64,000 bases of DNA from Subtercola boreus. Lineage in GTDB: Bacteria; Actinomycetota; Actinomycetes; Actinomycetales; Microbacteriaceae. The stretch covers positions 1 through 64,000 of the forward strand of contig NZ_NBXB01000006.1 of NCBI RefSeq assembly GCF_003399635.1, read 5' to 3'. The notes below the pieces were generated by a model. The model worked only from the letters and a program-made list of their open reading frames with translations. It did not search any database and was not told the DNA's origin. Positions 1-64,000 of the stretch are shown here, piece by piece. How positions within the stretch are numbered: position 1 is the first letter of the stretch; every line of letters starts with the position of its first letter. A program made the translations under genes and the position numbers.

Positions 1-350
1 CCGCCCGGGACGGCGGGTGTGTCTGGCCAGGCTGCAACGCACCACCGTCCTGGTGTGAGAGTCACCACGTCGACGGGTGGCTTTCCCCAACACACCCGGG
101 CGGCCTGACGGATCTGGACAACGGGGCCCTGCTCTGCCACTTCCATCACTCAAACGTGCACAAAGCCCGCTGGAAACTGACCATCCGAAACGGCACCCCC
201 CACGTCATCCCACCCCACTCCCTCGACTGGAACCAAACACCCCGACCCTGCCAACAAAACCGGGCCAGACAGATCAAACCCGGCCACCACCCACCAGACC
301 CTTCATCGGCCGAGGGTCTGCAAAATGATCATCACAGCGACACCGGGTAG
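1..350 (+). CDS. HNH endonuclease, DUF222/13E12-type, 3' end only
   Basis: The gene runs in from the left edge; the first complete codon is at position 3. The visible C-terminus has a zinc-binding CVWPGC pair, then SHHVDGW and DNGALLCHFHHSNVH, which is the HNH metal-binding core of the DUF222-HNH proteins common in many copies in Actinobacteria. The following segment (RWKLTIRNG, then IPPHSLDWNQ) is also typical of their C-termini. The N-terminal DUF222 part lies outside the window. Function is presumed DNA cleavage; these proteins are often thought to derive from mobile elements, but no insertion ends are visible here. Confidence 0.85.
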   Translation, partial: ARDGGCVWPGCNAPPSWCESHHVDGWLSPTHPGGLTDLDNGALLCHFHHSNVHKARWKLTIRNGTPHVIPPHSLDWNQTPRPCQQNRARQIKPGHHPPDPSSAEGLQNDHHSDTG

Positions 351-577
351 AACGACGCCCTCACCCGGCAGCCTCACCAGCGTCCTCGCAGGCGCCCTGA
401 ACCCGGCCAGCATAACCGGCCATCTATGTTTCGTAGCGCCGCCTGCCGTCCGCATCACCGATCCAGCCACGCGCATCCAGAACCCATCCATCCGAAGGCA
501 AGCCCGCAGGGCGCGGCAGCGGCAGGGTGCACGCGGGCGTCAGCATCAGCAGCGCCAGCCGCGTTCGTCGACCGGAG
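351..577. other. intergenic stretch without recognisable gene
   Basis: Between the HNH gene and the 3' end of the PAP2 gene, both genes converge. I see no reading frame with a recognisable family and no strong hairpin. Confidence 0.5.
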
Positions 578-1507
578 TCAGGGCGCCGACCCGGCCACAG
601 CCTTCGCGCGTTCGTGGTCGGCGCGCACCGTCAGATACAGCCGGTGCGCGGTGATCACGAGCGCGAGCCAGGCTGCGCCGAGGATCCAGCCGGCGAGCAC
701 ATCGGTGAACCAGTGGTGGCCGAGGAAGACGCGGCTGAGACCGATGGTCAGCGAGAAGAGCACGGCGGCGGAAATGAGAAGCACACGGCTCCTCAGACGT
801 TCCTGGCGGAGGATCAGGAGGTACGCGATGATGCCGGCCACGACAACAGCGTTCAGGGTGTGTCCGCTCGGGAACGAGGGGGAGTACTCGTACGGCGGCA
901 CCGCGTCGGCGAGCGGGGGCCGCACCCGCCCGATGAAGTCCTTGCCGGCGATCGTCATCAGCAGTGATCCGCCGCCGGCTGCGACGATCAGGATCACCGG
1001 GGTCCATGACCGGCGGTGGATGCCGAGCACCAGCAGGGTGCCGACGGCCACGATGGGCATCCCGATCGGCCCGGCTATGTCGGTGTACCCCGTGGCGATC
1101 GCGTCGAACCAGGGCGAGCGCAGGGTGATCGCGAAGTTCAGGAGGGGCTGGTCGAACCCGGCGACCCCGTCAGCGTCGGTGACGGCGTCGTACACCTGCA
1201 CCGCTGCGGCGCTGAGAGCGATTGCGATGATGAGGCCGATCACCAGCGTCACGATGAGGGTCGCGTTAGGGCCGAGGCGGTCGTTCGCCCTCTCGGCCAG
1301 TCTCACCGTCTGTCGACCGAGAGGGGTGTACCAGTGCGTCAGGTCAGTGCTGCCGATGTGGCGGTCTTCGCGCAGTTCGCCCCGGGGCCCCTGCTCGCTC
1401 GGCTGCCCTCCGCGCGACTCTAGGGGCGTCGCCCGGGGCTGGTCGCCGTGGGCATTGCTGGAGCCGTGCCTGTGGCCGTGGCCGGCGCCCCTTTCGTTTC
1501 GGGTCAT
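578..1507 (-). CDS. PAP2-family phosphatase (membrane)
   Basis: A 309-residue integral membrane protein with all three motifs of the PAP2 / lipid phosphate phosphatase family: KDFIGRVRPP, then PSFPSGHT, then SRVFLGHHWFTD, containing the catalytic Arg and two His. Several hydrophobic helices surround them. Enzymes of this family remove phosphate from undecaprenyl pyrophosphate, phosphatidic acid or related lipids at the outer membrane face; the substrate here cannot be told. The first ~60 residues are His/Gly-rich, hydrophilic and poorly conserved looking, so the true start could be further in. The start ATG overlaps the stop of a possible small upstream ORF. Confidence 0.85.
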   Translation of the reverse strand: MTRNERGAGHGHRHGSSNAHGDQPRATPLESRGGQPSEQGPRGELREDRHIGSTDLTHWYTPLGRQTVRLAERANDRLGPNATLIVTLVIGLIIAIALSAAAVQVYDAVTDADGVAGFDQPLLNFAITLRSPWFDAIATGYTDIAGPIGMPIVAVGTLLVLGIHRRSWTPVILIVAAGGGSLLMTIAGKDFIGRVRPPLADAVPPYEYSPSFPSGHTLNAVVVAGIIAYLLILRQERLRSRVLLISAAVLFSLTIGLSRVFLGHHWFTDVLAGWILGAAWLALVITAHRLYLTVRADHERAKAVAGSAP

Positions 1508-1647
1508 CGCTGGGAAACCTTTCTTCTACCGGAGTCTTCTACGTCAGGTTTGAGAGTGACCGCTCCGATGAGGCGCTGCACCACGGCGACGGGAGTCGGC
1601 ACGAGGCCGGTGAGGCCTGTCATCCGGTGGGCCATAGTCCTCGACAT
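1504..1647 (-). CDS. possible 47-aa small protein upstream of PAP2 gene
   Basis: A short ORF (begins MSRTMAHRMTGLTG) whose TGA overlaps the ATG of the PAP2 gene in an ATGA arrangement, suggesting translational coupling. It resembles no family that I recognise, and there is no well-spaced Shine-Dalgarno sequence. It could be a leader peptide or chance. Confidence 0.3.
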   Translation of the reverse strand: MSRTMAHRMTGLTGLVPTPVAVVQRLIGAVTLKPDVEDSGRRKVSQR

Positions 1648-1736
1648 TAGAGGCAGTGCACCCCTTCGAGCATCCTTCCGAGCGCCCGGCCGGGCTCCCG
1701 GGAACACGGTCGGGTTCGGGTGCGATACTTCAACGC

Positions 1737-1985
1737 ATGAAAGATGAGACGGATCCCGGCGAGGCAGCCCGCCGCGAGTTCCCCGATCCACCGATCGTCG
1801 TGCATGCCGGCGGTCGCACCTCACTGGCGGTCTTCGTGGCGGCGTGGGGCCTGCTGATCGTTTCCGTTCCGCTCTATGCCGCGTTTCTACTCGGCACACT
1901 GCCTGACGTGCTCGTGATGGTCTCGAACCTCCAGGCCGCTGCAGCCCAGAAGAGGGCCGCCCGGCTGGAGCGCCGCGGCCTCTGA
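1737..1985 (+). CDS. small predicted membrane protein
   Basis: An 82-residue ORF starting MKDETDPGEAARREF. It has one or two hydrophobic segments (SLAVFVAAWGLLIVSV, then a second weaker one) flanked by charged ends, the build of a small single- or double-spanning membrane protein. I do not recognise a family. The ribosome binding site is weak. It stands alone, convergent with the epimerase gene. Confidence 0.5.
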   Translation: MKDETDPGEAARREFPDPPIVVHAGGRTSLAVFVAAWGLLIVSVPLYAAFLLGTLPDVLVMVSNLQAAAAQKRAARLERRGL

Positions 1986-2058
1986 GCCGGTGGTCGGCAC
2001 GAGGGCCGGATGTCGGGCTGGTCGGATGCCCGGCCGGCCGATCGCAGATCGTCATCGT

Positions 2059-3093
2059 TCAACCCCCGAGCGGGCCTGATCCGCCGGTTCGCGTATCGTG
2101 CGCCAGCCCGGCCACGATCGAGGCGAGGGCGTCGGTCGACGACACCTGAGGCTCCCAGCCGAGCACCTCCCGTGCCTTCTCTGTCGACATGATCGGAACG
2201 GTGGCTGCGATGTCCACCCAGCCCGGCGGGGTTGGCTGGATGCGCAACCGCCAGGTGAGCCAGACCAGGAACTTGGCCGCGACGAGCCGCACCGGCACGG
2301 CGCGACGTGCGCCGATCACCGAGGCGATGGTCTCGGGGTCGAGCACCGGCTCGGCCGCGATGTTGAACGCCCCGCCGGCCCGGCGTTCGACCGCGCGCCA
2401 GAAGGCCTCGCCGACGTCGCTGGCGTGGACGGCCTGGAAGACCATCTGCACCGGCAGCGGAACGACCGGAGGCCGCACGTACTTCAGCCAGCCCATCGGC
2501 AGGCCGCCGAGGAAGAGCCCCCGGATCTCGTGCCCGGCCCCCTCCTGGAACACCAGCCCGGGCCGGAACCGGGTGAGAACCACCTCCGGGTGCTCGAGCT
2601 CGAACCGGTCGAAGGCCCTCTCGTTCACTGCCTTGTGGCGCGCGTAGTGCGAGGTGTGGATGCCGCCGGTCGGCCAGCTCTCGTCGACGCGCCGGTGTTT
2701 CGGGCCCGGGCTGTAGGCACCCACCGATGACCCGACGAGCACGTGCCCCACACCGGCTGCGGATGCCGCGCCCAGCACGTTCGCCGTGCCGGTGACGTTG
2801 GTGCGCCACTGGCTCTTCTCGTCGTGACTGGGCTGCAGTGCCCAGGCGAGGTGGATGACCGCGTCGGCTCCGGCGAAGGCCGCTGTCAGGGCAGCCTTCG
2901 CATCGGGCGCCCCGACATCCACGCTGTGCCACTCGGCACCCTCGTAAGGTTCGGCACCCTCGTAAGGTTCGGCATGGTCGTCGGGCAGGCGGCGTGCCAC
3001 CCCGACCAACGCCGTGACGCCCGGCGCGCGCTGCAACCGACGGAACGTCGCCGTACCGAGGTTTCCTGTGGCTCCGACGACGACGACCCTCAT
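2059..3093 (-). CDS. NAD-dependent epimerase/dehydratase family protein
   Basis: A 344-residue extended short-chain dehydrogenase. The N-terminus [15 protein letters not shown] carries the GxxGxxG dinucleotide-binding motif right after the first strand, which is why the start at 3093 is preferred over an ATG four codons upstream. AVIHLAWAL and HYARHKAVNE (YxxxK active-site pair) follow, then a substrate-binding C-terminal half. Substrate is unknown; family members act on sugar nucleotides or related compounds. A perfect 18 bp tandem duplication near the N-terminus adds six residues in a surface loop (EPYEGA twice). Confidence 0.85.
   Translation of the reverse strand: MRVVVVGATGNLGTATFRRLQRAPGVTALVGVARRLPDDHAEPYEGAEPYEGAEWHSVDVGAPDAKAALTAAFAGADAVIHLAWALQPSHDEKSQWRTNVTGTANVLGAASAAGVGHVLVGSSVGAYSPGPKHRRVDESWPTGGIHTSHYARHKAVNERAFDRFELEHPEVVLTRFRPGLVFQEGAGHEIRGLFLGGLPMGWLKYVRPPVVPLPVQMVFQAVHASDVGEAFWRAVERRAGGAFNIAAEPVLDPETIASVIGARRAVPVRLVAAKFLVWLTWRLRIQPTPPGWVDIAATVPIMSTEKAREVLGWEPQVSSTDALASIVAGLAHDTRTGGSGPLGG
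2934..2969. repeat. 18 bp x2 perfect tandem duplication inside the epimerase gene
   Basis: Two identical adjacent 18 bp units, followed by a partial third of five bases. The unit is a multiple of three, so the reading frame is kept and EPYEGA is duplicated. Confidence 0.9.
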
Positions 3094-3186
3094 GCTGCAC
3101 CTCACCTGCGCAGCACGTGTGGCCGCTCAGTCGATGTTCGCAGCCGCCGACGCGAGCGGCCAATCCGACCGTGGGGCTTGCGGCGC

Positions 3187-3224
3187 GGGGCCGCGTGGGT
3201 CAGGCGGGGCCGTGTGGGTCAGGC
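3187..3224. repeat. 19 bp x2 tandem duplication over the azoR stop codon
   Basis: Two adjacent 19 bp units differ at one base (ccgcg versus ccgtg). The right-hand copy contains the stop codon of the azoreductase gene; the left-hand copy lies just downstream of it. Confidence 0.85.
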
Positions 3225-3884
3225 GCTGGCCGCAGCGGCAGAGGTTCCGAACAGTGTCGCAGCCTCGGCAGCTGCCCGGTGGGCCGCGGCCAACTCTGCG
3301 TTGCTGCGGTCGAGCTGCGGAGCGAGAGCAGCAACAGTGTCGGCGAGGGTCAGGCTGGTCTGGATGACGGTGATCCGCATTCCGAGGGCTGAGCCGAGGA
3401 TCAGGCTGAGCGCGGGCACCTCGTGGTCCCAGTCGGCGGTGGGCGTGCCGGCGTCATAGGAGGCACCGCGGCTCGACAGGATGACCGCGGCCTTCCCCTT
3501 CATCGGCTGGGTTTCGACATCGAACGGCGCGGTCACGGCCGGCACGTGGATGTGGTCGATCCAGGCCTTCAGTGTCGACGGCAGGGAGTAGTTGTAGAGC
3601 GGTGCGCCCACCACGAGAACGTCTGCGGCGACCAGCTCGTCGATGAGCTCCGTCTGCAGTGCCTCGGCCTCTGCGGGCGGGTGGGATCCTGCCGGGCGGA
3701 GTCGCGCCGGCCAGTGCAGTGAAGCGTCGGCGAGGTGCGGCACGGGCCGGGCGTGGAGGTCCCGGTAGGTGATGGTGTTCGACGGGTTTGCCTTCAGCCA
3801 GGCGTCGGCGAAGGTGCGGCCGAGCGCCCGCGACCGGGAGCGCTCGGGATCGGCGGAGGAGTCGAGGTGCAGAAGATGGGCCAC
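3219..3884 (-). CDS. azoR: FMN-dependent NADH-azoreductase
   Basis: A 221-residue flavodoxin-like reductase. The N-terminal MAHLLHLDSSADPERSRSR is the FMN phosphate-binding segment typical of AzoR, followed by VVGAPLYNYSLPSTLKAWID, the conserved P-x-YN-x-x-P flavin-binding stretch, and ILSSRGASYD. The family transfers two electrons from NADH to azo compounds and quinones through FMN, usually as a homodimer, in the cytosol. Length is near the family's ~200-210 residues. It stands between two unrelated single genes on the same strand. Confidence 0.88.
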   Translation of the reverse strand: MAHLLHLDSSADPERSRSRALGRTFADAWLKANPSNTITYRDLHARPVPHLADASLHWPARLRPAGSHPPAEAEALQTELIDELVAADVLVVGAPLYNYSLPSTLKAWIDHIHVPAVTAPFDVETQPMKGKAAVILSSRGASYDAGTPTADWDHEVPALSLILGSALGMRITVIQTSLTLADTVAALAPQLDRSNAELAAAHRAAAEAATLFGTSAAAASA

Positions 3885-3893
3885 GCTCTCACG

Positions 3894-4673
3894 TTAGCTC
3901 TCGCCCCGCATCACGGCGAACACGACGCCCTGCGGATCGGCGAGCACGGCCATCCGCCCGATTCCGGGGATGTCGAACGCCGGTTCGAGCACGGTTCCGC
4001 CGAGCTCGGCAGCCTTCGTCGCCGTCTCATCGGGGTTGTCTGCTCCGAAGTAGACCAGCCAGGTGCTGGGCTGGTCAGCGTCCTGTTTCGGCATGATGCC
4101 GGCCGAGGACTTCCCGGAGGCGAAGAGCTCGGTGTAAGGGATGCCGCCGACGTCGGCGGTCTTCGGTTCGACTCCCAGCACCGCGCTGTAGAAGGCCGCG
4201 GCTGCGGCCGGATCCGGAGCCTGCAGCTCGTGCCAGATCGGAGCACCGTGCTGGTTGACGACGGCGGACCCGATGTGACCGGTCGTCTGCCACAGTCCGA
4301 ATTTGGCGCCCACCGTGTCGAACGCGATCGTCATCCGCCCCGAACCCGGGATCTCGTCGACCGGGAACAGTACGGTGCCGCCCTCCTCGGTGACACGCTC
4401 AGCTGCGGCCTCCGCGTCGTCGACGGCGATGTAGGTCTGCCAGCTCGGTGCATCGCCGACCATCTCGGGAGCCTGCTGCATCAGACCGGCGACATTCCGC
4501 CCGTCGATCGTGCCCATGGAGTAGGTCATCTCGCCCGCACTGCTCGGCATCGGGTAGTCGTCATACGACCAGCCGAACAACCCGCTGTAGAAGGTTCGTG
4601 CCGAGTCGACGTCGGTCGTGACGAGGTCGATCCAGCAGGGCGCGCCCTGAACGTAGCTTTCGACAAATGACAT
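3894..4673 (-). CDS. VOC (glyoxalase/bleomycin-resistance fold) protein, two domains
   Basis: A 259-residue protein made of two tandem vicinal-oxygen-chelate units. The first starts MSFVESYVQGAPCWIDLVTT and ends near residue 125; the second starts at GAPIWHELQAPDPAAAAAFY and ends near FAVMRGES. The WIDL...AFYSGLFGW and WHEL...FYSAVLGVE pattern is typical of the actinobacterial family often annotated as hydroxylase or glyoxalase-like. The specific reaction is unknown. The start was chosen because it begins exactly at the first domain. The gene ends 9 nt upstream of azoR on the same strand, so co-transcription is possible. Confidence 0.85.
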   Translation of the reverse strand: MSFVESYVQGAPCWIDLVTTDVDSARTFYSGLFGWSYDDYPMPSSAGEMTYSMGTIDGRNVAGLMQQAPEMVGDAPSWQTYIAVDDAEAAAERVTEEGGTVLFPVDEIPGSGRMTIAFDTVGAKFGLWQTTGHIGSAVVNQHGAPIWHELQAPDPAAAAAFYSAVLGVEPKTADVGGIPYTELFASGKSSAGIMPKQDADQPSTWLVYFGADNPDETATKAAELGGTVLEPAFDIPGIGRMAVLADPQGVVFAVMRGES

Positions 4674-4744
4674 GGTGGCTGCTCCACTTCTTCGACGACG
4701 CTCTGCGGTGAGTGCCGTTGCGTAGAAGCTACGCTGAATCAACC

Positions 4745-5215
4745 TCAGTTCACAATGTGATCGAAGACAATGCTCGTGCGCGTGGCGGCGACGGCCGGGT
4801 GGGCCGAGAGGTTCGACACCACGAATTCCCGGAGGTGGTCGCTGTCCCGGGTGGCGACGTGGATCACGAAGTCCTCCGCGCCGCCGAGGAAGAACAGCTC
4901 GACCACCTCGGTGCGGGTACGGATCTCGTCGCTGAACGACGAGAGGTTGTGCCGGGCACCCGACTTGATGCTCACGCTGATCAGTGCCTGCAGCGTGAAA
5001 CCGAGGGCTGTGGGCGAGAGGCGCGCGGTGTAACCCGTGATCACACCGCGTTCTTCGAGCGACCTCACGCGCGCGATGCAGGTCGACTGCGCAATGCCGG
5101 CCAGCTCCGCGAGGCGGCTGTTGGGCATCCGTGCGTTCCCCTTCAGGAGGTCGACGAGGGTGCTGTCGACCTCGTCGAGCGGTCCCGGTGCCCGTGGATT
5201 GTTCATCGTCACCAT
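4745..5215 (-). CDS. aldR: Lrp/AsnC-family regulator, probable AldR
   Basis: A 156-residue regulator with an N-terminal winged helix (NSRLAELAGIAQSTCIARVR) and a C-terminal RAM ligand-sensing domain (LQALISVSI...VELFFLGGAEDFVIHVA). The start at 5215 has AGGAGG 9 nt upstream, better placed than the internal ATG at 5206. The gene is divergent from alanine dehydrogenase, the arrangement known for mycobacterial AldR, an alanine-responsive regulator of ald. By that analogy it probably controls ald through the palindromes in the 154 bp intergenic space. Confidence 0.85.
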   Translation of the reverse strand: MVTMNNPRAPGPLDEVDSTLVDLLKGNARMPNSRLAELAGIAQSTCIARVRSLEERGVITGYTARLSPTALGFTLQALISVSIKSGARHNLSSFSDEIRTRTEVVELFFLGGAEDFVIHVATRDSDHLREFVVSNLSAHPAVAATRTSIVFDHIVN

Positions 5216-5261
5216 CGGATTCAACCTCCTCAACCGAAGAATACCGAACGGGAGGGGATGG

Positions 5262-5279
5262 CCGCAGCAGTATCTGCGG
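5262..5279. promoter_or_regulatory. palindrome, candidate AldR operator 1
   Basis: A perfect inverted repeat CCGCAG-N6-CTGCGG in the space shared by the Lrp gene and ald. Lrp/AsnC proteins bind multiple imperfect palindromes in such divergent promoters. Confidence 0.4.
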
Positions 5280-5317
5280 AAGTAATGTGCTCGAAACGCG
5301 GGATTCGCAGAATAGAG

Positions 5318-5338
5318 GCACCCGTGCACGACGGGTGC
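5318..5338. promoter_or_regulatory. palindrome, candidate AldR operator 2
   Basis: A perfect 8 bp inverted repeat GCACCCGT-N5-ACGGGTGC, 31 nt ahead of the ald start. It could be an operator or a short leader hairpin in the ald transcript. Confidence 0.4.
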
Positions 5339-5369
5339 ACCATTTACGACTCTGCGAGAGAAGACGAAC

Positions 5370-6485
5370 ATGCGCGTAGGCATCCCGAGCGAGGTCAAGA
5401 ACAATGAGGAACGCGTGGCGATCACTCCCGCCGGCGTGCACGAACTCTCCCGGCGCGGACACGACGTCGTCGTGCAGAGCGGCGCAGGCCTCGGATCGCG
5501 CATCACCGACGACGACTATATCGCCGCAGGCGCGAGCATCCTCGCCACCGCCGACGAGGTCTGGGAACAGGCCGACCTGTTGTTGAAGGTCAAGGAGCCG
5601 ATCGCGAGCGAGTACGGCCGGCTGCGGAGCGGTCAGGTTCTCTTCACCTACCTCCACCTCGCTGCCAGTCGCGAGTGCACCGACGCACTGGTGCGCTCGG
5701 GCACCACGGCGATCGCCTACGAGACCGTGCAGTTGGAGAACCGCAGTCTCCCGTTGCTCTCGCCGATGAGCGAGGTGGCCGGCCGCCTGTCTGTTCAGGT
5801 GGGCGGGTACCACCTGATGAGTGCGGCCGGCGGTCGCGGTGTGCTGCTCGGCGGCGTGCCCGGCACGCGCAAGGCCAAGGTCGTCGTGATCGGCGGCGGC
5901 GTCGCGGGCGAGCACGCCGCGGCGAACGCGCTCGGCATGGGCGCGGATGTCACGGTCATCGACCTCTCCCTGCCCCGACTCCGCCAGCTCGAGGTGCAGT
6001 TCGGCGGGCGCATCCAGACCCGTGCGTCGAGCGCGTACGAGATTGCGGCCCAGGTGCGTGACGCCGACCTCGTGGTGGGTTCGGTGCTGATCCCGGGCGC
6101 CGCCGCGCCGAAGCTCGTCACCGACGAGATGGTCGCCGCGATGAAGCCCGGTTCGGTGCTCGTCGACATCGCAATCGACCAGGGCGGCTGCTTCGAGGGG
6201 TCGCACCCGACGACCCACGACGACCCCATCTTCCCGGTGCACAACAGCGTGTTCTACTGCGTGGCGAACATGCCGGGCGCGGTTCCGGAGACGTCGACCA
6301 CGGCGCTCACCAACGCGACCCTGCCCTACGTGCTGACCCTCGCCGACAAGGGTTGGCAGCGCGCGATCGCCGACGATGCTGCCCTCGCGCGCGGTCTCAA
6401 CGTGCACGACGGCCAGGTGACGAACGCGCTGGTCGCCTCGGCTCTCGGTCTGCCGTTCACGGCGCCCGAGACGTTCGCGGCCTGA
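5370..6485 (+). CDS. ald: alanine dehydrogenase
   Basis: A 371-residue protein, the normal length of the family. It starts [17 protein letters not shown] and contains [10 protein letters not shown], the NAD-binding [14 protein letters not shown] near residue 170, and the C-terminal region [20 protein letters not shown], all characteristic of L-alanine dehydrogenase. It converts L-alanine to pyruvate plus ammonia with NAD+, and the reverse under reducing or oxygen-limited conditions. Lys and His of the active site are in the expected positions (LLKVKEP, YLHLAA). The divergent Lrp-type gene is its likely regulator. A GAGAGAAG sequence sits ahead of the ATG. Confidence 0.95.
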
Positions 6486-6499
6486 CGCGCGGGCGCTTG

Positions 6500-6561
6500 G
6501 TGAGACGCCGGCGGGCAGGTGAGACGTGCACGCCGGTCTCACGTGTCCGCAGGTGTCTCAC
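6500..6561. terminator. composite inverted repeat after ald
   Basis: GTGAGAC at the left end pairs with GTCTCAC at the right end, and a second GTGAGAC/GTCTCAC pair is nested inside, together with a wobble-containing CGGGCA/TGTCCG stem. The element lies between the ald stop and the TetR remnant stop, two converging genes, so it may act as a bidirectional terminator. No T-run follows. Its size fits the other ~45-60 bp palindromes of this window. Confidence 0.5.
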
Positions 6562-6740
6562 GTGGAGGGGCGGTCGGCGAACGGAAACCACGCGGGCAGC
6601 AGCTGGCCATAGAGCGCCAGGAACGCGTCGATGATCCGCGGTGCGGGCGTCCGCAGCCAGGCCAGGATCGCTCCGGCCGACCCGTCGGCGATCATCCGCA
6701 CGGCCATCTCCATGCCGAGCATCTCCATGCCGAGCGCGGC
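6558..6740 (-). pseudogene. C-terminal remnant of a TetR-family regulator
   Basis: The minus strand encodes an open C-terminal stretch (MAVRMIADGSAGAILAWLRT, then a segment ending FADRPST and a stop) that matches the C-terminal ligand domain of TetR-type regulators. No helix-turn-helix part exists upstream; the sequence runs straight into a remnant of an SDR gene on the other strand. The junction carries a duplicated LGMEM (15 bp tandem repeat). Confidence 0.6.
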
Positions 6741-6974
6741 CGAGGGGCCGCCGGCGTGCGCATCAACGCGGTCGGCCCCGGCTTCATTTACACCCCGCTG
6801 GTGGATGCGAACCTGGGTGATGAGATGCAGGCCGCTCTCGCCGCGAAGCACGCTCTCGGCCGCCTCGGCCAGCCGGAGGAAGTCGCTTCGCTCGTGGCAT
6901 TCCTCGCCAGCGCCGCCGCCTCCTTCATCTCCGGCAGCTACTACCTCGTCGTCGGCGGCTACGCGGCCCAGTAG
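6741..6974 (+). pseudogene. C-terminal remnant of a short-chain dehydrogenase (SDR)
   Basis: The plus strand encodes GVRINAVGPGFIYTPLV, LGRLGQPEEVASLVAFLAS and a terminal SGSYYLVVGGYAAQ, the last ~75 residues of a classical SDR. The Rossmann half, with the cofactor motif and the YxxxK active site, is missing. Together with the TetR remnant this looks like a divergent regulator/SDR pair whose two 5' halves and shared promoter were removed by a single deletion. Confidence 0.7.
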
Positions 6975-6999
6975 CAGCCGGGCCGCGGGCCGGGCTGCT
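6973..6999 (+). terminator. GC-rich hairpin after the SDR remnant
   Basis: AGCAGCC pairs with GGGCTGCT around a GC-rich centre directly after the SDR stop codon. There is no T-tract, so terminator function is uncertain. Confidence 0.35.
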
Positions 7000-7047
7000 G
7001 CACATCGGGGCGCCCGGCCTATGGTAGAGTCATCTCTTGTGTGATTT

Positions 7048-7124
<77 letters not shown>

Positions 7125-7128
7125 TCCG

Positions 7129-7154
7129 AAAACCCTCGCCTCGGCGGGGGTTTT
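7129..7154 (+). terminator. Rho-independent terminator after tRNA-Arg
   Basis: AAAACCC...GGGGTTTT forms a hairpin with a GCC/GGC stem and ends in a T-run 4 nt after the encoded CCA. Confidence 0.8.
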
Positions 7155-7193
7155 CCTGGTTTACGGGGAGTGCTGAAAGACGGGCGAGAGTGC

Positions 7194-7443
7194 TCAGGAC
7201 CAGGCGTCGGCGGTCGGCGAGTCGGCCGGGGCTGTGACGTTCATCACGAGGTCGGGCTCGCTCGGGAACACCACATCCCGGGATGCCCATCGCTCACGGA
7301 AGAGTTCGCTCTGGGTCGACAGCTCGCTGACGATCTGGATGAGGTCGGGGTCGTGCGGGTTCCGGCCGGCCTCGAGGCGGTGAGCATCGCCACCTCTTCG
7401 CGGCGGAGACCCGCGACCCGGCGGGGAGGGGGCAGGGTCAGGC
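7194..7443 (-). pseudogene. decayed MmyB-like XRE-family regulator
   Basis: On the minus strand an N-terminal piece, PPPRRVAGLRREEVAMLT, is the start of the helix-turn-helix of MmyB-type regulators. It is followed in a different frame by RLEAGRNPHDPDLIQIVSEL and SELFRERWASRDVV, pieces of the C-terminal ligand domain, and finally APADSPTADAW and a stop. The intervening parts are missing, so at least two or three internal deletions have occurred, besides loss of the 5' end. It abuts the 3' end of the DHFR-like gene. Confidence 0.7.
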
Positions 7444-7989
7444 GGCGCGGGTGCGGTAGGTGAGCACGGCGTTGCCTTTGCTCGTGACCACGGAGCGCAC
7501 GAGTTCGAGGCGGGTGATGGGGTCGTCGGGTTCGAAGAGGTGCCTGCCCGCGCCGGCGACCACGGGGTGGATCATCAGGGTGAGCTCGTCGAGGAGGCCG
7601 GCGAAGAGCAGCTGGCGGGTGAGAGAGATGCTGGAGAAGAGCGAGATGTCGCCGCCGTCGGTCTGCTTGAGGGCCGCGAGGAACTCCAGCGCATCCCCCT
7701 CGATCAGGGTGGAGTTCTGCCAGTCGAGCGGACCCGTCAGCGTGCGGGAGGCGACCAGCTTCTCGATCGGGTTGATGAAGGCGCCGAAGGGATCGCCGTC
7801 GCCGGCGCCTGGCCAGTAGGCCGACCAGTCCTGGTAGCCGGAGCGACCGAGCACGGCGGTCTGCACCGCGCCCATCATCGCGCTCATCTGGGCGCCGAGT
7901 TCGTCGTCGAAACTGTCGAACTGCCAGAGGTTCGGAGATTCGACGACGCCGTCGATCGACATGAAGAGGCCGGCGGTGAGTGAACGCAT
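7438..7989 (-). CDS. dihydrofolate reductase family protein (RibD C-terminal fold)
   Basis: A 183-residue protein beginning MRSLTAGLFMSIDGVVESP, the N-terminal strand and catalytic-loop pattern of the DHFR-like / RibD_C family, and containing LIHP-type MIHPVVAGAGRHLFE near the C-terminus. These proteins bind NADPH; the actinobacterial members near regulators usually have unknown substrates. The start has GGAGA 8 nt upstream. It is divergent from a methyltransferase gene, with 76 bp between the two starts. Confidence 0.85.
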   Translation of the reverse strand: MRSLTAGLFMSIDGVVESPNLWQFDSFDDELGAQMSAMMGAVQTAVLGRSGYQDWSAYWPGAGDGDPFGAFINPIEKLVASRTLTGPLDWQNSTLIEGDALEFLAALKQTDGGDISLFSSISLTRQLLFAGLLDELTLMIHPVVAGAGRHLFEPDDPITRLELVRSVVTSKGNAVLTYRTRAA

Positions 7990-8065
7990 CAGGTGTCTCC
8001 AGACATTTTTGCCATTCTGGCAGACGGATTCGGCAGAAATCCAGCAGAGGCGGCATGCTGAGGTC

Positions 8066-8719
8066 ATGCCTGAAACCGATCCCGCGATGATCGCCCCCGA
8101 CGAAACCGTGAGAGCAGCCGTCGAAGCGGTGTGGGACGAACGGTATTCGGGCCCGGACCAGCTCTGGAGCGGTGCGCCGAACGGCACGCTTCTCGCCGAG
8201 ACGGAGGGGCTGGCGGTCGGCACCGTGCTCGACGTCGGCTGCGGGGAAGGTGCCGACGCGCTCTGGCTCGCCGAACAGGGTTGGCGAGTGACCGCGCTCG
8301 ATGTGTCGCGGGTCGCGCTCGAGCGCGCCGAGGCCGAGGGGCATCGACGGGGAGTCGACGTGCACTGGCTGCACTCCGGGCTCGTCGAGGCTGATCTCCC
8401 GGCGCGGAGCTTCGACCTGGTCTCGGCTCAGTACCCCGCCCTGTTCCGCACTCCCGGCAACGTCGCCGAGCACGCGCTCCTCGAGGCGGTCGCGCCCGGC
8501 GGAACACTGCTGGTGGTGCATCACCCGGCCCCGACGCTCGAGGAGGCGGAGGCACACGGTTTCCATCCCGACGACTACGTGGGGCCGGCCAACGTGGCCG
8601 CCCTGCTCGACGATTCCTGGGCGATCGAGGTCGACGAGGTGCGCCCGCGGCACGTCGCCACCGGCGCGGGATCGCACCACACGCACGACGTCGTTCTGCG
8701 CGCCCGCCGCCTCGCCTGA
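8066..8719 (+). CDS. class I SAM-dependent methyltransferase
   Basis: A 217-residue protein with the SAM-binding motif GTVLDVGCGEGADALWLAEQ near residue 50, followed by VTALDVSRVAL (acidic ribose contact) and SFDLVSAQYPALF. The N-terminal WDERYSGPDQLWSGAPN is typical of the TehB/thiopurine-like small methyltransferases. The C-terminal SHHTHDVVLRARR is also usual for this subgroup. The substrate is unknown; a role in detoxification is often suggested. The start MPETDPAM was chosen because the upstream extension overlaps the divergent promoter. Confidence 0.85.
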   Translation: MPETDPAMIAPDETVRAAVEAVWDERYSGPDQLWSGAPNGTLLAETEGLAVGTVLDVGCGEGADALWLAEQGWRVTALDVSRVALERAEAEGHRRGVDVHWLHSGLVEADLPARSFDLVSAQYPALFRTPGNVAEHALLEAVAPGGTLLVVHHPAPTLEEAEAHGFHPDDYVGPANVAALLDDSWAIEVDEVRPRHVATGAGSHHTHDVVLRARRLA

Positions 8720-8722
8720 CGT

Positions 8723-9907
8723 TCAGGCCAGCGAAGGCCTCGGCACGGGCGCCAGGCGCGCGAAGGCAGCCGCGACGTCGTCCCCGAGGCCGGCATCGCG
8801 CCCCAGCAGGTCGGCGGCGACCATCCTGCCGAGTGCCGCCGAAGTCTGGATGCCGTACCCACCCTGCCCGGCCAGCCAGTAGAACGTCGGGTCGCCGGGT
8901 TCGCGGCCCACGATCGGCAGGCCGGAGGGGCTGAGCGTGCGGAGCCCTGTCCACGAGCGGGACGATCCGCCGAGCGCGAGGTCGGTCACGGCGTTGATGC
9001 GCTGTGTGACGTCAGCCACGTCCGACGTGCGCGGCCGGGCGTCTTCGGCGACGCTCGGTGAGTCTTCGAGCGGGGAGGCGAGGATCTCGGTTCCCCGCGG
9101 CCGGAAGTAGAACGTGTTCCCCATGTCGCAGGCCATCGGCCACGACGGGTCGACGGCCCGGCCGGTGGCTGCCGCGACGGTGATGGTGCGCCGGTAGGGC
9201 TGCAACCCGCGGGGCGCCTTGCCGAAGAGTCCGGCGAGCGGATCCGCCCAGGCCCCGGCCGCGTTCACCACGATCCGGGAGCGGATCTCGTTCGAACCCG
9301 CCGTCACCCTCCAGCCGTCGGCGAGGGGCTGGGCATCCGACACCGCCGACCCCTGCAGCACAGTCACCCCGCCGGCGTGCATGCGCTCGCGGTAGTAGCC
9401 GAGCAGGGCGGTGACGTCGACCTCCTGGGCGTTCTCGTCGAAGGCGATCGATTCGAGGGCGCTGGCGCGGAGCGCGGGCAGCCGGGAGACGGCCTCGGCG
9501 ATCGAGCCCTCCCGGGCATCCGGAACCGAGGCGAGCACCGAATCGGCCTGCGCCTCGGAGCCGCGGAGGCCGCACCAGATGAGGGGGCGGGGGCTCAGGA
9601 TGCTCGTTTCGAGCGCTCGCTCGATACCGGGCATGAGGCCGAGCGTGGCAGCGGTGAGCGCCCGGATCTCGGGCGGGCCGTACGACGGCTGCATCTGCGA
9701 TGCGGAACGACTGCTGGTGTGGTGGCCGAGCGTGTTCTCGCTCTCCACGACGACGATGCGCGGAGCATCGCTGCCGGCACCACCGGCCGCGTCCACGCCG
9801 GCGCCCGCGGCCGCGTCGACCAGCGCCGCGTCGACCAGCGCCGCGGCGAGGGACTGGCCGGCGATGCCACCGCCGACGATGACGATGTCCGTCTCGTACA
9901 CGCTCAT
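8723..9907 (-). CDS. FAD-dependent D-amino-acid oxidase-like (D-arginine dehydrogenase-like) enzyme
   Basis: A 394-residue DAO-fold flavoprotein. It begins with TDIVIVGGGIAGQSLAAAL (FAD Rossmann motif), has VVVESENTLGHHTSSRSA (ribose-binding Glu and flavin contacts), ACDMGNTFYFRPRG and GLRTLSPSGLPIVGREPG. The ACDMGNTFYFRP stretch is typical of DauA-type D-arginine dehydrogenases, so oxidative deamination of D-amino acids is the best guess. A low-complexity Ala/Gly/Asp insertion of ~20 residues lies between the first helix and the VVVESE strand, partly made by a 15 bp tandem repeat. The ATG overlaps the stop of the GAF-ANTAR gene by ATGA, implying coupled translation. Confidence 0.83.
   Translation of the reverse strand: MSVYETDIVIVGGGIAGQSLAAALVDAALVDAAAGAGVDAAGGAGSDAPRIVVVESENTLGHHTSSRSASQMQPSYGPPEIRALTAATLGLMPGIERALETSILSPRPLIWCGLRGSEAQADSVLASVPDAREGSIAEAVSRLPALRASALESIAFDENAQEVDVTALLGYYRERMHAGGVTVLQGSAVSDAQPLADGWRVTAGSNEIRSRIVVNAAGAWADPLAGLFGKAPRGLQPYRRTITVAAATGRAVDPSWPMACDMGNTFYFRPRGTEILASPLEDSPSVAEDARPRTSDVADVTQRINAVTDLALGGSSRSWTGLRTLSPSGLPIVGREPGDPTFYWLAGQGGYGIQTSAALGRMVAADLLGRDAGLGDDVAAAFARLAPVPRPSLA
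9811..9840. repeat. 15 bp x2 tandem repeat in the flavoprotein gene
   Basis: Two perfect adjacent 15 bp units inside the FAD enzyme gene duplicate ALVDA in frame. Confidence 0.85.
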
Positions 9908-10689
9908 GCCAGCGTGGTCAGCTCCGAAGCGGCGATGCTGCGGTCGGCGATTCCCGCTGCGACGACCTGGAGTCGGAGGTTGTTGCGGCGTGCGTAGTCG
10001 CGGAGCAGCTGGAAGGCTTCGTTCATCGAGACCGAGTAGGTCTGGGCGAGCGCGCCCTTGGCCTGTTCGATGAAGATCCGGCTCTCCAGAGCATGGTTCA
10101 GCTGCTCGGTCACGATCGTCGTCTCCCGCAGCAGACGTTCCTGCAGGATGGCGATGGTCGCGGCGTCGGCGAGCGCCCGCGCGGCGCTCGCGTCGCGTTC
10201 GGCCACCGCGCCGATGGTGGTGCCGAGGAGGTTCAGGGTGCCGATCACGCGCCCCCGGAGCTTCATCGGCGTGGCGTAGACCGACTGGAATCCCTGGTTG
10301 AGGGCGGCGGTGCTGAAGGCCGGCCACCGGGTGCTCTCGGCGGCGATGTCGGGGACGGCGATCGGATCTCCGCTCGTGTAGGCGTCGACGCAGGGCCCGG
10401 CGCCCGCGTTGATCTGCATGATCTCGACCAGATCGGCCTGCTCGCTGGTCGACGCGACGAGCTCGAGCTGTTCGTTCTGGTTCGTCAGCATGAGACCGGC
10501 GGCCTCGATGTTCAGGATGCGCTTGCACTCCTCGACGAGGGTCTGCAGCAGGTCGACGATGTCGAAATCGTCGACGAGGGTGTCGGCGAGTTTCACAAAG
10601 GCTGCGCTGAGGAGCATTTCGCGTGACGTATCACTCACAGGGCTGCTCTCATCGTGCTGTTCGACGGTTGTGGTCTCATTGTCTGTCAT
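9904..10689 (-). CDS. GAF and ANTAR domain protein (RNA-binding antiterminator type)
   Basis: A 261-residue protein with a GAF sensor domain (about residues 30-175, including AGLMLTNQNEQLELVASTSE and AGPCVDAYTSG) and a C-terminal ANTAR domain (about 195-250, RIFIEQAKGALAQTYSVSMN, then AFQLLRDYARRNN). ANTAR domains bind paired hairpins in nascent RNA and prevent termination; GAF domains sense small ligands. The stop overlaps the start of the D-amino-acid oxidase-like gene, and its own ATG overlaps the stop of a decayed GAF-ANTAR paralogue (TAATG). It may regulate the downstream flavoprotein or distant transcripts. Confidence 0.88.
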   Translation of the reverse strand: MTDNETTTVEQHDESSPVSDTSREMLLSAAFVKLADTLVDDFDIVDLLQTLVEECKRILNIEAAGLMLTNQNEQLELVASTSEQADLVEIMQINAGAGPCVDAYTSGDPIAVPDIAAESTRWPAFSTAALNQGFQSVYATPMKLRGRVIGTLNLLGTTIGAVAERDASAARALADAATIAILQERLLRETTIVTEQLNHALESRIFIEQAKGALAQTYSVSMNEAFQLLRDYARRNNLRLQVVAAGIADRSIAASELTTLA

Positions 10690-11260
10690 TACTCCAGCTC
10701 CCGGAAATCCAACGTGCGGGCGATCACGCCGGCCGCGACCGACTGGATGGAACGGCCGGTCGAGAAGGCGTGCATCCTCAGTCGGTAGAACGCATCGGTG
10801 GCCGACACATCCAGTTGCGCGAAGATCATCCCCGTCGCCTGCTGCACCTCGCGCCGGGTCTCGGGCACCGGGCTCGACGAGAGCGTTTCGTCGTCGTTCG
10901 CAGGCGAAGATCGCTCCCACGGGGAGGCCTGCAAGGGCTTCGCTGAACAGGGGCCACTCGCTGGCGGAGGTCGAGACATCCGGAACCAGCACGGGGCGAC
11001 CCGTCTTGAGTGCCTCCCAGTGCGGGCCCTGGCCCCTCGCGAACTGCAGTTCGCTGAGCGTCGTCGCGGTGGCGTCGGACTCGAAGAGCGTCGACTCCTG
11101 CCCCGAATAGCCGGTGACCGAGAGCGAGGCCGGTGATCGGCAGTGCCTTGAGGAAGGGGCTGAGGAGCTGGTGCTGCCAGTCGGGGGGCGGGGCGGGAGT
11201 AGCGGCGGCGTCGCGCGGCCCGCCTGGGCCACGCGTGCTCGGATGCCACACAGCCCCCAC
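10689..11260 (-). pseudogene. decayed GAF-ANTAR paralogue
   Basis: Homology to the GAF-ANTAR family is spread over three frames of the minus strand: an N-terminal piece (DWQHQLLSPFLKALPITGLA), a GAF core in a second frame (SVTGYSGQESTLFES, then ELQFARGQGPHWEALKTGRP and VGAIFA), and an ANTAR domain in a third frame (RREVQQATGMIFAQLDVSAT, ending RTLDFRELE). The last third of the GAF domain is missing between the second and third pieces. So at least two frameshifts and one deletion are present. Sequencing error could explain single frameshifts but not the missing segment. Confidence 0.75.
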
Positions 11261-11321
11261 CGTACGCGATCGGGCCGGTGTGTGTGGAACGGGGGGGCGA
11301 TTCGCGTTAACAACCCGGCGG

Positions 11322-12194
11322 CTACGCGCCCACCACCGCTGCGATCATCAACCGCAGCAGCTCCTCGCCGGCCAGGATGCCGCGGCTGCCCGTGATCGTC
11401 AGGTTGCCGTGCACGAAGCCGGCCTCGTCGAGTTCCCCGTGGGCCGGCCGGAAGGCGAGGTCGGCCTCCTCGAGCATCCGCTGATCGAGCAGGGAGTCGC
11501 CCGCGGCGAGCACCAGCGATGCCCCGGCCCGTTGCCGCACCTCGGCGACCGCGTCGCTCTTCGTCACCGCGTGCGGCACACAGTAAAGCTTCCGTCCCTG
11601 CACCGAGACCGACCAGCCGAGCGCGCGGCAGGTCGCCTCGAGCTGCTCGGCCCAGGGCAACGGCATCGCAGCACGGTCGACGATGGCGTAAACGAAAAGG
11701 TCTTCGGCGTTGTTGACCTTCTCGATCCACGCCGCGGCCGCAGGGTCTGTGAGCAGGGCGGTCACCTCTGCGAGGGGGGCCGCCTCCTCGGCCAGGCGGC
11801 GACGCACCGAGGCCGCCCACGCGGCATCCGGAACCCCGTCGACAAGCAGAACCCCGCCGTTGCTGGTGATGGCGTAGGCAGGTGTCGGCCCGGGCAGTTG
11901 CACCCGCCGGTACTGGATGACCGTGCGGGTCGTCACCGGCACGAACACGCTTGCGGCGCGCAGTTCTGCGAGCAGCGCCTCGGCCCGGCGCGTCATGAAC
12001 GAGATCGGCGTGCCTCCGTAGAGCTCGGAGACGACCATTCCGGGGGCGTCGGCGTCGGCGGATTCGAGCCAGAAGGCGCGCGGGGAGTATATGAGCGTGC
12101 GGTCGAGGTCGCAGGCGGCGAGGGTGGTGGCGGGGGTGGCTTTGGGGGCGGGGGTCGTGGCGGGGGTGGCGGAGGCCGGGGTGGGGGTACTCAC
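11322..12194 (-). CDS. HAD-superfamily hydrolase of the Ter biosynthetic module
   Basis: A 290-residue protein with the HAD nucleophile motif LAACDLDRTLIYSP near residue 27, a Thr/Ser motif II (VPVTTRT) and a C-terminal AAGDSLLDQRML (motifs III-IV), close to the Cof/sucrose-phosphatase-like class. It is the last gene of the leftward operon and starts with GTG overlapping the StiP stop (GTGA). In Ter gene clusters a HAD phosphatase of this type accompanies PRTase, StiP and CitE-like proteins, and has been proposed to act in making a nucleoside-like metabolite. The first 25 residues are a Thr/Pro/Ala-rich tail. Confidence 0.85.
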   Translation of the reverse strand: MSTPTPASATPATTPAPKATPATTLAACDLDRTLIYSPRAFWLESADADAPGMVVSELYGGTPISFMTRRAEALLAELRAASVFVPVTTRTVIQYRRVQLPGPTPAYAITSNGGVLLVDGVPDAAWAASVRRRLAEEAAPLAEVTALLTDPAAAAWIEKVNNAEDLFVYAIVDRAAMPLPWAEQLEATCRALGWSVSVQGRKLYCVPHAVTKSDAVAEVRQRAGASLVLAAGDSLLDQRMLEEADLAFRPAHGELDEAGFVHGNLTITGSRGILAGEELLRLMIAAVVGA

Positions 12195-13435
12195 CGGTCG
12201 GCTGCCGCGCTCGTCACGAGCGGATTGATCAGGCCGACGCAGCTGTACGCCAGGTCATCCACCTCCTCGATCGGCACTCCGCGCTGCTCGGCGAGCAGCA
12301 GCACATGGGCGATGTCTTCGCGGGCACCGGGGCGCACCAGGATCTTCCACGGCACCCGCCGCAGCAGCACCCGGGTGGTCTCGCCGACGCCGGGTTTGAC
12401 GAGGTTCACGTTGTCGATGCCGTAGTCGGCGCTGATGCGTTCGACAGCATGCCAGCCCGACCAGGTGGGCGCGCGCTCACCGGCGCGGGTCTCAGCGGCC
12501 GCCTCTCTGACGCCTTCCGCGACCTCGGCTCTCACCGTCTCGTCGTCGAAATGCGCGCAGACGGCGTCGAGGAAGACCGCTGAGACGTCGTCATCCCGAA
12601 GGCCGGCGTAGAACTTGGCCCCGTGGAAGTCGCCTGCGCCGATCAGTTCCCGGTTGAAGACGGTGCGGGAGACGAGCCCCGAGACGGTCGAGTTCAGGCA
12701 CGCCGACGGGATGAGGTAGTCGTCGCGCGTGCCGAAGATGCTCACGCAGTGCCCCGGGTCGGCGAGCACCGCGAGGTCGTCGCCGAAGACGGTCCCGTCG
12801 GTGTCGGCGAACAGCGCGAGTGCGGCGGTGAGTTCGCGGGCGATGGCGCCCTTGCCGGTCCAGCCGTCGACGAAGACGATGCGATCGGGGTCGTAGGTCG
12901 CGGCCACGTAGCGCAGGGCGGTCTGGTCGAGCCCGACCCCCCGCACGATGCTCATCGTGAGGTGCGGAACGTCGGTGCCGTGCATCCGTTCGGTCCACCG
13001 CTTCATGAGGATGCCGATAGGCGTGCCCGCCCGGGCGAGAGACACCAGCACGGGCTGGCCCGCGCGCGCGGCGTGCACCAGTTCGGAGACGATGCCCACG
13101 GCGACAGCGACGCGACGGCTCGAGCGTTCGAGAGCCTCGGCGAACAGCTGCTGGTACTCCGGGCTCGGCACGTACTCGACGGGCAGTGTCTCGGCGTAGT
13201 TCGCTCGCCCGCTCTGGATGTCGCGCTCACGCTGGGCGGCGGGAGCCTCGAGTTCGGCGTCGCCGAGGTCCTTCAGCAGCCACAGGACGTCGGCGGCCGA
13301 GTACGAGCCGAAGGCGGGGCCGGTGAGCGGCGCGGGGAACCGGTTGGTGCCGGGGTTGATGAGCGGTGGGGCGGGGGTTCCGGTTGCGCCGGGGGTGGGG
13401 TTGCTGGGGCGGAGGTTGCTGGGGCTGGGGGTCAC
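12191..13435 (-). CDS. StiP-type protein with C-terminal PELOTA-like RNA-binding domain
   Basis: A 414-residue protein. After a Pro/Asn-rich leader, FGSYSAADVLWLLKDL opens the conserved StiP domain, which continues through YVPSPEYQQLFAEALE, GTPIGILMKRW and RIVFVDGWTGKGAIARELT. The end (VLLRRVPWKILVRPG, then HVLLLAEQRGVPIEEVDDL) fits the PELOTA RNA-binding domain noted in Ter-associated proteins. StiP is named as a cysteine protease, yet its PRTase-like motif VFVDGWTGKG suggests nucleotide chemistry; the activity is not settled. GTG start, 4 nt overlaps with both neighbours, so tightly co-expressed with PRTase and HAD. Confidence 0.83.
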   Translation of the reverse strand: MTPSPSNLRPSNPTPGATGTPAPPLINPGTNRFPAPLTGPAFGSYSAADVLWLLKDLGDAELEAPAAQRERDIQSGRANYAETLPVEYVPSPEYQQLFAEALERSSRRVAVAVGIVSELVHAARAGQPVLVSLARAGTPIGILMKRWTERMHGTDVPHLTMSIVRGVGLDQTALRYVAATYDPDRIVFVDGWTGKGAIARELTAALALFADTDGTVFGDDLAVLADPGHCVSIFGTRDDYLIPSACLNSTVSGLVSRTVFNRELIGAGDFHGAKFYAGLRDDDVSAVFLDAVCAHFDDETVRAEVAEGVREAAAETRAGERAPTWSGWHAVERISADYGIDNVNLVKPGVGETTRVLLRRVPWKILVRPGAREDIAHVLLLAEQRGVPIEEVDDLAYSCVGLINPLVTSAAADR

Positions 13436-15024
13436 GGGGTGGCCGGCTCCTCGGGGTGGGTGCGTGCGGCGGGTGCGGTGGGTGCGGTGAGTACGACGAA
13501 CACGTGGTCGGTCACGCGGCGGAGGGCCTCGGCCACACCGTCGGCGGCGAGAATCCGGTCGCGATCCGCATCGGGTTCGGGAAGGAAGACGATCGCGTCG
13601 AAACGTCGGCCGCCGCGCGTGAGGTTGTAGGCGAACCGGGGTCCGAACCCGTCACTTGTGAGGTCGTGGCTCGGGAACGTGATGGCGCTCGCGATGGCGT
13701 AGTCGGGGCGGTCGATCGGCGTGATGGGGGAACGTGTGGTGGTGGAGAAGCGCACGGAGCGCTCGCGGAGCGGGTCGGAGTGGCTGAGCTGGTCCGCGAC
13801 CGAGAGCGGCAGCGCGATGTGCTCCTCGGAGCCGAGCACGAGGATCGAGCCATCCGGCAGCTTCGGGTCGAGCGCTGCGACGATGCGGGCGGCCGCGCGG
13901 TCGTCGTCACCCGGGCGAGCGTCGACGCCGAACCGCGCGCTAGCCGCGCAACCGCCCTCGACCTCGACGAGTGTGAGCGCGCCTGCCGCGGCTGCCCGCT
14001 CCGTCTCCTGCGTCCCCGCGCCTCCTACCCGCGATTCCGGCGCCCAAGGGACGCAAAGTGCGCTTGGCGGAGCGGTTTGGAGCGATTTGGGTCCCTTCGG
14101 CGCGAGGGCGGGGGCGGGCGGGAGGGCGGCGAGGGGCCCGGGCGGGAGGGCGCGCGCGGCTCGGGCCAGCACGTCGGAGGGCAGGTCGATCGAGCCGGAG
14201 CCCAGCGCGACGACTGCTATCGAGGTGCCGAGCGTCTGGGCGAGGATGTCGAAGCGGGCGCGGTCGGCTTCTGAGCGCAGGTCGATGAGCGAGGCCACGA
14301 TCCAGCGCGACTGCGGCACCACGGAGTGCAGGGCGCGGATCGTGTTCACGATCGTGGTTCCGGTGCTCAGTTCGTCGTCGACAAGCACGACTGTGCCGCC
14401 CGGTCGCAGCCAGTCGGACCGGGCCGGGTAGAGCTGGTGGCTGGTGGCGTGGGAGTGCTCCTCCTCGAAACCCGCGAAGGGTGCGCGGCCGACCGGAGCG
14501 TGCCTGGTCGAGTGGATGTAGTACGAGCCGATCGTCGAGGCGACGAGCTGCCCGAGCCCGGTGGCGGTCTCGGCGTAACCGACGGTGACGACCTCCGGAT
14601 GCCGCGACCGAAGCCCGGCGACCTCAGCCCTGAGCTCCGCCACCTCGGCGAGGGACGCATCCGGAGCCCCGCCGGCCGCCGCCCCGCCTGCCCCGGCTGC
14701 TGCCGCCGTCTGCTGCAGGATGCGCGCGAGCCGCTCGAACAGGCCGGCCGGTGGGTGCCTCCCGTCGAGTTCGCCCCCGACGAGCAGACCGAGCAGCTCG
14801 GCGGCCACGATCACGATCCCGGGCGCGGTGGGCACGTGCTTGGCCAGCACCGTCGAGACCAGCAGCTGCGCGCGGCGGGGGTTTCGCCGGAGGGCGACCC
14901 CGACGAGGAGTTCGACGGGCACGAGGCTCCGCCGGTCATCCGTCCGTACCCGGATGCCGACCTCGCGTTCCGCAAAACCGCCGGTCCAGCTGGCGACAGC
15001 CACCCCGGGGCCCGCACCGCTCAC
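13432..15024 (-). CDS. phosphoribosyltransferase with C-terminal TRSP domain (Ter module)
   Basis: A 530-residue protein. The N-terminal half is a PRTase (VEVVTVGYAETATGLG-like substrate loop and VVLVDDELSTGTTIVNTI as the PRPP-binding motif, near residue 215-230). The C-terminal part contains STTTRSPITPIDRPDYAI, the literal Thr-Arg-Ser-Pro signature of the TRSP domain found fused to Ter-linked PRTases. The two halves are joined by a Pro/Ala-rich linker that is partly encoded by a palindromic repeat element. Starts with GTG overlapping the upstream lyase stop. Expected role: attaching a base to PRPP in the proposed nucleoside-like Ter metabolite. Confidence 0.87.
   Translation of the reverse strand: MSGAGPGVAVASWTGGFAEREVGIRVRTDDRRSLVPVELLVGVALRRNPRRAQLLVSTVLAKHVPTAPGIVIVAAELLGLLVGGELDGRHPPAGLFERLARILQQTAAAAGAGGAAAGGAPDASLAEVAELRAEVAGLRSRHPEVVTVGYAETATGLGQLVASTIGSYYIHSTRHAPVGRAPFAGFEEEHSHATSHQLYPARSDWLRPGGTVVLVDDELSTGTTIVNTIRALHSVVPQSRWIVASLIDLRSEADRARFDILAQTLGTSIAVVALGSGSIDLPSDVLARAARALPPGPLAALPPAPALAPKGPKSLQTAPPSALCVPWAPESRVGGAGTQETERAAAAGALTLVEVEGGCAASARFGVDARPGDDDRAAARIVAALDPKLPDGSILVLGSEEHIALPLSVADQLSHSDPLRERSVRFSTTTRSPITPIDRPDYAIASAITFPSHDLTSDGFGPRFAYNLTRGGRRFDAIVFLPEPDADRDRILAADGVAEALRRVTDHVFVVLTAPTAPAARTHPEEPATP
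14043..14100. repeat. ~57 bp palindromic repeat, copy A, inside the PRTase gene
   Basis: Arms CCCAAGGGACGCAAAG and ATTTGGGTCCCTTCGG pair with three mismatches around a 26 nt centre. The right half (TTTGGAGCGNTTTG and GTCCCTTCGG) is shared with copy B at 43171. Read on the gene strand it codes for the linker stretch beginning PKGPKSLQTAPP. Confidence 0.8.
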
Positions 15025-16241
15025 CGCATGCTCGCTTCGAGCAGGTCGACGAACGTCGTGGCCTCGGCGGCCACACCGAACGCCTCCGAGCGCAGCAGTG
15101 TCTTCTCGGCCCAGGACTGGTGCGGCTTCATCTCGTTCATCTTGTTGCGGTACGGCGACGCACTCGCGCCGCCACCCACGTTGCCGACGATCGCCAGGGC
15201 ATCGAGGTACTCCTCGTGGCTGACCACCGAAAGCGCGTGTACAACCGGAACATGCGTCGGGTGGATGACCGTCTTTCCGAGCAGCCCGTTCGCCTGGTCG
15301 AGCGAGATCTCCTTGATCAGGCCGTCGAGTCCGCCGAGCATGAGGCGCTGCCTCAGCTCGGGCTCGTTGGCGTCGGTGAACGGTGTGAGGCGCAGCTGTG
15401 GCCGGAGGATCCGCTCCGACGTGTCGAAGTGCTCCCAGACTGGCCCGGTGATGACGAAGTTGTCGGAGGGGCGGCCGAGCACGTTCACGATGTCGGCGAT
15501 CACCGCGGCCACGACCTTCACGTCGTAGACCGTGAGTTCCCGCGACCGCCGCAGCCCGAACACGCTCGACAGGTCGGTGGCGCCGATCCGCACGGCGAGG
15601 ATGTCGTCACGGTGCGCCTGCAACACGTCGACGATCGCGGAGAGGGCTCCGGTGCGCGTCTCGGTGTGCACCATCGAGGGCGATTCGAGGATCGGCATCA
15701 CGCGGAGGTGCCGACCGCTGGCGTTGCCTGCACTGCCAGCATGCCCGAACCGCTCGTGGATCTGCTCCAGCGCCTCGAAGAACCGATCGGCATAGCCGGT
15801 GTCGTTCTCGAACTTCGGGATCACGAAACCGCTCAGCAGAGCGAGCCCCGAGCCGCAGAGCTCGGCCATCCGGAGCATCTGTTCCGGTGTGCGCACGCGG
15901 ATGAACAGCAGCGGCAGCTCGCCCGGCTCCCCGTCGCCCGGTCTTTTGTCTCCGAGTGGCCGTTCCCAGAGGCTCTGGATCGCGCCGGCGACATTCGCCT
16001 CGGCGAACGCCACCGACGAGTCCGCGATCGAGTCTTCGAGGCACAGCACCATGCTGATGCAGCCCCGCGCCGCCTGCTTGGTGACATCCCGGGCGATCTC
16101 GGGCCGGTCTCCCGGAACGTAGAGGGTCGCGCCGAGCGCCGCCGCCAGCAGGTCGGGCGGCGAATCGATGTTGAGTTCGCGGGGCAGCCGATGGAACAGC
16201 GTGCCCGCCTCGGCGTCGCTGACGGATCGGAAGTGACGCAT
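15021..16241 (-). CDS. HpcH/HpaI aldolase / citrate-lyase beta (CitE)-like protein of the Ter module
   Basis: A 406-residue TIM-barrel protein of the CitE-like group: LYVPGDRPEIARDV at the N-terminal phosphate site, MVLCLEDSIADSS with the metal-binding Glu-Asp, LPLLFIRVRTPEQM, VMPILESPSMVHTETRTGAL and RIGATDLSSVFGLRRS. It is longer than stand-alone CitE (~290 residues), as Ter-linked members are. Proposed role is a C-C bond lyase or condensation step in the biosynthetic module. It precedes the PRTase gene with a 4 nt overlap, supporting a shared pathway. Confidence 0.87.
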   Translation of the reverse strand: MRHFRSVSDAEAGTLFHRLPRELNIDSPPDLLAAALGATLYVPGDRPEIARDVTKQAARGCISMVLCLEDSIADSSVAFAEANVAGAIQSLWERPLGDKRPGDGEPGELPLLFIRVRTPEQMLRMAELCGSGLALLSGFVIPKFENDTGYADRFFEALEQIHERFGHAGSAGNASGRHLRVMPILESPSMVHTETRTGALSAIVDVLQAHRDDILAVRIGATDLSSVFGLRRSRELTVYDVKVVAAVIADIVNVLGRPSDNFVITGPVWEHFDTSERILRPQLRLTPFTDANEPELRQRLMLGGLDGLIKEISLDQANGLLGKTVIHPTHVPVVHALSVVSHEEYLDALAIVGNVGGGASASPYRNKMNEMKPHQSWAEKTLLRSEAFGVAAEATTFVDLLEASMR

Positions 16242-16244
16242 CGG

Positions 16245-17159
16245 CTACCTCGTGCGGGGCTGGCGCGCGTCGAAACGGGCGGTCAGCTGGAAACCGAACT
16301 CGCGGTGGAGTTCCGCGGGGGAGAGGGCACGGGCGACCGGCTCGGCGCGCAGTTCGATGAGGGCGCCGATCCGCAGCAGGGTGAGCACGAACATCCGGTC
16401 GCCGGATGCCGCGCCAGCACCGGGGTCGGAGGCGACGGTGACGGCGACGGTGACGTGCGAGCCGTCGAACAGCTGCACGCCGATCGGTTCCGGCCCGTTG
16501 CCGATGAACAGCGCGCGGCGGAGGGTCCGCAGGTGGCGGAGCGCCACGATCGCGTCGCCGTCGTCGAAGCCGACGAGAGCCCTGTTGCCGGGCGTCATCA
16601 CGGGTGTGCCGGCGGTGTCGACGCCGCCCGACGTGAGGGTCAGGGCGCCGGTCACGAGGTTGGTGCTCTCCCAGGCGATGGCGTGCACCCCGGAGACGAT
16701 GAGGCTGCCGATGGCGGAGCGGCGGGCATCCAGTCGCAGCACCGGATGCTCGGGGCCGAGCTCCCGCACCTCGTCGATCGCGGGGGCGGGGAACGGCTGC
16801 GGGAGGGTGGGCCGTGCGGGGCGGGTTGGATCCGCTGGACGGGCACCGCTGGGGGCCGCCGCGGATGTCGGGCGGGAGCCGGACGCCGCAGCCGGCTTGG
16901 CGGTCGGTGTGGAGGCGGCTGCGGGCCGGAGACTGAGCCCGCCAGAGGTGGCAGGTGGCGTGGCGGGAGCAGCTGCGGGGGCAGTGGCCGGGGCAGCTGC
17001 GATTGCGGGCCGGAGGCTCAGCCCGCCAGAGGCGGAGGGTGTGGAGGGTGCGGACGGTGCTGCCGCGACGACCGCAGCCGCGACATCCACCGACACCGGC
17101 TTGACGCGCCGCCGCAGGTAGGGCAGGTCGCGGCGCACCGCCGCCCGGTTCAGCGCCAC
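16245..17159 (-). CDS. unknown Ter-operon protein with SGGLSLRP repeats
   Basis: A 304-residue protein of no family I can name with confidence. A basic N-terminus (MALNRAAVRRDLPYLRRRVK) is followed by an Ala/Pro-rich linker of ~90 residues holding two copies of SGGLSLRPA, and then a compact C-terminal domain of ~185 residues with beta-rich character (IGSLIVSGVHAIAWES, LRRALFIGNGPEPIGVQLFD, FVLTLLRIGALIELRAEPV). It sits between the third TerD gene and the CitE-like gene with 3 nt spacers on both sides, so it belongs to the operon. The GLSL core of the repeats resembles the N-terminal strand of the TerD proteins encoded nearby (MGLSLEKG); whether this is mimicry is a guess. Confidence 0.7.
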   Translation of the reverse strand: MALNRAAVRRDLPYLRRRVKPVSVDVAAAVVAAAPSAPSTPSASGGLSLRPAIAAAPATAPAAAPATPPATSGGLSLRPAAASTPTAKPAAASGSRPTSAAAPSGARPADPTRPARPTLPQPFPAPAIDEVRELGPEHPVLRLDARRSAIGSLIVSGVHAIAWESTNLVTGALTLTSGGVDTAGTPVMTPGNRALVGFDDGDAIVALRHLRTLRRALFIGNGPEPIGVQLFDGSHVTVAVTVASDPGAGAASGDRMFVLTLLRIGALIELRAEPVARALSPAELHREFGFQLTARFDARQPRTR

Positions 17160-17162
17160 GGG

Positions 17163-17717
17163 TTACAGCTCGATCCGGAAGTCGCGCGCCACCCCGGCGA
17201 GACCGTTCGCGTAGCCCTGGCCGATGGCACGGAACTTCCAGTCCGCGCGGTGCCGGTACAGCTCGCCGAAGAGCATCGCGTGAACGTTCCGGTCGTTGTC
17301 GGCGAGGGGCACGTCGAATCGCACGAGCTCCCGGCCGTCTTTCGTGGCGACGCGCACGTACGCTGAGCGCACCGCCGAGAAGTCGGCTGCTCCGCGCACG
17401 TCGGGGTCGACGTAGACGAGGAACGCGATCTTCTCGACGACGGCGGGCACCGCCGAGAGGTCCACGTCGATCTCCTCGGCGTCGGCCGTGTCGACGAACT
17501 GCACCGATCCGTCCTGGCTCTCGAGCTGGTTGAAGAAGACGAGGTGGTCGTTCGAGATCGCCTTGTCGTCGGCGTCGCACAAGATCGCGAGCGGCACCAG
17601 TTCGGCGCGCGGCCCGCGGCTCGGGATGACCTCCCAGCCGAACCCGACGAGAACCTCCGTGAGGCCGGGGTTCTCTGCGGTGAGGGCGGCGTTGGCCCCC
17701 GGGATGAGCGTGGCCAT
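17163..17717 (-). CDS. TerD-family protein, divergent copy
   Basis: A 184-residue TerD-fold protein (VLVGFGWEV, LAILCDADDKAISNDHLVFF, KIAFLVYVDPDVRG, LFGELYRHRADWKFRAIGQG, then GLAGVARDF at the end). TerD proteins are calcium-binding beta-sandwiches implicated in tellurite and membrane stress. Compared with the two other copies here, the acidic cluster GDNxTGxGDGDDE is replaced by FVDTADAEEIDVDL and the FDLDAS motif by LVPLAI, so calcium binding is probably altered. The start ATG overlaps the stop of the XpaC-like gene by one base (TGATG). Confidence 0.88.
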   Translation of the reverse strand: MATLIPGANAALTAENPGLTEVLVGFGWEVIPSRGPRAELVPLAILCDADDKAISNDHLVFFNQLESQDGSVQFVDTADAEEIDVDLSAVPAVVEKIAFLVYVDPDVRGAADFSAVRSAYVRVATKDGRELVRFDVPLADNDRNVHAMLFGELYRHRADWKFRAIGQGYANGLAGVARDFRIEL

Positions 17718-18238
17718 CAGCGACCGCCCAGCGTGAGGCCCGGATCCGGCGCCTGGAACTTGTCGGCCAGAAAACGGCCGTGCGTCGAGAGCTCCTCGAT
17801 GGCGCCGATCCGCACCTGGTTCAGCATGTCGCGCACGGTCCCTTCGAGAAGTTCCAGCTGGTCGGCGAACAGCGCGGTCGCCGCCGAGTCGTCGGTGCGG
17901 TCCCGTTCGGGCAGGGCCAGGAACGCGTGCAGCGGGGTGGGGATGTAGTCGCGCACCATCGCCTCCAACAGCACCCGCTGCTCGGTCGAGGCGCCCTGCG
18001 CGGCAATCGTGGCGACCACGTCCCTCAGCACATCGTCGATCTGGCCGAGGCGCGACGAGAGCAGGGTCGGCAGCTCACGGCCGGCGCGCCGCACCGTGCT
18101 CCGCAGGTCATCCAGAGCCTGCGCGGTCTGCTCGTCCTCACTCAGCGTGGCCGCGGCGGGCACGTCGTCGACCACTGTCGGCGTGGCCTCGGGTGCGGGC
18201 CCGCCGAACAGCGAGTTCACGAAACGGCCGAACGTCAC
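17717..18238 (-). CDS. XpaC-like helical protein, TelA partner
   Basis: A 173-residue mostly helical protein. After a short N-terminal segment (MTFGRFVNSLFGGPAPEA) come long amphipathic helices, with DYIPTPLHAFLALPE and LELLEGTVRDMLNQVRIGA, echoing the YLPTTLKLLEKY and E-x-x-L patterns of the XpaC (5-bromo-4-chloroindolyl phosphate hydrolysis) family that is commonly encoded beside TelA. That assignment rests on pattern and context only. It lies 15 nt downstream of telA and overlaps the third TerD gene by one base. Confidence 0.6.
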   Translation of the reverse strand: MTFGRFVNSLFGGPAPEATPTVVDDVPAAATLSEDEQTAQALDDLRSTVRRAGRELPTLLSSRLGQIDDVLRDVVATIAAQGASTEQRVLLEAMVRDYIPTPLHAFLALPERDRTDDSAATALFADQLELLEGTVRDMLNQVRIGAIEELSTHGRFLADKFQAPDPGLTLGGR

Positions 18239-18253
18239 CGTGTCACCTCAGTG

Positions 18254-19471
18254 TCACCGGCTGACCTCGCCCTGGTCGCCCTGGCGGCTGCGCTCGAGGT
18301 ACGGCTTAGCCTTCTGGATGCCCGTCTCGAGTGCCGCGACGGTGCCCTCCATATTCTTGGCAGCCGAGGCGCGGAAGGTGTCGATCGCATCCATTGTCTG
18401 GAACACGTTGTCGAACGCCTTCTGCAGCGTCTCGACGCTCACGCCCGAACTGCCGGCCTGCTCCTGGATGCGCACGGTCTGATCCTTCAGCATCTCGCTG
18501 GTCTTCAGGATCATGTTGTTCGTGGTGGTGTTGATGGCGTCGATCTGGTCGAGCACCATCTTCTGGTTCGCGAGCGCCTGCGCCACGATGACTGCCGTGC
18601 GGAGCGCCGCGATCGTGGTGGTGCGGGCCCGGTCGACACCCTTGATCAGCTCGAGGTTGTTCTTGCGGATCAGGTCCATCGCGAGATAGCCCTGAACCGA
18701 GACGGCGAGCTGGGTCAGGATGTCCTGGTGGCGCTGGCGGATCGGGAAGAGCACGTCGGCCTCGAGCTTCTGCGCCTCCTCGATCTGGCCGGAGGCGCGG
18801 CTGGAAGCGATCTTCTCGACGGTCGCGGCATCCAGGGCCTTCGCGAAGACCGCGTACTCGCTGAGCGCCTGCATCGTCTCCCAGAGCTGCACCTTCTCGC
18901 CGGCGAGCGCGGCGTTGTCCTTCAGCAGCTCGTCCTGGCCGGCCATCAGCGACTTGATGATCTTGTCGAGTTGCGTCTGAGCGCTCTCGTACTTCTGGAA
19001 GTAGCGCGCCAGCTTGTTGCCGCCCGGGATGAATCCCAGGATCTTGCGGCCGACCCCGAGGTCTGCCGCGTTCGGCGTCAGGTCTTCGACCGTCGTGCGG
19101 AGGTCGCCGAGGGTGTTGGCCACGGTGATCTGCGCACTGTTGCCGGTCTTCTTCGCGCCCGCCACAGAGGTGGATGAGCGTTCGAGCATCCGCGTCGAGT
19201 ATCCGCCCGACTGCACCATTTCGGCCCCGCCGATCTGCGAGATGCCCTCGACCTTGGTCTGGAACTCGGGGCTCCGCGGATCGAGCGAGCTGACCTCCGC
19301 CACGAACTCCCGCGCCTGGCGAGAGATCTCGGTCTGGCGCTCGGACGGCACCGGAACCATGCCCGGCGCCGCGTCGGCCACGACGATGTCGGGGGCATCC
19401 GGTGCGCGGAGCACCAGCGATGACGCCTGGGCGACGTCACTGCTGTCGGGGGGAGTGAGCGGTGTACTCAT
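18254..19471 (-). CDS. telA: TelA-family toxic anion resistance protein
   Basis: A 405-residue soluble protein, close to the family's usual length. Long helices carry typical TelA pieces: LGVGRKILGFIPGGNKLARY, then QKYESAQTQLDKIIKSLMAG, LWETMQALSEYAVFAKALD and AVSVQGYLAMDLIRKNNLEL, ending with IQEQAGSSGVSVETLQKAFD. TelA/KlaA proteins give tolerance to tellurite and to some antimicrobials by an unknown mechanism, perhaps at the membrane. The start at 19471 begins the conserved frame and follows a GGAG-like sequence. It lies between a TerD gene (13 nt upstream) and the XpaC-like gene. Confidence 0.92.
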   Translation of the reverse strand: MSTPLTPPDSSDVAQASSLVLRAPDAPDIVVADAAPGMVPVPSERQTEISRQAREFVAEVSSLDPRSPEFQTKVEGISQIGGAEMVQSGGYSTRMLERSSTSVAGAKKTGNSAQITVANTLGDLRTTVEDLTPNAADLGVGRKILGFIPGGNKLARYFQKYESAQTQLDKIIKSLMAGQDELLKDNAALAGEKVQLWETMQALSEYAVFAKALDAATVEKIASSRASGQIEEAQKLEADVLFPIRQRHQDILTQLAVSVQGYLAMDLIRKNNLELIKGVDRARTTTIAALRTAVIVAQALANQKMVLDQIDAINTTTNNMILKTSEMLKDQTVRIQEQAGSSGVSVETLQKAFDNVFQTMDAIDTFRASAAKNMEGTVAALETGIQKAKPYLERSRQGDQGEVSR

Positions 19472-19484
19472 GGAGGGAGCCTTT

Positions 19485-20063
19485 CTAGCCCAGTTGGACG
19501 CCGAAGTCGCCGGCGATTCCTGCGAGGCCGGTGATATAGCCCTGGCCCACGGCCTTGAACTTCCATTCGGCGCCGTTGCGGTACACCTCGGCGAAGACCA
19601 TCGCGGTCTCGGGGGCGGCGTCTTCGCTGAGGTCGAAGCGCACGATCTCCTGGCCGTCCTGGTCGACGACGCGGCAGTACGCTGCGCGCACCTGGCCGAA
19701 GTTCTGGCGACGCTCGTCGGCCTTGTCGATCGACACGGCGATGACGATGCGCTGCACGTCGGAGCCGACCTTCTGCAGGTCGATGTTGATCTGCTCGTCG
19801 TCACCGTCGCCTTCACCCGTGCGGTTGTCGCCCATGTGCTTGACCGACTCGTCGGGGCTCGCAGGTTGGTTGTAGAAGATGAAGTCCGCGCTCGAGCGCA
19901 CCTTGCCGTCTGCGCCCAGAAGAAGCGCTGACGCGTCGAGGTCGAACTGTTCGCCGCTGGTGGTACGCGGATCCCAGCCGAGGCCGACCGTTGCCACGGT
20001 GAGCCCGGGGCTGGTCTTGGTGAGCGAGAGGTTGTTGCCCTTCGCGAGGGTGAGTCCTGCCAT
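19485..20063 (-). CDS. terD: TerD-family protein
   Basis: A 192-residue TerD. It begins [16 protein letters not shown] and has [37 protein letters not shown] and the acidic calcium-binding cluster [18 protein letters not shown], then [20 protein letters not shown]. All coordinating acidic residues usual in TerD appear present. Such proteins bind calcium with high affinity and are linked to tellurite, phage and colicin tolerance. It is second in line after the first TerD gene and 13 nt ahead of telA. Confidence 0.94.
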
Positions 20064-20106
20064 GTGAATCAGTGCTCCTTGTTGGATTGTGCGGGTTCGT
20101 CTTTGT

Positions 20107-20700
20107 CTAGAGTGTCTGCGCGGCGGGGGTCAACAGATCCATCACGGAGCGGCCGTTCGCGCGGTTGCCGATCGCCTTGAAGCTCCACCCGGCGCCATCC
20201 CGGGAGACCTTCGACATGATCATCGCGGTGTGGGTGCCGGAGTCGGTCAGCTGGTAGCGGGCCACCTCGGGTGCTCCGGGGGCGGAGTCGTCGACGACGC
20301 GGCTGAAGGCGTTCTCGACCATGTCGAACGACTGCTGCGTGTAGCTCGAGATCACGAAGACGATCTGCGACACCGCCGGGGAGACCTTCGAGAGGTCGAC
20401 CAGGATGGTCTCGTCGTCACCGTCACCGGCGCCGGTGAGGTTGTCGCCGGTGTGGGTGGCCGACCCGTCCTTGCTGGCCAACTGCTGGAACCAGACGGTG
20501 TCGAGCACCTTGCCCGACGCGTCGAAGAAGATCGCCGACGCGTCGAGGTCGATCTCATCCGCAGGTTTCGCCCGGCCGAAGAGGCCGCGCTTCACGGGGG
20601 CGGCGCTGTCCCAGCCGAGCCCCAGGCGGATCTTCGTGAGAGCCCCGCCGTTTTTCTTCGTCAGTGAGAGCGACTGGCCCTTTTCCAAGCTGAGACCCAT
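20107..20700 (-). CDS. terD: TerD-family protein
   Basis: A 197-residue TerD starting [16 protein letters not shown], with [20 protein letters not shown], then a full acidic cluster [19 protein letters not shown] and a C-terminal [19 protein letters not shown]. The start at 20700 has AGGAG 8 nt upstream; a longer frame to 20751 has no support. A short basic insert ([12 protein letters not shown]) separates the first strands. It follows terC after a gap of 118 nt that holds a four-unit repeat, so it may have its own promoter as well as reading through from terC. Confidence 0.94.
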
Positions 20701-20765
20701 GGTGTTTTCTCCTTGTGTAGTGCATTCGGAGCGGGGGGATGCTCTCCCCACGCTAGAGGATACGG

Positions 20766-20833
20766 CGTTACCCTGCGCTCTGGGTTACTGCGTGCTCTGA
20801 GATATTGCGCGCTCTGGGTTACTTTGCGCTCTG
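20766..20833. repeat. four ~17 bp imperfect tandem repeats at the terC stop
   Basis: On the terC strand the units follow the form CCAGAGCGCANNGTAAC (lengths 17, 18, 16, 17). The first unit contains the last codons and the TAA stop of terC, the rest lie just downstream. Confidence 0.8.
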
Positions 20834-22000
20834 GCTGTGAAGTTCGTGAGCCTGGGCCAGCAGGGCGACGAGTTCTTCGTCGTCTGCGGCCTTCGCACGC
20901 TGCTTGTCGGAGAGGGCCTGGATGGCCTTCTCGCGGGCCACCATACGCTCGTAGGTCGCGGTGCGCTCGGCCTCGTCGCCCTTCAAGTCGTGTTCGACGA
21001 ACTTCTTGGCCTGGATGCGGGAGTCGCTGATGACGGTGTTCGCCTTGCCCGCCGGGCTGAACAGCGAGGCGAGAACGGTGATGGTGAGAACACCGATGAT
21101 GACGATCAGCGAGAGCTCGGTACTGATCTCGAACACCGGGATCGGCTGCCCACCGTTCAGGAACGGGAGGTTGTTCTCGTGGAGGGCGTGCAGCACCAGC
21201 TTCACGCCGATGAAGGCGAGGATCGCTGCGAGACCATAGCTGAGGAAGATGAGGCGATCCAGCAGGCCGTCGATCAGGAAGAACAGCTGGCGGAGACCCA
21301 TCAGGGAGAACGCGGTGGCGGTGAACACGATGTAGGTGTTCTGCGTGAGACCGAAGATCGCGGGCACGGAGTCGAGCGCGAAGAGCAGGTCGGTTCCACC
21401 GATGGCGACCATCACGAGCAGCATCGGCGTGAGGACCTTCTTGCCGTTCTCGATCGTGAAGAACTTGTCGCCGTCGTAGCGCTCGGTGGTGTTGAAGATG
21501 CGCTTCGCCAGGCGGATGATCACGTTGTCGGCGTCGTCGCCCTCTGACTCGGGGCGCAGCAGCTTGATGGCGGTGAAGATGAGGAACCCGCCGAAAAGGT
21601 AGAACAGCCACGCGAAGGAGTTGATCGCGGCGGCACCGATGAAGATGAACCCGGTGCGGGCGATCAGCGCGAAGACGATGCCGAAGAGCAGCACCTTCTG
21701 CTGGTCGGCACGCGGCACCCGGAAGCTCGCGATGATGATCAGGAACACGAAGAGGTTGTCGACGCTCAGCGCCTTCTCCGTGATGTAGCCGGCGAAGTAT
21801 TCGGTGCCGAGCGTCTGCCCGCCGAAGACCAGAACGCCGATGCCGAACGCGACAGCGATGCCCACGTAGATGGCCGACCACTTGGCGGCCTCCATCAGGG
21901 TGGGCTCGTGGGCTTTGCGCACGTGGAAGAAGAAGTCGAAGGCGAGGAGGGCCAGGATGCCGACGATTGTCAGCAGCCAGACGTAGCCGGGGATTTCCAT
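20819..22000 (-). CDS. terC: TerC-family membrane protein
   Basis: A 393-residue protein with about nine membrane helices. Hallmarks are EKALSVDNLFVFLIIIASF and GGTDLLFALDSVPAIFGLTQ, the two acidic transmembrane motifs of TerC/Alx proteins, which are linked to metal (manganese) export and membrane-associated Ter complexes. A charged cytoplasmic C-terminal tail (~60 residues) follows the last helix. It is the first gene of the operon, divergent from a MarR gene, with a perfect palindrome between them. Confidence 0.95.
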   Translation of the reverse strand: MEIPGYVWLLTIVGILALLAFDFFFHVRKAHEPTLMEAAKWSAIYVGIAVAFGIGVLVFGGQTLGTEYFAGYITEKALSVDNLFVFLIIIASFRVPRADQQKVLLFGIVFALIARTGFIFIGAAAINSFAWLFYLFGGFLIFTAIKLLRPESEGDDADNVIIRLAKRIFNTTERYDGDKFFTIENGKKVLTPMLLVMVAIGGTDLLFALDSVPAIFGLTQNTYIVFTATAFSLMGLRQLFFLIDGLLDRLIFLSYGLAAILAFIGVKLVLHALHENNLPFLNGGQPIPVFEISTELSLIVIIGVLTITVLASLFSPAGKANTVISDSRIQAKKFVEHDLKGDEAERTATYERMVAREKAIQALSDKQRAKAADDEELVALLAQAHELHSQSAK

Positions 22001-22086
22001 GGGTGAAGTGCTCCTGGGTGCTTGGAGGGTGCGTAGAGAGTGAGTGGAGGTTGGAGGTGTAATTTAGTTGGTGTGCTCCCACTATA

Positions 22087-22110
22087 TTTGGTTGGATCGC
22101 ACCAACCAAA
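22087..22110. promoter_or_regulatory. perfect palindrome between terC and marR, candidate MarR operator
   Basis: TTTGGTTGG-ATCGCA-CCAACCAAA, nine-base perfect arms, in an AT-richer stretch of the 143 bp divergent space. A related half-site TTAGTTGG occurs about 20 nt to the left. MarR proteins usually bind such 18-24 bp palindromes over their own promoter. Confidence 0.6.
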
Positions 22111-22143
22111 TTCGATCCCCGATTAGTCAGGAAACCTTCAGCT

Positions 22144-22638
22144 ATGGATCCAGACACTCCAGAACCCGTCAACGTCGGCGAGTCGATCGAGTCGACCCTC
22201 GCTCTCATCCAGCGCTGGTCGACCCGCGCCGAGAACCGTCGGAACCTCCACGACGCCGAGGGTGCGGCACTCTCCAGCACGGACTCCTGGTTGCTTGAAC
22301 GCCTCGTCGCCTCGAAGCCGATCCGGATGTCGCGGCTCGCCGAGTGGCTCGAGGTCGACAAGTCGACGATGACAACCGAGGTGCGGCGGCTCGAGCTGGG
22401 CGGTCTCGCCCGGCGCGAGCCCGACCCCGCCGACCGTCGCGCCGTGCTGGTGAGCGCGACGGAGGCCGGGGTGGTGGCGATCGAACGGCACCGACGCATC
22501 GCGCAGGACGTCTACAACACCCTCGTCGGCAAGTGGAACGAGGAGGACCGCGCCGACTTCTCCCGTCTGCTGCAGCGCTTCAGCCGTGAACTCTCCTGGG
22601 TGACCGACGCGGTCTGGCGCCACAACGAGTCCCGCTGA
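22144..22638 (+). CDS. MarR-family transcriptional regulator, divergent from the Ter operon
   Basis: A 164-residue MarR protein: dimerisation helices at both ends, and a winged helix with MSRLAEWLEVDKSTMTTEVR followed by LARREPDPADRRAVLVSATE (wing). The ATG is preceded by AGGAAA at good spacing. Given the head-to-head position with terC and the palindrome between them, it probably represses itself and the Ter operon and releases on a stress ligand; no sensing cysteines are visible, so a small-molecule signal is more likely than oxidation. Confidence 0.9.
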   Translation: MDPDTPEPVNVGESIESTLALIQRWSTRAENRRNLHDAEGAALSSTDSWLLERLVASKPIRMSRLAEWLEVDKSTMTTEVRRLELGGLARREPDPADRRAVLVSATEAGVVAIERHRRIAQDVYNTLVGKWNEEDRADFSRLLQRFSRELSWVTDAVWRHNESR

Positions 22639-22674
22639 CCCCTGAGTGTCGGCGGGGTGGCTTAGCGTCGAGGC

Positions 22675-23286
22675 ATGAGCCGGGAATCCTGTTGCAGCGT
22701 CGAGAGTGCGGGGGGCGGAGGCCGGGACGGGGGCGGCGGCGACGCGGGCGGGCGGGCCTGCGGTGAGCCGGTGGAGGTGGATGCGCCGGTGGCGCTCTGC
22801 GCGCACCATCTGCTGCTCGCGCACGACTTTGTCGCCCGGGAGGTGGGCATGACGGATGTGCTTCCGTCGCCGTGCCGCGCCTGCGGGTCGAGGCTCGGCG
22901 TACGGTACCCGTCGGGCTGGCTCTGCGCGGTGTGCGAGTGGAAAGTGGGAGAGTTGCCGGACTCCGACCCGGGTTCCGGGGTCTCGCGGGTCGAGGTGGT
23001 CTACTACATCCGCTCGGGCCAGCGCATCAAGATCGGTACGTCCGCCAACCCGCGGCAGCGACTCGGGAGCCTGCACTACGAGGAGTTGCTGGCGTTCGAG
23101 CCGGGCGGTCGGATGACCGAACAGCGCCGTCACGCGCAGTTCGCGGCGCAGCGGGTTCCGCGGAGCGAGTGGTTCGCCGTGCATCCGGAGCTCGAGGCGC
23201 ACATCGGGGTGCTCGCGCGGGGCGTTGACGACCCGTTGTCGCTGTATGCCCGCTGGCTGAGCGAGCGCCGCGCCCTCGGCGGGTGA
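22675..23286 (+). CDS. GIY-YIG (T5orf172/Mug113-like) nuclease-fold protein with zinc ribbon
   Basis: A 203-residue protein. A Gly-rich N-terminus is followed by a CRACGSRLGVRYPSGWLCAV zinc ribbon (CxxC...CxxC) and then a compact GIY-YIG-like domain: VEVVYYIRSGQRIKIGTSAN with the paired tyrosines, R at PRQRLGSL, the catalytic Glu region TEQRRHAQFAAQRV and the closing SEWFAVHPEL. The fold cuts DNA in homing enzymes and phage proteins; stand-alone versions like this have no established role. It follows the MarR gene by 36 nt on the same strand, so may be co-transcribed with it. Confidence 0.75.
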   Translation: MSRESCCSVESAGGGGRDGGGGDAGGRACGEPVEVDAPVALCAHHLLLAHDFVAREVGMTDVLPSPCRACGSRLGVRYPSGWLCAVCEWKVGELPDSDPGSGVSRVEVVYYIRSGQRIKIGTSANPRQRLGSLHYEELLAFEPGGRMTEQRRHAQFAAQRVPRSEWFAVHPELEAHIGVLARGVDDPLSLYARWLSERRALGG

Positions 23287-23349
23287 GGGGAGCGGGTGAG
23301 GGGGTCGGGCGACTCGGCGACCGGCCGGGCGGGTGTCTACGCTGGGGGC

Positions 23350-24732
23350 ATGACGACAGACCAGCTCGCAGACCTCGGCCAGCTCGAACAGCTCGCACCC
23401 GGCCGGGCGCTGACCGACGCGGAATCTCTCGACCGCTACAGCCACGACGACGCCGAGTGGGCCGACTTCGTGCCGCCGCTCGCCGTGGTGCTCGCACGCT
23501 CGACCGAAGAGGTCGCGAGTGTGGTTCGCTGGGCGGCCGAACGAGGCGTGCGCGTCGTACCGCGCGGCGCGGGAACCGGCCTCTCGGGCGGCGCCAACAG
23601 CATCGCGAATTCGATCGTCGTCTCGCTCGAACTCATGAGCGAGGTGCTGAGCGTCAACGTCGACGAGCGCTATGCCATCGCCCAGCCCGGTGTCATCAAC
23701 GATGCCCTCCGCGCGCACGTCGCCGCATTCGGGCTCTGGTATCCGCCCGACCCGGCCAGTTCGGCGATCTCCACGATCGGCGGCAACGCAGCGACGAACG
23801 CGGGCGGCATCTGCTGTGTGAAGTACGGAGTCACCCGCGACTACGTACTGCGGATGACCGTGGTGCTCGCGAGCGGCGAGATCGTGTCGCTCGGCCACTC
23901 GACTGCCAAAGGAGTCACGGGCTACGACCTCGCCGGGCTCATGGTGGGCTCGGAGGGCACGCTCGGCATCATCACCGAACTGACCGTGCGGCTGCTGCCG
24001 CTCGCGGGCCGCGACGAGCGTGCGGTCATCGGGTACTTCCCCTCTCTCGAAGCGGCGGGCGTCGCCGTTGCCGCCATCTCGCGGGCCGGCATCATCCCGG
24101 CCGCGCTCGAACTCATCGACCACACCTGCCTGGTTGCCGTCGACGAGTGGCAGCACCTCGCCCTGCCGTCGAATGCGAAGGCGCTGCTGCTGGCGAAGGT
24201 CGACGAGGCCGGGCCGGCAGGGGAGGCGCTTACCGACCGGGTCGCGGACGTCTTCGTCGATGCAGGCGGCTCGAACGTCGAGCGGGCCACGGACGCGGCG
24301 GAGATCGCGCGCCTCTTCCTGGCCCGCCGACTCGCCTACCCCGCGCTCGAGCGTCTCGGGCCGGTGCTCACGGAGGACATCTGCGTGCCGCGATCCGCCG
24401 TGCCGGAGATGCTGCAGCGCATCCAGCAGGCGGCCGCCGAGAACGACGTGGTCATCGCGAACATCGCGCATGCGGGTGACGGCAACCTCCACCCGCTGAT
24501 CATCGCTCCCGTGGGCGACGACGCGGCGAAGGATCGGGCCAAGACAGCGTTCGACCGCATCGTGGCCGACTGCCTGGACCTCGGCGGAACCGTCACCGGC
24601 GAGCACGGGGTCGGGCTGTTGAAGCTCGAGGGGGCCCGGTTGGAGCTGGGGGAGCCGGTCATCCGGATGCACGAGGCGATCAAGCACGGGCTCGATCCGC
24701 TCGGCACGCTGAACCCGGGTAAGGGGTTCTGA
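23350..24732 (+). CDS. FAD-binding oxidase, GlcD / D-lactate dehydrogenase type
   Basis: A 460-residue flavoprotein of the vanillyl-alcohol-oxidase fold. The PCMH-type FAD domain contains VRVVPRGAGTGLSGGANS and STIGGNAATNAGGICCVKYG and LAGLMVGSEGTLGIITELTV; the C-terminal substrate domain has EDICVPRSAVPEML, IANIAHAGDGNLHPL and GGTVTGEHGVGLLK, with the His and Glu residues of glycolate oxidase subunit D and D-lactate dehydrogenases. It oxidises a 2-hydroxy acid, passing electrons to quinone or oxygen. Start ATG at 23350 begins the conserved frame. No GlcE/GlcF partners are adjacent. Confidence 0.88.
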   Translation: MTTDQLADLGQLEQLAPGRALTDAESLDRYSHDDAEWADFVPPLAVVLARSTEEVASVVRWAAERGVRVVPRGAGTGLSGGANSIANSIVVSLELMSEVLSVNVDERYAIAQPGVINDALRAHVAAFGLWYPPDPASSAISTIGGNAATNAGGICCVKYGVTRDYVLRMTVVLASGEIVSLGHSTAKGVTGYDLAGLMVGSEGTLGIITELTVRLLPLAGRDERAVIGYFPSLEAAGVAVAAISRAGIIPAALELIDHTCLVAVDEWQHLALPSNAKALLLAKVDEAGPAGEALTDRVADVFVDAGGSNVERATDAAEIARLFLARRLAYPALERLGPVLTEDICVPRSAVPEMLQRIQQAAAENDVVIANIAHAGDGNLHPLIIAPVGDDAAKDRAKTAFDRIVADCLDLGGTVTGEHGVGLLKLEGARLELGEPVIRMHEAIKHGLDPLGTLNPGKGF

Positions 24733-24777
24733 GGAGGGTCGCCCCGGGCGAGGCCGCGGTGCGCGGAAGTATTTGCA

Positions 24778-24802
24778 TTGCGCACAATTCAGTTGCGCAC
24801 AA
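24778..24802. promoter_or_regulatory. two TTGCGCACAA boxes, candidate OhrR operator
   Basis: Two identical copies of TTGCGCACAA, each nearly palindromic, 15 bp apart, 18 nt ahead of the ohrR start. OhrR regulators bind AT-flanked near-palindromes of this kind; here the sites would cover the ohrR promoter. Confidence 0.6.
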
Positions 24803-24819
24803 TGTGTTAGGGTCGGGTC

Positions 24820-25266
24820 ATGCCTTCGAGCCCCGCCTCCGCACCCCTGCTGGATGACCAGATCTGCTTTGCGCTCTACAACGCGTCGCGGGCGCTGACC
24901 GCGCGCTACCGTGTGCTGCTCGAGCCGCTCGGGCTCACCTACCCGCAGTACCTCGTTCTGCTGGTGCTGTGGGAGCAGGGGCCGTCGACGGTCGCTCACC
25001 TCAGTGAGCGCCTCCTGCTCGACTCAGGCACGCTGTCGCCGCTGCTGCGACGGCTCGACTCGGCCGGGCTCGTCGCACGCGGCAGGTTGCCCCGCGACGA
25101 GCGCTCGGTACTCGTCTCGCTCACGGCAGACGGCGAGGCGCTCCGGGCCAGCACGGTGGGCATCCAGGAGCAGATCTGCGGGGCGACCGGCCTGGCCCTG
25201 CCCGAGATCCACGCGCTCCGCGACCGGGTGGCCGACGTTGCCGAGCACATCAGGGCGTCCGCCTAG
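24820..25266 (+). CDS. ohrR: OhrR-type MarR regulator (organic peroxide sensor)
   Basis: A 148-residue MarR protein of the OhrR type. The N-terminal [20 protein letters not shown] carries the single reactive cysteine that is oxidised by organic hydroperoxides, followed by [20 protein letters not shown] and a winged helix ([20 protein letters not shown], then [11 protein letters not shown]). The neighbouring ohr gene, 75 nt downstream on the same strand, is its usual target. Oxidation of the cysteine releases DNA and induces both genes. Confidence 0.92.
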
Positions 25267-25341
25267 CACCCCTTTCACCTCACCGACCCGACCGGCTCCC
25301 CCCGGTCATCCACCGCAGGAAACCAGAGAAAAGAGAGCACA

Positions 25342-25782
25342 ATGCCCACACGTACCGCCCGCACTGCCTGGAACGGAAGCCTCGAGACCGGTCAAGGCCA
25401 AGTCGAACTCTCGAGCTCGAAGCTCGGCACCTACGACGTGTCGTTCCCGAAGCGCGCAGCCGACGACGCCAACGGCGCCACCAGCCCCGAAGAGCTGCTC
25501 GCCGCGGCGCACTCGGCCTGTTACGCGATGCAGTTCTCGGCGGTGCTCGGTGCCGCCGGCGGAACCGTCGAGGCGCTCGACGTGCGCGCCGACGTCTCGC
25601 TCGGGCCGGACCCCGAGGGCGGCTTCCGCCTCACCGGCATCGCGCTGCGTGTTCGTGGCGAGGTGACCGGCATCGACGCCGCGACCTTCCTGCTGGCCGC
25701 GACCGACGCCAAGAACACCTGCCCCGTGTCGAAGGCGCTGACCGGGGTGGAGATCACGCTCGACGCTGCCCTCGAGGAGTAG
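25342..25782 (+). CDS. ohr: organic hydroperoxide resistance protein (Ohr/OsmC family)
   Basis: A 146-residue thiol peroxidase. The two catalytic cysteines lie in AAAHSACYAMQFSAVLGAAG and KNTCPVSKALTGVEITLDA; the N-terminal TARTAWNGSLETGQGQVELS and the SPEELLAAAHS motif are typical of the OsmC side of the family. It reduces organic hydroperoxides using lipoyl or low-molecular-weight thiols in the cytosol. It is paired with ohrR and ends just before a long palindrome that separates it from genes on the other strand. Confidence 0.92.
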   Translation: MPTRTARTAWNGSLETGQGQVELSSSKLGTYDVSFPKRAADDANGATSPEELLAAAHSACYAMQFSAVLGAAGGTVEALDVRADVSLGPDPEGGFRLTGIALRVRGEVTGIDAATFLLAATDAKNTCPVSKALTGVEITLDAALEE

Positions 25783-25821
25783 CCCGCAGCGTCTCACTCG
25801 GCGCACCCCGCCCTGCGCCAA

Positions 25822-25880
25822 TCGAAACCCTGAAAACTGTCGGTATCCGTGATCCGGAGCGACAGTTTTCGGGGTTTCGA
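25822..25880. terminator. long inverted repeat after ohr
   Basis: Arms of 21 bp (TCGAAACCCTGAAAACTGTC G and its complement) pair with a single G-T wobble around a 17 nt loop. It lies between converging genes, so a bidirectional terminator is likely. The following 120 nt contain only G-rich tracts and no gene. Confidence 0.6.
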
Positions 25881-26001
25881 ATTTCGTGGCGATCGGGTCG
25901 GGAGTTTCGGTCGGTATCGGGGCGCCGAAGCGACCGGAACTCCCCAGTCGATTCTGTTGCCGGGGGGGGGTGGGGGAGGCGGGGTCAGCGGAGGGGGAGG
26001 G

Positions 26002-26364
26002 TCAGCGGAGGAGTCGGTTCGCGCCGAGGTCACGTTGCGCGAGGATGACCGAGCGGTTCGCGATCGCAGTGCGGCGGAGGTGGTGCGTCTCGCGGAGGGA
26101 GTCCGCGTGAGATCGGGGGGCCGCGCGGGCTGACGACACGCTGAGGTGGTCCGGGGTGGACACGGGGGCGACCGGATGCGCCGCACCGCGGCGTTCGGCG
26201 CGGTGGCTCCACGCAACGAGCGCAGTGCCGAGGGCGAGTACCGCGCGGTCGATGGGCGCGAGGGCGGCCGGCGCGGCGGCCGGCGAAGTGGCGGGTGCAG
26301 CGGCTGCGGGCGCAGCGGCGTGGGCGCCGGCCGGGCGGCGCGGCAGGGTGGGTGTGGCGTTCAT
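26002..26364 (-). CDS. small hypothetical protein coupled to the ArsR-type regulator
   Basis: A 120-residue ORF starting MNATPTLPRRPAGAHAAAPA. An Ala/Pro-rich N-terminus is followed by IDRAVLALGTALVAWSHRAE, a possible short membrane-associated helix, and a basic tail ending GANRLLR. Its ATG overlaps the stop of the upstream regulator gene by 4 nt. No family is recognised; the overlap and position are the main evidence that it is real. Confidence 0.5.
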   Translation of the reverse strand: MNATPTLPRRPAGAHAAAPAAAAPATSPAAAPAALAPIDRAVLALGTALVAWSHRAERRGAAHPVAPVSTPDHLSVSSARAAPRSHADSLRETHHLRRTAIANRSVILAQRDLGANRLLR

Positions 26365-26972
26365 GAGTCTGTCCCTCCGGGGATCTCTTCCGCGTCCATG
26401 ACGGGGAAGGCGTTCAGTTGCAGTTGCACGGGGCGCGTGCCGGGTGCCGGTTGGTTGCGGTAGCGCTGGATGAAACGGTCGCTGACCGCCTGTAGCTCGG
26501 CCACGAAGGCGGCGAGCTGTGACGAGGTGAGGCGCAGGTTGACGGTGTCGATGGTGGATGCCTCGTACCAGCGCGGTTCGAGTTGGTCGGCTCCCTGCAT
26601 GAGGAAGTCGTTGAACAGCGCGTCACGGGTGACCTGCCATTCGCGCTGCACCAGGTCGCTGGCCGCCCGCTCCGCACTCCGCGGCGGGTAGACGCTGTCG
26701 ACCTCGATACCGCCGGGCACGCGCTCCCACCACCGTTCACGCGACGATCCGCGCGAGGCGTCTTCACGCACGAAACCATGCTTCTCGAGCTGGCGGAGGT
26801 GGTAGCTCATCGATCCGCTCGACTCGCCGAACCGCTCGGCGAGTCCGCTCGACGTGTTCGGCCCGTAGGTCGAGAGTGCGTCGAGAATGCGCACGCGGAG
26901 CGGATGCGCCAGCCCTTTGAGGCTGGTCATGTCGATCGAGCGGTTCGGTGCGACGACCGGGTGTTCATCCAT
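26361..26972 (-). CDS. winged-helix (ArsR-type) transcriptional regulator
   Basis: A 203-residue regulator with an N-terminal ArsR-like winged helix (MTSLKGLAHPLRVRILDALS, then GLAERFGESSGSMSYHLRQL and EKHGFVRE). The C-terminal half is a helical dimerisation/effector region (LVQREWQVTRDALFNDFLMQ and LNAFPVMD at the end). No metal-binding cysteines are present. The start at 26972 places the DNA-binding domain near the N-terminus; repeated CTTTGCAAAG palindromes lie just upstream. Divergent from an SQR-like gene and coupled to a small ORF downstream. Confidence 0.85.
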   Translation of the reverse strand: MDEHPVVAPNRSIDMTSLKGLAHPLRVRILDALSTYGPNTSSGLAERFGESSGSMSYHLRQLEKHGFVREDASRGSSRERWWERVPGGIEVDSVYPPRSAERAASDLVQREWQVTRDALFNDFLMQGADQLEPRWYEASTIDTVNLRLTSSQLAAFVAELQAVSDRFIQRYRNQPAPGTRPVQLQLNAFPVMDAEEIPGGTDS

Positions 26973-26985
26973 GATCCAAAGATAC

Positions 26986-27023
26986 CTTTGCAAAGACTTC
27001 TTTGCAAGCAAAGTGTTGCAAAG
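26986..27023. promoter_or_regulatory. CTTTGC/GCAAAG palindromes, candidate ArsR-type operator
   Basis: CTTTGCAAAG is followed by CTTTGC-AA-GCAAAG and then TTGCAAAGGG, three related sites within 40 bp directly upstream of the regulator and in the promoter space of the divergent SQR-like gene. Confidence 0.6.
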
Positions 27024-27103
27024 GGTTCTTTGGCTGCGAATGCAGGGATTCGCCGAATGCGCAACGCCTCACCCGAGGGCACAGAACTCCGTACGGTGAG
27101 GGG

Positions 27104-28318
27104 ATGAGCGACACCAGCACGGGCATCCAGCACCACACCGTCGTGATCATCGGCGGAGGCAACGCGGGCCTGTCGGTCGCGGGGCGGCTGCGCCGCTACG
27201 GGGTGCAGGATGTCGCGGTCATCGAACCCCGCGAGACGCACCTCTACCAGCCGATGTTCTCGCACATCGCGGGAGGAACCGCCCCGGCCGGCCTCGCCAC
27301 GCGCCCGCAGGAGTCGGTCATCCCTCGGGGCGTCAGCTGGATCAGGGCCCGGGTGGGCAGCATCGACCCCGAGGCGAAGACGGTGACCCTGGCATCCGGG
27401 CGGAGCATCAGCTACGGGCAGCTCGTGGTGTGCCCGGGCATCCAGAAGGACTGGGATGCCGTGCCCGGCCTCGTGGAGGCCATGGAGTCACCCGCCGGTA
27501 TCTCCAACTATGAGTTCGGGTACGCCCAGAAGGCCTGGAAGGTGCTGAGCAGCACCCGCACGGGCACTGTGGTCTTCACGCAGCCCGCCGGGCCCGCCAC
27601 CTGCGCCGGCGCCTCGCAGAAGCCGATGTACCTCGCCTGCGATCACTGGCGGGAGACCGGCGTGCTGAAGGACATCAGAGTCGTGCTCGTCGTGCCCACG
27701 CCGACCCTCTTCGGCATGTCGATGATCGACAGGGAGCTCGAACGGAAGGTCGCCGAGTACGGAATCGACGTCAGGTACAGCAGCGAGCTGGCGGCGGTGG
27801 ATGCCGCGCAGAAGTCGGTCGTCGTGAGCGGGCCCGGCGGCAGTGCCGAGCGACTCGCCTACGACGTGCTCCATGCCGTACCGCCGCAGTCGGCGCCCGA
27901 CTGGCTGGCCCAGACGGGGCTGGCCGACCCCGCCAGCCCCGGCGGATTCATCGAGGTCGATGCACTGACGCTCCGGCACGCGCGGTATCCCGACGTCTGG
28001 GCGCTCGGCGACGCAGCCGCCACGATCAACTCGAAGTCGGGCGGGGCGCTTCGCCAGCAGACCCTGGTGCTGGCGAAGAACCTCGCGGCCGCGCTGAAGG
28101 GCAAGCCCTTGCCCCAGGTCTACAACGGCTACTCGGTGTGCCCGTTCACGGTTTCGCGGACGACAGTGGTGTTCTCGGAGTTCGACGACCGCTACCGGCC
28201 GAAGCCGACCATCCCGTTCTGGAAGGGCCTGGCGAAGGAGCGGAGGGCCACCTTCATCGCCGACCGGTACGTTCTGCCCTGGGTGTACTGGAACCTGATC
28301 CTCAAGGGCCGAGCCTGA
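27104..28318 (+). CDS. SQR-like NAD/FAD-dependent oxidoreductase
   Basis: A 404-residue flavoprotein with HTVVIIGGGNAGLSVAGRLR at the FAD site, VAVIEPRETHLYQPMFSHIA, a second motif region around VVCPGIQKDWD, then ALGDAAATINSKSGGALRQQ and YNGYSVCPFTVSRTTVVF. The layout and the YxP(M/L)..HIAGG signature match the type II sulfide:quinone oxidoreductases, with cysteines in TCAGASQKPM. It would oxidise sulfide to sulfane sulfur, feeding quinone. The start at 27104 removes a low-scoring extension into the operator region. The ArsR-type gene opposite probably controls it. Confidence 0.82.
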   Translation: MSDTSTGIQHHTVVIIGGGNAGLSVAGRLRRYGVQDVAVIEPRETHLYQPMFSHIAGGTAPAGLATRPQESVIPRGVSWIRARVGSIDPEAKTVTLASGRSISYGQLVVCPGIQKDWDAVPGLVEAMESPAGISNYEFGYAQKAWKVLSSTRTGTVVFTQPAGPATCAGASQKPMYLACDHWRETGVLKDIRVVLVVPTPTLFGMSMIDRELERKVAEYGIDVRYSSELAAVDAAQKSVVVSGPGGSAERLAYDVLHAVPPQSAPDWLAQTGLADPASPGGFIEVDALTLRHARYPDVWALGDAAATINSKSGGALRQQTLVLAKNLAAALKGKPLPQVYNGYSVCPFTVSRTTVVFSEFDDRYRPKPTIPFWKGLAKERRATFIADRYVLPWVYWNLILKGRA

Positions 28319-28374
28319 CGGGGCTGCGCCTCACGCGGCTGTACCTCACGCGGCTGTACCTGACGCGGCTGTGC
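28315..28374. repeat. four 15 bp tandem repeats at converging stop codons
   Basis: Four consecutive units of the form CTSACGCGGCTGTAC. The first unit holds the SQR-like gene's TGA, and the run ends two bases before the stop of the ABC gene on the other strand. Confidence 0.9.
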
Positions 28375-28375
28375 G

Positions 28376-30013
28376 TCAGCCCATCATCTTCGCGAGCAGC
28401 CCGGCGGGTGTCGCGTCGCGGGTGAGGAGCTCGGCGGTGGCGCGTCCGCCGGCGAGTGTGTAGACGCGCGAGGTCAGCATGAGCAGTTCGTCGAGGTCGT
28501 CAGACGCGAGGAGCACGGCCGTCCCCCCGGCGGCCAGCTCGACGATGAGGTCACGCACCACAGCCACCCGTGCGGCGTCGAGCGCGGCGGTCGGATGATC
28601 GAGCACGACCACGACGGGTCGCTGGCCGAGTGGCAGGTCGAGCCAGGTGCGCAGTGCGTCGAGGTGGCGCCGGGCTCCTGCCGGCCATCCGGCACCGTCT
28701 GCCAGATCGCCGGCCCCGGTGGATCGCGCGGCGCCGGCGCCTCGTGCTGCCCCGGCCCCGGCCGATCCCGCTGCCAAACCCGCCGCGCCCCGCCGGCCCA
28801 CGAGCGCCGAGATGCCGCCGAGCCCGAACGCGGGCGCATCCGTCGTGCGGTAGTCGCGATCCCGGTCGACGAGACCGAGGCGAGCCAGGCGGGCCAGCAT
28901 CCCCGAGGAGATGCGCGACGGGATGCCGCCGATGAGGTTCAGGTCGTATTTGATGTTCGCCGCCGTCGAGAGCCCCACGCCTCCCGCGACCGACTCCTGG
29001 GGCGTCGCGGCATCGAGCGGCCGGCCGTCGACCAGCATCGTTCCGCTCACCCGGGAGCTGAACGTGCGCCCGAAGAGGCTCAGGGCCAGCTCGCTGATGC
29101 CCGACCCCTCGAGCCCGGCCAGCCCGACGATCTCCCCGCGCCGGGCTGTGAGCGAGACATCCTGCACCACGCTGCGCTCGGTGTCGACAGGGTGCTGGGC
29201 GGTCCACGACGCGAGTTCGAACACCACCGGGCCGGACTCCAGCTCCTCGTGCTGGGGCCGCGGGGTGACCGTGATGTTCGCCGTCATGTGACGCACGAGC
29301 TGTTCGGTCGAGGGCGTGTTCGCTGTGAGTGCGACCGTCTCCACGGCGGCACCCCGCGAGAGCACCGTGACGCCCGACGCCACCTGGCGCAGCAGATCGA
29401 GACGGTGGGAGGCGATGACCACGGTGACCCCCTCGGCGGAGAGCCGCCGGATGCCGCCCGCGACGAGGGCGAGGCCTGGGGCATCCAGACCGGTGAACGG
29501 CTCGTCGAGCAGCACGACCGAGCGTTCAGCGATCAGGCAGCGGCAGAACTCGACGATCCAGCGCTCGGCCCGGCCGAGGTCGCCCGCGCGGCCGGCCGGG
29601 TCGACCGCTCCGCCCAGGCCGAATCGGGTGAGCAGGTCGGCGGTGTTGGCGTTCATGCGGCCGAACCGCACGAAGCCGCCGGCCGATGTCTCGTGCCCGA
29701 GGTAGATGTTCTCGGCGACCGAACTGTGCGGCACGACGGCGGGCTCGCCGCGGATCACTCGCACGCCAGCCGCCGCGGCCTCAGCAGAACTCCCGAATCG
29801 GCGCGGTATTCCGCCGATCGTGAGTGTTCCGTCGGCGACCGGCAGAAAGCCGCTGATCACGGCGAGCACTTCGGATGCCCCCGACAGGTTCTCGCCGAGG
29901 ATGCCGTGCACGCTGCCGCCCGACACCCCGAACGACACAGAACGGATGCCCGTGCCGGCCGCCGACCTCGCTGAGACGGAACTCAGGAGGAGGGACGGGC
30001 CGTGCACGGGCAT
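28376..30013 (-). CDS. degenerate sugar-type ABC ATPase (two NBDs, catalytic motifs lost)
   Basis: A full-length 545-residue relative of RbsA/MmsA, without frameshift. The first NBD has GENLSGASEVLAVISG where [10 protein letters not shown] is expected (Walker A Lys missing), the Q-loop Gln is gone (VIRGEPAVVP) and the signature is DLGRAERW, but Walker B (SVVLLDEPFTGLD) and the switch His remain. In the second NBD, the signature region is replaced by a ~45-residue Ala/Gly-rich stretch and Walker B reads VVVLDHPTAALD, so the catalytic Glu is His. ATP hydrolysis is therefore unlikely. It is the last gene of the monosaccharide operon, 48 nt after mmsB. A regulatory or structural role is inferred. 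Confidence 0.83.
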   Translation of the reverse strand: MPVHGPSLLLSSVSARSAAGTGIRSVSFGVSGGSVHGILGENLSGASEVLAVISGFLPVADGTLTIGGIPRRFGSSAEAAAAGVRVIRGEPAVVPHSSVAENIYLGHETSAGGFVRFGRMNANTADLLTRFGLGGAVDPAGRAGDLGRAERWIVEFCRCLIAERSVVLLDEPFTGLDAPGLALVAGGIRRLSAEGVTVVIASHRLDLLRQVASGVTVLSRGAAVETVALTANTPSTEQLVRHMTANITVTPRPQHEELESGPVVFELASWTAQHPVDTERSVVQDVSLTARRGEIVGLAGLEGSGISELALSLFGRTFSSRVSGTMLVDGRPLDAATPQESVAGGVGLSTAANIKYDLNLIGGIPSRISSGMLARLARLGLVDRDRDYRTTDAPAFGLGGISALVGRRGAAGLAAGSAGAGAARGAGAARSTGAGDLADGAGWPAGARRHLDALRTWLDLPLGQRPVVVVLDHPTAALDAARVAVVRDLIVELAAGGTAVLLASDDLDELLMLTSRVYTLAGGRATAELLTRDATPAGLLAKMMG

Positions 30014-30061
30014 CCGTTTCAGACTACGTGTTGAGGAGTTGGCCGACTCAGGCGCGGCGGA

Positions 30062-31303
30062 TCAACGACCGCCCGAGCGACGCTTGTTGTAGACGTCGAA
30101 GGCGACGGCGAGCAGCAGCACGAGGCCCTTGACGGCCTGCTGCCACTCGATGCCGATACCCATGATCGACATGCCGTTGTTCAGCACACCGATGATGAGA
30201 CCACCGATGATGGCGCCGCCGATGGTGCCGACGCCGCCGGTGACTGCCGCGCCACCGATGAAGGCGGCGGAGATGGCCTCGAGCTCGAAGCCGTCACCGG
30301 CTTTCGGGCCGGCGAGGTTCAGGCGGGCGGTGAAGACGAGACCGGCGAGGGCAGCGAGCACGCCCATGTTCACGAACAGCCAGAACGTCACGTTGCGGGT
30401 CTTGATGCCCGACAGCTCGGCGGCGTGCAGATTGCCACCAATCGCGTAGATGTGACGGCCGAAGACCGAGCGGCCCATGACCAGGCCATAGATCAGGATG
30501 AGCACCGCGAGGATGATCAGCGTGACCGGGATGCCCTTGAAGGTGGCGAGCGCGTAGGCGAAGAGCAGGATGACGATCGAGACCAGCACGAGCTTGCCGA
30601 CGTACCAGCCGATGGGCTCCACGGCCTGGCCGTAGCTCTGGCGGCCGCGGCGGGTGCGCACCGACTGGACGATCAGGGCGATGATCGCGATCACCGCGAC
30701 ACCCATGGTCAGCGGGTCGACGTCGAGGTTGCCGAAGACGTTCGTCAGGAACCCGTTGCCGATGGCGCGGTACTCCTCGGGGAACGAGCCGATGTTGGCG
30801 TTGCCGAGCACGACGAGCGCGAGACCACGGAAGATGAGCATGCCGGCCAGCGTCACGATGAACGCCGGTATGCCCACGTAGGCGATCCAGAAGCCCTGCC
30901 ACGCTCCCACGGCCGCACCGATCAGCAGCGACAGGATGATGGAGAGCCACCACGGCAGGCCCATGTTCACGGCGAAGACACCGGAGACGGCGCCGACGAA
31001 GGCGGCGACGGATCCGACCGACAGGTCGATGTGGCCCGCGACGATGACCATCACCATACCGATCGCGAGAATCAGGATGTACCCGTTCTGAACGATCAGG
31101 TTCGAGACGTTCTGCGGGCGGAGCAGCACGCCGTTGGTCAGGATCTGGAACACCACGACCACGAGCACGAGGGCGATGAAGATGCCGTTCTTGCCCAGGT
31201 CGCTCAGAACGTGGCTGAGAGCGGTGGTGAACTTGTTCTCGACCGGGTTGACCCGGCCACCGGCGGCCGTGTCGTCTGACGGCTTCGTTTCGAGGTTGGA
31301 CAT
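30062..31303 (-). CDS. mmsB: monosaccharide ABC transporter permease
   Basis: A 413-residue permease with about ten membrane helices, of the RbsC/XylH/GguB class (IGMVMVIVAGHIDLSVGSVA, then AYVGIPAFIVTLAGMLIFRG and IGGNLHAAELSGIKTRNVTF, ending GGAAVTGGVGTIGGAIIGGL and KGLVLLLAVAFDVYNKRR). The ATG overlaps the mmsA stop by one base. The N-terminal 35 residues are hydrophilic. Together with MmsA and ChvE it forms an importer for aldopentoses/hexoses. Confidence 0.93.
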   Translation of the reverse strand: MSNLETKPSDDTAAGGRVNPVENKFTTALSHVLSDLGKNGIFIALVLVVVVFQILTNGVLLRPQNVSNLIVQNGYILILAIGMVMVIVAGHIDLSVGSVAAFVGAVSGVFAVNMGLPWWLSIILSLLIGAAVGAWQGFWIAYVGIPAFIVTLAGMLIFRGLALVVLGNANIGSFPEEYRAIGNGFLTNVFGNLDVDPLTMGVAVIAIIALIVQSVRTRRGRQSYGQAVEPIGWYVGKLVLVSIVILLFAYALATFKGIPVTLIILAVLILIYGLVMGRSVFGRHIYAIGGNLHAAELSGIKTRNVTFWLFVNMGVLAALAGLVFTARLNLAGPKAGDGFELEAISAAFIGGAAVTGGVGTIGGAIIGGLIIGVLNNGMSIMGIGIEWQQAVKGLVLLLAVAFDVYNKRRSGGR

Positions 31304-32835
31304 CAGGCGCGTTCCTTTTCCATGGTCATGTACTTGATCAGTGTTTCGGGGGTGGCTTCTGCGATGGGCAGTTCACCGGTGATGCGGCCTTCGGCGATGG
31401 CGTAGATCCGGTCGCAGATGCCGAGGAGTTCTGGCAGCTCGCTCGAGATGACGATGATGCCCTTGCCCTCGGCGGCGAGCTTGTTGATGATCGTGTAGAT
31501 CTCGTACTTCGCGCCCACGTCGATTCCGCGGGTCGGCTCGTCGAGGATGAGCACGTCAGGGTCGGAGTAGATCCACTTGCTCAGCACGACCTTCTGCTGG
31601 TTGCCACCGGACAGCTTGCCGACCTTCGAGAGCACCGAGGGTGCCTTGATGTTCATCGACTTGCGGTAGCCGTCGGCGACCTCGTACTCCTTGTTGTCGT
31701 CGACGAGCCCGGCGCGTTCGAGCTTCTTAAGCGAGGCCATCGAGATGTTGCGCTGGATGTCCTCGATGAGGTTGAGCCCGTAGAACTTGCGGTCCTCTGT
31801 GGCGTACGCGAGGCCGTTGTCGATGGCCTCCGACACGGTGCGGGTCTTGATCTCGACGCCGTGCTTGTAGACCTGGCCGGAGATCTTCGTGCCGTACGAG
31901 CGGCCGAACAGGCTCATCGCGAACTCGGTGCGCCCGGCGCCCATGAGGCCGGCGATACCGACGATCTCGCCGCGCTTCACGTTCAGGTTCACGTTGTCGA
32001 CCATGATGCGGTTCGGGTCTTGCGGGTGGTACGCGGTCCAGTTCTCGACGCGCAGGATCTCCTCGCCGATGTGCGGGGTGTGGTCGGGGTAGCGGTGTTC
32101 GAGGTCGCGGCCCACCATGTCCTTGATGATGCGTTCCTCGGTCACGTCGGTCTTGGCGATCGTCTCGATCGCCTTGCCGTCGCGGATGACTGTGACCGTG
32201 TCCGAGATCTTCTTGATCTCGTTGAGCTTGTGGCTGATGATGATCGACGTGATGTTCTGGCCCTTGAGCGAGAGGATCAGGTCGAGGAGGTGGTCGCTGT
32301 CCTCGTCGTTGAGGGCTGCGGTCGGCTCATCCAGGATCAAGAGCTTCACCCGCTTGGAGAGCGCCTTCGCGATCTCGACGAGCTGCTGTTTGCCGACGCC
32401 GAGCTCACGCACCTTCGTGGTGGGGTTCTCGCGGAGGCCCACCCGGGCGAGGAGTTTGGATGCTTCGGTGTTGGTCTTGTTCCAGTCGATCAGGCCGAAG
32501 GCGCCCTTGATCTCGTTGTTGAGGAAGATGTTCTCGGCGATCGAGAGGAACGGGCTGAGAGCCAGCTCCTGGTGGATGATGACGATGCCCTTGGCCTCGC
32601 TGTCCCGGATGTCGCGGAACTCCATCGTCTCGTTCTCGAACACGATGTCGCCCTCGTAGGTTCCGAAGGGGTAGACCCCGCTCAGCACCTTCATCAGCGT
32701 CGACTTGCCGGCCCCGTTCTCGCCGCAGATCGCGTGCACTTCGCCGCGAGCCACGGCGAGCGTGACGTTCTGCAGCGCCTTGACGCCGGGGAACGTCTTC
32801 GTGATGCTGCGCATTTCCAGGATATTGGTGGTCAC
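31303..32835 (-). CDS. mmsA: monosaccharide ABC transporter ATP-binding protein
   Basis: A 510-residue protein with two nucleotide-binding domains. The first has [21 protein letters not shown]-loop [10 protein letters not shown] and [13 protein letters not shown]; the second has the usual degenerate Walker A ([14 protein letters not shown]), the signature [14 protein letters not shown] and [14 protein letters not shown]. It matches the GguA/MmsA group ([22 protein letters not shown]). GTG start. It is followed by mmsB with 1 nt overlap, and preceded by chvE after a 151 nt space with a strong stem-loop. Confidence 0.94.
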
Positions 32836-32937
32836 AACATCTCTTCCTCTAAAAGTGTGGGGGTGGTGCGGGTGTGGCCCGGCGCAGGGCCGAGCCAGGG
32901 TACGTGCTCAAACTGCCGAGCCAAAACCGGCCCGGCG

Positions 32938-32972
32938 TTCTGTCACGGCTCGCGGATCGAGCCGTGACAGAA
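32938..32972 (-). promoter_or_regulatory. perfect stem-loop between chvE and mmsA
   Basis: Arms of 15 bp (TTCTGTCACGGCTCG and its exact complement) around a 5 nt loop. No T-run follows on the minus strand, so it is more likely an mRNA-stabilising or processing hairpin behind the highly needed binding-protein message than a full terminator. Confidence 0.7.
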
Positions 32973-32986
32973 CTGCCTCATTGGAA

Positions 32987-34117
32987 CTAGCCGTTGATCT
33001 GCGCGTCGGTGTAGTAACCGCCGTCGATCAGGACCTTCTTGATGTCACCCTTGGTGACGACGACGGGCTGCAGCAGCTCGGCCGGAACGACCTTCTTGCC
33101 GTTGTCGTACGTCTTGTCGTCGTTCGTCTCAGGCGTCTTGCCCTCGAGCACAGCGCTGGCCATGGCCACAGCGACCTTCGCGAGCTCGCGAGTGTCCTTG
33201 TAGATGGTCGAGTACTGCTCGCCGCCGTTGATGGCCTTGACCGAGTCGAGCTCAGCGTCCTGGCCGGTGATGATCGGGAACGAGGCGCCGACGGTGTAGC
33301 CCGCCGAGGTGACGGCGGAGATCAGGCCGCGCGAGATTCCGTCGTAGGGCGACAGGATGCCGTTGACCTTCGTGGTGCCGTCGGAGTACGTCGACGTGAG
33401 GATGTTCTCCATGCGGGACTGGGCGGTTGCCGGGTCCCAACGGAGGGTGGCGACCGTGTTGAAGTCGGTCTGGCCGCTCTTCACGACAAGGGTGCCCTTG
33501 TCGATGTAGGGCTGCAGGACAGCCATCGCGCCCTTGAAGAAGAACGTGGCGTTGTTGTCGTCGGGGCTACCGGCGAACAGCTCGATGTTGAACGGACCGG
33601 CGACTCCGGTGTCCTTGCCACTGGCGTCGAGGATGCCGAGACCGGTGAGGAGCGAGGTGCCCTGCTCGGTGCCGACCTTCTCGTTGTCGAACGTGGCGTA
33701 GTAGTCGACGTTCTCCGAGTCACGGATCAGGCGGTCGTAGGCAATGACAGGAATGTTGTTGTCTTTGGCGTTCTGGAGCGTGTTGGTCAGCGTGGTGCCG
33801 TCGATCGAGGCAACGATCAGGGCCTTGGCGCCCTTGGTGATCATGTTCTCGAGCTGGCTGACCTGGGTGGGGATGTCGTCTTCGGCGTACTCGAGGTCGA
33901 CGGTGTAGCCGGCCGATTCGAGCTGCTGCTTGATGCTGTTGCCGTCGGCGATCCAGCGCTCCGACGACTTCGTCGGCATCGCGACACCGATGAGGCCACT
34001 GGCACCGGCGGCAGCGCCGTCGGTGGAGGAGCCTGATGAGCTGCCCGAGGAGCAGGCTGCGAGTGAAACCACCATGGCCGCGGAGGCCAGGAGGGAAAGT
34101 ACAACTTTCTTCTTCAC
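32987..34117 (-). CDS. chvE: sugar ABC transporter substrate-binding lipoprotein (ChvE-like)
   Basis: A 376-residue type I periplasmic binding protein. GTG at 34117 is chosen because AAAGGAAA lies at correct distance ahead of it and it begins a proper signal peptide ([20 protein letters not shown]) with lipobox LAAC; an ATG eight codons upstream would bury that RBS. The mature protein has [41 protein letters not shown] and [16 protein letters not shown], as in ChvE/XylF monosaccharide receptors. It is lipid-anchored outside the membrane and delivers sugar to MmsAB. Confidence 0.93.
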
Positions 34118-34261
34118 TGTGTTTCCTTTCGATTTGTGCATGTGGACTTCGTTGTCAGCAGGTGCTGGGTGAAGGTGATGCGGTGATCAGAGGCCCTGCG
34201 AGGTGCTGTGGTGGGCCTTGTTCCGGCGCGTTTCCCGTGGGGGAGTCACGCAGGTCTGGTG

Positions 34262-34278
34262 TCTCGCCGGAGGCGAGA
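34262..34278 (-). terminator. short hairpin between araD and chvE
   Basis: TCTCGCC-N3-GGCGAGA, a perfect 7 bp stem in the 209 nt araD-chvE space. No T-run. Apart from it this space contains nothing recognisable except the chvE leader. Confidence 0.35.
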
Positions 34279-34326
34279 AATCGTGGGGTGCGCGTGGCAC
34301 GTGGGGTGCGCTGCGCGCGGTCGTGG

Positions 34327-35034
34327 TCACTGGAGAGCACCTTCCGGTGCCTGTCCGTAGACGTTCTGGTAGCGGGCGAAGAGTGCGTCGATGCTCTGCT
34401 GGGGCAGAGGGATGGGGTCACCGAGCTGGCGGGCGACGTGCACGGTACGCGCGACATCCTCGACCATGACGGCGGCCTTGACCGCATCGTTCGCGTCACG
34501 GCCGATCGTGAAGACACCGTGGTTCTGCATCAGCACGGCGCGGGAGCGGTGGCCCGTCAGCGTCTCGACGACGCCCACGCCGATCGAGTCGTTGCCGATG
34601 ACGGCGAACGGACCGACCGGGATCGGGCCGCCGAACTCGTCGGCCATCGCGGTGATGACACAGGGGATCTCCTCGCCCCGCGCGGCCCAGGCCGTGGCGT
34701 AGGTCGAGTGGGTGTGCACGACGCCGCCCACTTGGGGCATGTTGCGGTAGATGTAGGCGTGCGCTGCGGTGTCGCTCGAGGGCTGCCGGTGGCTGCCGGG
34801 CGTCTCGGAGATCACGTCGCCGTCGAAGTCGCACAGGATCATGTTCTCGGGGGCGAGGTCGTCGTAGCGCATGCCGGACGGCTTGATGACGAACAGTTCG
34901 CGGCCCGGGATGCGGGCGGAGACGTTGCCGCTCGTCCAGGCGATGAGGCCGTAGCGGGTGAGCTCGGAGTGCAGCCGGGCGACGTCTTCACGGAGGCCTG
35001 CGATGAGCACTTCGGTCTCAGGGCCGTAATTCAT
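34327..35034 (-). CDS. araD: L-ribulose-5-phosphate 4-epimerase
   Basis: A 235-residue class II aldolase-fold enzyme. SGNVSARIPG and VIKPSGMRYDDL bind the phosphate, HTHSTYATAWAARG supplies two zinc ligands, and AVLMQNHGVFTIG the third His, all typical of AraD. The start at 35034 has AAGGAG 10 nt ahead; the longer frame extends into the operator. It converts L-ribulose 5-phosphate to D-xylulose 5-phosphate, the last step of L-arabinose use. AraA and AraB are not in the window, so the sugar supplied by the adjoining transporter is probably L-arabinose or a related pentose. Confidence 0.92.
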   Translation of the reverse strand: MNYGPETEVLIAGLREDVARLHSELTRYGLIAWTSGNVSARIPGRELFVIKPSGMRYDDLAPENMILCDFDGDVISETPGSHRQPSSDTAAHAYIYRNMPQVGGVVHTHSTYATAWAARGEEIPCVITAMADEFGGPIPVGPFAVIGNDSIGVGVVETLTGHRSRAVLMQNHGVFTIGRDANDAVKAAVMVEDVARTVHVARQLGDPIPLPQQSIDALFARYQNVYGQAPEGALQ

Positions 35035-35109
35035 GTCACGGACTCCTTCGTCTCGGATGTGGCTCACACGGGGTGTGTTCGTCAGGCTGGTGATCTGATG
35101 TGACGCCGT

Positions 35110-35125
35110 ATGTGAACGGTCACAT
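35110..35125. promoter_or_regulatory. palindrome ATGTGA-N4-TCACAT upstream of araD
   Basis: A perfect 6+6 bp inverted repeat 76 nt ahead of the araD start. The TGTGA/TCACA half-sites recur ahead of lacI, so it is the best candidate operator for the LacI-type protein. Confidence 0.5.
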
Positions 35126-35241
35126 CGGGCTGGACTCATGTTAGCCACAAGCAGACAACGCCTGTCAAGCGCAAGTTGTCACAGTTCGGTAACTGCCGAT
35201 GTGCAAGCTCGGTGGCATGCACTCCGGCAGGGTGAATCAGT

Positions 35242-36258
35242 TCAGAAACGGCTGGGCCCGGTGCTCTCGCGCACGATGAGCTCCGGGATGATCCCGCTCG
35301 GCGACTCACCGCCGAGCGGGCCGCCGCCGTTCAGCAGCAGCTCGATGGCGCGGCGGCCGAGCTCGCCGAAGTCCTGGCGCACCGTCGTGAGCGGAGGCCA
35401 GAAGTGCCGCGCCTCGGGGATGTCGTCGAACCCGACGATGCTGATGTCGCCGGGGATGTCGAGCCCAGCATCCCGGATCGCGTGCATCAGGCCGAGGGCC
35501 ATCTGGTCGTTCGAGGAGAAGATCGCCGTGAAATCGCGCACCCGCAGCAGCTCCCGGCCGGCGAAGTAGCCGAACTCGGCGGTCCAGTCGCCGAGGATCG
35601 GCGCGGTAGCCGCCACATCGTGCTCGCTCATCTCCGTGAGGAAGCCGTGCATCCGGGCCTCGGCCTCGATCCAGTCCTGGGGGCCGGCGAGGTGGTAGAT
35701 GTTGCGGTGCCCGAGTTCGATCAGGTGCCTCGTCGCCAGCCTCGCGCCCGCGATCTGGTCGACCGAGAGCGCGTGATCGGAGGTGCCCGTCGACTGCAGC
35801 GTCACGAACGGCACCGAGAGGTTCATCTGGGTGAAGGTGTCGAAGACACGCACCTGGGGTGCGATCACGACGAGCCCCTCGATGGCCTGGTCGAGCAGGT
35901 GGTTCAGGGCGCGCTCGATCGACTCGCGGTCGCTGCCGTCGAGGTTGACCGTGTTCACGAAGTAGCCCTCCGCCCGGGCCGCCTGCTCGATGGCGGTGAT
36001 GCTCGAGGCGGGGCCGTACTGGAAGCTCGACGCCGAGATGATGCCGATGGTGCGCGAGCGGCTGGTGACCAGCATCCGTGCGGCCCGGTTGGGGCGGTAC
36101 TGCAGGTCGTCCATGACCTGCTGGACGCGGAGTTTGGTCTCCTCGCGGAGGTTCGGGGAGTCGTTCAGCACCCGGGACACCGTCTGGTAGGACACCCCGG
36201 CAAGCCGCGCGACATCGCGGATGCTCGGGGCGCGGTTGCGGGTCGGGTCGGATGGCAC
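35242..36258 (-). CDS. LacI-family transcriptional regulator
   Basis: A 338-residue LacI protein: N-terminal helix-turn-helix SIRDVARLAGVSYQTVSRVL with hinge helix region RPNRAARMLVTSRSRTIGII, then a sugar-binding core (VIAPQVRVFDTFTQMNLSVP, ending ISIVGFDDIPEARHFWPPLT). It is first in the series lacI-araD-chvE-mmsA-mmsB on the same strand, 207 nt upstream of araD, and most likely represses the operon until its pentose inducer binds. A TGTGA-N3-TCACA palindrome ahead of its own start suggests autoregulation. Confidence 0.93.
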   Translation of the reverse strand: MPSDPTRNRAPSIRDVARLAGVSYQTVSRVLNDSPNLREETKLRVQQVMDDLQYRPNRAARMLVTSRSRTIGIISASSFQYGPASSITAIEQAARAEGYFVNTVNLDGSDRESIERALNHLLDQAIEGLVVIAPQVRVFDTFTQMNLSVPFVTLQSTGTSDHALSVDQIAGARLATRHLIELGHRNIYHLAGPQDWIEAEARMHGFLTEMSEHDVAATAPILGDWTAEFGYFAGRELLRVRDFTAIFSSNDQMALGLMHAIRDAGLDIPGDISIVGFDDIPEARHFWPPLTTVRQDFGELGRRAIELLLNGGGPLGGESPSGIIPELIVRESTGPSRF

Positions 36259-36299
36259 GGGTTCATTATGCCCCCGCCCGCTCGGAGCCCGGCGCCCCG

Positions 36300-36312
36300 T
36301 GTGACAGTCACA
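36300..36312. promoter_or_regulatory. palindrome TGTGA-CAG-TCACA upstream of lacI
   Basis: A perfect 5+5 bp inverted repeat 42 nt ahead of the lacI start, sharing half-sites with the araD palindrome. Confidence 0.45.
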
Positions 36313-36378
36313 TACTCACCATCCGGGCCGGAATGTGTGAGACGATGCTGTTTTCGCCGACGAGACTGGTCCCCCACC

Positions 36379-36531
36379 GTGAGCTACACCCCCGCACCCG
36401 AAGAGCCGACGGATCCGAAGAATCCGAAGCGGCCCACGAACACGCGCATCGCGATCTGGATCGGCGTCGCGGCGGTGGGCCTCTACTTCCTCGGCACCGG
36501 CATCTTCGGCATTCTCACCGGCGGCAACTGA
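36379..36531 (+). CDS. small single-span membrane protein
   Basis: A 50-residue protein starting at GTG, with a Pro/Lys-rich N-terminal tail (PAPEEPTDPKNPKRP) and one hydrophobic helix (RIAIWIGVAAVGLYFLGTGI) ending in GILTGGN. I know of no function. It stands between lacI and msrA, and is followed by a strong palindrome. Confidence 0.6.
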   Translation: MSYTPAPEEPTDPKNPKRPTNTRIAIWIGVAAVGLYFLGTGIFGILTGGN

Positions 36532-36576
36532 CCCGCGCGCGCCGCGCGCGTACCCCGCCTGAACGGTTCCGCGGTG

Positions 36577-36622
36577 GTTTGTCGCTTCCGCGCCTGCGCG
36601 CGCACCCGCGGATGCGACAAAC
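36577..36622. terminator. inverted repeat between converging genes
   Basis: GTTTGTCGCTTCCGCG pairs with CGCGGATGCGACAAAC, 16 bp arms with one mismatch and a 14 nt loop. It separates the small membrane protein gene from the msrA 3' end, so bidirectional termination is likely. Confidence 0.6.
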
Positions 36623-36635
36623 GGTAGCGCTTCCC

Positions 36636-37151
36636 CTAGGCCTGCTGGGACTGGCGGCGGGGGAGCTTCCAGCCGGGGCGCACGAAGTGGCAGGTGTAGC
36701 CGTTCGGGTAGACGTCGAGGTAGTCCTGGTGCTCGGGTTCTGCCTCCCAGAAGTCGCCTGCCGCGTCGACTTCGGTGACGACCTTTCCGGGCCAGAGGCC
36801 AGATGCGTCGACGTCCTCGATCGTGTCGAGCGCGGTGTTCAGCTGGGCGTCGTCGGTGTAGTAGATCGCCGAACGGTAGCTCGTACCGCGGTCGCCGCCC
36901 TGGCGGTTCTTCGTCGACGGGTCGTGGATCTGGAAGAAGAACTCCAGCAGGTCGCGGTAGCTCGTCTTCGCCGGGTCGAAGGTGATCTCGATCGCCTCGG
37001 CGTGCAGGCCGTGGTGCCGATACGTAGCGTTCTTTACGTCGCCACCGGTGTACCCGACGCGCGTCGTCACGACGCCCGGACGCTTGCGGATCAGATCCTG
37101 CATGCCCCAGAAGCAGCCGCCCGCGAGGATCGCCTTTTCGAATGTAGCCAT
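36636..37151 (-). CDS. msrA: peptide methionine sulfoxide reductase A
   Basis: A 171-residue Msr[21 protein letters not shown] holds the catalytic GCFWG cysteine; [20 protein letters not shown] and [20 protein letters not shown], then [13 protein letters not shown] are diagnostic. It reduces the S-form of methionine sulfoxide in proteins with thioredoxin. The start at 37151 begins the conserved domain and has GGAG-like sequence ahead. Confidence 0.96.
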
Positions 37152-37247
37152 GGTGTTGTCTCCTTTGCGTTCAACCTTTGGTACAACAGTCGGTTCGGCG
37201 CCGGTGTTCCGGCCGATGGCGCGCTTGCGGGGGCTCCCAGCGCGCAC

Positions 37248-38816
37248 TCAGCCTGCGCTGCACCAGTCGGGTTGCGAGCCGGTGACGGTTCGGGGTGCCG
37301 CGGGGTCGTCGAGCGGGATGTAGGTTGTGGTTGTGGTTGTGGTTGTGGTTGTGGTTGTGGTTGTGGTTGTGGTTGTGGTTGTGGTTGTGGTTGTGGTTGT
37401 GGTTGTGGTTGTGGTTGTGGTTGTGGTTGTGGTGGCTGAGGTCGCTGCCGTTGCCGCCGTGGCATCCGCTGCCGTCGACGGGGACGTTTCCGTCGTGGCT
37501 GCCGTCTCCGCCACGGCGTAGCGGCCGTTGGCCGAGAGGCAGTACCGGATGATCGTGGTGCCCGCGGGCGCTGTGAACAGTGTCTGGGAGTCGGTGCCGT
37601 CGACCTTCTGCAGGCTCGTGTCGCCGGGGCCGGGTGCAACCACCGCGCCGGTGCTGTCGAGGGGCTCGGGCAGGAGGGCGCTGGCCCCGTCGGCGGCTCC
37701 GGCGAGCGCGAACGGCGCCGTCACGGGGGTGCCCGGCTGGGCGAAGTCGATCGTGGCTGCCGAGCCGCCCGACGCGGTCACGAGCGACTTCGTGTGCGGG
37801 AGGAAGCCCAGCAGGGCATCCGCCGTTCCGACCTGGACGGCGGCCGACGAGCCGTCGAGCAGGCCCAGGGCGTCGACGAGGAACAGAGCTCCGTCGGGGC
37901 GCTGCACCACGAGCGACGTGGTTCCGGGCAGGAAGGCCCACGACTTCACGTCGAGCAGCTCGTGATCCGGTCCGGTGACGGGGATCGAATAGACCTGGCC
38001 GAGTGTGGTGTCATAGATGTACAGCTGGTCTGCGGAGGTCGGGTAGAACGGCGACGGCGCGGCGCGGTAGGTGTAGCCGAAGAGGTTGCTCTTCACCGAG
38101 GAGGCGAGCCCGGTCACGGTTCCGGGGCCCGCCAGCTGCACGGGGATGGGGGCTGCTGATCCGTCGGGCGACACGATGTCGAGCAGGTCGTAGCCGTCGG
38201 TGTCCGGCGTCGCCACGACGAGTTTCGAGCCGATCGTGGTGAAGAGGCGGATGTCGGGTGCGCTGAAGACGGTCTCGCTGGCATCGCCGGTGAGGGAGGA
38301 GCGCACGATGCGGTCGTCGGTCGCCGCTGCGCCCGGCTTCGTACCCGGCACGAGGTACGACACCACGGCATCCGGAGTGGTGAAGGAGTAGGTGAACGTG
38401 GAGGTTGCATCCTGGGACGCGCTCCGCACGCCGGTCGCCGTCACGGTGTAGGTGGTGTTGTAGGCGAGCACGCTGCCGAACTCGACCTGGATGCTCGTCT
38501 GGTTCGTGGTCGTCTTCACCATCGCCGCGGGGCTCACGCTCACCTGCGCGTCGGTGATCGGCGCGATGACCTCGTTCGCCTGCAGGAGCAGCCGCTGGCC
38601 TGCGCGCTCGACGCTGGTCTGCACGTTCATCTGCGCGGTGGTCAGCCGCGGGCCCTGCGTGAGGTTCAGCAGGGCGAGGCCGGCCGCGAGCAGGGTGAAG
38701 ACGGCGATGCTGCCGTAGAGGAGCATCCGGAACCGGCGTGCGGACGGCCTGCCGACGGGTACCGTTCCGGCCGCCCCTGCCTGGGTGGACGGCTGAGTGG
38801 ACGGCTCAGTAGACAT
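37248..38816 (-). CDS. membrane-anchored exported protein with Ig-like region, propeller-like repeats and poly-Thr tract
   Basis: A 522-residue protein with an uncleaved N-terminal anchor (FRMLLYGSIAVFTLLAAGLA), a Big/SbsA-type Ig-like region (VSPAAMVKTTTNQTSIQVEF, then TTYTVTATGVRS, ending TYSFTTPDA), and repeated short blades with LFTTIGSKLVVATPDTDGYD and LYIYDTTLGQVYSIPVTGPD that look like a beta-propeller. Near the C-terminus a run of about 37 threonines is encoded by an 18-copy hexanucleotide, followed by a short tail with two Cys in the last half. The gene overlaps the TIGR03943 gene upstream by 11 nt. Function unknown; exposure outside the membrane is expected. Confidence 0.75.
   Translation of the reverse strand: MSTEPSTQPSTQAGAAGTVPVGRPSARRFRMLLYGSIAVFTLLAAGLALLNLTQGPRLTTAQMNVQTSVERAGQRLLLQANEVIAPITDAQVSVSPAAMVKTTTNQTSIQVEFGSVLAYNTTYTVTATGVRSASQDATSTFTYSFTTPDAVVSYLVPGTKPGAAATDDRIVRSSLTGDASETVFSAPDIRLFTTIGSKLVVATPDTDGYDLLDIVSPDGSAAPIPVQLAGPGTVTGLASSVKSNLFGYTYRAAPSPFYPTSADQLYIYDTTLGQVYSIPVTGPDHELLDVKSWAFLPGTTSLVVQRPDGALFLVDALGLLDGSSAAVQVGTADALLGFLPHTKSLVTASGGSAATIDFAQPGTPVTAPFALAGAADGASALLPEPLDSTGAVVAPGPGDTSLQKVDGTDSQTLFTAPAGTTIIRYCLSANGRYAVAETAATTETSPSTAADATAATAATSATTTTTTTTTTTTTTTTTTTTTTTTTTTTTTTTTTTTTYIPLDDPAAPRTVTGSQPDWCSAG
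37325..37432. repeat. hexanucleotide microsatellite TTGTGG x18
   Basis: Eighteen uninterrupted copies of TTGTGG (CCACAA on the coding strand, read as ACAACC codons), giving two Thr per unit. Because the unit is 6 bp, gain or loss of units keeps the frame. Confidence 0.97.
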
Positions 38817-39672
38817 AGGGGTCTGAGGGCTGGGCGATGGCGGCGATCCGGTCGGGCTGCAACACGATCGATGCCGCGCTGAGCACGCTCGGGTCGGCGC
38901 CGAACGTGCCGTCGACGCTCACCCAGCTGTCGACAGGGTACGAACTCTGCCAGCCCGGCTGGTAGACGGCCACGCCGACGGGCTGGGCGTCTACCGCGCA
39001 GCAGGTCACCACGAAGCGGGCGACGAAGAAGACAGCGTCGGGGTCGTCGGCGTCGGGCGTCACGAACCCGGTGATACTCGCGGCCCGACCGCCGAAGTAG
39101 TCGAGCCCCACGCCCTGCCGCATGAGCAGCGACCAGTTCTTGACCGTGTAGGCGGAGGTGTCATCGGTGGTGCTGGCGGCCTGGGCGCTGGTGTTCCCGA
39201 GGGTGGCGGAGGAGCTGTTGAGGCTGCGCTGCTCGACCGTCGAGGAGGTCAGCGTCGACGGCGGAACCACGAGCAGGGTGGCCACGGCGGCCGCCACGAC
39301 GGCGAGGCTCGCCGCGCTGCCGGCGAGCATCCAGAACCGTCTGCGGCGGCGGGGTCGGCCGCTCGGTGCGTTGCCGTTCAGCAGGCCGTCGTGGGTGACC
39401 GCATACGCGTGGCCGTCGTGGTCGTGCGCATCCGCGCGGTCGTGCCCGTGCCCGTCGTGCCCGTGCCCGTCGTCATCGGACGCCGGGACAACCGCGAACG
39501 CACCCACGATCAGCACCACGGCGATGGCCGCCATGATCAGGGTGAACACGTAGTAGCGCGGGTGGATGTACAGCCCGAGCTGCCCGGCGAAACCGAGCCG
39601 CACCGTGGCGACGACACCGATGAGGCTCAGGGCGAGACCCTGCCAGCGGGAGACGAGGCGGCTAAAAGACAA
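38806..39672 (-). CDS. TIGR03943-type putative permease subunit with His/Asp-rich loop
   Basis: A 288-residue protein. Two N-terminal membrane helices are separated from a third (FWMLAGSAASLAVVAAAVAT) by a cytoplasmic or external loop containing seven His and eight Asp in 25 residues (about 66-90). The C-terminal soluble domain has SITGFVTPDADDPDAVFFVA and ARFVVTCCAVDAQPVGVAVY with a conserved double Cys, typical of the TIGR03943/DUF1980 family that always pairs with YraQ-like permeases. It overlaps that permease gene by 11 nt. The His-rich loop suggests metal ion handling (inference). Confidence 0.85.
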   Translation of the reverse strand: MSFSRLVSRWQGLALSLIGVVATVRLGFAGQLGLYIHPRYYVFTLIMAAIAVVLIVGAFAVVPASDDDGHGHDGHGHDRADAHDHDGHAYAVTHDGLLNGNAPSGRPRRRRRFWMLAGSAASLAVVAAAVATLLVVPPSTLTSSTVEQRSLNSSSATLGNTSAQAASTTDDTSAYTVKNWSLLMRQGVGLDYFGGRAASITGFVTPDADDPDAVFFVARFVVTCCAVDAQPVGVAVYQPGWQSSYPVDSWVSVDGTFGADPSVLSAASIVLQPDRIAAIAQPSDPYVY

Positions 39673-40753
39673 AGTTCACGGCCAATCCCAGAGTCGCAGC
39701 ACACATCGCGATCAGGATACTCACCTGCACGAGGGTCTTTGCTGTGAACGTGGTGCGGAGCAGTGCGAGCATCTTCACGTCGATCATCGGGCCGAAGACC
39801 AGAAAGGCGACGATCCCGCCGGGTAGGAAGGTAGATCCGAACGACAGGATGAAGAACGCGTCCACGTTCGAACAGATGGCCACGACGAACGCGAGCAGCA
39901 TGAGTGCCAGCACAGACCAGAGCGGGTTGCTGCCGAGCGCGACCAGCAGGTTGCGCGAGACGGCGACCTGGATGAGCCCGGCGATCCCGGCCCCGATGAA
40001 CAGGGCGGGCATCATCGCGCTGGTCTCCGTGGAGAACTGCAGGAACGTGCGGCGCACGCGGCCGGTGCGGGGTGCGGCGGCATCTACAGCGCACGCCTCC
40101 TGGAACCCGGGCGTCAGCAAGGTCTCGGGCTGCGGGTGGCGGCTGAAGATCCAGCCGACCAGGTTGGCGATGAGAAGGCCGCCGACGATACGGGAGACGA
40201 GGATGCCGTCGTTCCAGCCGAATGCCTGGTAGGTCGTGATGATGGTGATCGGGTTGATGATCGGGGCCGCGAACAGGAACGTCATCGAATCCGCGACGGT
40301 GAGCCCGCTCATGATGAGGCCGCGGGAGAGTGGCACGTTCCCGCACTCGCAGACCGGCAGCAGCACCCCCAGTAGCGAGATGCTGAGCCGTCTCGCTGCG
40401 GGGTTCTTGGGCAGCCGCCTGAGCAGGAAGCCCTCCGGGAGCCACACCTGCACCAGGCTCGAGAGCACGATTCCGAGAAAGACGAACGGCAGCGACTCGA
40501 TGATCACGCTGATCGAGAGAGTGACGAAGTCGCGGGCCGGGTCGGTCATCCATGCGGTCAGCTCAGGCGGTGCCAGCCACCGGATGCCGACCAGAACCAG
40601 CACCGCGGCGATGCCGATCAGCGGGGCGGGGTTGAACTCGGAACGGGTGAGATCACGAAGCGACGGGTTCGCCCCGTCGAACCGCAGCCCGTTCGGCGTT
40701 CTCGGCGCGCGGATGTCTCGGCGCGACGATTCGCTCGTGGGCAGACGTGACAG
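39662..40753 (-). CDS. YraQ/UPF0718-type permease
   Basis: A membrane protein with eight or more helices and the family signature LLPVCECGNVPLSRGLIMSG, which carries the conserved Cys pair, followed by FLFAAPIINPITIITTYQAF and VVAICSNVDAFFILSFGSTF. These permeases are of unknown substrate and go with TIGR03943 partners, as here (11 nt overlap). The start is uncertain: the open frame extends to 40912 without a convincing ATG or GTG; a CTG at 40753 follows GGGAGGGT at fair distance and gives 363 residues, near the usual length. Confidence 0.82.
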   Translation of the reverse strand: MSRLPTSESSRRDIRAPRTPNGLRFDGANPSLRDLTRSEFNPAPLIGIAAVLVLVGIRWLAPPELTAWMTDPARDFVTLSISVIIESLPFVFLGIVLSSLVQVWLPEGFLLRRLPKNPAARRLSISLLGVLLPVCECGNVPLSRGLIMSGLTVADSMTFLFAAPIINPITIITTYQAFGWNDGILVSRIVGGLLIANLVGWIFSRHPQPETLLTPGFQEACAVDAAAPRTGRVRRTFLQFSTETSAMMPALFIGAGIAGLIQVAVSRNLLVALGSNPLWSVLALMLLAFVVAICSNVDAFFILSFGSTFLPGGIVAFLVFGPMIDVKMLALLRTTFTAKTLVQVSILIAMCAATLGLAVNFVF

Positions 40754-40780
40754 GGGACCCTCCCGAGGTTCGCCTCCATT

Positions 40781-40822
40781 GTAGGCAGGGCGTCGTAGGC
40801 AGGGCGCCGTAGGCAGGGCCGT
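40781..40822. repeat. three 14 bp tandem repeats upstream of the permease gene
   Basis: GTAGGCAGGGC plus three variable bases, repeated three times, in the space between the permease gene and the TetR gene. Confidence 0.8.
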
Positions 40823-40862
40823 CCTGGCCCCGCCGCCTGGCGTCAACAGGGCCGCCGCACAC

Positions 40863-40877
40863 CTGTACGGAGTACAG
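40863..40877. promoter_or_regulatory. palindrome CTGTAC-GGA-GTACAG ahead of tetR
   Basis: A perfect 6+6 bp inverted repeat 8 nt before the TetR start codon, positioned to block its expression when bound; typical for autoregulated TetR proteins. Confidence 0.55.
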
Positions 40878-40884
40878 TGGAGGC

Positions 40885-41568
40885 ATGAGTGCGTCCACGG
40901 AAACCAAGACACGAGGGAAGTCCCGCGAGCGGCTGAGCCGCGGGGTGTTGACGGCCAGCGCGCTCGAGATCGCCGATCGCGAGGGGCTCGAGGCGGTCAC
41001 GATCCGGCGGGTGGCGACTGACAATTCGGTCACGCCGATGGCGCTCTACTGGCACTTCGCCGACAAGGAGGCGCTCTTCGACGGTATCGCCGAGCGCATC
41101 TACGGGGAGGTGGCGCTTCCGGATCGCGTCGCCCCGTGGGATGTCGATCTGCACGCGGTGCTGGTTGCGGTGCTCGAGGCCCTGCGCGGGCATCCGCTGG
41201 TCGCGGAGATGGTGCCGTCGCGCATCATGAAGTCCGAGGCGGGCCTGGGGATCGCCGAGCGCGTGATCGGACTGCTGCGATCGGCTCGGTTCTCGCCGGC
41301 GGAGGCCGCTCAGACCGGGATGTTCCTGCTCTGCTCGCTGGTGGAGCTCGTGGCGATGGAGCCCGGGCAGGATGCCCAGGGGGATCCGGAGGCGCGGGAC
41401 GCGCATCTGCGGAGCAAGCGCGCTGCACTCGAGTCGATGGACCCGAAGAAGTTTCCCGCCCTGCTCGATTCTGCGGAGTTCTTCCTGGTCTGCCCGAGCG
41501 AGGATGCCTACTTCGGCCGGGGCGTCGACTTTCTCGTGGCAGGCACCCGCGGCATCCAACCCGCCTGA
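40885..41568 (+). CDS. TetR-family transcriptional regulator
   Basis: A 227-residue regulator: HTH region ALEIADREGLEAVTIRRVAT and VTPMALYWHFADKEALFDGI (TetR_N), then a helical ligand domain of the TetR_C_1-like class (LVAEMVPSRIMKSEAGLGIA, FLLCSLVELVAMEPGQDAQG). It lies directly upstream of a DHA2 efflux gene on the same strand with a palindrome between; it probably controls that pump and itself in response to a drug-like compound. Confidence 0.9.
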   Translation: MSASTETKTRGKSRERLSRGVLTASALEIADREGLEAVTIRRVATDNSVTPMALYWHFADKEALFDGIAERIYGEVALPDRVAPWDVDLHAVLVAVLEALRGHPLVAEMVPSRIMKSEAGLGIAERVIGLLRSARFSPAEAAQTGMFLLCSLVELVAMEPGQDAQGDPEARDAHLRSKRAALESMDPKKFPALLDSAEFFLVCPSEDAYFGRGVDFLVAGTRGIQPA

Positions 41569-41617
41569 GCGGCGGCGATGCCAGCCCCGCGGCATCCAGA
41601 CCCGTCTTGCGCTCCTA

Positions 41618-41652
41618 TACGTCGTAGATGTACGTTGTAAATGTACGACGTA
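41618..41652. promoter_or_regulatory. inverted repeat in the MFS gene promoter, candidate TetR operator
   Basis: TACGTCGTA and TACGACGTA form perfect 9 bp arms around 17 nt, itself containing further GTAC-like half-sites, 38 nt ahead of the efflux gene. Confidence 0.6.
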
Positions 41653-41689
41653 GATGCGCGTCGTACGGGAGCGGAAGCAGGAACAGACA

Positions 41690-43129
41690 ATGAGACAGAG
41701 CCCCTGGAGCACCCTCGTCGTGCTCGCGATAGCGCAGTTCATGGTGGTGCTCGACGTGACCATCGTGAACGTGGCGCTGCCGAACATGCAGAACGACCTC
41801 GGATTCGCTCCGGATGACCTGCAGTGGGTGATCAGCGCGTACACGTTGATCTTCGGCGGTTTCCTGCTGCTCGGCGGAAGGTCTGCCGACCTGATCGGGC
41901 GCCGGCGCGTCTTCGTGATCGGGCTCGTCGTCTTCGCGCTGTCATCGCTCGCGGCCGGACTCGCGACCTCGCCGTTCGAGCTGATCCTCTTCCGCGGGGT
42001 GCAGGGGCTCGGCGGCGCGATGCTCTCTGCGAGTGCTCTGACCCTCCTCACCGTGACCTTCGAGCACGGCCGCCGGCGGAACATTGCGCTCGGCATCTGG
42101 GGTGGACTCGCGGGTCTCGGTGGCACTCTCGGCGCGATCGTGGGCGGCGTTCTCGTCGACAGTCTCAGCTGGCGCTGGGTGTTCCTCGTGAACGTGCCGA
42201 TCGGTGTCATCGTGATCGTCGCGGCGTTCCTCATCGTGCGGGAGAGCCGCGCGGAGATCACCGGCAGGCGCACCTTCGACATCGCGGGAGCGGTGCTCAG
42301 CACGACCGGGCTGCTCGCGATCATGCTCGGCGTGATCCGCGCAGAACCGCTCGGCTGGGGCTCGCCCGAGGTGATCGGGCTGCTCGCCGGGGGAGTGCTG
42401 CTGCTCGGCGCGTTCGTGCTGGTCGAATCGCGTTCGGCGGCACCGCTGATCCCGCTCCGGCTGTTCCGCACGCGGAGCCTGTCGTTCTCGGTGGTCGCGC
42501 TCGGCCTGAACAGCGCAGGGTTCCTCGCGATGTTCTTTTTGACGGCGATCTTCCTGCAGCAGGTGCGGGGGCTCTCGGCGCTCGACACGGGGATCGCGTT
42601 CCTGCCAATGGGTGTCGCGGCCATCGTGGGCGCGGTGGTCGCCTCCCGATTCGTGACCACCTTCGGCACCCGGCCGGTGCAGATCGTCGCCGCGCTCATC
42701 AGCGTGGTGGGGCTGGTGCTGCTGTCGGGGGCGGATGCGCAGAACGACTATGCGACGAACCTGCTGCCCGGGCTGGTGCTGTTCGGGCTCGGCATCACGG
42801 CGATGGGGGTTCCGGCGCAGGTGGCGGCGCAGTCGAAGGTGCACCGGAACGACGCCGGTGCGGCATCCGGAGTGCTGAATGCGGGGTACCAGGTCGGCGG
42901 TGCGCTGGGGCTGGCCGTGATCACCACGCTGGCGACGTCGCACATCGCGGATGCGCTGGCCGGAGGCACGGCGCCGGTGGCTGCGGCGGTGGGCGGGTTC
43001 CAGTTCGGGCTGCTGGTGGCGGCGGTCTTCGCTGCCGCGAACATCGTGATCGCGGTGCTGTCGCCGTCGGTGAAGGTGACGGAGGCCGAGGCGACGGAGG
43101 CCGCGGAGCTCGAACCCGTCGCGATCTAG
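41690..43129 (+). CDS. MFS drug efflux transporter, DHA2 (14 helices)
   Basis: A 479-residue pump with about 14 membrane helices. FMVVLDVTIVNVALPNMQND is motif D1 of the DHA2 class, GGRSADLIGRRRVFVIGL motif A, and ALGIWGGLAGLGGTLGAIVG motif C, the mark of proton-coupled antiporters. The ATG at 41690 follows GCAGGAACA. The protein probably exports an aromatic or cationic drug under control of the TetR gene upstream. Confidence 0.93.
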   Translation: MRQSPWSTLVVLAIAQFMVVLDVTIVNVALPNMQNDLGFAPDDLQWVISAYTLIFGGFLLLGGRSADLIGRRRVFVIGLVVFALSSLAAGLATSPFELILFRGVQGLGGAMLSASALTLLTVTFEHGRRRNIALGIWGGLAGLGGTLGAIVGGVLVDSLSWRWVFLVNVPIGVIVIVAAFLIVRESRAEITGRRTFDIAGAVLSTTGLLAIMLGVIRAEPLGWGSPEVIGLLAGGVLLLGAFVLVESRSAAPLIPLRLFRTRSLSFSVVALGLNSAGFLAMFFLTAIFLQQVRGLSALDTGIAFLPMGVAAIVGAVVASRFVTTFGTRPVQIVAALISVVGLVLLSGADAQNDYATNLLPGLVLFGLGITAMGVPAQVAAQSKVHRNDAGAASGVLNAGYQVGGALGLAVITTLATSHIADALAGGTAPVAAAVGGFQFGLLVAAVFAAANIVIAVLSPSVKVTEAEATEAAELEPVAI

Positions 43130-43170
43130 CGCGGCGCCCGCCGGGCGGGCGGCGTGCGTGCGCATCGCGA

Positions 43171-43226
43171 CGAAGGGACGCAAAGTGTCGGAAAGCGCGG
43201 GCTTTGGAGCGCTTTGCGTCCCTTCG
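43171..43226. repeat. ~57 bp palindromic repeat, copy B, intergenic
   Basis: CGAAGGGACGCAAAG and CTTTGCGTCCCTTCG are perfect 15 bp arms around 26 nt with a weaker inner hairpin. It lies between the MFS gene and the FtsX-type gene, which converge, and is closely related to copy A. Confidence 0.9.
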
Positions 43227-43285
43227 GTGATGTGGGGGCGTGGGGCGCGGTGCGCGGACTGGAGCGAGGGGCGGGGCGCAGCGCG

Positions 43286-44785
43286 TCAGGCGGCGGCCAG
43301 CGCGACGGTCGGCGAGACGCGGGTCGCGCGGCGGGCGGGCGCGAGCGACGCGAGCAGCGTGAGGAGCGCCGCCGCGACGGCGACAGTCGCCACGAGCTCG
43401 AGGGGCAGGGTCGGCGCCACGAGACCGGGACTTCCGGCGATGCCGCCGAGGAGCGACTGGGCGCCGGCCCAGCCGTAGAAGGTTCCGAGCGCCACGCCGA
43501 GCACGACCGCCGACAGGGTGAGGGCCGTGCTCTCGGCCACGATCATCCGCCGCAGCTGGCCGCGGGTGAATCCGAGGGCGCGGAGCAGTCCGAGCTCGCG
43601 GGTGCGCTGCAGCACACTCAGCGACAGCGTGTTCACGAGACCGACGGCCGCAAGGAGGGCGCTGAAACCCATCAGGGCCGAGAAGACGACGACCGTGCTG
43701 ACGAGCATCCTGTCGACCCCCTCGTACACCTCGGGCTGGGCGGCCTGGGCCCTGCGGATCATCTGCTGGAAGCCGGCCGTCGCCACCGCGAACGTGGTGA
43801 TCAGGGTCACACCGATCAGCACTCCGACGGTTGAGCGGGCGCTCCGTTCGGGGTTCCGAACCGCGTTCCGGGCGGCGAGCAGGGCTGTCGGCCCGCGCCC
43901 GAAGAGCCGGCCGACGGCGCTCAGGATGACCGGCAGCACCCGGTTCGCGCCCACGATCACTCCCAGGAACGACACGATGCCGCCGACCAGCGCCACGAGC
44001 ACTCCCCGCGGGTCGCCGAGGCCGACGAAGACGCCTGCCGCGAGCAGGATGTCGCCCCCGAGGAAGAGCGCGAGAGCAACGGCGGCCCGGGCCGGCCCGC
44101 CCGCGGCTTCGCGCTGGTCGGAGGGCAGGGCGGCGGCGATCGCCTGGATCGGCGTCACGGCCAACACCCCGCGGGAACCCACCCACGATGCAGCCCAGGT
44201 CGTGAGCGCCACGGCGACCACGGGAATGCCGGCCACCGGGGTGAGGGGAGCGTAGGGCAGGTCGGGGAGCAACCCCGCAGCGACAGAGGTCCCGATCAGG
44301 AGGACCGTCACGACGGTGCCTCCCAGGGCCCCGAGTATCGACCCGGCCAGGCCGACGAGCAGCCCCTCGCGGGTGATGGATGCCCGTTCCGAGCGCGCGT
44401 GGGAACCGAGCAGTCGGCGCAGCGCAATCGCCCGGGTGCGACCGGCGATGATCGTCTGGAAGCTGTTGGCCGTGACGACGGCGCCCACGTACACCGCGAT
44501 GCTGAGGAAGATGACGGCCGCGATCGACAGGATGGAGGCCACCGTCGCGCTGGCGCCGGTGACGTCGTCGGCGGCGATGGCGGTGGTCAGCACCGACACG
44601 GTCTCGAGGAGCGAGACACCGAACGCCGCGCTGAGGGCGGCGACGAGGATGCTCGGGGCGTGCTCGCGGAGCGGGCGGGCGGCGGTGGGGCGGGCGGCGG
44701 TGGTGCGGGCGGTGCCGGTGCGGACAGCGCCCGGTCGCGGGGAGGCGGCGCGGGGGTGGGCGGCGCCGCGGCGGGCGGCGCTCAC
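43286..44785 (-). CDS. FtsX/MacB-type ABC exporter permease
   Basis: A 499-residue permease made of two FtsX-like units with about eight membrane helices. After a basic, Ala/Thr-rich N-terminus come [40 protein letters not shown] and, in the second unit, [20 protein letters not shown] followed by [20 protein letters not shown], the typical FtsX cytoplasmic coupling motif. GTG start overlapping the ATPase stop by 4 nt. It likely exports a peptide or lipid, or resists a cell-wall antibiotic, under the neighbouring two-component system. Confidence 0.88.
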
Positions 44786-45582
44786 GCGGCGACCTCGAGG
44801 TCGAGCATGAGGCGGCTGATCTCGTGCGCCGACGACGGCCCCCGGTCATCCACCACGCGCCCATCGGCGAGGAAGATGATGCGGTCCGCAAAACTCGCAG
44901 CGATCGGGTCGTGGGTCACCATCGCGATGCTCTGCCCGTGTTCCCGGCTCGCGCTCGTGAGCAGCCCGAGCACATCGCGGCTCGTCTTCGAGTCGAGGTT
45001 GCCTGTGGGCTCGTCGGCGAAGATCAGTTCCGGTCGGGTGACCAGCGCGCGGGCGATCGCTACCCGCTGCTGCTGCCCGCCCGACAGCTCGTGCGGGCGG
45101 TGGCCGAGCCGCGCGGTGAGCCCGAGGGAGTCGACCAGCGCGAGCATCCGCGCCGTCTCGGCAGCGTCGGGCCGGTGACCGTCGAGCTCGTACGGCAACA
45201 GGATGTTCTGCTGCACGTCGAGCGTCGGTACCAGGTTGAACGACTGGAAGACGAACCCGATCCGGCGTCGGCGCAGCAGGGTGAGCGCACGATCGTCGAG
45301 CCGGGTGATGTCGGTTCCGCCGAGGAAGACGGTTCCGGATGTCGCGCCGTCGAGCCCGGCCATGATGTGCATCAGCGTCGATTTGCCCGATCCGCTCGGT
45401 CCCATGATCGCCGTGAAGCTGCCGGACTCGAGCCGGAGGGTGACGTTGCGGAGTGCGCTGACCGCGGCGGAGTCGGCTCCGTACGACTTGCTCAGGTTCA
45501 GAGTCTCGGCGATCGGCGCCCGGAGCGCGGCGTTCAGGTGCTGGCGGGCCGGAACGGGCGGGGTGAGGGTTTCTGGGGTCAT
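44782..45582 (-). CDS. ABC transporter ATPase (MacB/LolD type)
   Basis: A 266-residue ATPase with Walker A ([20 protein letters not shown]), Q-loop ([14 protein letters not shown]), signature [20 protein letters not shown], Walker [14 protein letters not shown] and switch [14 protein letters not shown]. These are the MacB/LolD-class features. It immediately precedes the FtsX-type permease with a 4 nt overlap, so the pair forms one exporter. Confidence 0.94.
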
Positions 45583-45663
45583 TCTCCGACCATAGGAAAG
45601 GGACTCATGCGCCGAATCGCTCGAAGGGATGACCGGGGTCAGCCAGAGGGATGATTCGGAGGT

Positions 45664-46338
45664 TCAGCCGGCCAGGCCGTGCTCGTAGGCGAAGACCACG
45701 AGCTGCACGCGGTCGCGGAGCCCCAGCTTGCCGAGCACGCGGCTGAGATGCGTCTTCACGGTGGCCTCGCTCACGAACTCGTCGGACGCGATCTCGGCGT
45801 TGCTGAGTCCGCGCGCGACCTGGCTGAAGATGGCGCGCTCCCGCACGGTCAGCGAATCGAAGGCCGACGGCGGTGGGGTCTTCGCCGAGCCGGCCGTGAA
45901 GTGGTCGAAGAGTTCGCGCGTCGCCGAGGGGGCGATCACGGCGCTGCCGCTGTGCACCATCCGGATCGCCGAGAGCAGAAAGGCGGGCTCGGCGTCCTTC
46001 AGCACGAAGCCGCTCGCCCCACTCCGGATGGCGCGCGCGGCGGCCTCGTCGAGGTCGAAAGTGGTCAGCACGATGATGCGCGGCCGTGCAGCACCCCGGG
46101 CATCCGCTGCGGCCAGGATGTGCTGGGTCGCCTCGATGCCGTTCATTCCGGGCATCCGCACGTCCATGAGGATCACGTTGGGGTGAACCACGGCCGCAAG
46201 CTCGACACTCGAGGCTCCGTCGGCGGCCTCACCCACAAGCAGCAGGTCGGGCTGGCTGGCCACGAGCATCCGGAGCCCGGAGCGGAAGAGCGCCTGGTCG
46301 TCGACGAGCGCGACGCGGATGACCACGGGGTCGCTCAC
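45664..46338 (-). CDS. NarL/LuxR-family response regulator
   Basis: A 224-residue response regulator: receiver with DDQALFRSGLRMLV, the phosphoacceptor in VILMDVRMPGMNGIEATQHI, T in VLTTFDLDEA and K in FVLKDAEPAF, and a C-terminal LuxR-type HTH (LTVRERAIFSQVARGLSNAE, then IASDEFVSEATVKTHLSRVL). GTG start at 46338 overlaps the kinase stop (GTGA). It probably activates the ABC exporter operon encoded just beyond it. Confidence 0.93.
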   Translation of the reverse strand: MSDPVVIRVALVDDQALFRSGLRMLVASQPDLLLVGEAADGASSVELAAVVHPNVILMDVRMPGMNGIEATQHILAAADARGAARPRIIVLTTFDLDEAAARAIRSGASGFVLKDAEPAFLLSAIRMVHSGSAVIAPSATRELFDHFTAGSAKTPPPSAFDSLTVRERAIFSQVARGLSNAEIASDEFVSEATVKTHLSRVLGKLGLRDRVQLVVFAYEHGLAG

Positions 46339-47681
46339 GCGGTGACCGCCCGACTCGGTGTCGGCTGGAGTCCTGTCGTGGCTGCGGGAATCGGCAGCTG
46401 GGCTGAGACCACGAAGAGCGTGCCCCGTGGTGCGGCGGCGAGCACGCCGCCGGCGAGGGTCGCGCGCTCGATCATGCCGGGGATGCCGTGGCCTGGGCCG
46501 GCGGCCGGTTCGGGCGCTGCGCCGGTGGAGGGGGTCGCCAACGCCGAATCGGCGCCCACGCCTACGCCTGCGAGCGGGTTCGTGCTCGTCACGGTCACCC
46601 ACAGCTCCTCCCGGCCCCAGTCGAGCGCGACGACCACGGGTTTCGCCCGGTCGGCGTGCCGGAGCGCGTTCGTCAGCGCCTCCTGCACGATGCGGTAGAC
46701 GGCGAGCTCGCGGGGGGAACCGAGGGGCGCGGAGACACCGCTCGTGCGGAGCTCGACCGTGAGCCCCGTCGACCCGAACTGGCGGGCCAGGTCATCCAGC
46801 TCGCCGAGTCCCGGTTGCGGTCCGCTCGGCTCGTTGTGCCGGAGCTCGCCGAGCAGCACCCGGAAGTCGGCGAGCGCCCCGCGTGCGGTGCTCGCTATCG
46901 TGCTCAGTGACTCGTCGACGAGGTTGTGCCCATCCCGCGGGTTCGCGATCTGATCGTGATGTATGCCTGATGAGGCATGCAGGTAGCGGGCGCCGTCGGC
47001 CTGGGCGATCACCACGGCAAGCGAGTGCGCGACGATGTCGTGCATGTCCCGGGCGATGCGGTTGCGCTCCTGCTCGACGATGACCGCCTGTTCGGCGAGG
47101 AGCCGGTCGTTCTCTGCCGCCTGCTGGGCCGTGCGGCTCGCCTCCGAGCGGGAGAACGCTCGCGTCAGCACCCCCAGTACCCAGCTCAGGATGAACACCG
47201 CCACCGCACCGGTGAAGACGATCAGAGTGCTCTCCGCCACCGTCGCGAGTTCGCCGTTCAGACCGGCACGGAGGCCCTGGTAGATGACCGAGGGCGTCGC
47301 ATAGGTGAGCAGTGCGGGAATCGTCACTGTGTAGAGCGTCGCGAGTGCGGCCCCGACGAACGTCGACGCGAAGCCGAGCCAGCGCAGCACGCTGGGACCG
47401 TAGGCGGCGCTCGAGTAGAGCACCGGGAGGATGGCGAGGTCGGCGAGGCCCGGATCCTGCCGCAGCAGCATCTGGAGCACGGCGACCAGCCACGCGAGGA
47501 TGAGCGCGAGCGGCGGACTGAACCGGCGGAGCGCGAGAGCGACGCCCATCCCGAGGGCCACCCCGGCGTCAGCGAAACCCACGTAGCCGGACTGGGCCGT
47601 GTAGGCGAGCGCCACAACGACGAGAAGTGCGGCCACGCCGATGTCTGTTCCCAGCTGGCGGGAGGTGAGGGCGCGGATCAT
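46335..47681 (-). CDS. sensor histidine kinase, HisKA_3 (NarX/DesK-like)
   Basis: A 448-residue kinase with four to five N-terminal membrane helices, the phosphoacceptor box ERNRIARDMHDIVAHSLAVV, and an ATPase domain with VQEALTNALRHADR (N box) and GHGIPGMIER (G box). A Pro/Ala-rich stretch lies between the N and G boxes. There is no extracytoplasmic sensor domain, suggesting membrane-stress sensing, as in LiaS-type kinases. The stop overlaps the response-regulator start. Confidence 0.92.
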   Translation of the reverse strand: MIRALTSRQLGTDIGVAALLVVVALAYTAQSGYVGFADAGVALGMGVALALRRFSPPLALILAWLVAVLQMLLRQDPGLADLAILPVLYSSAAYGPSVLRWLGFASTFVGAALATLYTVTIPALLTYATPSVIYQGLRAGLNGELATVAESTLIVFTGAVAVFILSWVLGVLTRAFSRSEASRTAQQAAENDRLLAEQAVIVEQERNRIARDMHDIVAHSLAVVIAQADGARYLHASSGIHHDQIANPRDGHNLVDESLSTIASTARGALADFRVLLGELRHNEPSGPQPGLGELDDLARQFGSTGLTVELRTSGVSAPLGSPRELAVYRIVQEALTNALRHADRAKPVVVALDWGREELWVTVTSTNPLAGVGVGADSALATPSTGAAPEPAAGPGHGIPGMIERATLAGGVLAAAPRGTLFVVSAQLPIPAATTGLQPTPSRAVTA

Positions 47682-47860
47682 AAGAACACCGTAGGCGGCG
47701 CGCGGGGGCGCGGGGCGGCCACGCGGGGGATTCCGCATTATGGGCGGGCCGAAATCGTCCTTCCGATGGAGGAATCCCACCCGGCTGTGGGAGGTTGGAG
47801 GAAGCGTGCGCGGGTGACCGCGCCACGCACTGACACGCCATGCACTGACGAAGGAGAACC

Positions 47861-48154
47861 ATGATCACCGCCACGCTCGAACTGCGACTGAAGCCCGAAG
47901 CCGTCTCCGGATCGGAGGGCCTCATCCGCACGGTGCTCACCCAGACTCGCGCTCGCGAGGGCAACCTCGGCGTCGACGTCCTCATCGACCGCGACGACTC
48001 CACGCATGTGACGGTCGTCGAGCGCTGGGAGTCGATCGAGGCCGACACCGCGTACCGCGCCTGGCGCCAGACCGACGAGGGAAAGAGCGAGCTCGGCACG
48101 ATCCTGGCGGGGCCGCCCGTGCTGTCGATCTACGAGACGTCGTTCTCGCTCTAG
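47861..48154 (+). CDS. ABM-domain monooxygenase-like protein (quinol monooxygenase family)
   Basis: A 97-residue single-domain protein of the antibiotic biosynthesis monooxygenase (ABM) fold. It begins MITATLELRLKPEAVSGSEG and has LGVDVLIDRDDSTHVTVVER and ERWESIEADTAYRAWRQTDE, a typical pattern. AAGGAGAA precedes the ATG. Members are small cofactor-free dimers that oxidise polycyclic quinols or degrade heme; the substrate here is unknown. Confidence 0.85.
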   Translation: MITATLELRLKPEAVSGSEGLIRTVLTQTRAREGNLGVDVLIDRDDSTHVTVVERWESIEADTAYRAWRQTDEGKSELGTILAGPPVLSIYETSFSL

Positions 48155-48199
48155 GTACCGGTACGGTACCGGCGCCGGCTCCAACTCGGCACGGGCGCG

Positions 48200-49975
48200 T
48201 CAGCCGATGCGCGGGGCCGCCTCGAGCAGGCGGCGGGTGTACTCGTGCGCCGGGCGGGCGAACACGTCGGCGCTCGGGCCCGTCTCGACGATGCGTCCGT
48301 CGAACATCACCGCCACCGTATCGCTCATGTGCTGCACTACGCCGAGGTCGTGCGAGATGAAGAGGTAGCTCAGGCCGCGCTCTTGTTGCAGTTCGTCGAG
48401 CAGGTCGAGCACCTGTGCCTGCACCGACACGTCGAGGGCGGAGACGGGTTCGTCGCAGACCAGGATCTGCGGATCAGGCGCCAGCGCCCGCGCGATCGCC
48501 ACGCGCTGGCGTTGCCCACCCGACAGGTGCAGCGGCCTGCGGTCGGCGAGGGCGGTCGCCAGCCCGACGGAGTCGAGGAGCTCGGCGATCGACCGGGCGA
48601 GAGCGGCCCGCCCCCCGGCTCCGCTGGCGCTCCGGCCTGACGTGAGCGCGTCGGCGAGGATCTCCCGCACGTTCCTGCGAGGGTCGAACGAGCCCAGCGG
48701 ATCCTGGTAGATCGCCCCGATCCTCCTCCGCTCGGGGCGGCGCAGGCGTTCGTTCAGGATGCTCCACGGAGCGCCTCCGAGGGTGACTGTTCCGGCATCC
48801 GGAGCCGTCAGCCCGAGCGCGAGGCGGGCGGTCGTCGTCTTGCCCGAGCCGGACTCACCGACGAGCCCGAGGGTGCGCCCGCGCTCCAGCACGAACGAGA
48901 CGTCGTCGACGACGACGCGTCGCGACCCGTCAGGACTTCGGTAGCTCTTCGACAGCCCCCGGGCCTCGAGCGCGGCACTCCCTGCGGGCATCGTGTCTCC
49001 CGCACCTCCCAGACCGCGCGAAGGGGCCGAAATCGTTCCACCCCGGGTGTCATCCGACGATTCGGGTCCCTTCGGTGACGAGCCCACGCTGCGATCGTGT
49101 TGGGCGGTCGGCGCGGTGGCCGCGGGGGTGGGGGTAGGGGCCAGACGCGTGCCGCGTGGGCGCCCGGCCGGCACGGCGCGGATGAGAAGCCGGGTGTACT
49201 CGTGCTGCGGGTCGCCGAGAACCTGCGTAGCGGGCCCCTGCTCCACGATGCGCCCGTCTGTCATCACGGCGATCGTGTCGGCGATACGACCGACCACCGC
49301 CAGGTCGTGGCTGATCAGCAGGATGCCCGTGCCCTCGCTCTTCAGTCGCTCGAGCAGCCGCAGGATCTGCTCCTGCACCGTGGTGTCGAGGGCCGTCGTC
49401 GGTTCGTCCGCGATCAGGAGCGGCGGTTCGAGGGCGATCGCCGACGCGATGAGCGCCCGCTGCCGGAGTCCGCCCGAGAGTTCGCCGGACCGTTGCCGCG
49501 CGCGCAGGTGCGGTTCGGGAACACCCACATCGGCGAGCACCCGCAGCACGCGTGCGCTCCGCTCCGACGGCGTGAGGCGGGTGTGCAGGCGCAGGGCATC
49601 CGCGATCTCCCGCCCCACCGTGCGGAGCGGGTCGAGGGAGACGAGGGCATCCTGCAGCACGAGCCCCACGTCGGCACCCCGCATCGCCCGCAGCTGGCGG
49701 TTCCCGAGGGTGAGCACGTCACGGGAGCCGACCCTGAGGCGATCGGCGGACACGTGTGCGCTGTCGCCTGCGAGGCCCAGGATGCTGCGTGCCGTCACGC
49801 TCTTGCCCGACCCCGATTCGCCCACCAGCGCGAGGCACTGCCCGGGTTCGATGCGGAAGCCGACCCCGTCGACGACCTGGGTGCTCGCGCGCCCGGTGCG
49901 GAACGCGACGCGAAGGTTCTGCACGTCGAGCACGGCGGCACGCTCGCTCATCGCCACGGCATCCTGCTCGCTCAT
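48200..49975 (-). CDS. fused oligopeptide/nickel-type ABC ATPase (DppD-DppF)
   Basis: A 591-residue fusion of two ATPases. The first (residues ~15-265) has CLALVGESGSGKSVTARSIL, GELSGGLRQRALIASAIALE and LLIADEPTTALD; the second (~335-585) has [40 protein letters not shown] and ILVCDEPVSALDVSVQAQVL. The linker (about 265-330) is Pro/Thr/Gly-rich and includes a stretch coded by a palindromic repeat. It is last of a three-gene set after two permeases; its ATG overlaps the DppC-type stop by one base (TGATG). Confidence 0.93.
   Translation of the reverse strand: MSEQDAVAMSERAAVLDVQNLRVAFRTGRASTQVVDGVGFRIEPGQCLALVGESGSGKSVTARSILGLAGDSAHVSADRLRVGSRDVLTLGNRQLRAMRGADVGLVLQDALVSLDPLRTVGREIADALRLHTRLTPSERSARVLRVLADVGVPEPHLRARQRSGELSGGLRQRALIASAIALEPPLLIADEPTTALDTTVQEQILRLLERLKSEGTGILLISHDLAVVGRIADTIAVMTDGRIVEQGPATQVLGDPQHEYTRLLIRAVPAGRPRGTRLAPTPTPAATAPTAQHDRSVGSSPKGPESSDDTRGGTISAPSRGLGGAGDTMPAGSAALEARGLSKSYRSPDGSRRVVVDDVSFVLERGRTLGLVGESGSGKTTTARLALGLTAPDAGTVTLGGAPWSILNERLRRPERRRIGAIYQDPLGSFDPRRNVREILADALTSGRSASGAGGRAALARSIAELLDSVGLATALADRRPLHLSGGQRQRVAIARALAPDPQILVCDEPVSALDVSVQAQVLDLLDELQQERGLSYLFISHDLGVVQHMSDTVAVMFDGRIVETGPSADVFARPAHEYTRRLLEAAPRIG
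49019..49075. repeat. ~57 bp palindromic repeat, copy C, inside the ABC ATPase gene
   Basis: Arms CGAAGGGGCCGAAATCGT and ACGATTCGGGTCCCTTCG pair with a few mismatches. It codes for the linker stretch SPKGPESSDDTRGG in the same frame and orientation as copy A codes for APKGPKSLQT. Confidence 0.75.
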
Positions 49976-50898
49976 CACCGCTCCCGGTTCCGGCGCTGGA
50001 GGCCCCGCCCGAGTACCGTCGCCGACGCCGCTGCCAGCACCACGAACGCCCCCGGGAAGAACGTCAGCCACCACGCAACACTGATGTACGTTCGCCCCGC
50101 CGACAGCATCGCGCCCCATTCCGCCGCGGGCGGCACCGCCCCGAGCCCGAGGAAGCTGAGCGCCGCCGCCCACACGATCGCCTGCCCGACCCCGAGCGTC
50201 GCGAGCGCGAACAGCCCGGCTGCCACGTTCGGCAGGATGTGCCGGCGGAAGATCTGCGCCGGGCTCCGCCCGAGCACCGTCGCGGCCTCGATGTACCCCG
50301 ATCCACGGATCGAACGGATCTCGGACCGGACGATCCGCGCGTAGCCGGGCGCCGTGGCGAGCCCCACGGCGATCGTCGACGTCGCCACTCCCGGCCCGAA
50401 GATCGTGATGAACAGCAGCGCGAGCAGCAGCCCCGGGAACGCGAACAGCACCTCGAGCAGCCGGTTCACGCCGAAGTCGACGGCGCGTGGGCCGAGGCCG
50501 GCGAGGGAGCCGAGGATGACCGCCAGCACCAGCCCGATCCCGGTCGCTGCCACGCCGATGAGGAGCGACGACCGCGCTCCGTAGACCACCCGGGTGAAGA
50601 TGTCGCGCCCGGACTCGTCGGTGCCGAACCAGTGCCGGGGCGACGGCGGGGTGAAGGCGTCGGCCGGGGCGATTCCGAGCGGATCGGTCGCGGTGAGCAG
50701 GCTCGGGGCGAGAGCGGCGACGAGCAGGAAGATCAGTACGAGAGCGGCGACGATCTCCCCGCCGTGCAGGTGGCCGAGGATCAGGCGGAGGTGGCGGGTT
50801 CCGGATGCACGACCATCCGTTTCGCGCCGGCCGGGGCCGGGTTTCCCACCGGTCCCCGCCGTTGACGGCAGCAGCGGCGCGCCCGCTGAGCCGCTCAC
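49975..50898 (-). CDS. peptide/nickel ABC transporter permease (DppC-type)
   Basis: A 307-residue permease with five to six helices: HWFGTDESGRDIFTRVVYGA, the hallmark of the DppC family, then RLLEVLFAFPGLLLALLFIT and the EAA loop YIEAATVLGRSPAQIFRRHI. GTG or ATG start region overlaps the DppB gene end (4 nt). The substrate (peptide, nickel or other) cannot be inferred because no binding protein gene lies nearby. Confidence 0.92.
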   Translation of the reverse strand: MSGSAGAPLLPSTAGTGGKPGPGRRETDGRASGTRHLRLILGHLHGGEIVAALVLIFLLVAALAPSLLTATDPLGIAPADAFTPPSPRHWFGTDESGRDIFTRVVYGARSSLLIGVAATGIGLVLAVILGSLAGLGPRAVDFGVNRLLEVLFAFPGLLLALLFITIFGPGVATSTIAVGLATAPGYARIVRSEIRSIRGSGYIEAATVLGRSPAQIFRRHILPNVAAGLFALATLGVGQAIVWAAALSFLGLGAVPPAAEWGAMLSAGRTYISVAWWLTFFPGAFVVLAAASATVLGRGLQRRNRER

Positions 50899-51938
50899 CG
50901 GTCGCCGCCCTGCTGGCGCAGCCGTGGGTCGGCGATCCGATCGGCCAGATCCGTCGCGATCGTCACGACGATGTACACCAGCGCGACCACCATCACCACG
51001 CCGATGACGACAGGAATGTCCCTGATCAGCACGGCATTCAGTAGCGTGCGGCCGAGCCCGGGGCGGGCGAAGACGGTCTCCACGACGACAGCACCGCTGA
51101 TGAGCGATCCGAACGCCCAGCCCGAGAGGCTGATCGCGGGCAGGGCGGCATGCCGGAGCGCGTGGATGAGCCGCACCCCGGTCTCGCTCTCACCCCGGGC
51201 TCTCGCCGAGACGGTGAACGGGGCATCCAGAGCGTTCAGCACCGACTCGCGCATGAGCTGCCCCAGGAACCCGGCCAGCGGGATCGCCAGCGTGAGCACG
51301 GGCAGCACGAGGCCCGGGATGCCCGGCGTGCTGATCGCCGGAAGCCAGCCCAGCCCCACGCTGAACGGCAGGATGAGGATCGTGCCGAGCCAGAAGTTCG
51401 GCACAGCGGCGGCGACGATCTCGAGCACGGTGGAGACGGCGGCAGCGACGCGCCCGCCCCGGGTCGCCCACAGTGCGAGCGCGATGGCGAGCAGCCAGGC
51501 GACCGCGAGCGAGATCACGGTGAGCACCAGTGTGCTGCCGAGGCCGTCGAGGATGACCTGCCCCACCGGCACCTTCAGCGCGTACGACGTGCCGAAGTCG
51601 CCGGTCGCGAGCCGCCCCAGCTCGTGCAAGTACTGGGTGAACAGGGGCTGGTCGAGCCCGAACTCGGCGCGCGCCTGCGCGAGCGCTTCGGGTGTGGCCC
51701 GGGAGCCTGGCCCGCCGAGGATCGCCTCCGCCGGGTCCCCCGGGATCAGCCTGATGCCGAAGAAGATCAGCGTGGCCACGGCCCACAGCACGAACACGGC
51801 CCCCGCGACGCGTGTCGCGGCCCACCGCACCGCGCGCCAGACCCCGCCGCCGCGCTCGTGCGGGCGCGAGTGCAGCGCTTCCGCTCCGCCCGCACTGCCG
51901 GGGCCCGGCGAACCGGCGGCGTCGGCGAGGAAAGTCAC
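50895..51938 (-). CDS. peptide/nickel ABC transporter permease (DppB-type)
   Basis: A 347-residue permease. LIFFGIRLIPGDPAEAILGG is the DppB N-terminal signature; LNALDAPFTVSARARGESET forms the EAA loop region, followed by FGSLISGAVVVETVFARPGL. First gene of the three-gene transporter set. A basic, Gly/Ser-rich N-terminal extension of ~40 residues precedes the first helix. Confidence 0.92.
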   Translation of the reverse strand: MTFLADAAGSPGPGSAGGAEALHSRPHERGGGVWRAVRWAATRVAGAVFVLWAVATLIFFGIRLIPGDPAEAILGGPGSRATPEALAQARAEFGLDQPLFTQYLHELGRLATGDFGTSYALKVPVGQVILDGLGSTLVLTVISLAVAWLLAIALALWATRGGRVAAAVSTVLEIVAAAVPNFWLGTILILPFSVGLGWLPAISTPGIPGLVLPVLTLAIPLAGFLGQLMRESVLNALDAPFTVSARARGESETGVRLIHALRHAALPAISLSGWAFGSLISGAVVVETVFARPGLGRTLLNAVLIRDIPVVIGVVMVVALVYIVVTIATDLADRIADPRLRQQGGDR

Positions 51939-52001
51939 CCTCCGAGCCTAGGCGCTCGCCACGGCCCGGCGGCTACCCGCGCGGATGTCTGGGCTCCCTC
52001 C

Positions 52002-52058
52002 GGAATGCGCTGGGCCAGACCCGCGCCGTTGTGGCCGCGGTTCGGCCCCGCGCATTCC
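52002..52058. repeat. 57 bp inverted repeat upstream of the dppB-type gene
   Basis: GGAATGCGCTGGGCC pairs with GGCCCCGCGCATTCC, 15 bp arms with one mismatch around 27 nt. Between the promoter of the dppB-type gene and the dctA 3' end. It matches the other palindromes in size but not in arm sequence. Confidence 0.75.
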
Positions 52059-52110
52059 CTATTCGACCGTTCGCGCGTGCGCGTGCGGGTGCGCGAGCGT
52101 GTGCGTGGGC

Positions 52111-53589
<1,479 letters not shown>

Positions 53590-53784
53590 GAGTGTTCCCT
53601 TTCGGATGGCGCCGCACGACTCCGTGGGCGCTGTTCAGTCGGGCAAGCATCCGCCAGAACCGCGAAGGGTGGCGGGTTCTGTTCATAGTGTTCGCGAGCA
53701 TCCTCTGCCCGCGGCGTCTACCCTGAGGGTGACCGAACGTTTCGCACCGTTGCGAGAGCAGAACAGGGCAGGTGGGCACGCCGC

Positions 53785-55524
53785 ATGATCGCCTGGATCC
53801 GTCGCTGGAGCATCTCCCGGCGACTCTTCGCGCTGCAGTTCGTGTTCATCCTGCTGCTCACGGCCGCGGCGCTGGTCTGGCTCTGGAACGACGCCCGCGG
53901 AATCGTCGAGACGAGCGCCACCGACCACAGCCTGTCGGTGGCGACCTCGATCGCCGACAATCCGTTCGTGCTCGAGGCGATCCAGGCGGCGGGTCCGGAT
54001 GCCGCAGGGTCGGCCGGCAGCGGAATCCCCGGTGCCGATCCGAGCGTTCTGCTCGAGCCGTACGCCGAGAACCTGATGGCCGACACCGCGACCGATTTCA
54101 TCACGATCATGGCGCCCGACCGCACGCGCTTCACGCACCCGAACGTGGACCAGATCGGCCGGCCGTTCGTCGGCACCATCGAGCCGGCGCTCACGGGCCG
54201 CACCTTCACCGAGACGTACACCGGCACTCTGGGGCCGTCGGTGCGCGCGGTGGTGCCCATCCTGAACCCGCAGGGAACCGTCGTCGCGCTGGTGGCGGCC
54301 GGGGTGACGGTCTCGAAGGTGTCGGGTGCGCTGGCCGAACGGCTGCCGCTCGTGTTCGGATTCGCCGGCCTCACGCTGCTCTTCGGCGCCCTCGCGTCGT
54401 GGCTGCTGAGCCGGTATCTGCAGCGGGTGACCTGGGGCCGGGGGCCCGAGGAGATGAGCCGCATGTTCTCGTACTACGAGGGTGTGCTGCACTCCGTTCG
54501 GGAGGGTCTCGTGCTCGTCGACTCACGCGGACGACTGGTGCTGCACAACGACCAGGCGGCCGAGTTGCTCGGTCTTCCGCCGTCGGGGAGTGTTCCGGTG
54601 GCGGTCTCCGAGCTGCAGATCCCGGATGCTCTGCAGAGCCTGCTCGCAGGCGGAGACCGTGCCGTCGACGAGATCTTCGTCACCGAGAACCGGGTGCTGG
54701 TGGTGAACCAGGAGCCCGCGGTCGCGGTGGCGCCGGGGCGTGGCACCAGGCGTCGCGTGACCTCCCGGCGCGTGATGGGCACGGTGACGACCCTCCGCGA
54801 CCACACCGACCTGCTGCGCATCTCGGGCGAGCTGCAGAACATGCGGACGCTCTCCGACGCGCTCCGCTCGCAGACGCACGAGCACGCGAACCGGTTGCAC
54901 ACCATCGTCGCGCTGATCGAGCTGGGTCGCGGCGAGGAGGCGATCGCGCTGGCGGCCGGTGAGCTCGATCGCGGTCAGAACCTCGCCGACCAACTCATCG
55001 AGGCTGTCGAGGAGCCGGTGCTCGCCGCGCTCCTCGTAGGCAAGTCGGCTGAGGCCCGGGAGAGAGGGGCGGAGCTCGAGCTGGTGATCACACCGGGGCT
55101 GGGACAGCTGGGGGTGCCCCCCGACGACCTCATCACGATCGTGGGCAACCTCGTCGACAACGCCCTCGACGCGGCGATCGACGGCGGCACGGGTCATCCG
55201 CGGGTCGTCGTGGCTGTCAGCGGGGGCGCTGGCGGGCGCGGGGGCGGTGGCGCTCGGGGTGAGCGCTCGGGGAGGGAGCCCGTGGTCATCCGCGTCTCCG
55301 ACAACGGACCGGGCATCGACGACGTCGGCCGCGCCTTCGAGCGGGGCTACTCGTCGAAGGCCGCCGGGCCGCACGGGCGTGGATTCGGCCTGGCGCTGGT
55401 GGGCCAGAGCGTTCGGCGCCTGGGCGGCAGCATCGGCGTCGAGGCGGACGGGGGCGCCGTGGTGACGGTCACGCTGCCGCGCGGCGCTGCCCGGCAGTCC
55501 GTTCGCGAGACGACGCCCGGATGA
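53785..55524 (+). CDS. sensor histidine kinase of the CitA/DcuS/DctB-like class
   Basis: A 579-residue kinase: first helix LFALQFVFILLLTAAALVWL, extracytoplasmic PAS (CitA-type) domain up to the second helix near residue 195 (LVFGFAGLTLLFGALASWLL), a cytoplasmic PAS (YEGVLHSVREGLVLVDSRGR), phosphoacceptor LRSQTHEHANRLHTIVALIE typical of CitA/DcuS, and an ATPase domain (GNLVDNALDAA, DNGPGIDD, GRGFGLALVGQSV). It should sense a di- or tricarboxylate outside the cell. It overlaps the response-regulator gene by 4 nt and is divergent from dctA, so it is likely to induce it. Confidence 0.93.
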   Translation: MIAWIRRWSISRRLFALQFVFILLLTAAALVWLWNDARGIVETSATDHSLSVATSIADNPFVLEAIQAAGPDAAGSAGSGIPGADPSVLLEPYAENLMADTATDFITIMAPDRTRFTHPNVDQIGRPFVGTIEPALTGRTFTETYTGTLGPSVRAVVPILNPQGTVVALVAAGVTVSKVSGALAERLPLVFGFAGLTLLFGALASWLLSRYLQRVTWGRGPEEMSRMFSYYEGVLHSVREGLVLVDSRGRLVLHNDQAAELLGLPPSGSVPVAVSELQIPDALQSLLAGGDRAVDEIFVTENRVLVVNQEPAVAVAPGRGTRRRVTSRRVMGTVTTLRDHTDLLRISGELQNMRTLSDALRSQTHEHANRLHTIVALIELGRGEEAIALAAGELDRGQNLADQLIEAVEEPVLAALLVGKSAEARERGAELELVITPGLGQLGVPPDDLITIVGNLVDNALDAAIDGGTGHPRVVVAVSGGAGGRGGGGARGERSGREPVVIRVSDNGPGIDDVGRAFERGYSSKAAGPHGRGFGLALVGQSVRRLGGSIGVEADGGAVVTVTLPRGAARQSVRETTPG

Positions 55525-56273
55525 CCGCCGCTCCCGTCAGGGTGCTCGTGGTCGACGACGAGGAGATCACGGCCAGCGCCCATGCCGCCTACCTCGGCCG
55601 CGTCGGCGGGTTCGAGGTGGCGGGGATCGCGCACACCGGTCAGGAGGCCATCCGGCAGCTCCGCACCGCGGCAGCACGCGGAACGGAGCATCCGGCCGAC
55701 GCGGACCCGCGGCATCCAGAACCACGGCCGACGCCGATCGACCTGATCCTGCTCGACATGAACCTCCCCGACATGTACGGGCTCGACCTCTGTCGCCAGA
55801 TCCGCAGCGCCGGGCTCGAGATCGACGTGATCGCCATCACGGCGGTGCGTGAGATGGCGGTGGTGCGGGCATCCGTGTCGCTCGGCATCGTGCAGTACCT
55901 GATCAAGCCGTTCGCCTACGCCACATTCGCCGAGCGGATGCGCAGCTACCTCGACTTTCGGCACACCTTCGACGGTGACCGCCCGGTGGCGACACAGGGT
56001 GACGTCGACAGCACGTTCGGGGCCCTCCGTTCGGCGGCGCCGGTCTCTTACGACAAAGGCCTCTCCGAAGGAACGCTTCAGGTCGTGGTGTCAGCGCTCG
56101 CCGCGGCTCCCGCGGCGCTGTCGGCGAGTGAAGTGAGCGAAGCGGCGGCCGTGTCGCGTGTCACCGCCCGGCGCTACCTCGAACACCTGGTCGCGTCGGG
56201 GGCGGCGGAGAAGACCTCCCGCTACGGGACCCCCGGGCGCCCCGAGGTGGAGTACCGGCTCATGCGGAGCTGA
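55521..56273 (+). CDS. CitB/DcuR-type response regulator
   Basis: A 250-residue regulator with receiver motifs VVDDEEITASAHAAYLGRVG, phosphoacceptor LILLDMNLPDMYGLDLCRQI, ITAVRE and YLIKPFAYATF, followed by a winged helix LSASEVSEAAAVSRVTARRY of the CitB class. A hydrophilic ~25-residue insert (His/Pro-rich) precedes the phosphoacceptor. It is translationally coupled to the kinase. Expected targets: dctA and possibly itself. Confidence 0.92.
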   Translation: MTAAPVRVLVVDDEEITASAHAAYLGRVGGFEVAGIAHTGQEAIRQLRTAAARGTEHPADADPRHPEPRPTPIDLILLDMNLPDMYGLDLCRQIRSAGLEIDVIAITAVREMAVVRASVSLGIVQYLIKPFAYATFAERMRSYLDFRHTFDGDRPVATQGDVDSTFGALRSAAPVSYDKGLSEGTLQVVVSALAAAPAALSASEVSEAAAVSRVTARRYLEHLVASGAAEKTSRYGTPGRPEVEYRLMRS

Positions 56274-56530
56274 GCGCGCCGGCTGTCCCGACTGCCGTCG
56301 CGCCGGTCGTCGTGCCCGCCTGCCGTCGCGCCCGCCCGTTCTACCGCCCGCAGCATCCGGCATCCTCCAGAACTGGTTGCCGCAGGGCAACCTCTCGATG
56401 AATTCCCCGGGTGAATCTAAACAGGGGGTGACCGCTCTGCAATAGGTTCGTTCAAGCCGTTTCCTCACCCATTCGGGGGACAGTCTCCGTCTAGCGTGGC
56501 TGACGAACTGAACAGCGAAGGTGGTTGCAG
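56274..56530. other. intergenic promoter region ahead of the ABC importer
   Basis: Contains a direct repeat CTGCCGTCGCGCC near the left end and GGTTCGTTCAAGCC and TTCACCC-type sequences to the right, which might include a PHO-box-like site; nothing is decisive. A GAAGGTGG Shine-Dalgarno precedes the first permease gene. Confidence 0.4.
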
Positions 56531-57556
56531 ATGACGTCGACAGCGACGCGCCCAGCGGCGGGTGAGACATCCGGGCAGGCGGAGACGGGGCCCGGCGCGC
56601 GGCCCGGCACCGTGCCTCCCGCGAAGCGGAACGTACCCGATCCGGCCGAACGGGCCCGGGCACGAAAGCTCCAGTCGCGGCGCACGCAGGCCCGCAACTG
56701 GCTGCTCTTCGTGCTGCTCGCCGGCCCGAACATCGCCCTGCTCATCGCTTTCACGTACAAACCGCTGCTGCAGTCGTTCTACTACTCGACGCTGCAGTGG
56801 AACATCGGCTCGCAACGCGCCATCAACGTCGGGTTCCGCAACTACACCGACTGGCTGACCGATTCGACGACCCCGCAGGTGATCGGGGTGACCGTCGTCT
56901 TCACCCTCGCCACGGTCGGTGGCGGCATGGTGATCGGTCTCGGGCTCGCTCTGCTGCTCAACCAGAAACTCAAGCTGCGGGGGCCCGCCCGGACGATCAT
57001 CGTGGCCCCCTATGTGCTCTCGGGCGTAGCCGTCGGCCTCCTCTGGCTGTTCGTCTTCGACCCGAACTTCGGCATCGTCGCAGCCGTGCTCGGGGCCATC
57101 GGCCTGCCGTCCCCGGCCTGGTACAACGACCCGCAGTGGGCGCTGGTGATGGTCATCATCGTGCAGCTCTGGAAGAACGTGGGCTACATCGCGCTGATCT
57201 ACCTGGCGGGGCTGCAGGCCATCCAGGCCGACGTGCTCGAAGCGGCGGCTCTCGACGGCGCCGGACCGGTGCGGACTTTCCGGCGCATCATCCTGCCCCT
57301 GCTCGGCCCGACCTCGTTCTTCCTCAGCGTCACCACACTGCTTTCCTCGCTGCAGAGTTTCGACATCATCCAGGCGATGACGAAGGGCGGCCCGCTCGAG
57401 GGCACCACCACGATGATGTACGAGATCTACCGGGAGGGCTTCGTCGCGGGCCGGGCCGGGTACTCGTCGGCCGTCGCCACCATCCTCTTTGTCGTGCTGA
57501 TCATCGTGACGCTGGTGCAGCTGCGATTCGTCGAACGAAAGGTGCACTACTCATGA
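56531..57556 (+). CDS. ABC sugar/glycerol-phosphate-type permease (UgpA-like)
   Basis: A 341-residue permease with six helices of the MalF/UgpA class: NWLLFVLLAGPNIALLIAFT, then VLEAAALDGAGPVRTFRRII as the EAA loop. ATG at 56531 lies 9 nt after GAAGG, favoured over a TTG two codons earlier. The stop overlaps the next permease start (ATGA). Its N-terminal 50 residues are hydrophilic. Association with a phosphodiesterase suggests glycerophosphodiesters or glycerol 3-phosphate as cargo. Confidence 0.92.
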   Translation: MTSTATRPAAGETSGQAETGPGARPGTVPPAKRNVPDPAERARARKLQSRRTQARNWLLFVLLAGPNIALLIAFTYKPLLQSFYYSTLQWNIGSQRAINVGFRNYTDWLTDSTTPQVIGVTVVFTLATVGGGMVIGLGLALLLNQKLKLRGPARTIIVAPYVLSGVAVGLLWLFVFDPNFGIVAAVLGAIGLPSPAWYNDPQWALVMVIIVQLWKNVGYIALIYLAGLQAIQADVLEAAALDGAGPVRTFRRIILPLLGPTSFFLSVTTLLSSLQSFDIIQAMTKGGPLEGTTTMMYEIYREGFVAGRAGYSSAVATILFVVLIIVTLVQLRFVERKVHYS

Positions 57557-58374
57557 TGCGCAGATTCCCGATCGGCGGCTACATCGCCCTGCTGGTCGCC
57601 GTCGCCGCGATGGTTCTCCCTCTGGTCTGGATGCTGCTGGCCAGCTTCAAGGGCCAGACGGAGATCTACTCCCTTCCGATCCAGTGGCTGCCGTCGTCGT
57701 TCGCACCGACGAACTACAGCGACGCGCTCGGCGTGGTGCCGTTCGGGGCGTTCTTCGTCAACAGCGCCATCACCACGGTCGTCGGGGCCGGGATCAAGAT
57801 CATCCTGGGGCTGATGACGGCCTACGCCCTGGTGTTCATCGAGGTGCCCTTCAAGAAGGTGTTCTTCGCGATCGTGATCTTCGCGCTGCTCGTGCCGCAG
57901 CAGATCGTGATCATTCCGAACTACACGCTCGTCGCGAGCCTCGGCTGGCTGAACACCTACCAGGGCATCATCGTGCCCGGCCTGGCGAGTGCGTTCGGCA
58001 CGTTCCTGTTCCGGCAGCACTTCCTCTCGCTGCCGCCCTCGGTGCTCGAAGCGGCCGCGCTCGACGGCGCGGGCCACCTCCGGCGGCTCTGGGCCTTCGT
58101 CGTGCCGATGTCGACCCCGACCATCGCGGCGGTCGCCCTCGTCTCGGTGGTCACCGAGTGGAACGAGTACCTCTGGCCGTTGCTGGTGGTCGACCGCCCG
58201 AACATGATGACCCTCCCGATCGGCCTCACCCTGCTGCAGAACACCGACGGCATCACGAACTGGGGCGTGCTGATGGCCGGAACGGTGCTGGTCACCCTGC
58301 CGATCCTCATCGTCTTCTTCGTGATGCAGCGGAAGATCGTCGCCGGCCTCACGGCGGGCGCGGTCACCGGTTAG
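57553..58374 (+). CDS. ABC permease (UgpE/MalG-like)
   Basis: A 273-residue permease with six helices: MVLPLVWMLLASFKGQTEIY, IVIFALLVPQQIVIIPNYTL, and the EAA loop LPPSVLEAAALDGAGHLRRL. ATG overlaps the previous stop by ATGA; a second in-frame ATG follows at once. Partner of the UgpA-like permease. Confidence 0.93.
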   Translation: MMRRFPIGGYIALLVAVAAMVLPLVWMLLASFKGQTEIYSLPIQWLPSSFAPTNYSDALGVVPFGAFFVNSAITTVVGAGIKIILGLMTAYALVFIEVPFKKVFFAIVIFALLVPQQIVIIPNYTLVASLGWLNTYQGIIVPGLASAFGTFLFRQHFLSLPPSVLEAAALDGAGHLRRLWAFVVPMSTPTIAAVALVSVVTEWNEYLWPLLVVDRPNMMTLPIGLTLLQNTDGITNWGVLMAGTVLVTLPILIVFFVMQRKIVAGLTAGAVTG

Positions 58375-58422
58375 CTCCCCCCAACTTCTTCCCACCCCGC
58401 CCTCTTACAGAAAGACAGAACC

Positions 58423-59802
58423 ATGACGCCTCGTTTCGACCTCTCGAATGCCTTCCCCAACGGCGTGACACGCCGCAACGTGCTGGCCTTCGGGGCCGCG
58501 CTCTCGGGCACGGCCCTCCTCGCCGCCTGCGCCGGGCCGTCCGTGGGCGGTGATGTCGGCTCTGCCGCCTCCGCCACTCCGGCCCAGGACTGGACGAACA
58601 TCAAGCCGGCCTCCTCGATCACCTGGTGGACCAACCACCCCGGCAACTCGATGGCGACGGAGCAGACCATCATCGACGGCTTCCAGGCTGCGAACCCGGG
58701 TATCGTCGTCAACATGGTCACGGCCGGTGCGAACTACGACGAGATCGCGCAGAAGTTCCAGGCGGCATCCGGAACCGACAGCGTGCCCGACCTGGTGGGC
58801 GCGAGCGATGTGTGGTGGTTCCGCTACATGATCAATGAGCAGATCATCCCGCTCGATGACCTCGCGGCGCACCTCAACGCGAACACCGACGACTTCAACA
58901 GCACCCTCTACGGCGACTACGAGTACAACGGCAGCCACTGGGCGATGCCCTACGCGCGGTCGACCCCGCTGTTCTACTACAACAAGTCGCTCTGGAGCGC
59001 AGCAGGCCTCCCCGACCGCGCACCCGCGACCTGGGACGAGTTCGACGAGTGGGCTCCGAGGCTCAGCGCAGTGATGAACGGCGCGGCACCGCTCGGCATC
59101 GGCAAGGGCACCTCCTGGGCCGCGTGGTGGTTCTGCAACATCATGTGGGGCAAGGGTGGCGCCTACTCCAGCGACTGGACCATGAAGCTCGACCAGCCCG
59201 AGACCCTCGAGGCGGGGGAGTACCTCCGAGCGATGATCAACGAGAAGAAGAGCGCCACGGTGTCGGCGACCGATTCCGCGGCCGACTTCGGAGCGGGCCT
59301 CAGCGCCTGCACCGTCGCCTCGACGGGTGCACTCACGGGCATCCTCAAGTCGTCGACCTTCGACGTCGGTACCGGTTTCCTGCCGGCCGGCCCGAAGGGT
59401 GCGTTCACGCCGACGGGCGGAACGGGCATGGCGATCCCGGCGGGCAAGACGCCCGAGCAGCAGCTCGCGGCCGGCATGTTCCTGAAGTACCTCACCGATG
59501 CCGAGCAGACGGCGACGTTCTCGGCGGCGACCGGCTACATGCCGGTGCGCACCTCGGCGATGGAGGGCGCCACGATGAGTGCGATCTACACGCAGAAGCC
59601 GCAGTTCCGCACCGCGGTCGATCAGTTAAAGAACGCGCGCTCGCAGGACTGGGCGCGCTCGTTCGTGCCGTCGGGTGACAAGTACCTCACCACCGCGCTC
59701 GAGCAGATCATGCTGCAGAACTCGGCTGCATCCGACGTCTTCCCGAAGGCGTCTGCCGACATCACCACGTCGTACGAGCAGAACGTGGTGCCGTACCTGT
59801 GA
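58423..59802 (+). CDS. ABC substrate-binding lipoprotein (UgpB-like)
   Basis: A 459-residue extracellular solute-binding protein, family 1. The N-terminus has twin arginines (VTRRNVLAFGAALSGTALLA) and lipobox LLAAC, so export through Tat and lipid anchoring are likely. SITWWTNHPGNSMATEQTII opens the mature fold; YNGSHWAMPYARSTPLFYYN and GFLPAGPKGAFTPTGGTGMA are features of UgpB-type binding proteins. It overlaps the phosphodiesterase gene by GTGA. Confidence 0.92.
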   Translation: MTPRFDLSNAFPNGVTRRNVLAFGAALSGTALLAACAGPSVGGDVGSAASATPAQDWTNIKPASSITWWTNHPGNSMATEQTIIDGFQAANPGIVVNMVTAGANYDEIAQKFQAASGTDSVPDLVGASDVWWFRYMINEQIIPLDDLAAHLNANTDDFNSTLYGDYEYNGSHWAMPYARSTPLFYYNKSLWSAAGLPDRAPATWDEFDEWAPRLSAVMNGAAPLGIGKGTSWAAWWFCNIMWGKGGAYSSDWTMKLDQPETLEAGEYLRAMINEKKSATVSATDSAADFGAGLSACTVASTGALTGILKSSTFDVGTGFLPAGPKGAFTPTGGTGMAIPAGKTPEQQLAAGMFLKYLTDAEQTATFSAATGYMPVRTSAMEGATMSAIYTQKPQFRTAVDQLKNARSQDWARSFVPSGDKYLTTALEQIMLQNSAASDVFPKASADITTSYEQNVVPYL

Positions 59803-60665
59803 CCCCGTTGGTCGTCGCTCCCCGGGTCATCGCCCACCGCGGCGCTTCGTCGGTCGCCCCGGAGAACACCATCGCCTCCTTCGACGCCGCGCTCGCGGCG
59901 GGTGCCGACGCCATCGAGGTCGACCTGCAGCTCACGGCCGACGGGGTCGCGGTGGTCATCCACGACGACCGCCTCGACCGCACGACCGACCTCGTCGGTG
60001 ACGTGGAGGGGACGGATGCTCGTTCCCTCGCCTCCGCCGACGCCGGAACCTGGTTCGCCCCGGCGTTCGCGGGTGCCCGCGTGCCCACCTTCGACGACCT
60101 TATCGCCTGGGCCGCCCGGCACCCGGGTATCGGATGGCTGCTGGAGTTCAAGGGCCGCTGGGAGGAACGTTCGCTCGCGCCGGAGCTCGAGAAGGTGCGC
60201 CTGGCCGGGATGGTGGCACGCACCGTCGTGCAGAGTTTCGACGTCGACACGGTGCGGGCGCTGGGGGCTACGGCTCCGGATGTGCGGCTGGAGGTGCTCG
60301 TGTCCGAGCTGCCGGGGTTGCCCGCCCGACGCGAGTGGATGGGTGCTGCGGCTGCGGCCGCCGTCGCCCGGCCCGGCGCGGTCGATGCGGAGGCAGCAGC
60401 GGTGGCTGCGGCTGCGGCGACTGCGGAGCTCGTTCGGCTGCTGGGCGAGCTGGGTGCCGCCGGGTGCAACCCGTACGGGCTGCTGCTCGTCGAGCATCCG
60501 AAGCTCGCCGCCGATCTCCGGGCGGCCGGCTTCTCGGTGACGCCCTGGACGCTCGATGAGCCCCGACAGTGGGAGCTCGCCGTGTCAGCGGGTGTCGACG
60601 GGATCATCACCAACCGGCCCCAGGACCTCGTGGCGTGGGCGGAGGGCGTGGGCACGGGCGCCTGA
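59799..60665 (+). CDS. ugpQ: glycerophosphodiester phosphodiesterase
   Basis: A 288-residue GDPD TIM barrel: VIAHRGASSVAPENTIASF with the catalytic His-Arg and the first Glu, DAIEVDLQLTADGVAVVIHD with metal ligands, and LLEFKGRWE. It hydrolyses glycerophosphodiesters to glycerol 3-phosphate and an alcohol. GTG start overlapping the binding-protein stop, and no signal peptide, so it acts on imported substrate in the cytosol. An Ala-rich insertion (residues ~180-215) is unusual for the family. No ABC ATPase is encoded in the operon, so a shared ATPase elsewhere is needed. Confidence 0.92.
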   Translation: MTPLVVAPRVIAHRGASSVAPENTIASFDAALAAGADAIEVDLQLTADGVAVVIHDDRLDRTTDLVGDVEGTDARSLASADAGTWFAPAFAGARVPTFDDLIAWAARHPGIGWLLEFKGRWEERSLAPELEKVRLAGMVARTVVQSFDVDTVRALGATAPDVRLEVLVSELPGLPARREWMGAAAAAAVARPGAVDAEAAAVAAAAATAELVRLLGELGAAGCNPYGLLLVEHPKLAADLRAAGFSVTPWTLDEPRQWELAVSAGVDGIITNRPQDLVAWAEGVGTGA

Positions 60666-60785
60666 GCCTGTGCCGCGCGCCGCGGCGGGTGCGGGCGGGC
60701 CGCCGCGCCCGCCCGGGAGGCCCTCTGCTCGCCGGCTCCGCGCGGAGTCCGGGCATCCGGAGTCCGGGCGTGACAGGCTGGTGAC

Positions 60786-62855
60786 GTGATGGAACTGTTG
60801 ATCGCGGGGGTGTTCGCCCTCCTGGGCATTGCCGGCGCCGCCCTGCTCGGGCCCAAGGTGCGGATCGCCTCGCCGCTCGTGCTCGTCGCGCTCGGAATCG
60901 CGGTGAGCTTCCTGCCGGTGGTGCCGGCGTTCCAGGTGGAGCCGGAGCTGATTCTCGCGGGCGTGCTGCCGCCGCTGCTCTACTCCGCGTCGGTCTCGAT
61001 GCCGGCCATGAACTTCCGCCGGGAGTTCGCCGCGATCAGCGGGCTCTCGATCGTGCTGGTGATCGCCTCGTCGGTGGTGCTCGGGCTCTTCTTCGCCTGG
61101 GTGATCCCGGGGCTCGACCTCTGGTGGGGAATCGCGCTCGGCGCGATCGTGAGCCCCACGGATGCGGTGGCCACCTCGATCGTCAAGAGATCGCCTGTCT
61201 CCTCCCGTGCGGTGGCGATCCTCGAGGGCGAGAGCCTGCTGAACGACGCGACGGCCCTCGTGCTGCTGCGCACAGCCATCGCGGGAGCCGCCGCCTCCGT
61301 CTCCCTCTGGGGCACGATCGGAGAGTTCGCCTTCGCGGTCGCCGTCGCCGCAGCGCTCGGGTTCGTGGTGGGCCGCCTGAACCTGTTCGTGCGCGCGCGC
61401 ATCCAGAACGCCACCGTCGGCACGGTGATCTCGTTCACGGTGCCGTTCCTGGCGTCGATCCCGGCCGAGCTGCTGGGCGCATCCGGTCTCGTCGCCGCCG
61501 TCGTTGCCGGCCTCGTGACCGGCCGCCTCGGGCCGCGGGTGCTGTCGCCGCAGAGCCGCCAGTCGGACACTCAGAACTGGAACACCGTCGAGCTGGTGCT
61601 CGAGGGCGCCGTCTTCCTCCTGATGGGGCTCGAACTCTCGTCGATCTTCGCCGATGTTGGCCAGGAGCGGCTCGGCGTCGGACCGACCCTGCTGATCGCG
61701 CTCGGCGCCCTGTTGCTGACCATCCTCGTGCGGGCCGGGTATGTCGCACCGCTGCTGCGCGGGCTGAAGAAGCGGTCGGAGCGCACGGCGAGCATGAAGC
61801 CGCGCCTGACCCAGATGGCATCGGCGCTCGCCGACCCGGCCGCCGCGGCGGAGCGCGCGTCGGGGATGATCGAGGCAGCGCGTGCGGGGCAGGGCGCGGA
61901 GCGGCTGCGCGCCCTCGGGGCGGGTGCGGCCGATGCCGGCGATGGCGGTGTGCAGCCGGCGGAAGGCGTATCGCAGGGTCTGTTCACACCGCCGGGCGCC
62001 GCCACTTCGCAGGCCCCCGGCGCGGGATGGGCGCCGGGGGAGGTCGTGGGTGGGCCCGGCTTCGGACGGGGCGCGCCCGCACGGAACGGCGGACCGACCT
62101 CCGACCTCGCTCTTCGCGCCGACCTCGGCGACCGCGCCCGACGGCGCATCAAGCGGCGGTTGCGGAGGCGCCGCCCACCGACCGTCGCCGACATGACCCG
62201 GTTCACCACACGCATCACCCGCACCCTGGCCGACATCGACTACCTCGTGCAGGCGCCGCTCGGCTGGCGCGAAGGCGCGGTCGTCGTCTGGGCCGGCATG
62301 CGCGGAGCGGTGACGGTCGCGGCGGCACAGACCCTTCCGCAGGACACCCCGAACCGCTCGCTCCTCGTGCTCATCGCGTTCGTCGTCGCTGCCCTGTCTC
62401 TGCTGATCCAGGGCGGAACACTGCCGCTGGTCATCCGGTGGCTGAAGCTCGCACCCGTCGACGCGGAGCTCGCCGCCGACGAACGGGCCCGCCTGTTCAC
62501 GCTGCTCAGCGAGACGACGCTGGATGATCATCCGGAGGCCGTGGACAGTACGACCACGACCTCGGGGGATTCGGATGACGTGCCGGACGCAGACGCCGAT
62601 GCCAACGCCGACCGTGCCCCCGTCACGGGCGACGGGACGGCAGGCGGCGACGGTGCGGGTGCCAAAGGCGGGGCCCCGCCGCCCGCGCACCGCACCCCGA
62701 AGCAGCAGGCGCTGGCCCTCATCGCGGCGAAGCGCACCGTGCTGCTCGATGCCCGCGACGACGGCACCTTCAACGCCGACACCCTCGACGCGGCCCTCTC
62801 CGCCCTCGACGCCGAGCAGATAGCCCTCCAGCTCCAGGGCGCTCCCACCGCCTGA
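60786..62855 (+). CDS. CPA1-type Na+/H+ antiporter (NhaP-like)
   Basis: A 689-residue antiporter with about 12 helices. The ion-binding signature GAIVSPTDAVATSIVKRSPV and VAILEGESLLNDATALVLLR identify CPA1. After helix 10 or so a hydrophilic stretch of ~150 residues (about 335-490, Ala/Gly-rich then Arg-rich RRRIKRRLRRRRPPTVAD) interrupts the membrane domain before GWREGAVVVWAGMRGAVTVA, a conserved late helix. A further 140-residue acidic C-terminal tail follows. It would exchange sodium for protons at the membrane. GTG or adjacent ATG start. Confidence 0.9.
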   Translation: MMELLIAGVFALLGIAGAALLGPKVRIASPLVLVALGIAVSFLPVVPAFQVEPELILAGVLPPLLYSASVSMPAMNFRREFAAISGLSIVLVIASSVVLGLFFAWVIPGLDLWWGIALGAIVSPTDAVATSIVKRSPVSSRAVAILEGESLLNDATALVLLRTAIAGAAASVSLWGTIGEFAFAVAVAAALGFVVGRLNLFVRARIQNATVGTVISFTVPFLASIPAELLGASGLVAAVVAGLVTGRLGPRVLSPQSRQSDTQNWNTVELVLEGAVFLLMGLELSSIFADVGQERLGVGPTLLIALGALLLTILVRAGYVAPLLRGLKKRSERTASMKPRLTQMASALADPAAAAERASGMIEAARAGQGAERLRALGAGAADAGDGGVQPAEGVSQGLFTPPGAATSQAPGAGWAPGEVVGGPGFGRGAPARNGGPTSDLALRADLGDRARRRIKRRLRRRRPPTVADMTRFTTRITRTLADIDYLVQAPLGWREGAVVVWAGMRGAVTVAAAQTLPQDTPNRSLLVLIAFVVAALSLLIQGGTLPLVIRWLKLAPVDAELAADERARLFTLLSETTLDDHPEAVDSTTTTSGDSDDVPDADADANADRAPVTGDGTAGGDGAGAKGGAPPPAHRTPKQQALALIAAKRTVLLDARDDGTFNADTLDAALSALDAEQIALQLQGAPTA

Positions 62856-62880
62856 CCCGCCCCCACCGCCTCCAACTCGA

Positions 62881-62940
62881 ATCAGGGAGTCGAAATCCGC
62901 CCTGAACCAGCGGTTTTCGGGCGGAAATCGACTCCCCGAT
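62881..62940. terminator. long inverted repeat between converging genes
   Basis: ATCAGGGAGTCGAAATCCGCCC pairs with GGGCGGAAATCGACTCCCCGAT with a few internal mismatches, around a 16 nt loop. It separates the antiporter from the MetQ-like gene, as the palindrome at 25822 separates ohr from its neighbour. Confidence 0.65.
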
Positions 62941-62984
62941 CAAGGTGAGGGAGGTGGGAGGAGGGGGCGGGGCGGGCAGGCGGG

Positions 62985-63899
62985 TCAGGGGGCGGTGAGG
63001 GGGAGGAGGATGCCCGCGACCGACGGGTCCGTGGCGAGGAAGTCCTGCACGGCCGGGTCCTGGAACGCGGCGACGAGCTTCTTGATGTTGTCGGTGTTTG
63101 TGAAGTCCGAGCCGATCGTGAGCTGCCCGGCGAACTCGTCGGGTGCCTGCGGGGCGAAGATCTGCTTCGCGATCGGGATGTTCGCCGCCAGGTAGTACTC
63201 GGTGTAGCCGACGGCCGCGTCGAGGTCGGGCAGCGACCGGGACTGGGCGGCGAAGTCGAGCAGCGTGAACTTCAGGTTCTTCGGGTTGGAGGCGATGTCG
63301 TCCTGGGTGGCCGTGCCCTTGCTCGTGCCCGGCTTCAGGGTGATGAGGCCGGCGCTGTCGAGGATCCACAGCCCTTGCGCCTCGTTGGCCGGGTCGGAGT
63401 ACAGCGAGATCGTTCCGCCGTCGGGAATCTGCGAGACGTCGGTGTACTTGTCGCTCCAGAGCCCGAAGCCCCAGCGGAACACCGGCGTCGCCGCCTCCTC
63501 CTTGAAATCGGGGTTCGACTCGAGCACCTGCCCGAGCCAGAGCTTGTGTTGGTACACGGTTGCAGCGACTTCGCCGTCACTCACCGCACGGTTGATCGTG
63601 TTGCTGTCGCTCAGGCCTTTGAACTGCACGTTGATGCCGTACTTCGGCGCGACGTTCGTGGCGACGAAGTTCACCAGCGCCTGCTCCGAGGCGTTGCCTT
63701 CGGCGGTGGCCACATAGAGGGTTGCGCCGGCAGTGTCGTTGGCCGAGGCGGAGGGGCTGAGCAGGGGGATGGTGATCGCGGCGGCGACGCCGACGACGAC
63801 CACTGCGGCACCGGCGACAATGGGCCAACGGCGGCGTTTCTTGAGCTCGAAACCGAGATCGGAGTCGGGGCCGGAGCTGGTGGAGGGTGTTTCAGACAT
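62985..63899 (-). CDS. metQ: MetQ/NlpA-family ABC substrate-binding protein, membrane-anchored
   Basis: A 304-residue binding protein of the methionine receptor family (ATLYVATAEGNASEQALVNF, GEVAATVYQHKLWLGQVLES, PDGGTISLYSDPANEAQGLW, VGYTEYYLAANIPIAKQIFA). It has no lipobox cysteine; instead a cytoplasmic Lys/Arg stretch and one uncleaved helix (RWPIVAGAAVVVVGVAAAIT) anchor it. This is known for actinobacterial MetQ. The partner MetN/MetI genes are expected just beyond the right edge. Confidence 0.88.
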   Translation of the reverse strand: MSETPSTSSGPDSDLGFELKKRRRWPIVAGAAVVVVGVAAAITIPLLSPSASANDTAGATLYVATAEGNASEQALVNFVATNVAPKYGINVQFKGLSDSNTINRAVSDGEVAATVYQHKLWLGQVLESNPDFKEEAATPVFRWGFGLWSDKYTDVSQIPDGGTISLYSDPANEAQGLWILDSAGLITLKPGTSKGTATQDDIASNPKNLKFTLLDFAAQSRSLPDLDAAVGYTEYYLAANIPIAKQIFAPQAPDEFAGQLTIGSDFTNTDNIKKLVAAFQDPAVQDFLATDPSVAGILLPLTAP

Positions 63900-63965
63900 G
63901 GGGGTAGTACCTCTCGTGGATGCTGTGAGAAAAGAAGGAGAAAAAAGGTGGAGCGCGTACCGGGC

Positions 63966-64000
63966 CTACGCCGGTGACGCCGCGTTCGCCGCTTCGATGT
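63966..64000 (-). CDS. possible 3' end of the gene upstream of metQ
   Basis: The minus strand reads as an in-frame tail IEAANAASPA followed by TAG, 66 nt upstream of the metQ start. It may be the C-terminus of a MetI- or MetN-type gene; only 11 codons are visible, so this rests on position. Confidence 0.3.
   Translation of the reverse strand, partial: IEAANAASPA

Follow-up and report, generated by a model that had tools for sequence, protein, structure and literature searches.

Ter genes are widespread, though how TerC, TerD, TelA and the associated enzymes cooperate is not settled, and a compact Ter locus in the window (the whole 64,000-nucleotide stretch of DNA analysed here) raises the question of what one protein without a family assignment contributes to such a system. 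The nearest named relatives of the 3.85 Mb genome are Subtercola. The preliminary description of the locus had reported eleven genes on one strand and had taken this SGGLSLRP protein for a subunit of the biosynthetic enzymes encoded beside it. Pfam bore out the eleven minus-strand genes (11322-22000), their order and their families, with a weak assignment for the HAD gene. The tightly packed run starts with terC (20819-22000), encoding a TerC/Alx-type metal homeostasis membrane protein (Pfam TerC, 160.8 bits; TIGR03718, 356.9 bits), and continues with the canonical terD1 (20107-20700; Pfam TerD, 160.8 bits) and terD2 (19485-20063; 266.9 bits), telA (18254-19471, start at 19471; Pfam TelA, 294.6 bits), a gene in the XpaC position (17717-18238), a divergent terD, terD3 (17163-17717), and the gene of the SGGLSLRP protein (16245-17159). 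Four enzyme genes follow: a CitE-like C-C bond lyase (15021-16241; PF15617, 375.4 bits), PRTase_2-TRSP (13432-15024; PF15609 and PF12500), StiP-PELOTA_1 (12191-13435; PF11202 and PF15608) and, in last place, a HAD-type phosphatase (11322-12194). Pfam cut-offs were passed by terC, the three terD genes, telA, the C-C_Bond_Lyase, PRTase_2-TRSP and StiP-PELOTA genes and the neighbouring marR; the HAD gene matched no Pfam family and gave weak HAD-IIB matches in NCBIfam, below cut-off.

The gaps from terC to the HAD gene are 118, 43, 13, 15, -1, 3, 3, -4, -4 and -4 nt. Mostly spacers of 1-15 nt or 4-nt overlaps, with 118 nt between terC and terD1, had been claimed, and this stands except for the 43 nt between terD1 and terD2. 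A consensus scan found one promoter-like and four terminator-like sites, compared with 0.5 and 4.1 in shuffles; since these counts are near the shuffle level, the eleven-gene run shows no clear split. With terC, terD and telA in one run with PRTase_2, StiP, C-C lyase and, by a weak match, HAD genes, the locus qualifies as a Ter operon from a Subtercola-type actinobacterium, in outline of a known type. It has terC, terD, telA, PRTase, StiP, C-C lyase and HAD-type genes in common with the Ter stress operons whose PRTase/HAD genes form a set for making a signal (Anantharaman, Iyer and Aravind 2012, as cited in PMC7824862), lacks ATPgrasp_Ter as its relatives usually do, and adds a predicted MarR-terC switch, specific to the lineage (Subtercola/Plantibacter loci), and a putative tagged TerD-type scaffold. 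None of the ten operon proteins tested matched a PADLOC family, and Ter systems may simply be absent from the PADLOC models.

The marR gene (22144-22638, plus strand; Pfam MarR, 39.1 bits) lies head to head with terC, and the perfect palindrome described between the two genes was found, at 22086-22111 instead of the 22087-22110 first given. Its two 10-bp arms match perfectly and enclose a centre of 6 unpaired bp; when the 143-bp intergenic region was shuffled 2000 times with a first-order Markov model, arms of 10 bp were reached 4 times, and the pattern occurs only once in the whole genome at up to two mismatches. Across the palindrome, the minus strand reads TTGGTT-17 nt-TATAGT, a predicted terC promoter that the consensus scan did not list and whose TTGGTT is a poor -35. 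The predicted operator (O1) covers this -35 box (22104-22109) and the spacer, and the -10 box TATAGT lies at 22081-22086. Both TATAGT and TATAGTGGGA are identical in all seven marR-terC regions compared (the window, L035, L036, L037, L038, L041 and L045), which carry TTGGTTGG-N6-CCAAC(C/T)AA-like arms above TATAGTGGGA and CCAACTAA below it. Perfect arms occur in the window, L035 and L041, and those of L036, L037, L038 and L045 are imperfect; a conserved half-site downstream, which reads CCAACTAA on the minus strand and lies at 22064-22071 in the window, may be a second operator. These features are good circumstantial evidence for a MarR switch at terC, with a predicted site placed to repress it. 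The MarR protein would hold the terC promoter off, and its release would allow TerC, the canonical TerDs, the proteins of the telA-to-SGGLSLRP block and the four enzymes to be made together. The TerC family, whose members metalate exported enzymes in B. subtilis (PMC10550928), is represented here by a clear TIGR03718 match, with the predicted MarR site in place of any Rfam family at 9000-24500; a riboswitch upstream of terC was rejected on that negative search. MarR had been regarded as a defining part of the system. Among 13 related loci, a MarR homologue lies beside terC in only six, six gave no MarR hit and one is truncated, so that the switch is better seen as a lineage trait. Directly behind marR, the window carries a MUG113/T5orf172 gene (22675-23286), which we take to be of GIY-YIG type and which also occurs in L035, L037 and L041.

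The 13 related loci came from a search with the PRTase and belong to Subtercola, Plantibacter, Arthrobacter, Pseudarthrobacter, Glaciihabitans and Nocardioides. The same gene order, terD1-terD2-telA-XpaC position-terD3-SGGLSLRP protein-CitE-PRTase-StiP-HAD, which the preliminary description proposed to look for, was present in ten of them (L035-L038, L040, L042-L046), including those of Arthrobacter type, which hold an additional whole or partial TerD, and L046, whose frames are broken. L041 follows it as far as the PRTase, where the locus ends, and L039 begins only at the CitE-like gene. In the Nocardioides locus (L047), telA, the XpaC-position gene, terD3 and the SGGLSLRP protein gene stay together in a block that follows the enzymes. 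In another genome (G125), a TerB-like gene, recognised by eye (L137:3092-3547), separates the HAD gene from a convergent block of this kind. The reported lack of an ATP-grasp enzyme was confirmed, the single ATPgrasp_Ter match in the genome (21.1 bits) being below cut-off. However, strong matches (E<1e-30) occurred in only 3 of 19 genomes searched and matches of any strength over cut-off in 7, in a set that included genomes without the full enzyme set (G355 has no PRTase_2 match); absence of the enzyme is therefore usual, and we do not treat it as a special or defining property.

We then considered the SGGLSLRP protein itself. Neither it nor the XpaC-position protein matched a family in Pfam, NCBIfam, PHROGs or PADLOC, and the former matched no Pfam family at E<=0.01, the TerD profile included. 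It comprises an N-terminal RxDxxxLxRR motif, a low-confidence and probably disordered linker with two SGGLSLRP tags, and a C-terminal domain (residues ~130-290). Structure comparison assigned the predicted model of this domain to the TerD fold, with resemblance to the TerD family structures 3ibz and 2kxt and to SCP2 chain 9a6r_B, presumably TerD kin, as a check in this analysis supported. Alignment with the TerD profile gave a weak match with a widened alignment (P 0.0014; hhalign probability 17%), P 0.014 with alignment A6 and no match with A1; hhalign with narrow alignments found nothing, and neither the Foldseek PDB search alone nor a solved-structure search with A1 gave a lead. From the agreement of the structure comparison, the weak profile match and the fused relatives described below, we predict a C-terminal domain of TerD-type fold, a claim that does not extend to membership of PF02342. 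The protein differs from the TerD family in having no Pfam match, a long tagged linker and no acidic GDN-TG-GDGDDE stretch; this stretch, present in terD1 and terD2, is also missing from terD3, and the two proteins without it are more likely structural than calcium-binding. A TerD-type family missed by Pfam would widen the Ter inventory. The near-invariant N-terminal motif (R-x-D-x-x-x-L-x-R-R, residues 9-18) precedes the tags and by eye seems recognisable also in TerD fusions (L121-L126). Searches with the protein against plasmid and phage collections gave no match, and an origin from either was rejected on that basis.

Relatives of the SGGLSLRP protein occur in several families of the class, where they are linked with telA, the gene in the XpaC position and terD3. 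In eleven loci (L061-L065, L067, L071, L072 and L074-L076, family f36) a single protein unites a canonical TerD, a linker that is rich in proline and bears LDL tags, and the C-terminal domain of the SGGLSLRP protein; L066, which is partly masked, L069 and L073 could not be read as single-frame fusions and were left out of this count. As separate genes, terD3 and its neighbour share a frame, separated by a stop and a single codon, in all 12 Subtercola-Plantibacter-Arthrobacter loci, and they overlap by 4 nt in L047 and L117. The identity of the terD3 stop varies (TAA, TAG or TGA), on which ground programmed read-through was rejected; this suggests coupling only. In the stretches with the fusion (L121-L126, L174), telA is followed by the XpaC-position gene and then by the fusion, and no enzyme hits were found in the stretch. 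The fusion and PRTase_2 lie on one contig near 6.36 and 1.22 Mb in G156, and at 5.32 and 1.97 Mb in G188, whereas in G355, where PRTase_2 gave no match, the block is present (L117) and a single unrelated gene interrupts it. Because the block stays together while the enzymes lie elsewhere, telA, the XpaC-position gene, terD3 and the SGGLSLRP protein gene behave as a separate unit.

The second member of this block had been labelled XpaC-like. This name rests on its position beside telA, since the window protein matched no Pfam family at E<=0.01 and no NCBIfam model, in libraries that we assume to hold an XpaC model, and its relatives have no Pfam family either. Its C-terminus ends ...PDPGLTLGGR in the window, an LxL tag of the kind repeated in the linker, and ...SDLDL or SDLDLD/E in L047, L117, L137, L138 and L121-L126. 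An LxL motif was present in the last 25 residues of 112 of the 120 homologues listed, out of 148 found. In the linkers of 76 homologues of the SGGLSLRP protein, the pattern [GSAP]L[STDNV]L occurred 137 times, in 73 proteins, compared with 3.5+-1.8 in shuffles, and a strict pattern 109 times, in 55, compared with 1.1+-1.1; most of the 21 proteins without the strict pattern have GLSLAP or GLSLTP, and three lack the relaxed one. The tag also changes in step: loci with LDL on one protein have LDL or LNL on others, including a TelA N-terminus of MSDLDLG, and the middle residue in the Subtercola-Plantibacter-Arthrobacter loci is mostly S, T, V or R and in some cases D. A screen of 34 stretches with 506 predicted genes gave 12 with two tags in a span of 60 residues, all of which encode the SGGLSLRP protein, its fused form or the protein in the XpaC position. 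In the same set, SD(x)L[DN]LG stands at the N-terminus of 10 products, all TelA, and a strict tag at the C-terminus of 19, of which 13 were XpaC-position and 6 unrelated. The patterns were drawn up after the sequences had been seen and the loci are related, so these counts show specificity and not clean significance. A sliding-clamp-type motif, which we take to be QL[SD]LF, was rejected because the tag has no Q and no F. No report of an LxL tag of this kind was found in the literature searched, a scope that did not take in the original 2012 Ter survey, and what is new here is the likely identity of the protein together with the shared tag.

In a sample of 197 genomes, TelA was found in 32, and 30 loci, the window included, were examined. 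The other 29 TelA proteins comprise 8 with an N-terminal tag, 9 tagged at the C-terminus with L[DE][LI], one of them weakly, and 12 with neither (one with its start cut). By pattern, 13 of the 29 have an XpaC-like neighbour, ending in LxL in 7, MTL in 2, LDS in 3 and none of these in 1; G104 lacks the pattern and gave an XpaC tblastn hit. A tag was present on 12 of 12 scorable TelA proteins with such a neighbour and on 5 of 16 without (12/0 versus 5/11, excluding G198, whose TelA start is cut; Fisher P 2.5e-4, a guide only, as the genomes are related). The window TelA begins with SSLVLRAP, which was rejected as a cassette tag because an LxLTPPxPV-like motif occurs near the TelA start with and without the block; we read it as a generic TelA motif, although 97 of 120 close homologues show LVLRAP. 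In L169-L171, L175 and L177, tagged TelA and an XpaC-position gene (in L169 found by its C-terminus only) occur with no TerD hits in the 16-19 kb fetched, which argues that TerD is not the sole docking partner; similarly, L172, with a tagged TelA and no XpaC hit, argues that the XpaC-position protein is not the sole partner. In these six clusters, all without TerD hits, the TelA tail is of the GSLDLSS type, usually with an XpaC-position gene, and most also contain a protein of ~500 aa, a membrane protein and a lipoprotein-like gene. A small gene beside telA in the XpaC position is likewise found in Listeria, as the lmo1966-lmo1967 TelA/XpaC pair (PMC12791056); the actinobacterial partner differs in its lack of a Pfam match, its LxL tail and its link to TerD-type proteins.

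The tag repeats, the same tag at the C-terminus of the XpaC-position protein, the stable block and the TerD fusions can all be read from the sequences. Together with the predicted TerD fold they lead us to propose, with a probability of about 0.5, that the SGGLSLRP protein is a multivalent scaffold: through the tag that its linker repeats and the XpaC-position protein bears at its end, these proteins would come together on a shared partner. The repeats would dock on the same hub as the XpaC-position tail; the partner we favour is the globular region of the XpaC-position protein itself, in which case the scaffold would link copies of it into chains. In the published Ter model, as presented in PMC7824862, a nucleotide-like signal is the product of PRTases and HAD enzymes; TerB or TerD might sense it, TerC responds in the membrane, and TelA builds structures beneath the membrane. 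Within this scheme, the scaffold would connect, like a wire, the TerD domains that sense the signal with the layer of TelA and XpaC-position proteins. More tentatively, and at somewhat less than even odds, actinobacterial Ter/TelA systems may be wired by a transferable LxL docking code, placed on the N- or C-terminus of TelA, on the C-terminus of the XpaC-position protein and in up to seven repeats on the TerD-type scaffold, with which stress would induce an assembly beneath the membrane, centred on a single hub. A shared tag, open to mutation one residue at a time, would offer a direct handle on these protein contacts.

A different partner is conceivable, as the tags GLSLRP and AGLTLGG resemble the N-terminal strand of the canonical TerDs of the window (GLSLEKG and GLTLAKG in terD1 and terD2) and could dock on TerD by strand addition, making the TerDs the shared partner. 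The fusion of TerD to the tag linker in relatives and the predicted TerD-type domain of the scaffold itself fit this idea. However, AlphaFold did not dock the linker repeats on TerD3: in a read-through model of terD3 and the scaffold the linker had a pLDDT of 36-49, although the alignment was shallow and TerD3 was the only TerD modelled, and the tagged proteins of L169-L171, L175 and L177 have no TerD hit within 16-19 kb. We consider docking on TerD unlikely. The same model formed a short strand only at the RxDxxxLxRR motif (residues 201-204, block pLDDT 62), a weak hint that this motif, and not the tags, may contact TerD3.

That the repeats are low-complexity filler, and their likeness to the XpaC-position tail coincidence or shared composition, would suit a linker that is rich in Pro, Ala and Ser, variable in length and without tags in a few members; the roughly 40-fold excess of tags over shuffles, the confinement of double tags to the block among 506 genes and the same-residue changes on separate proteins across lineages make it improbable. 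Still less probable is the original proposal, in which the protein belongs to the biosynthetic enzymes as a subunit and the operon makes a metabolite as one unit. It accounts for the single tight operon here and for the place of the gene directly before the CitE-like gene in the Subtercola-Plantibacter-Arthrobacter loci, but it agrees poorly with the fused form lying millions of bases from the enzymes in G156 and G188, with the occurrence of the block in G355, which has no PRTase_2 match, and with its position on the opposite flank of the enzymes in L047 and L137. Instead of an enzyme subunit, the protein is probably a TerD-type protein that carries repeated tags, as the scaffold reading supposes.

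A fourth, canonical terD lies on another contig of the genome (G000:C11:284524-285075). Downstream of the HAD gene (9904-11250), the minus strand of the window carries a GAF-ANTAR regulator gene (Pfam) and, judged from an open frame, a probable second one; two hits at this position recur in L035, and the products may be RNA-binding antiterminators of adjacent genes.
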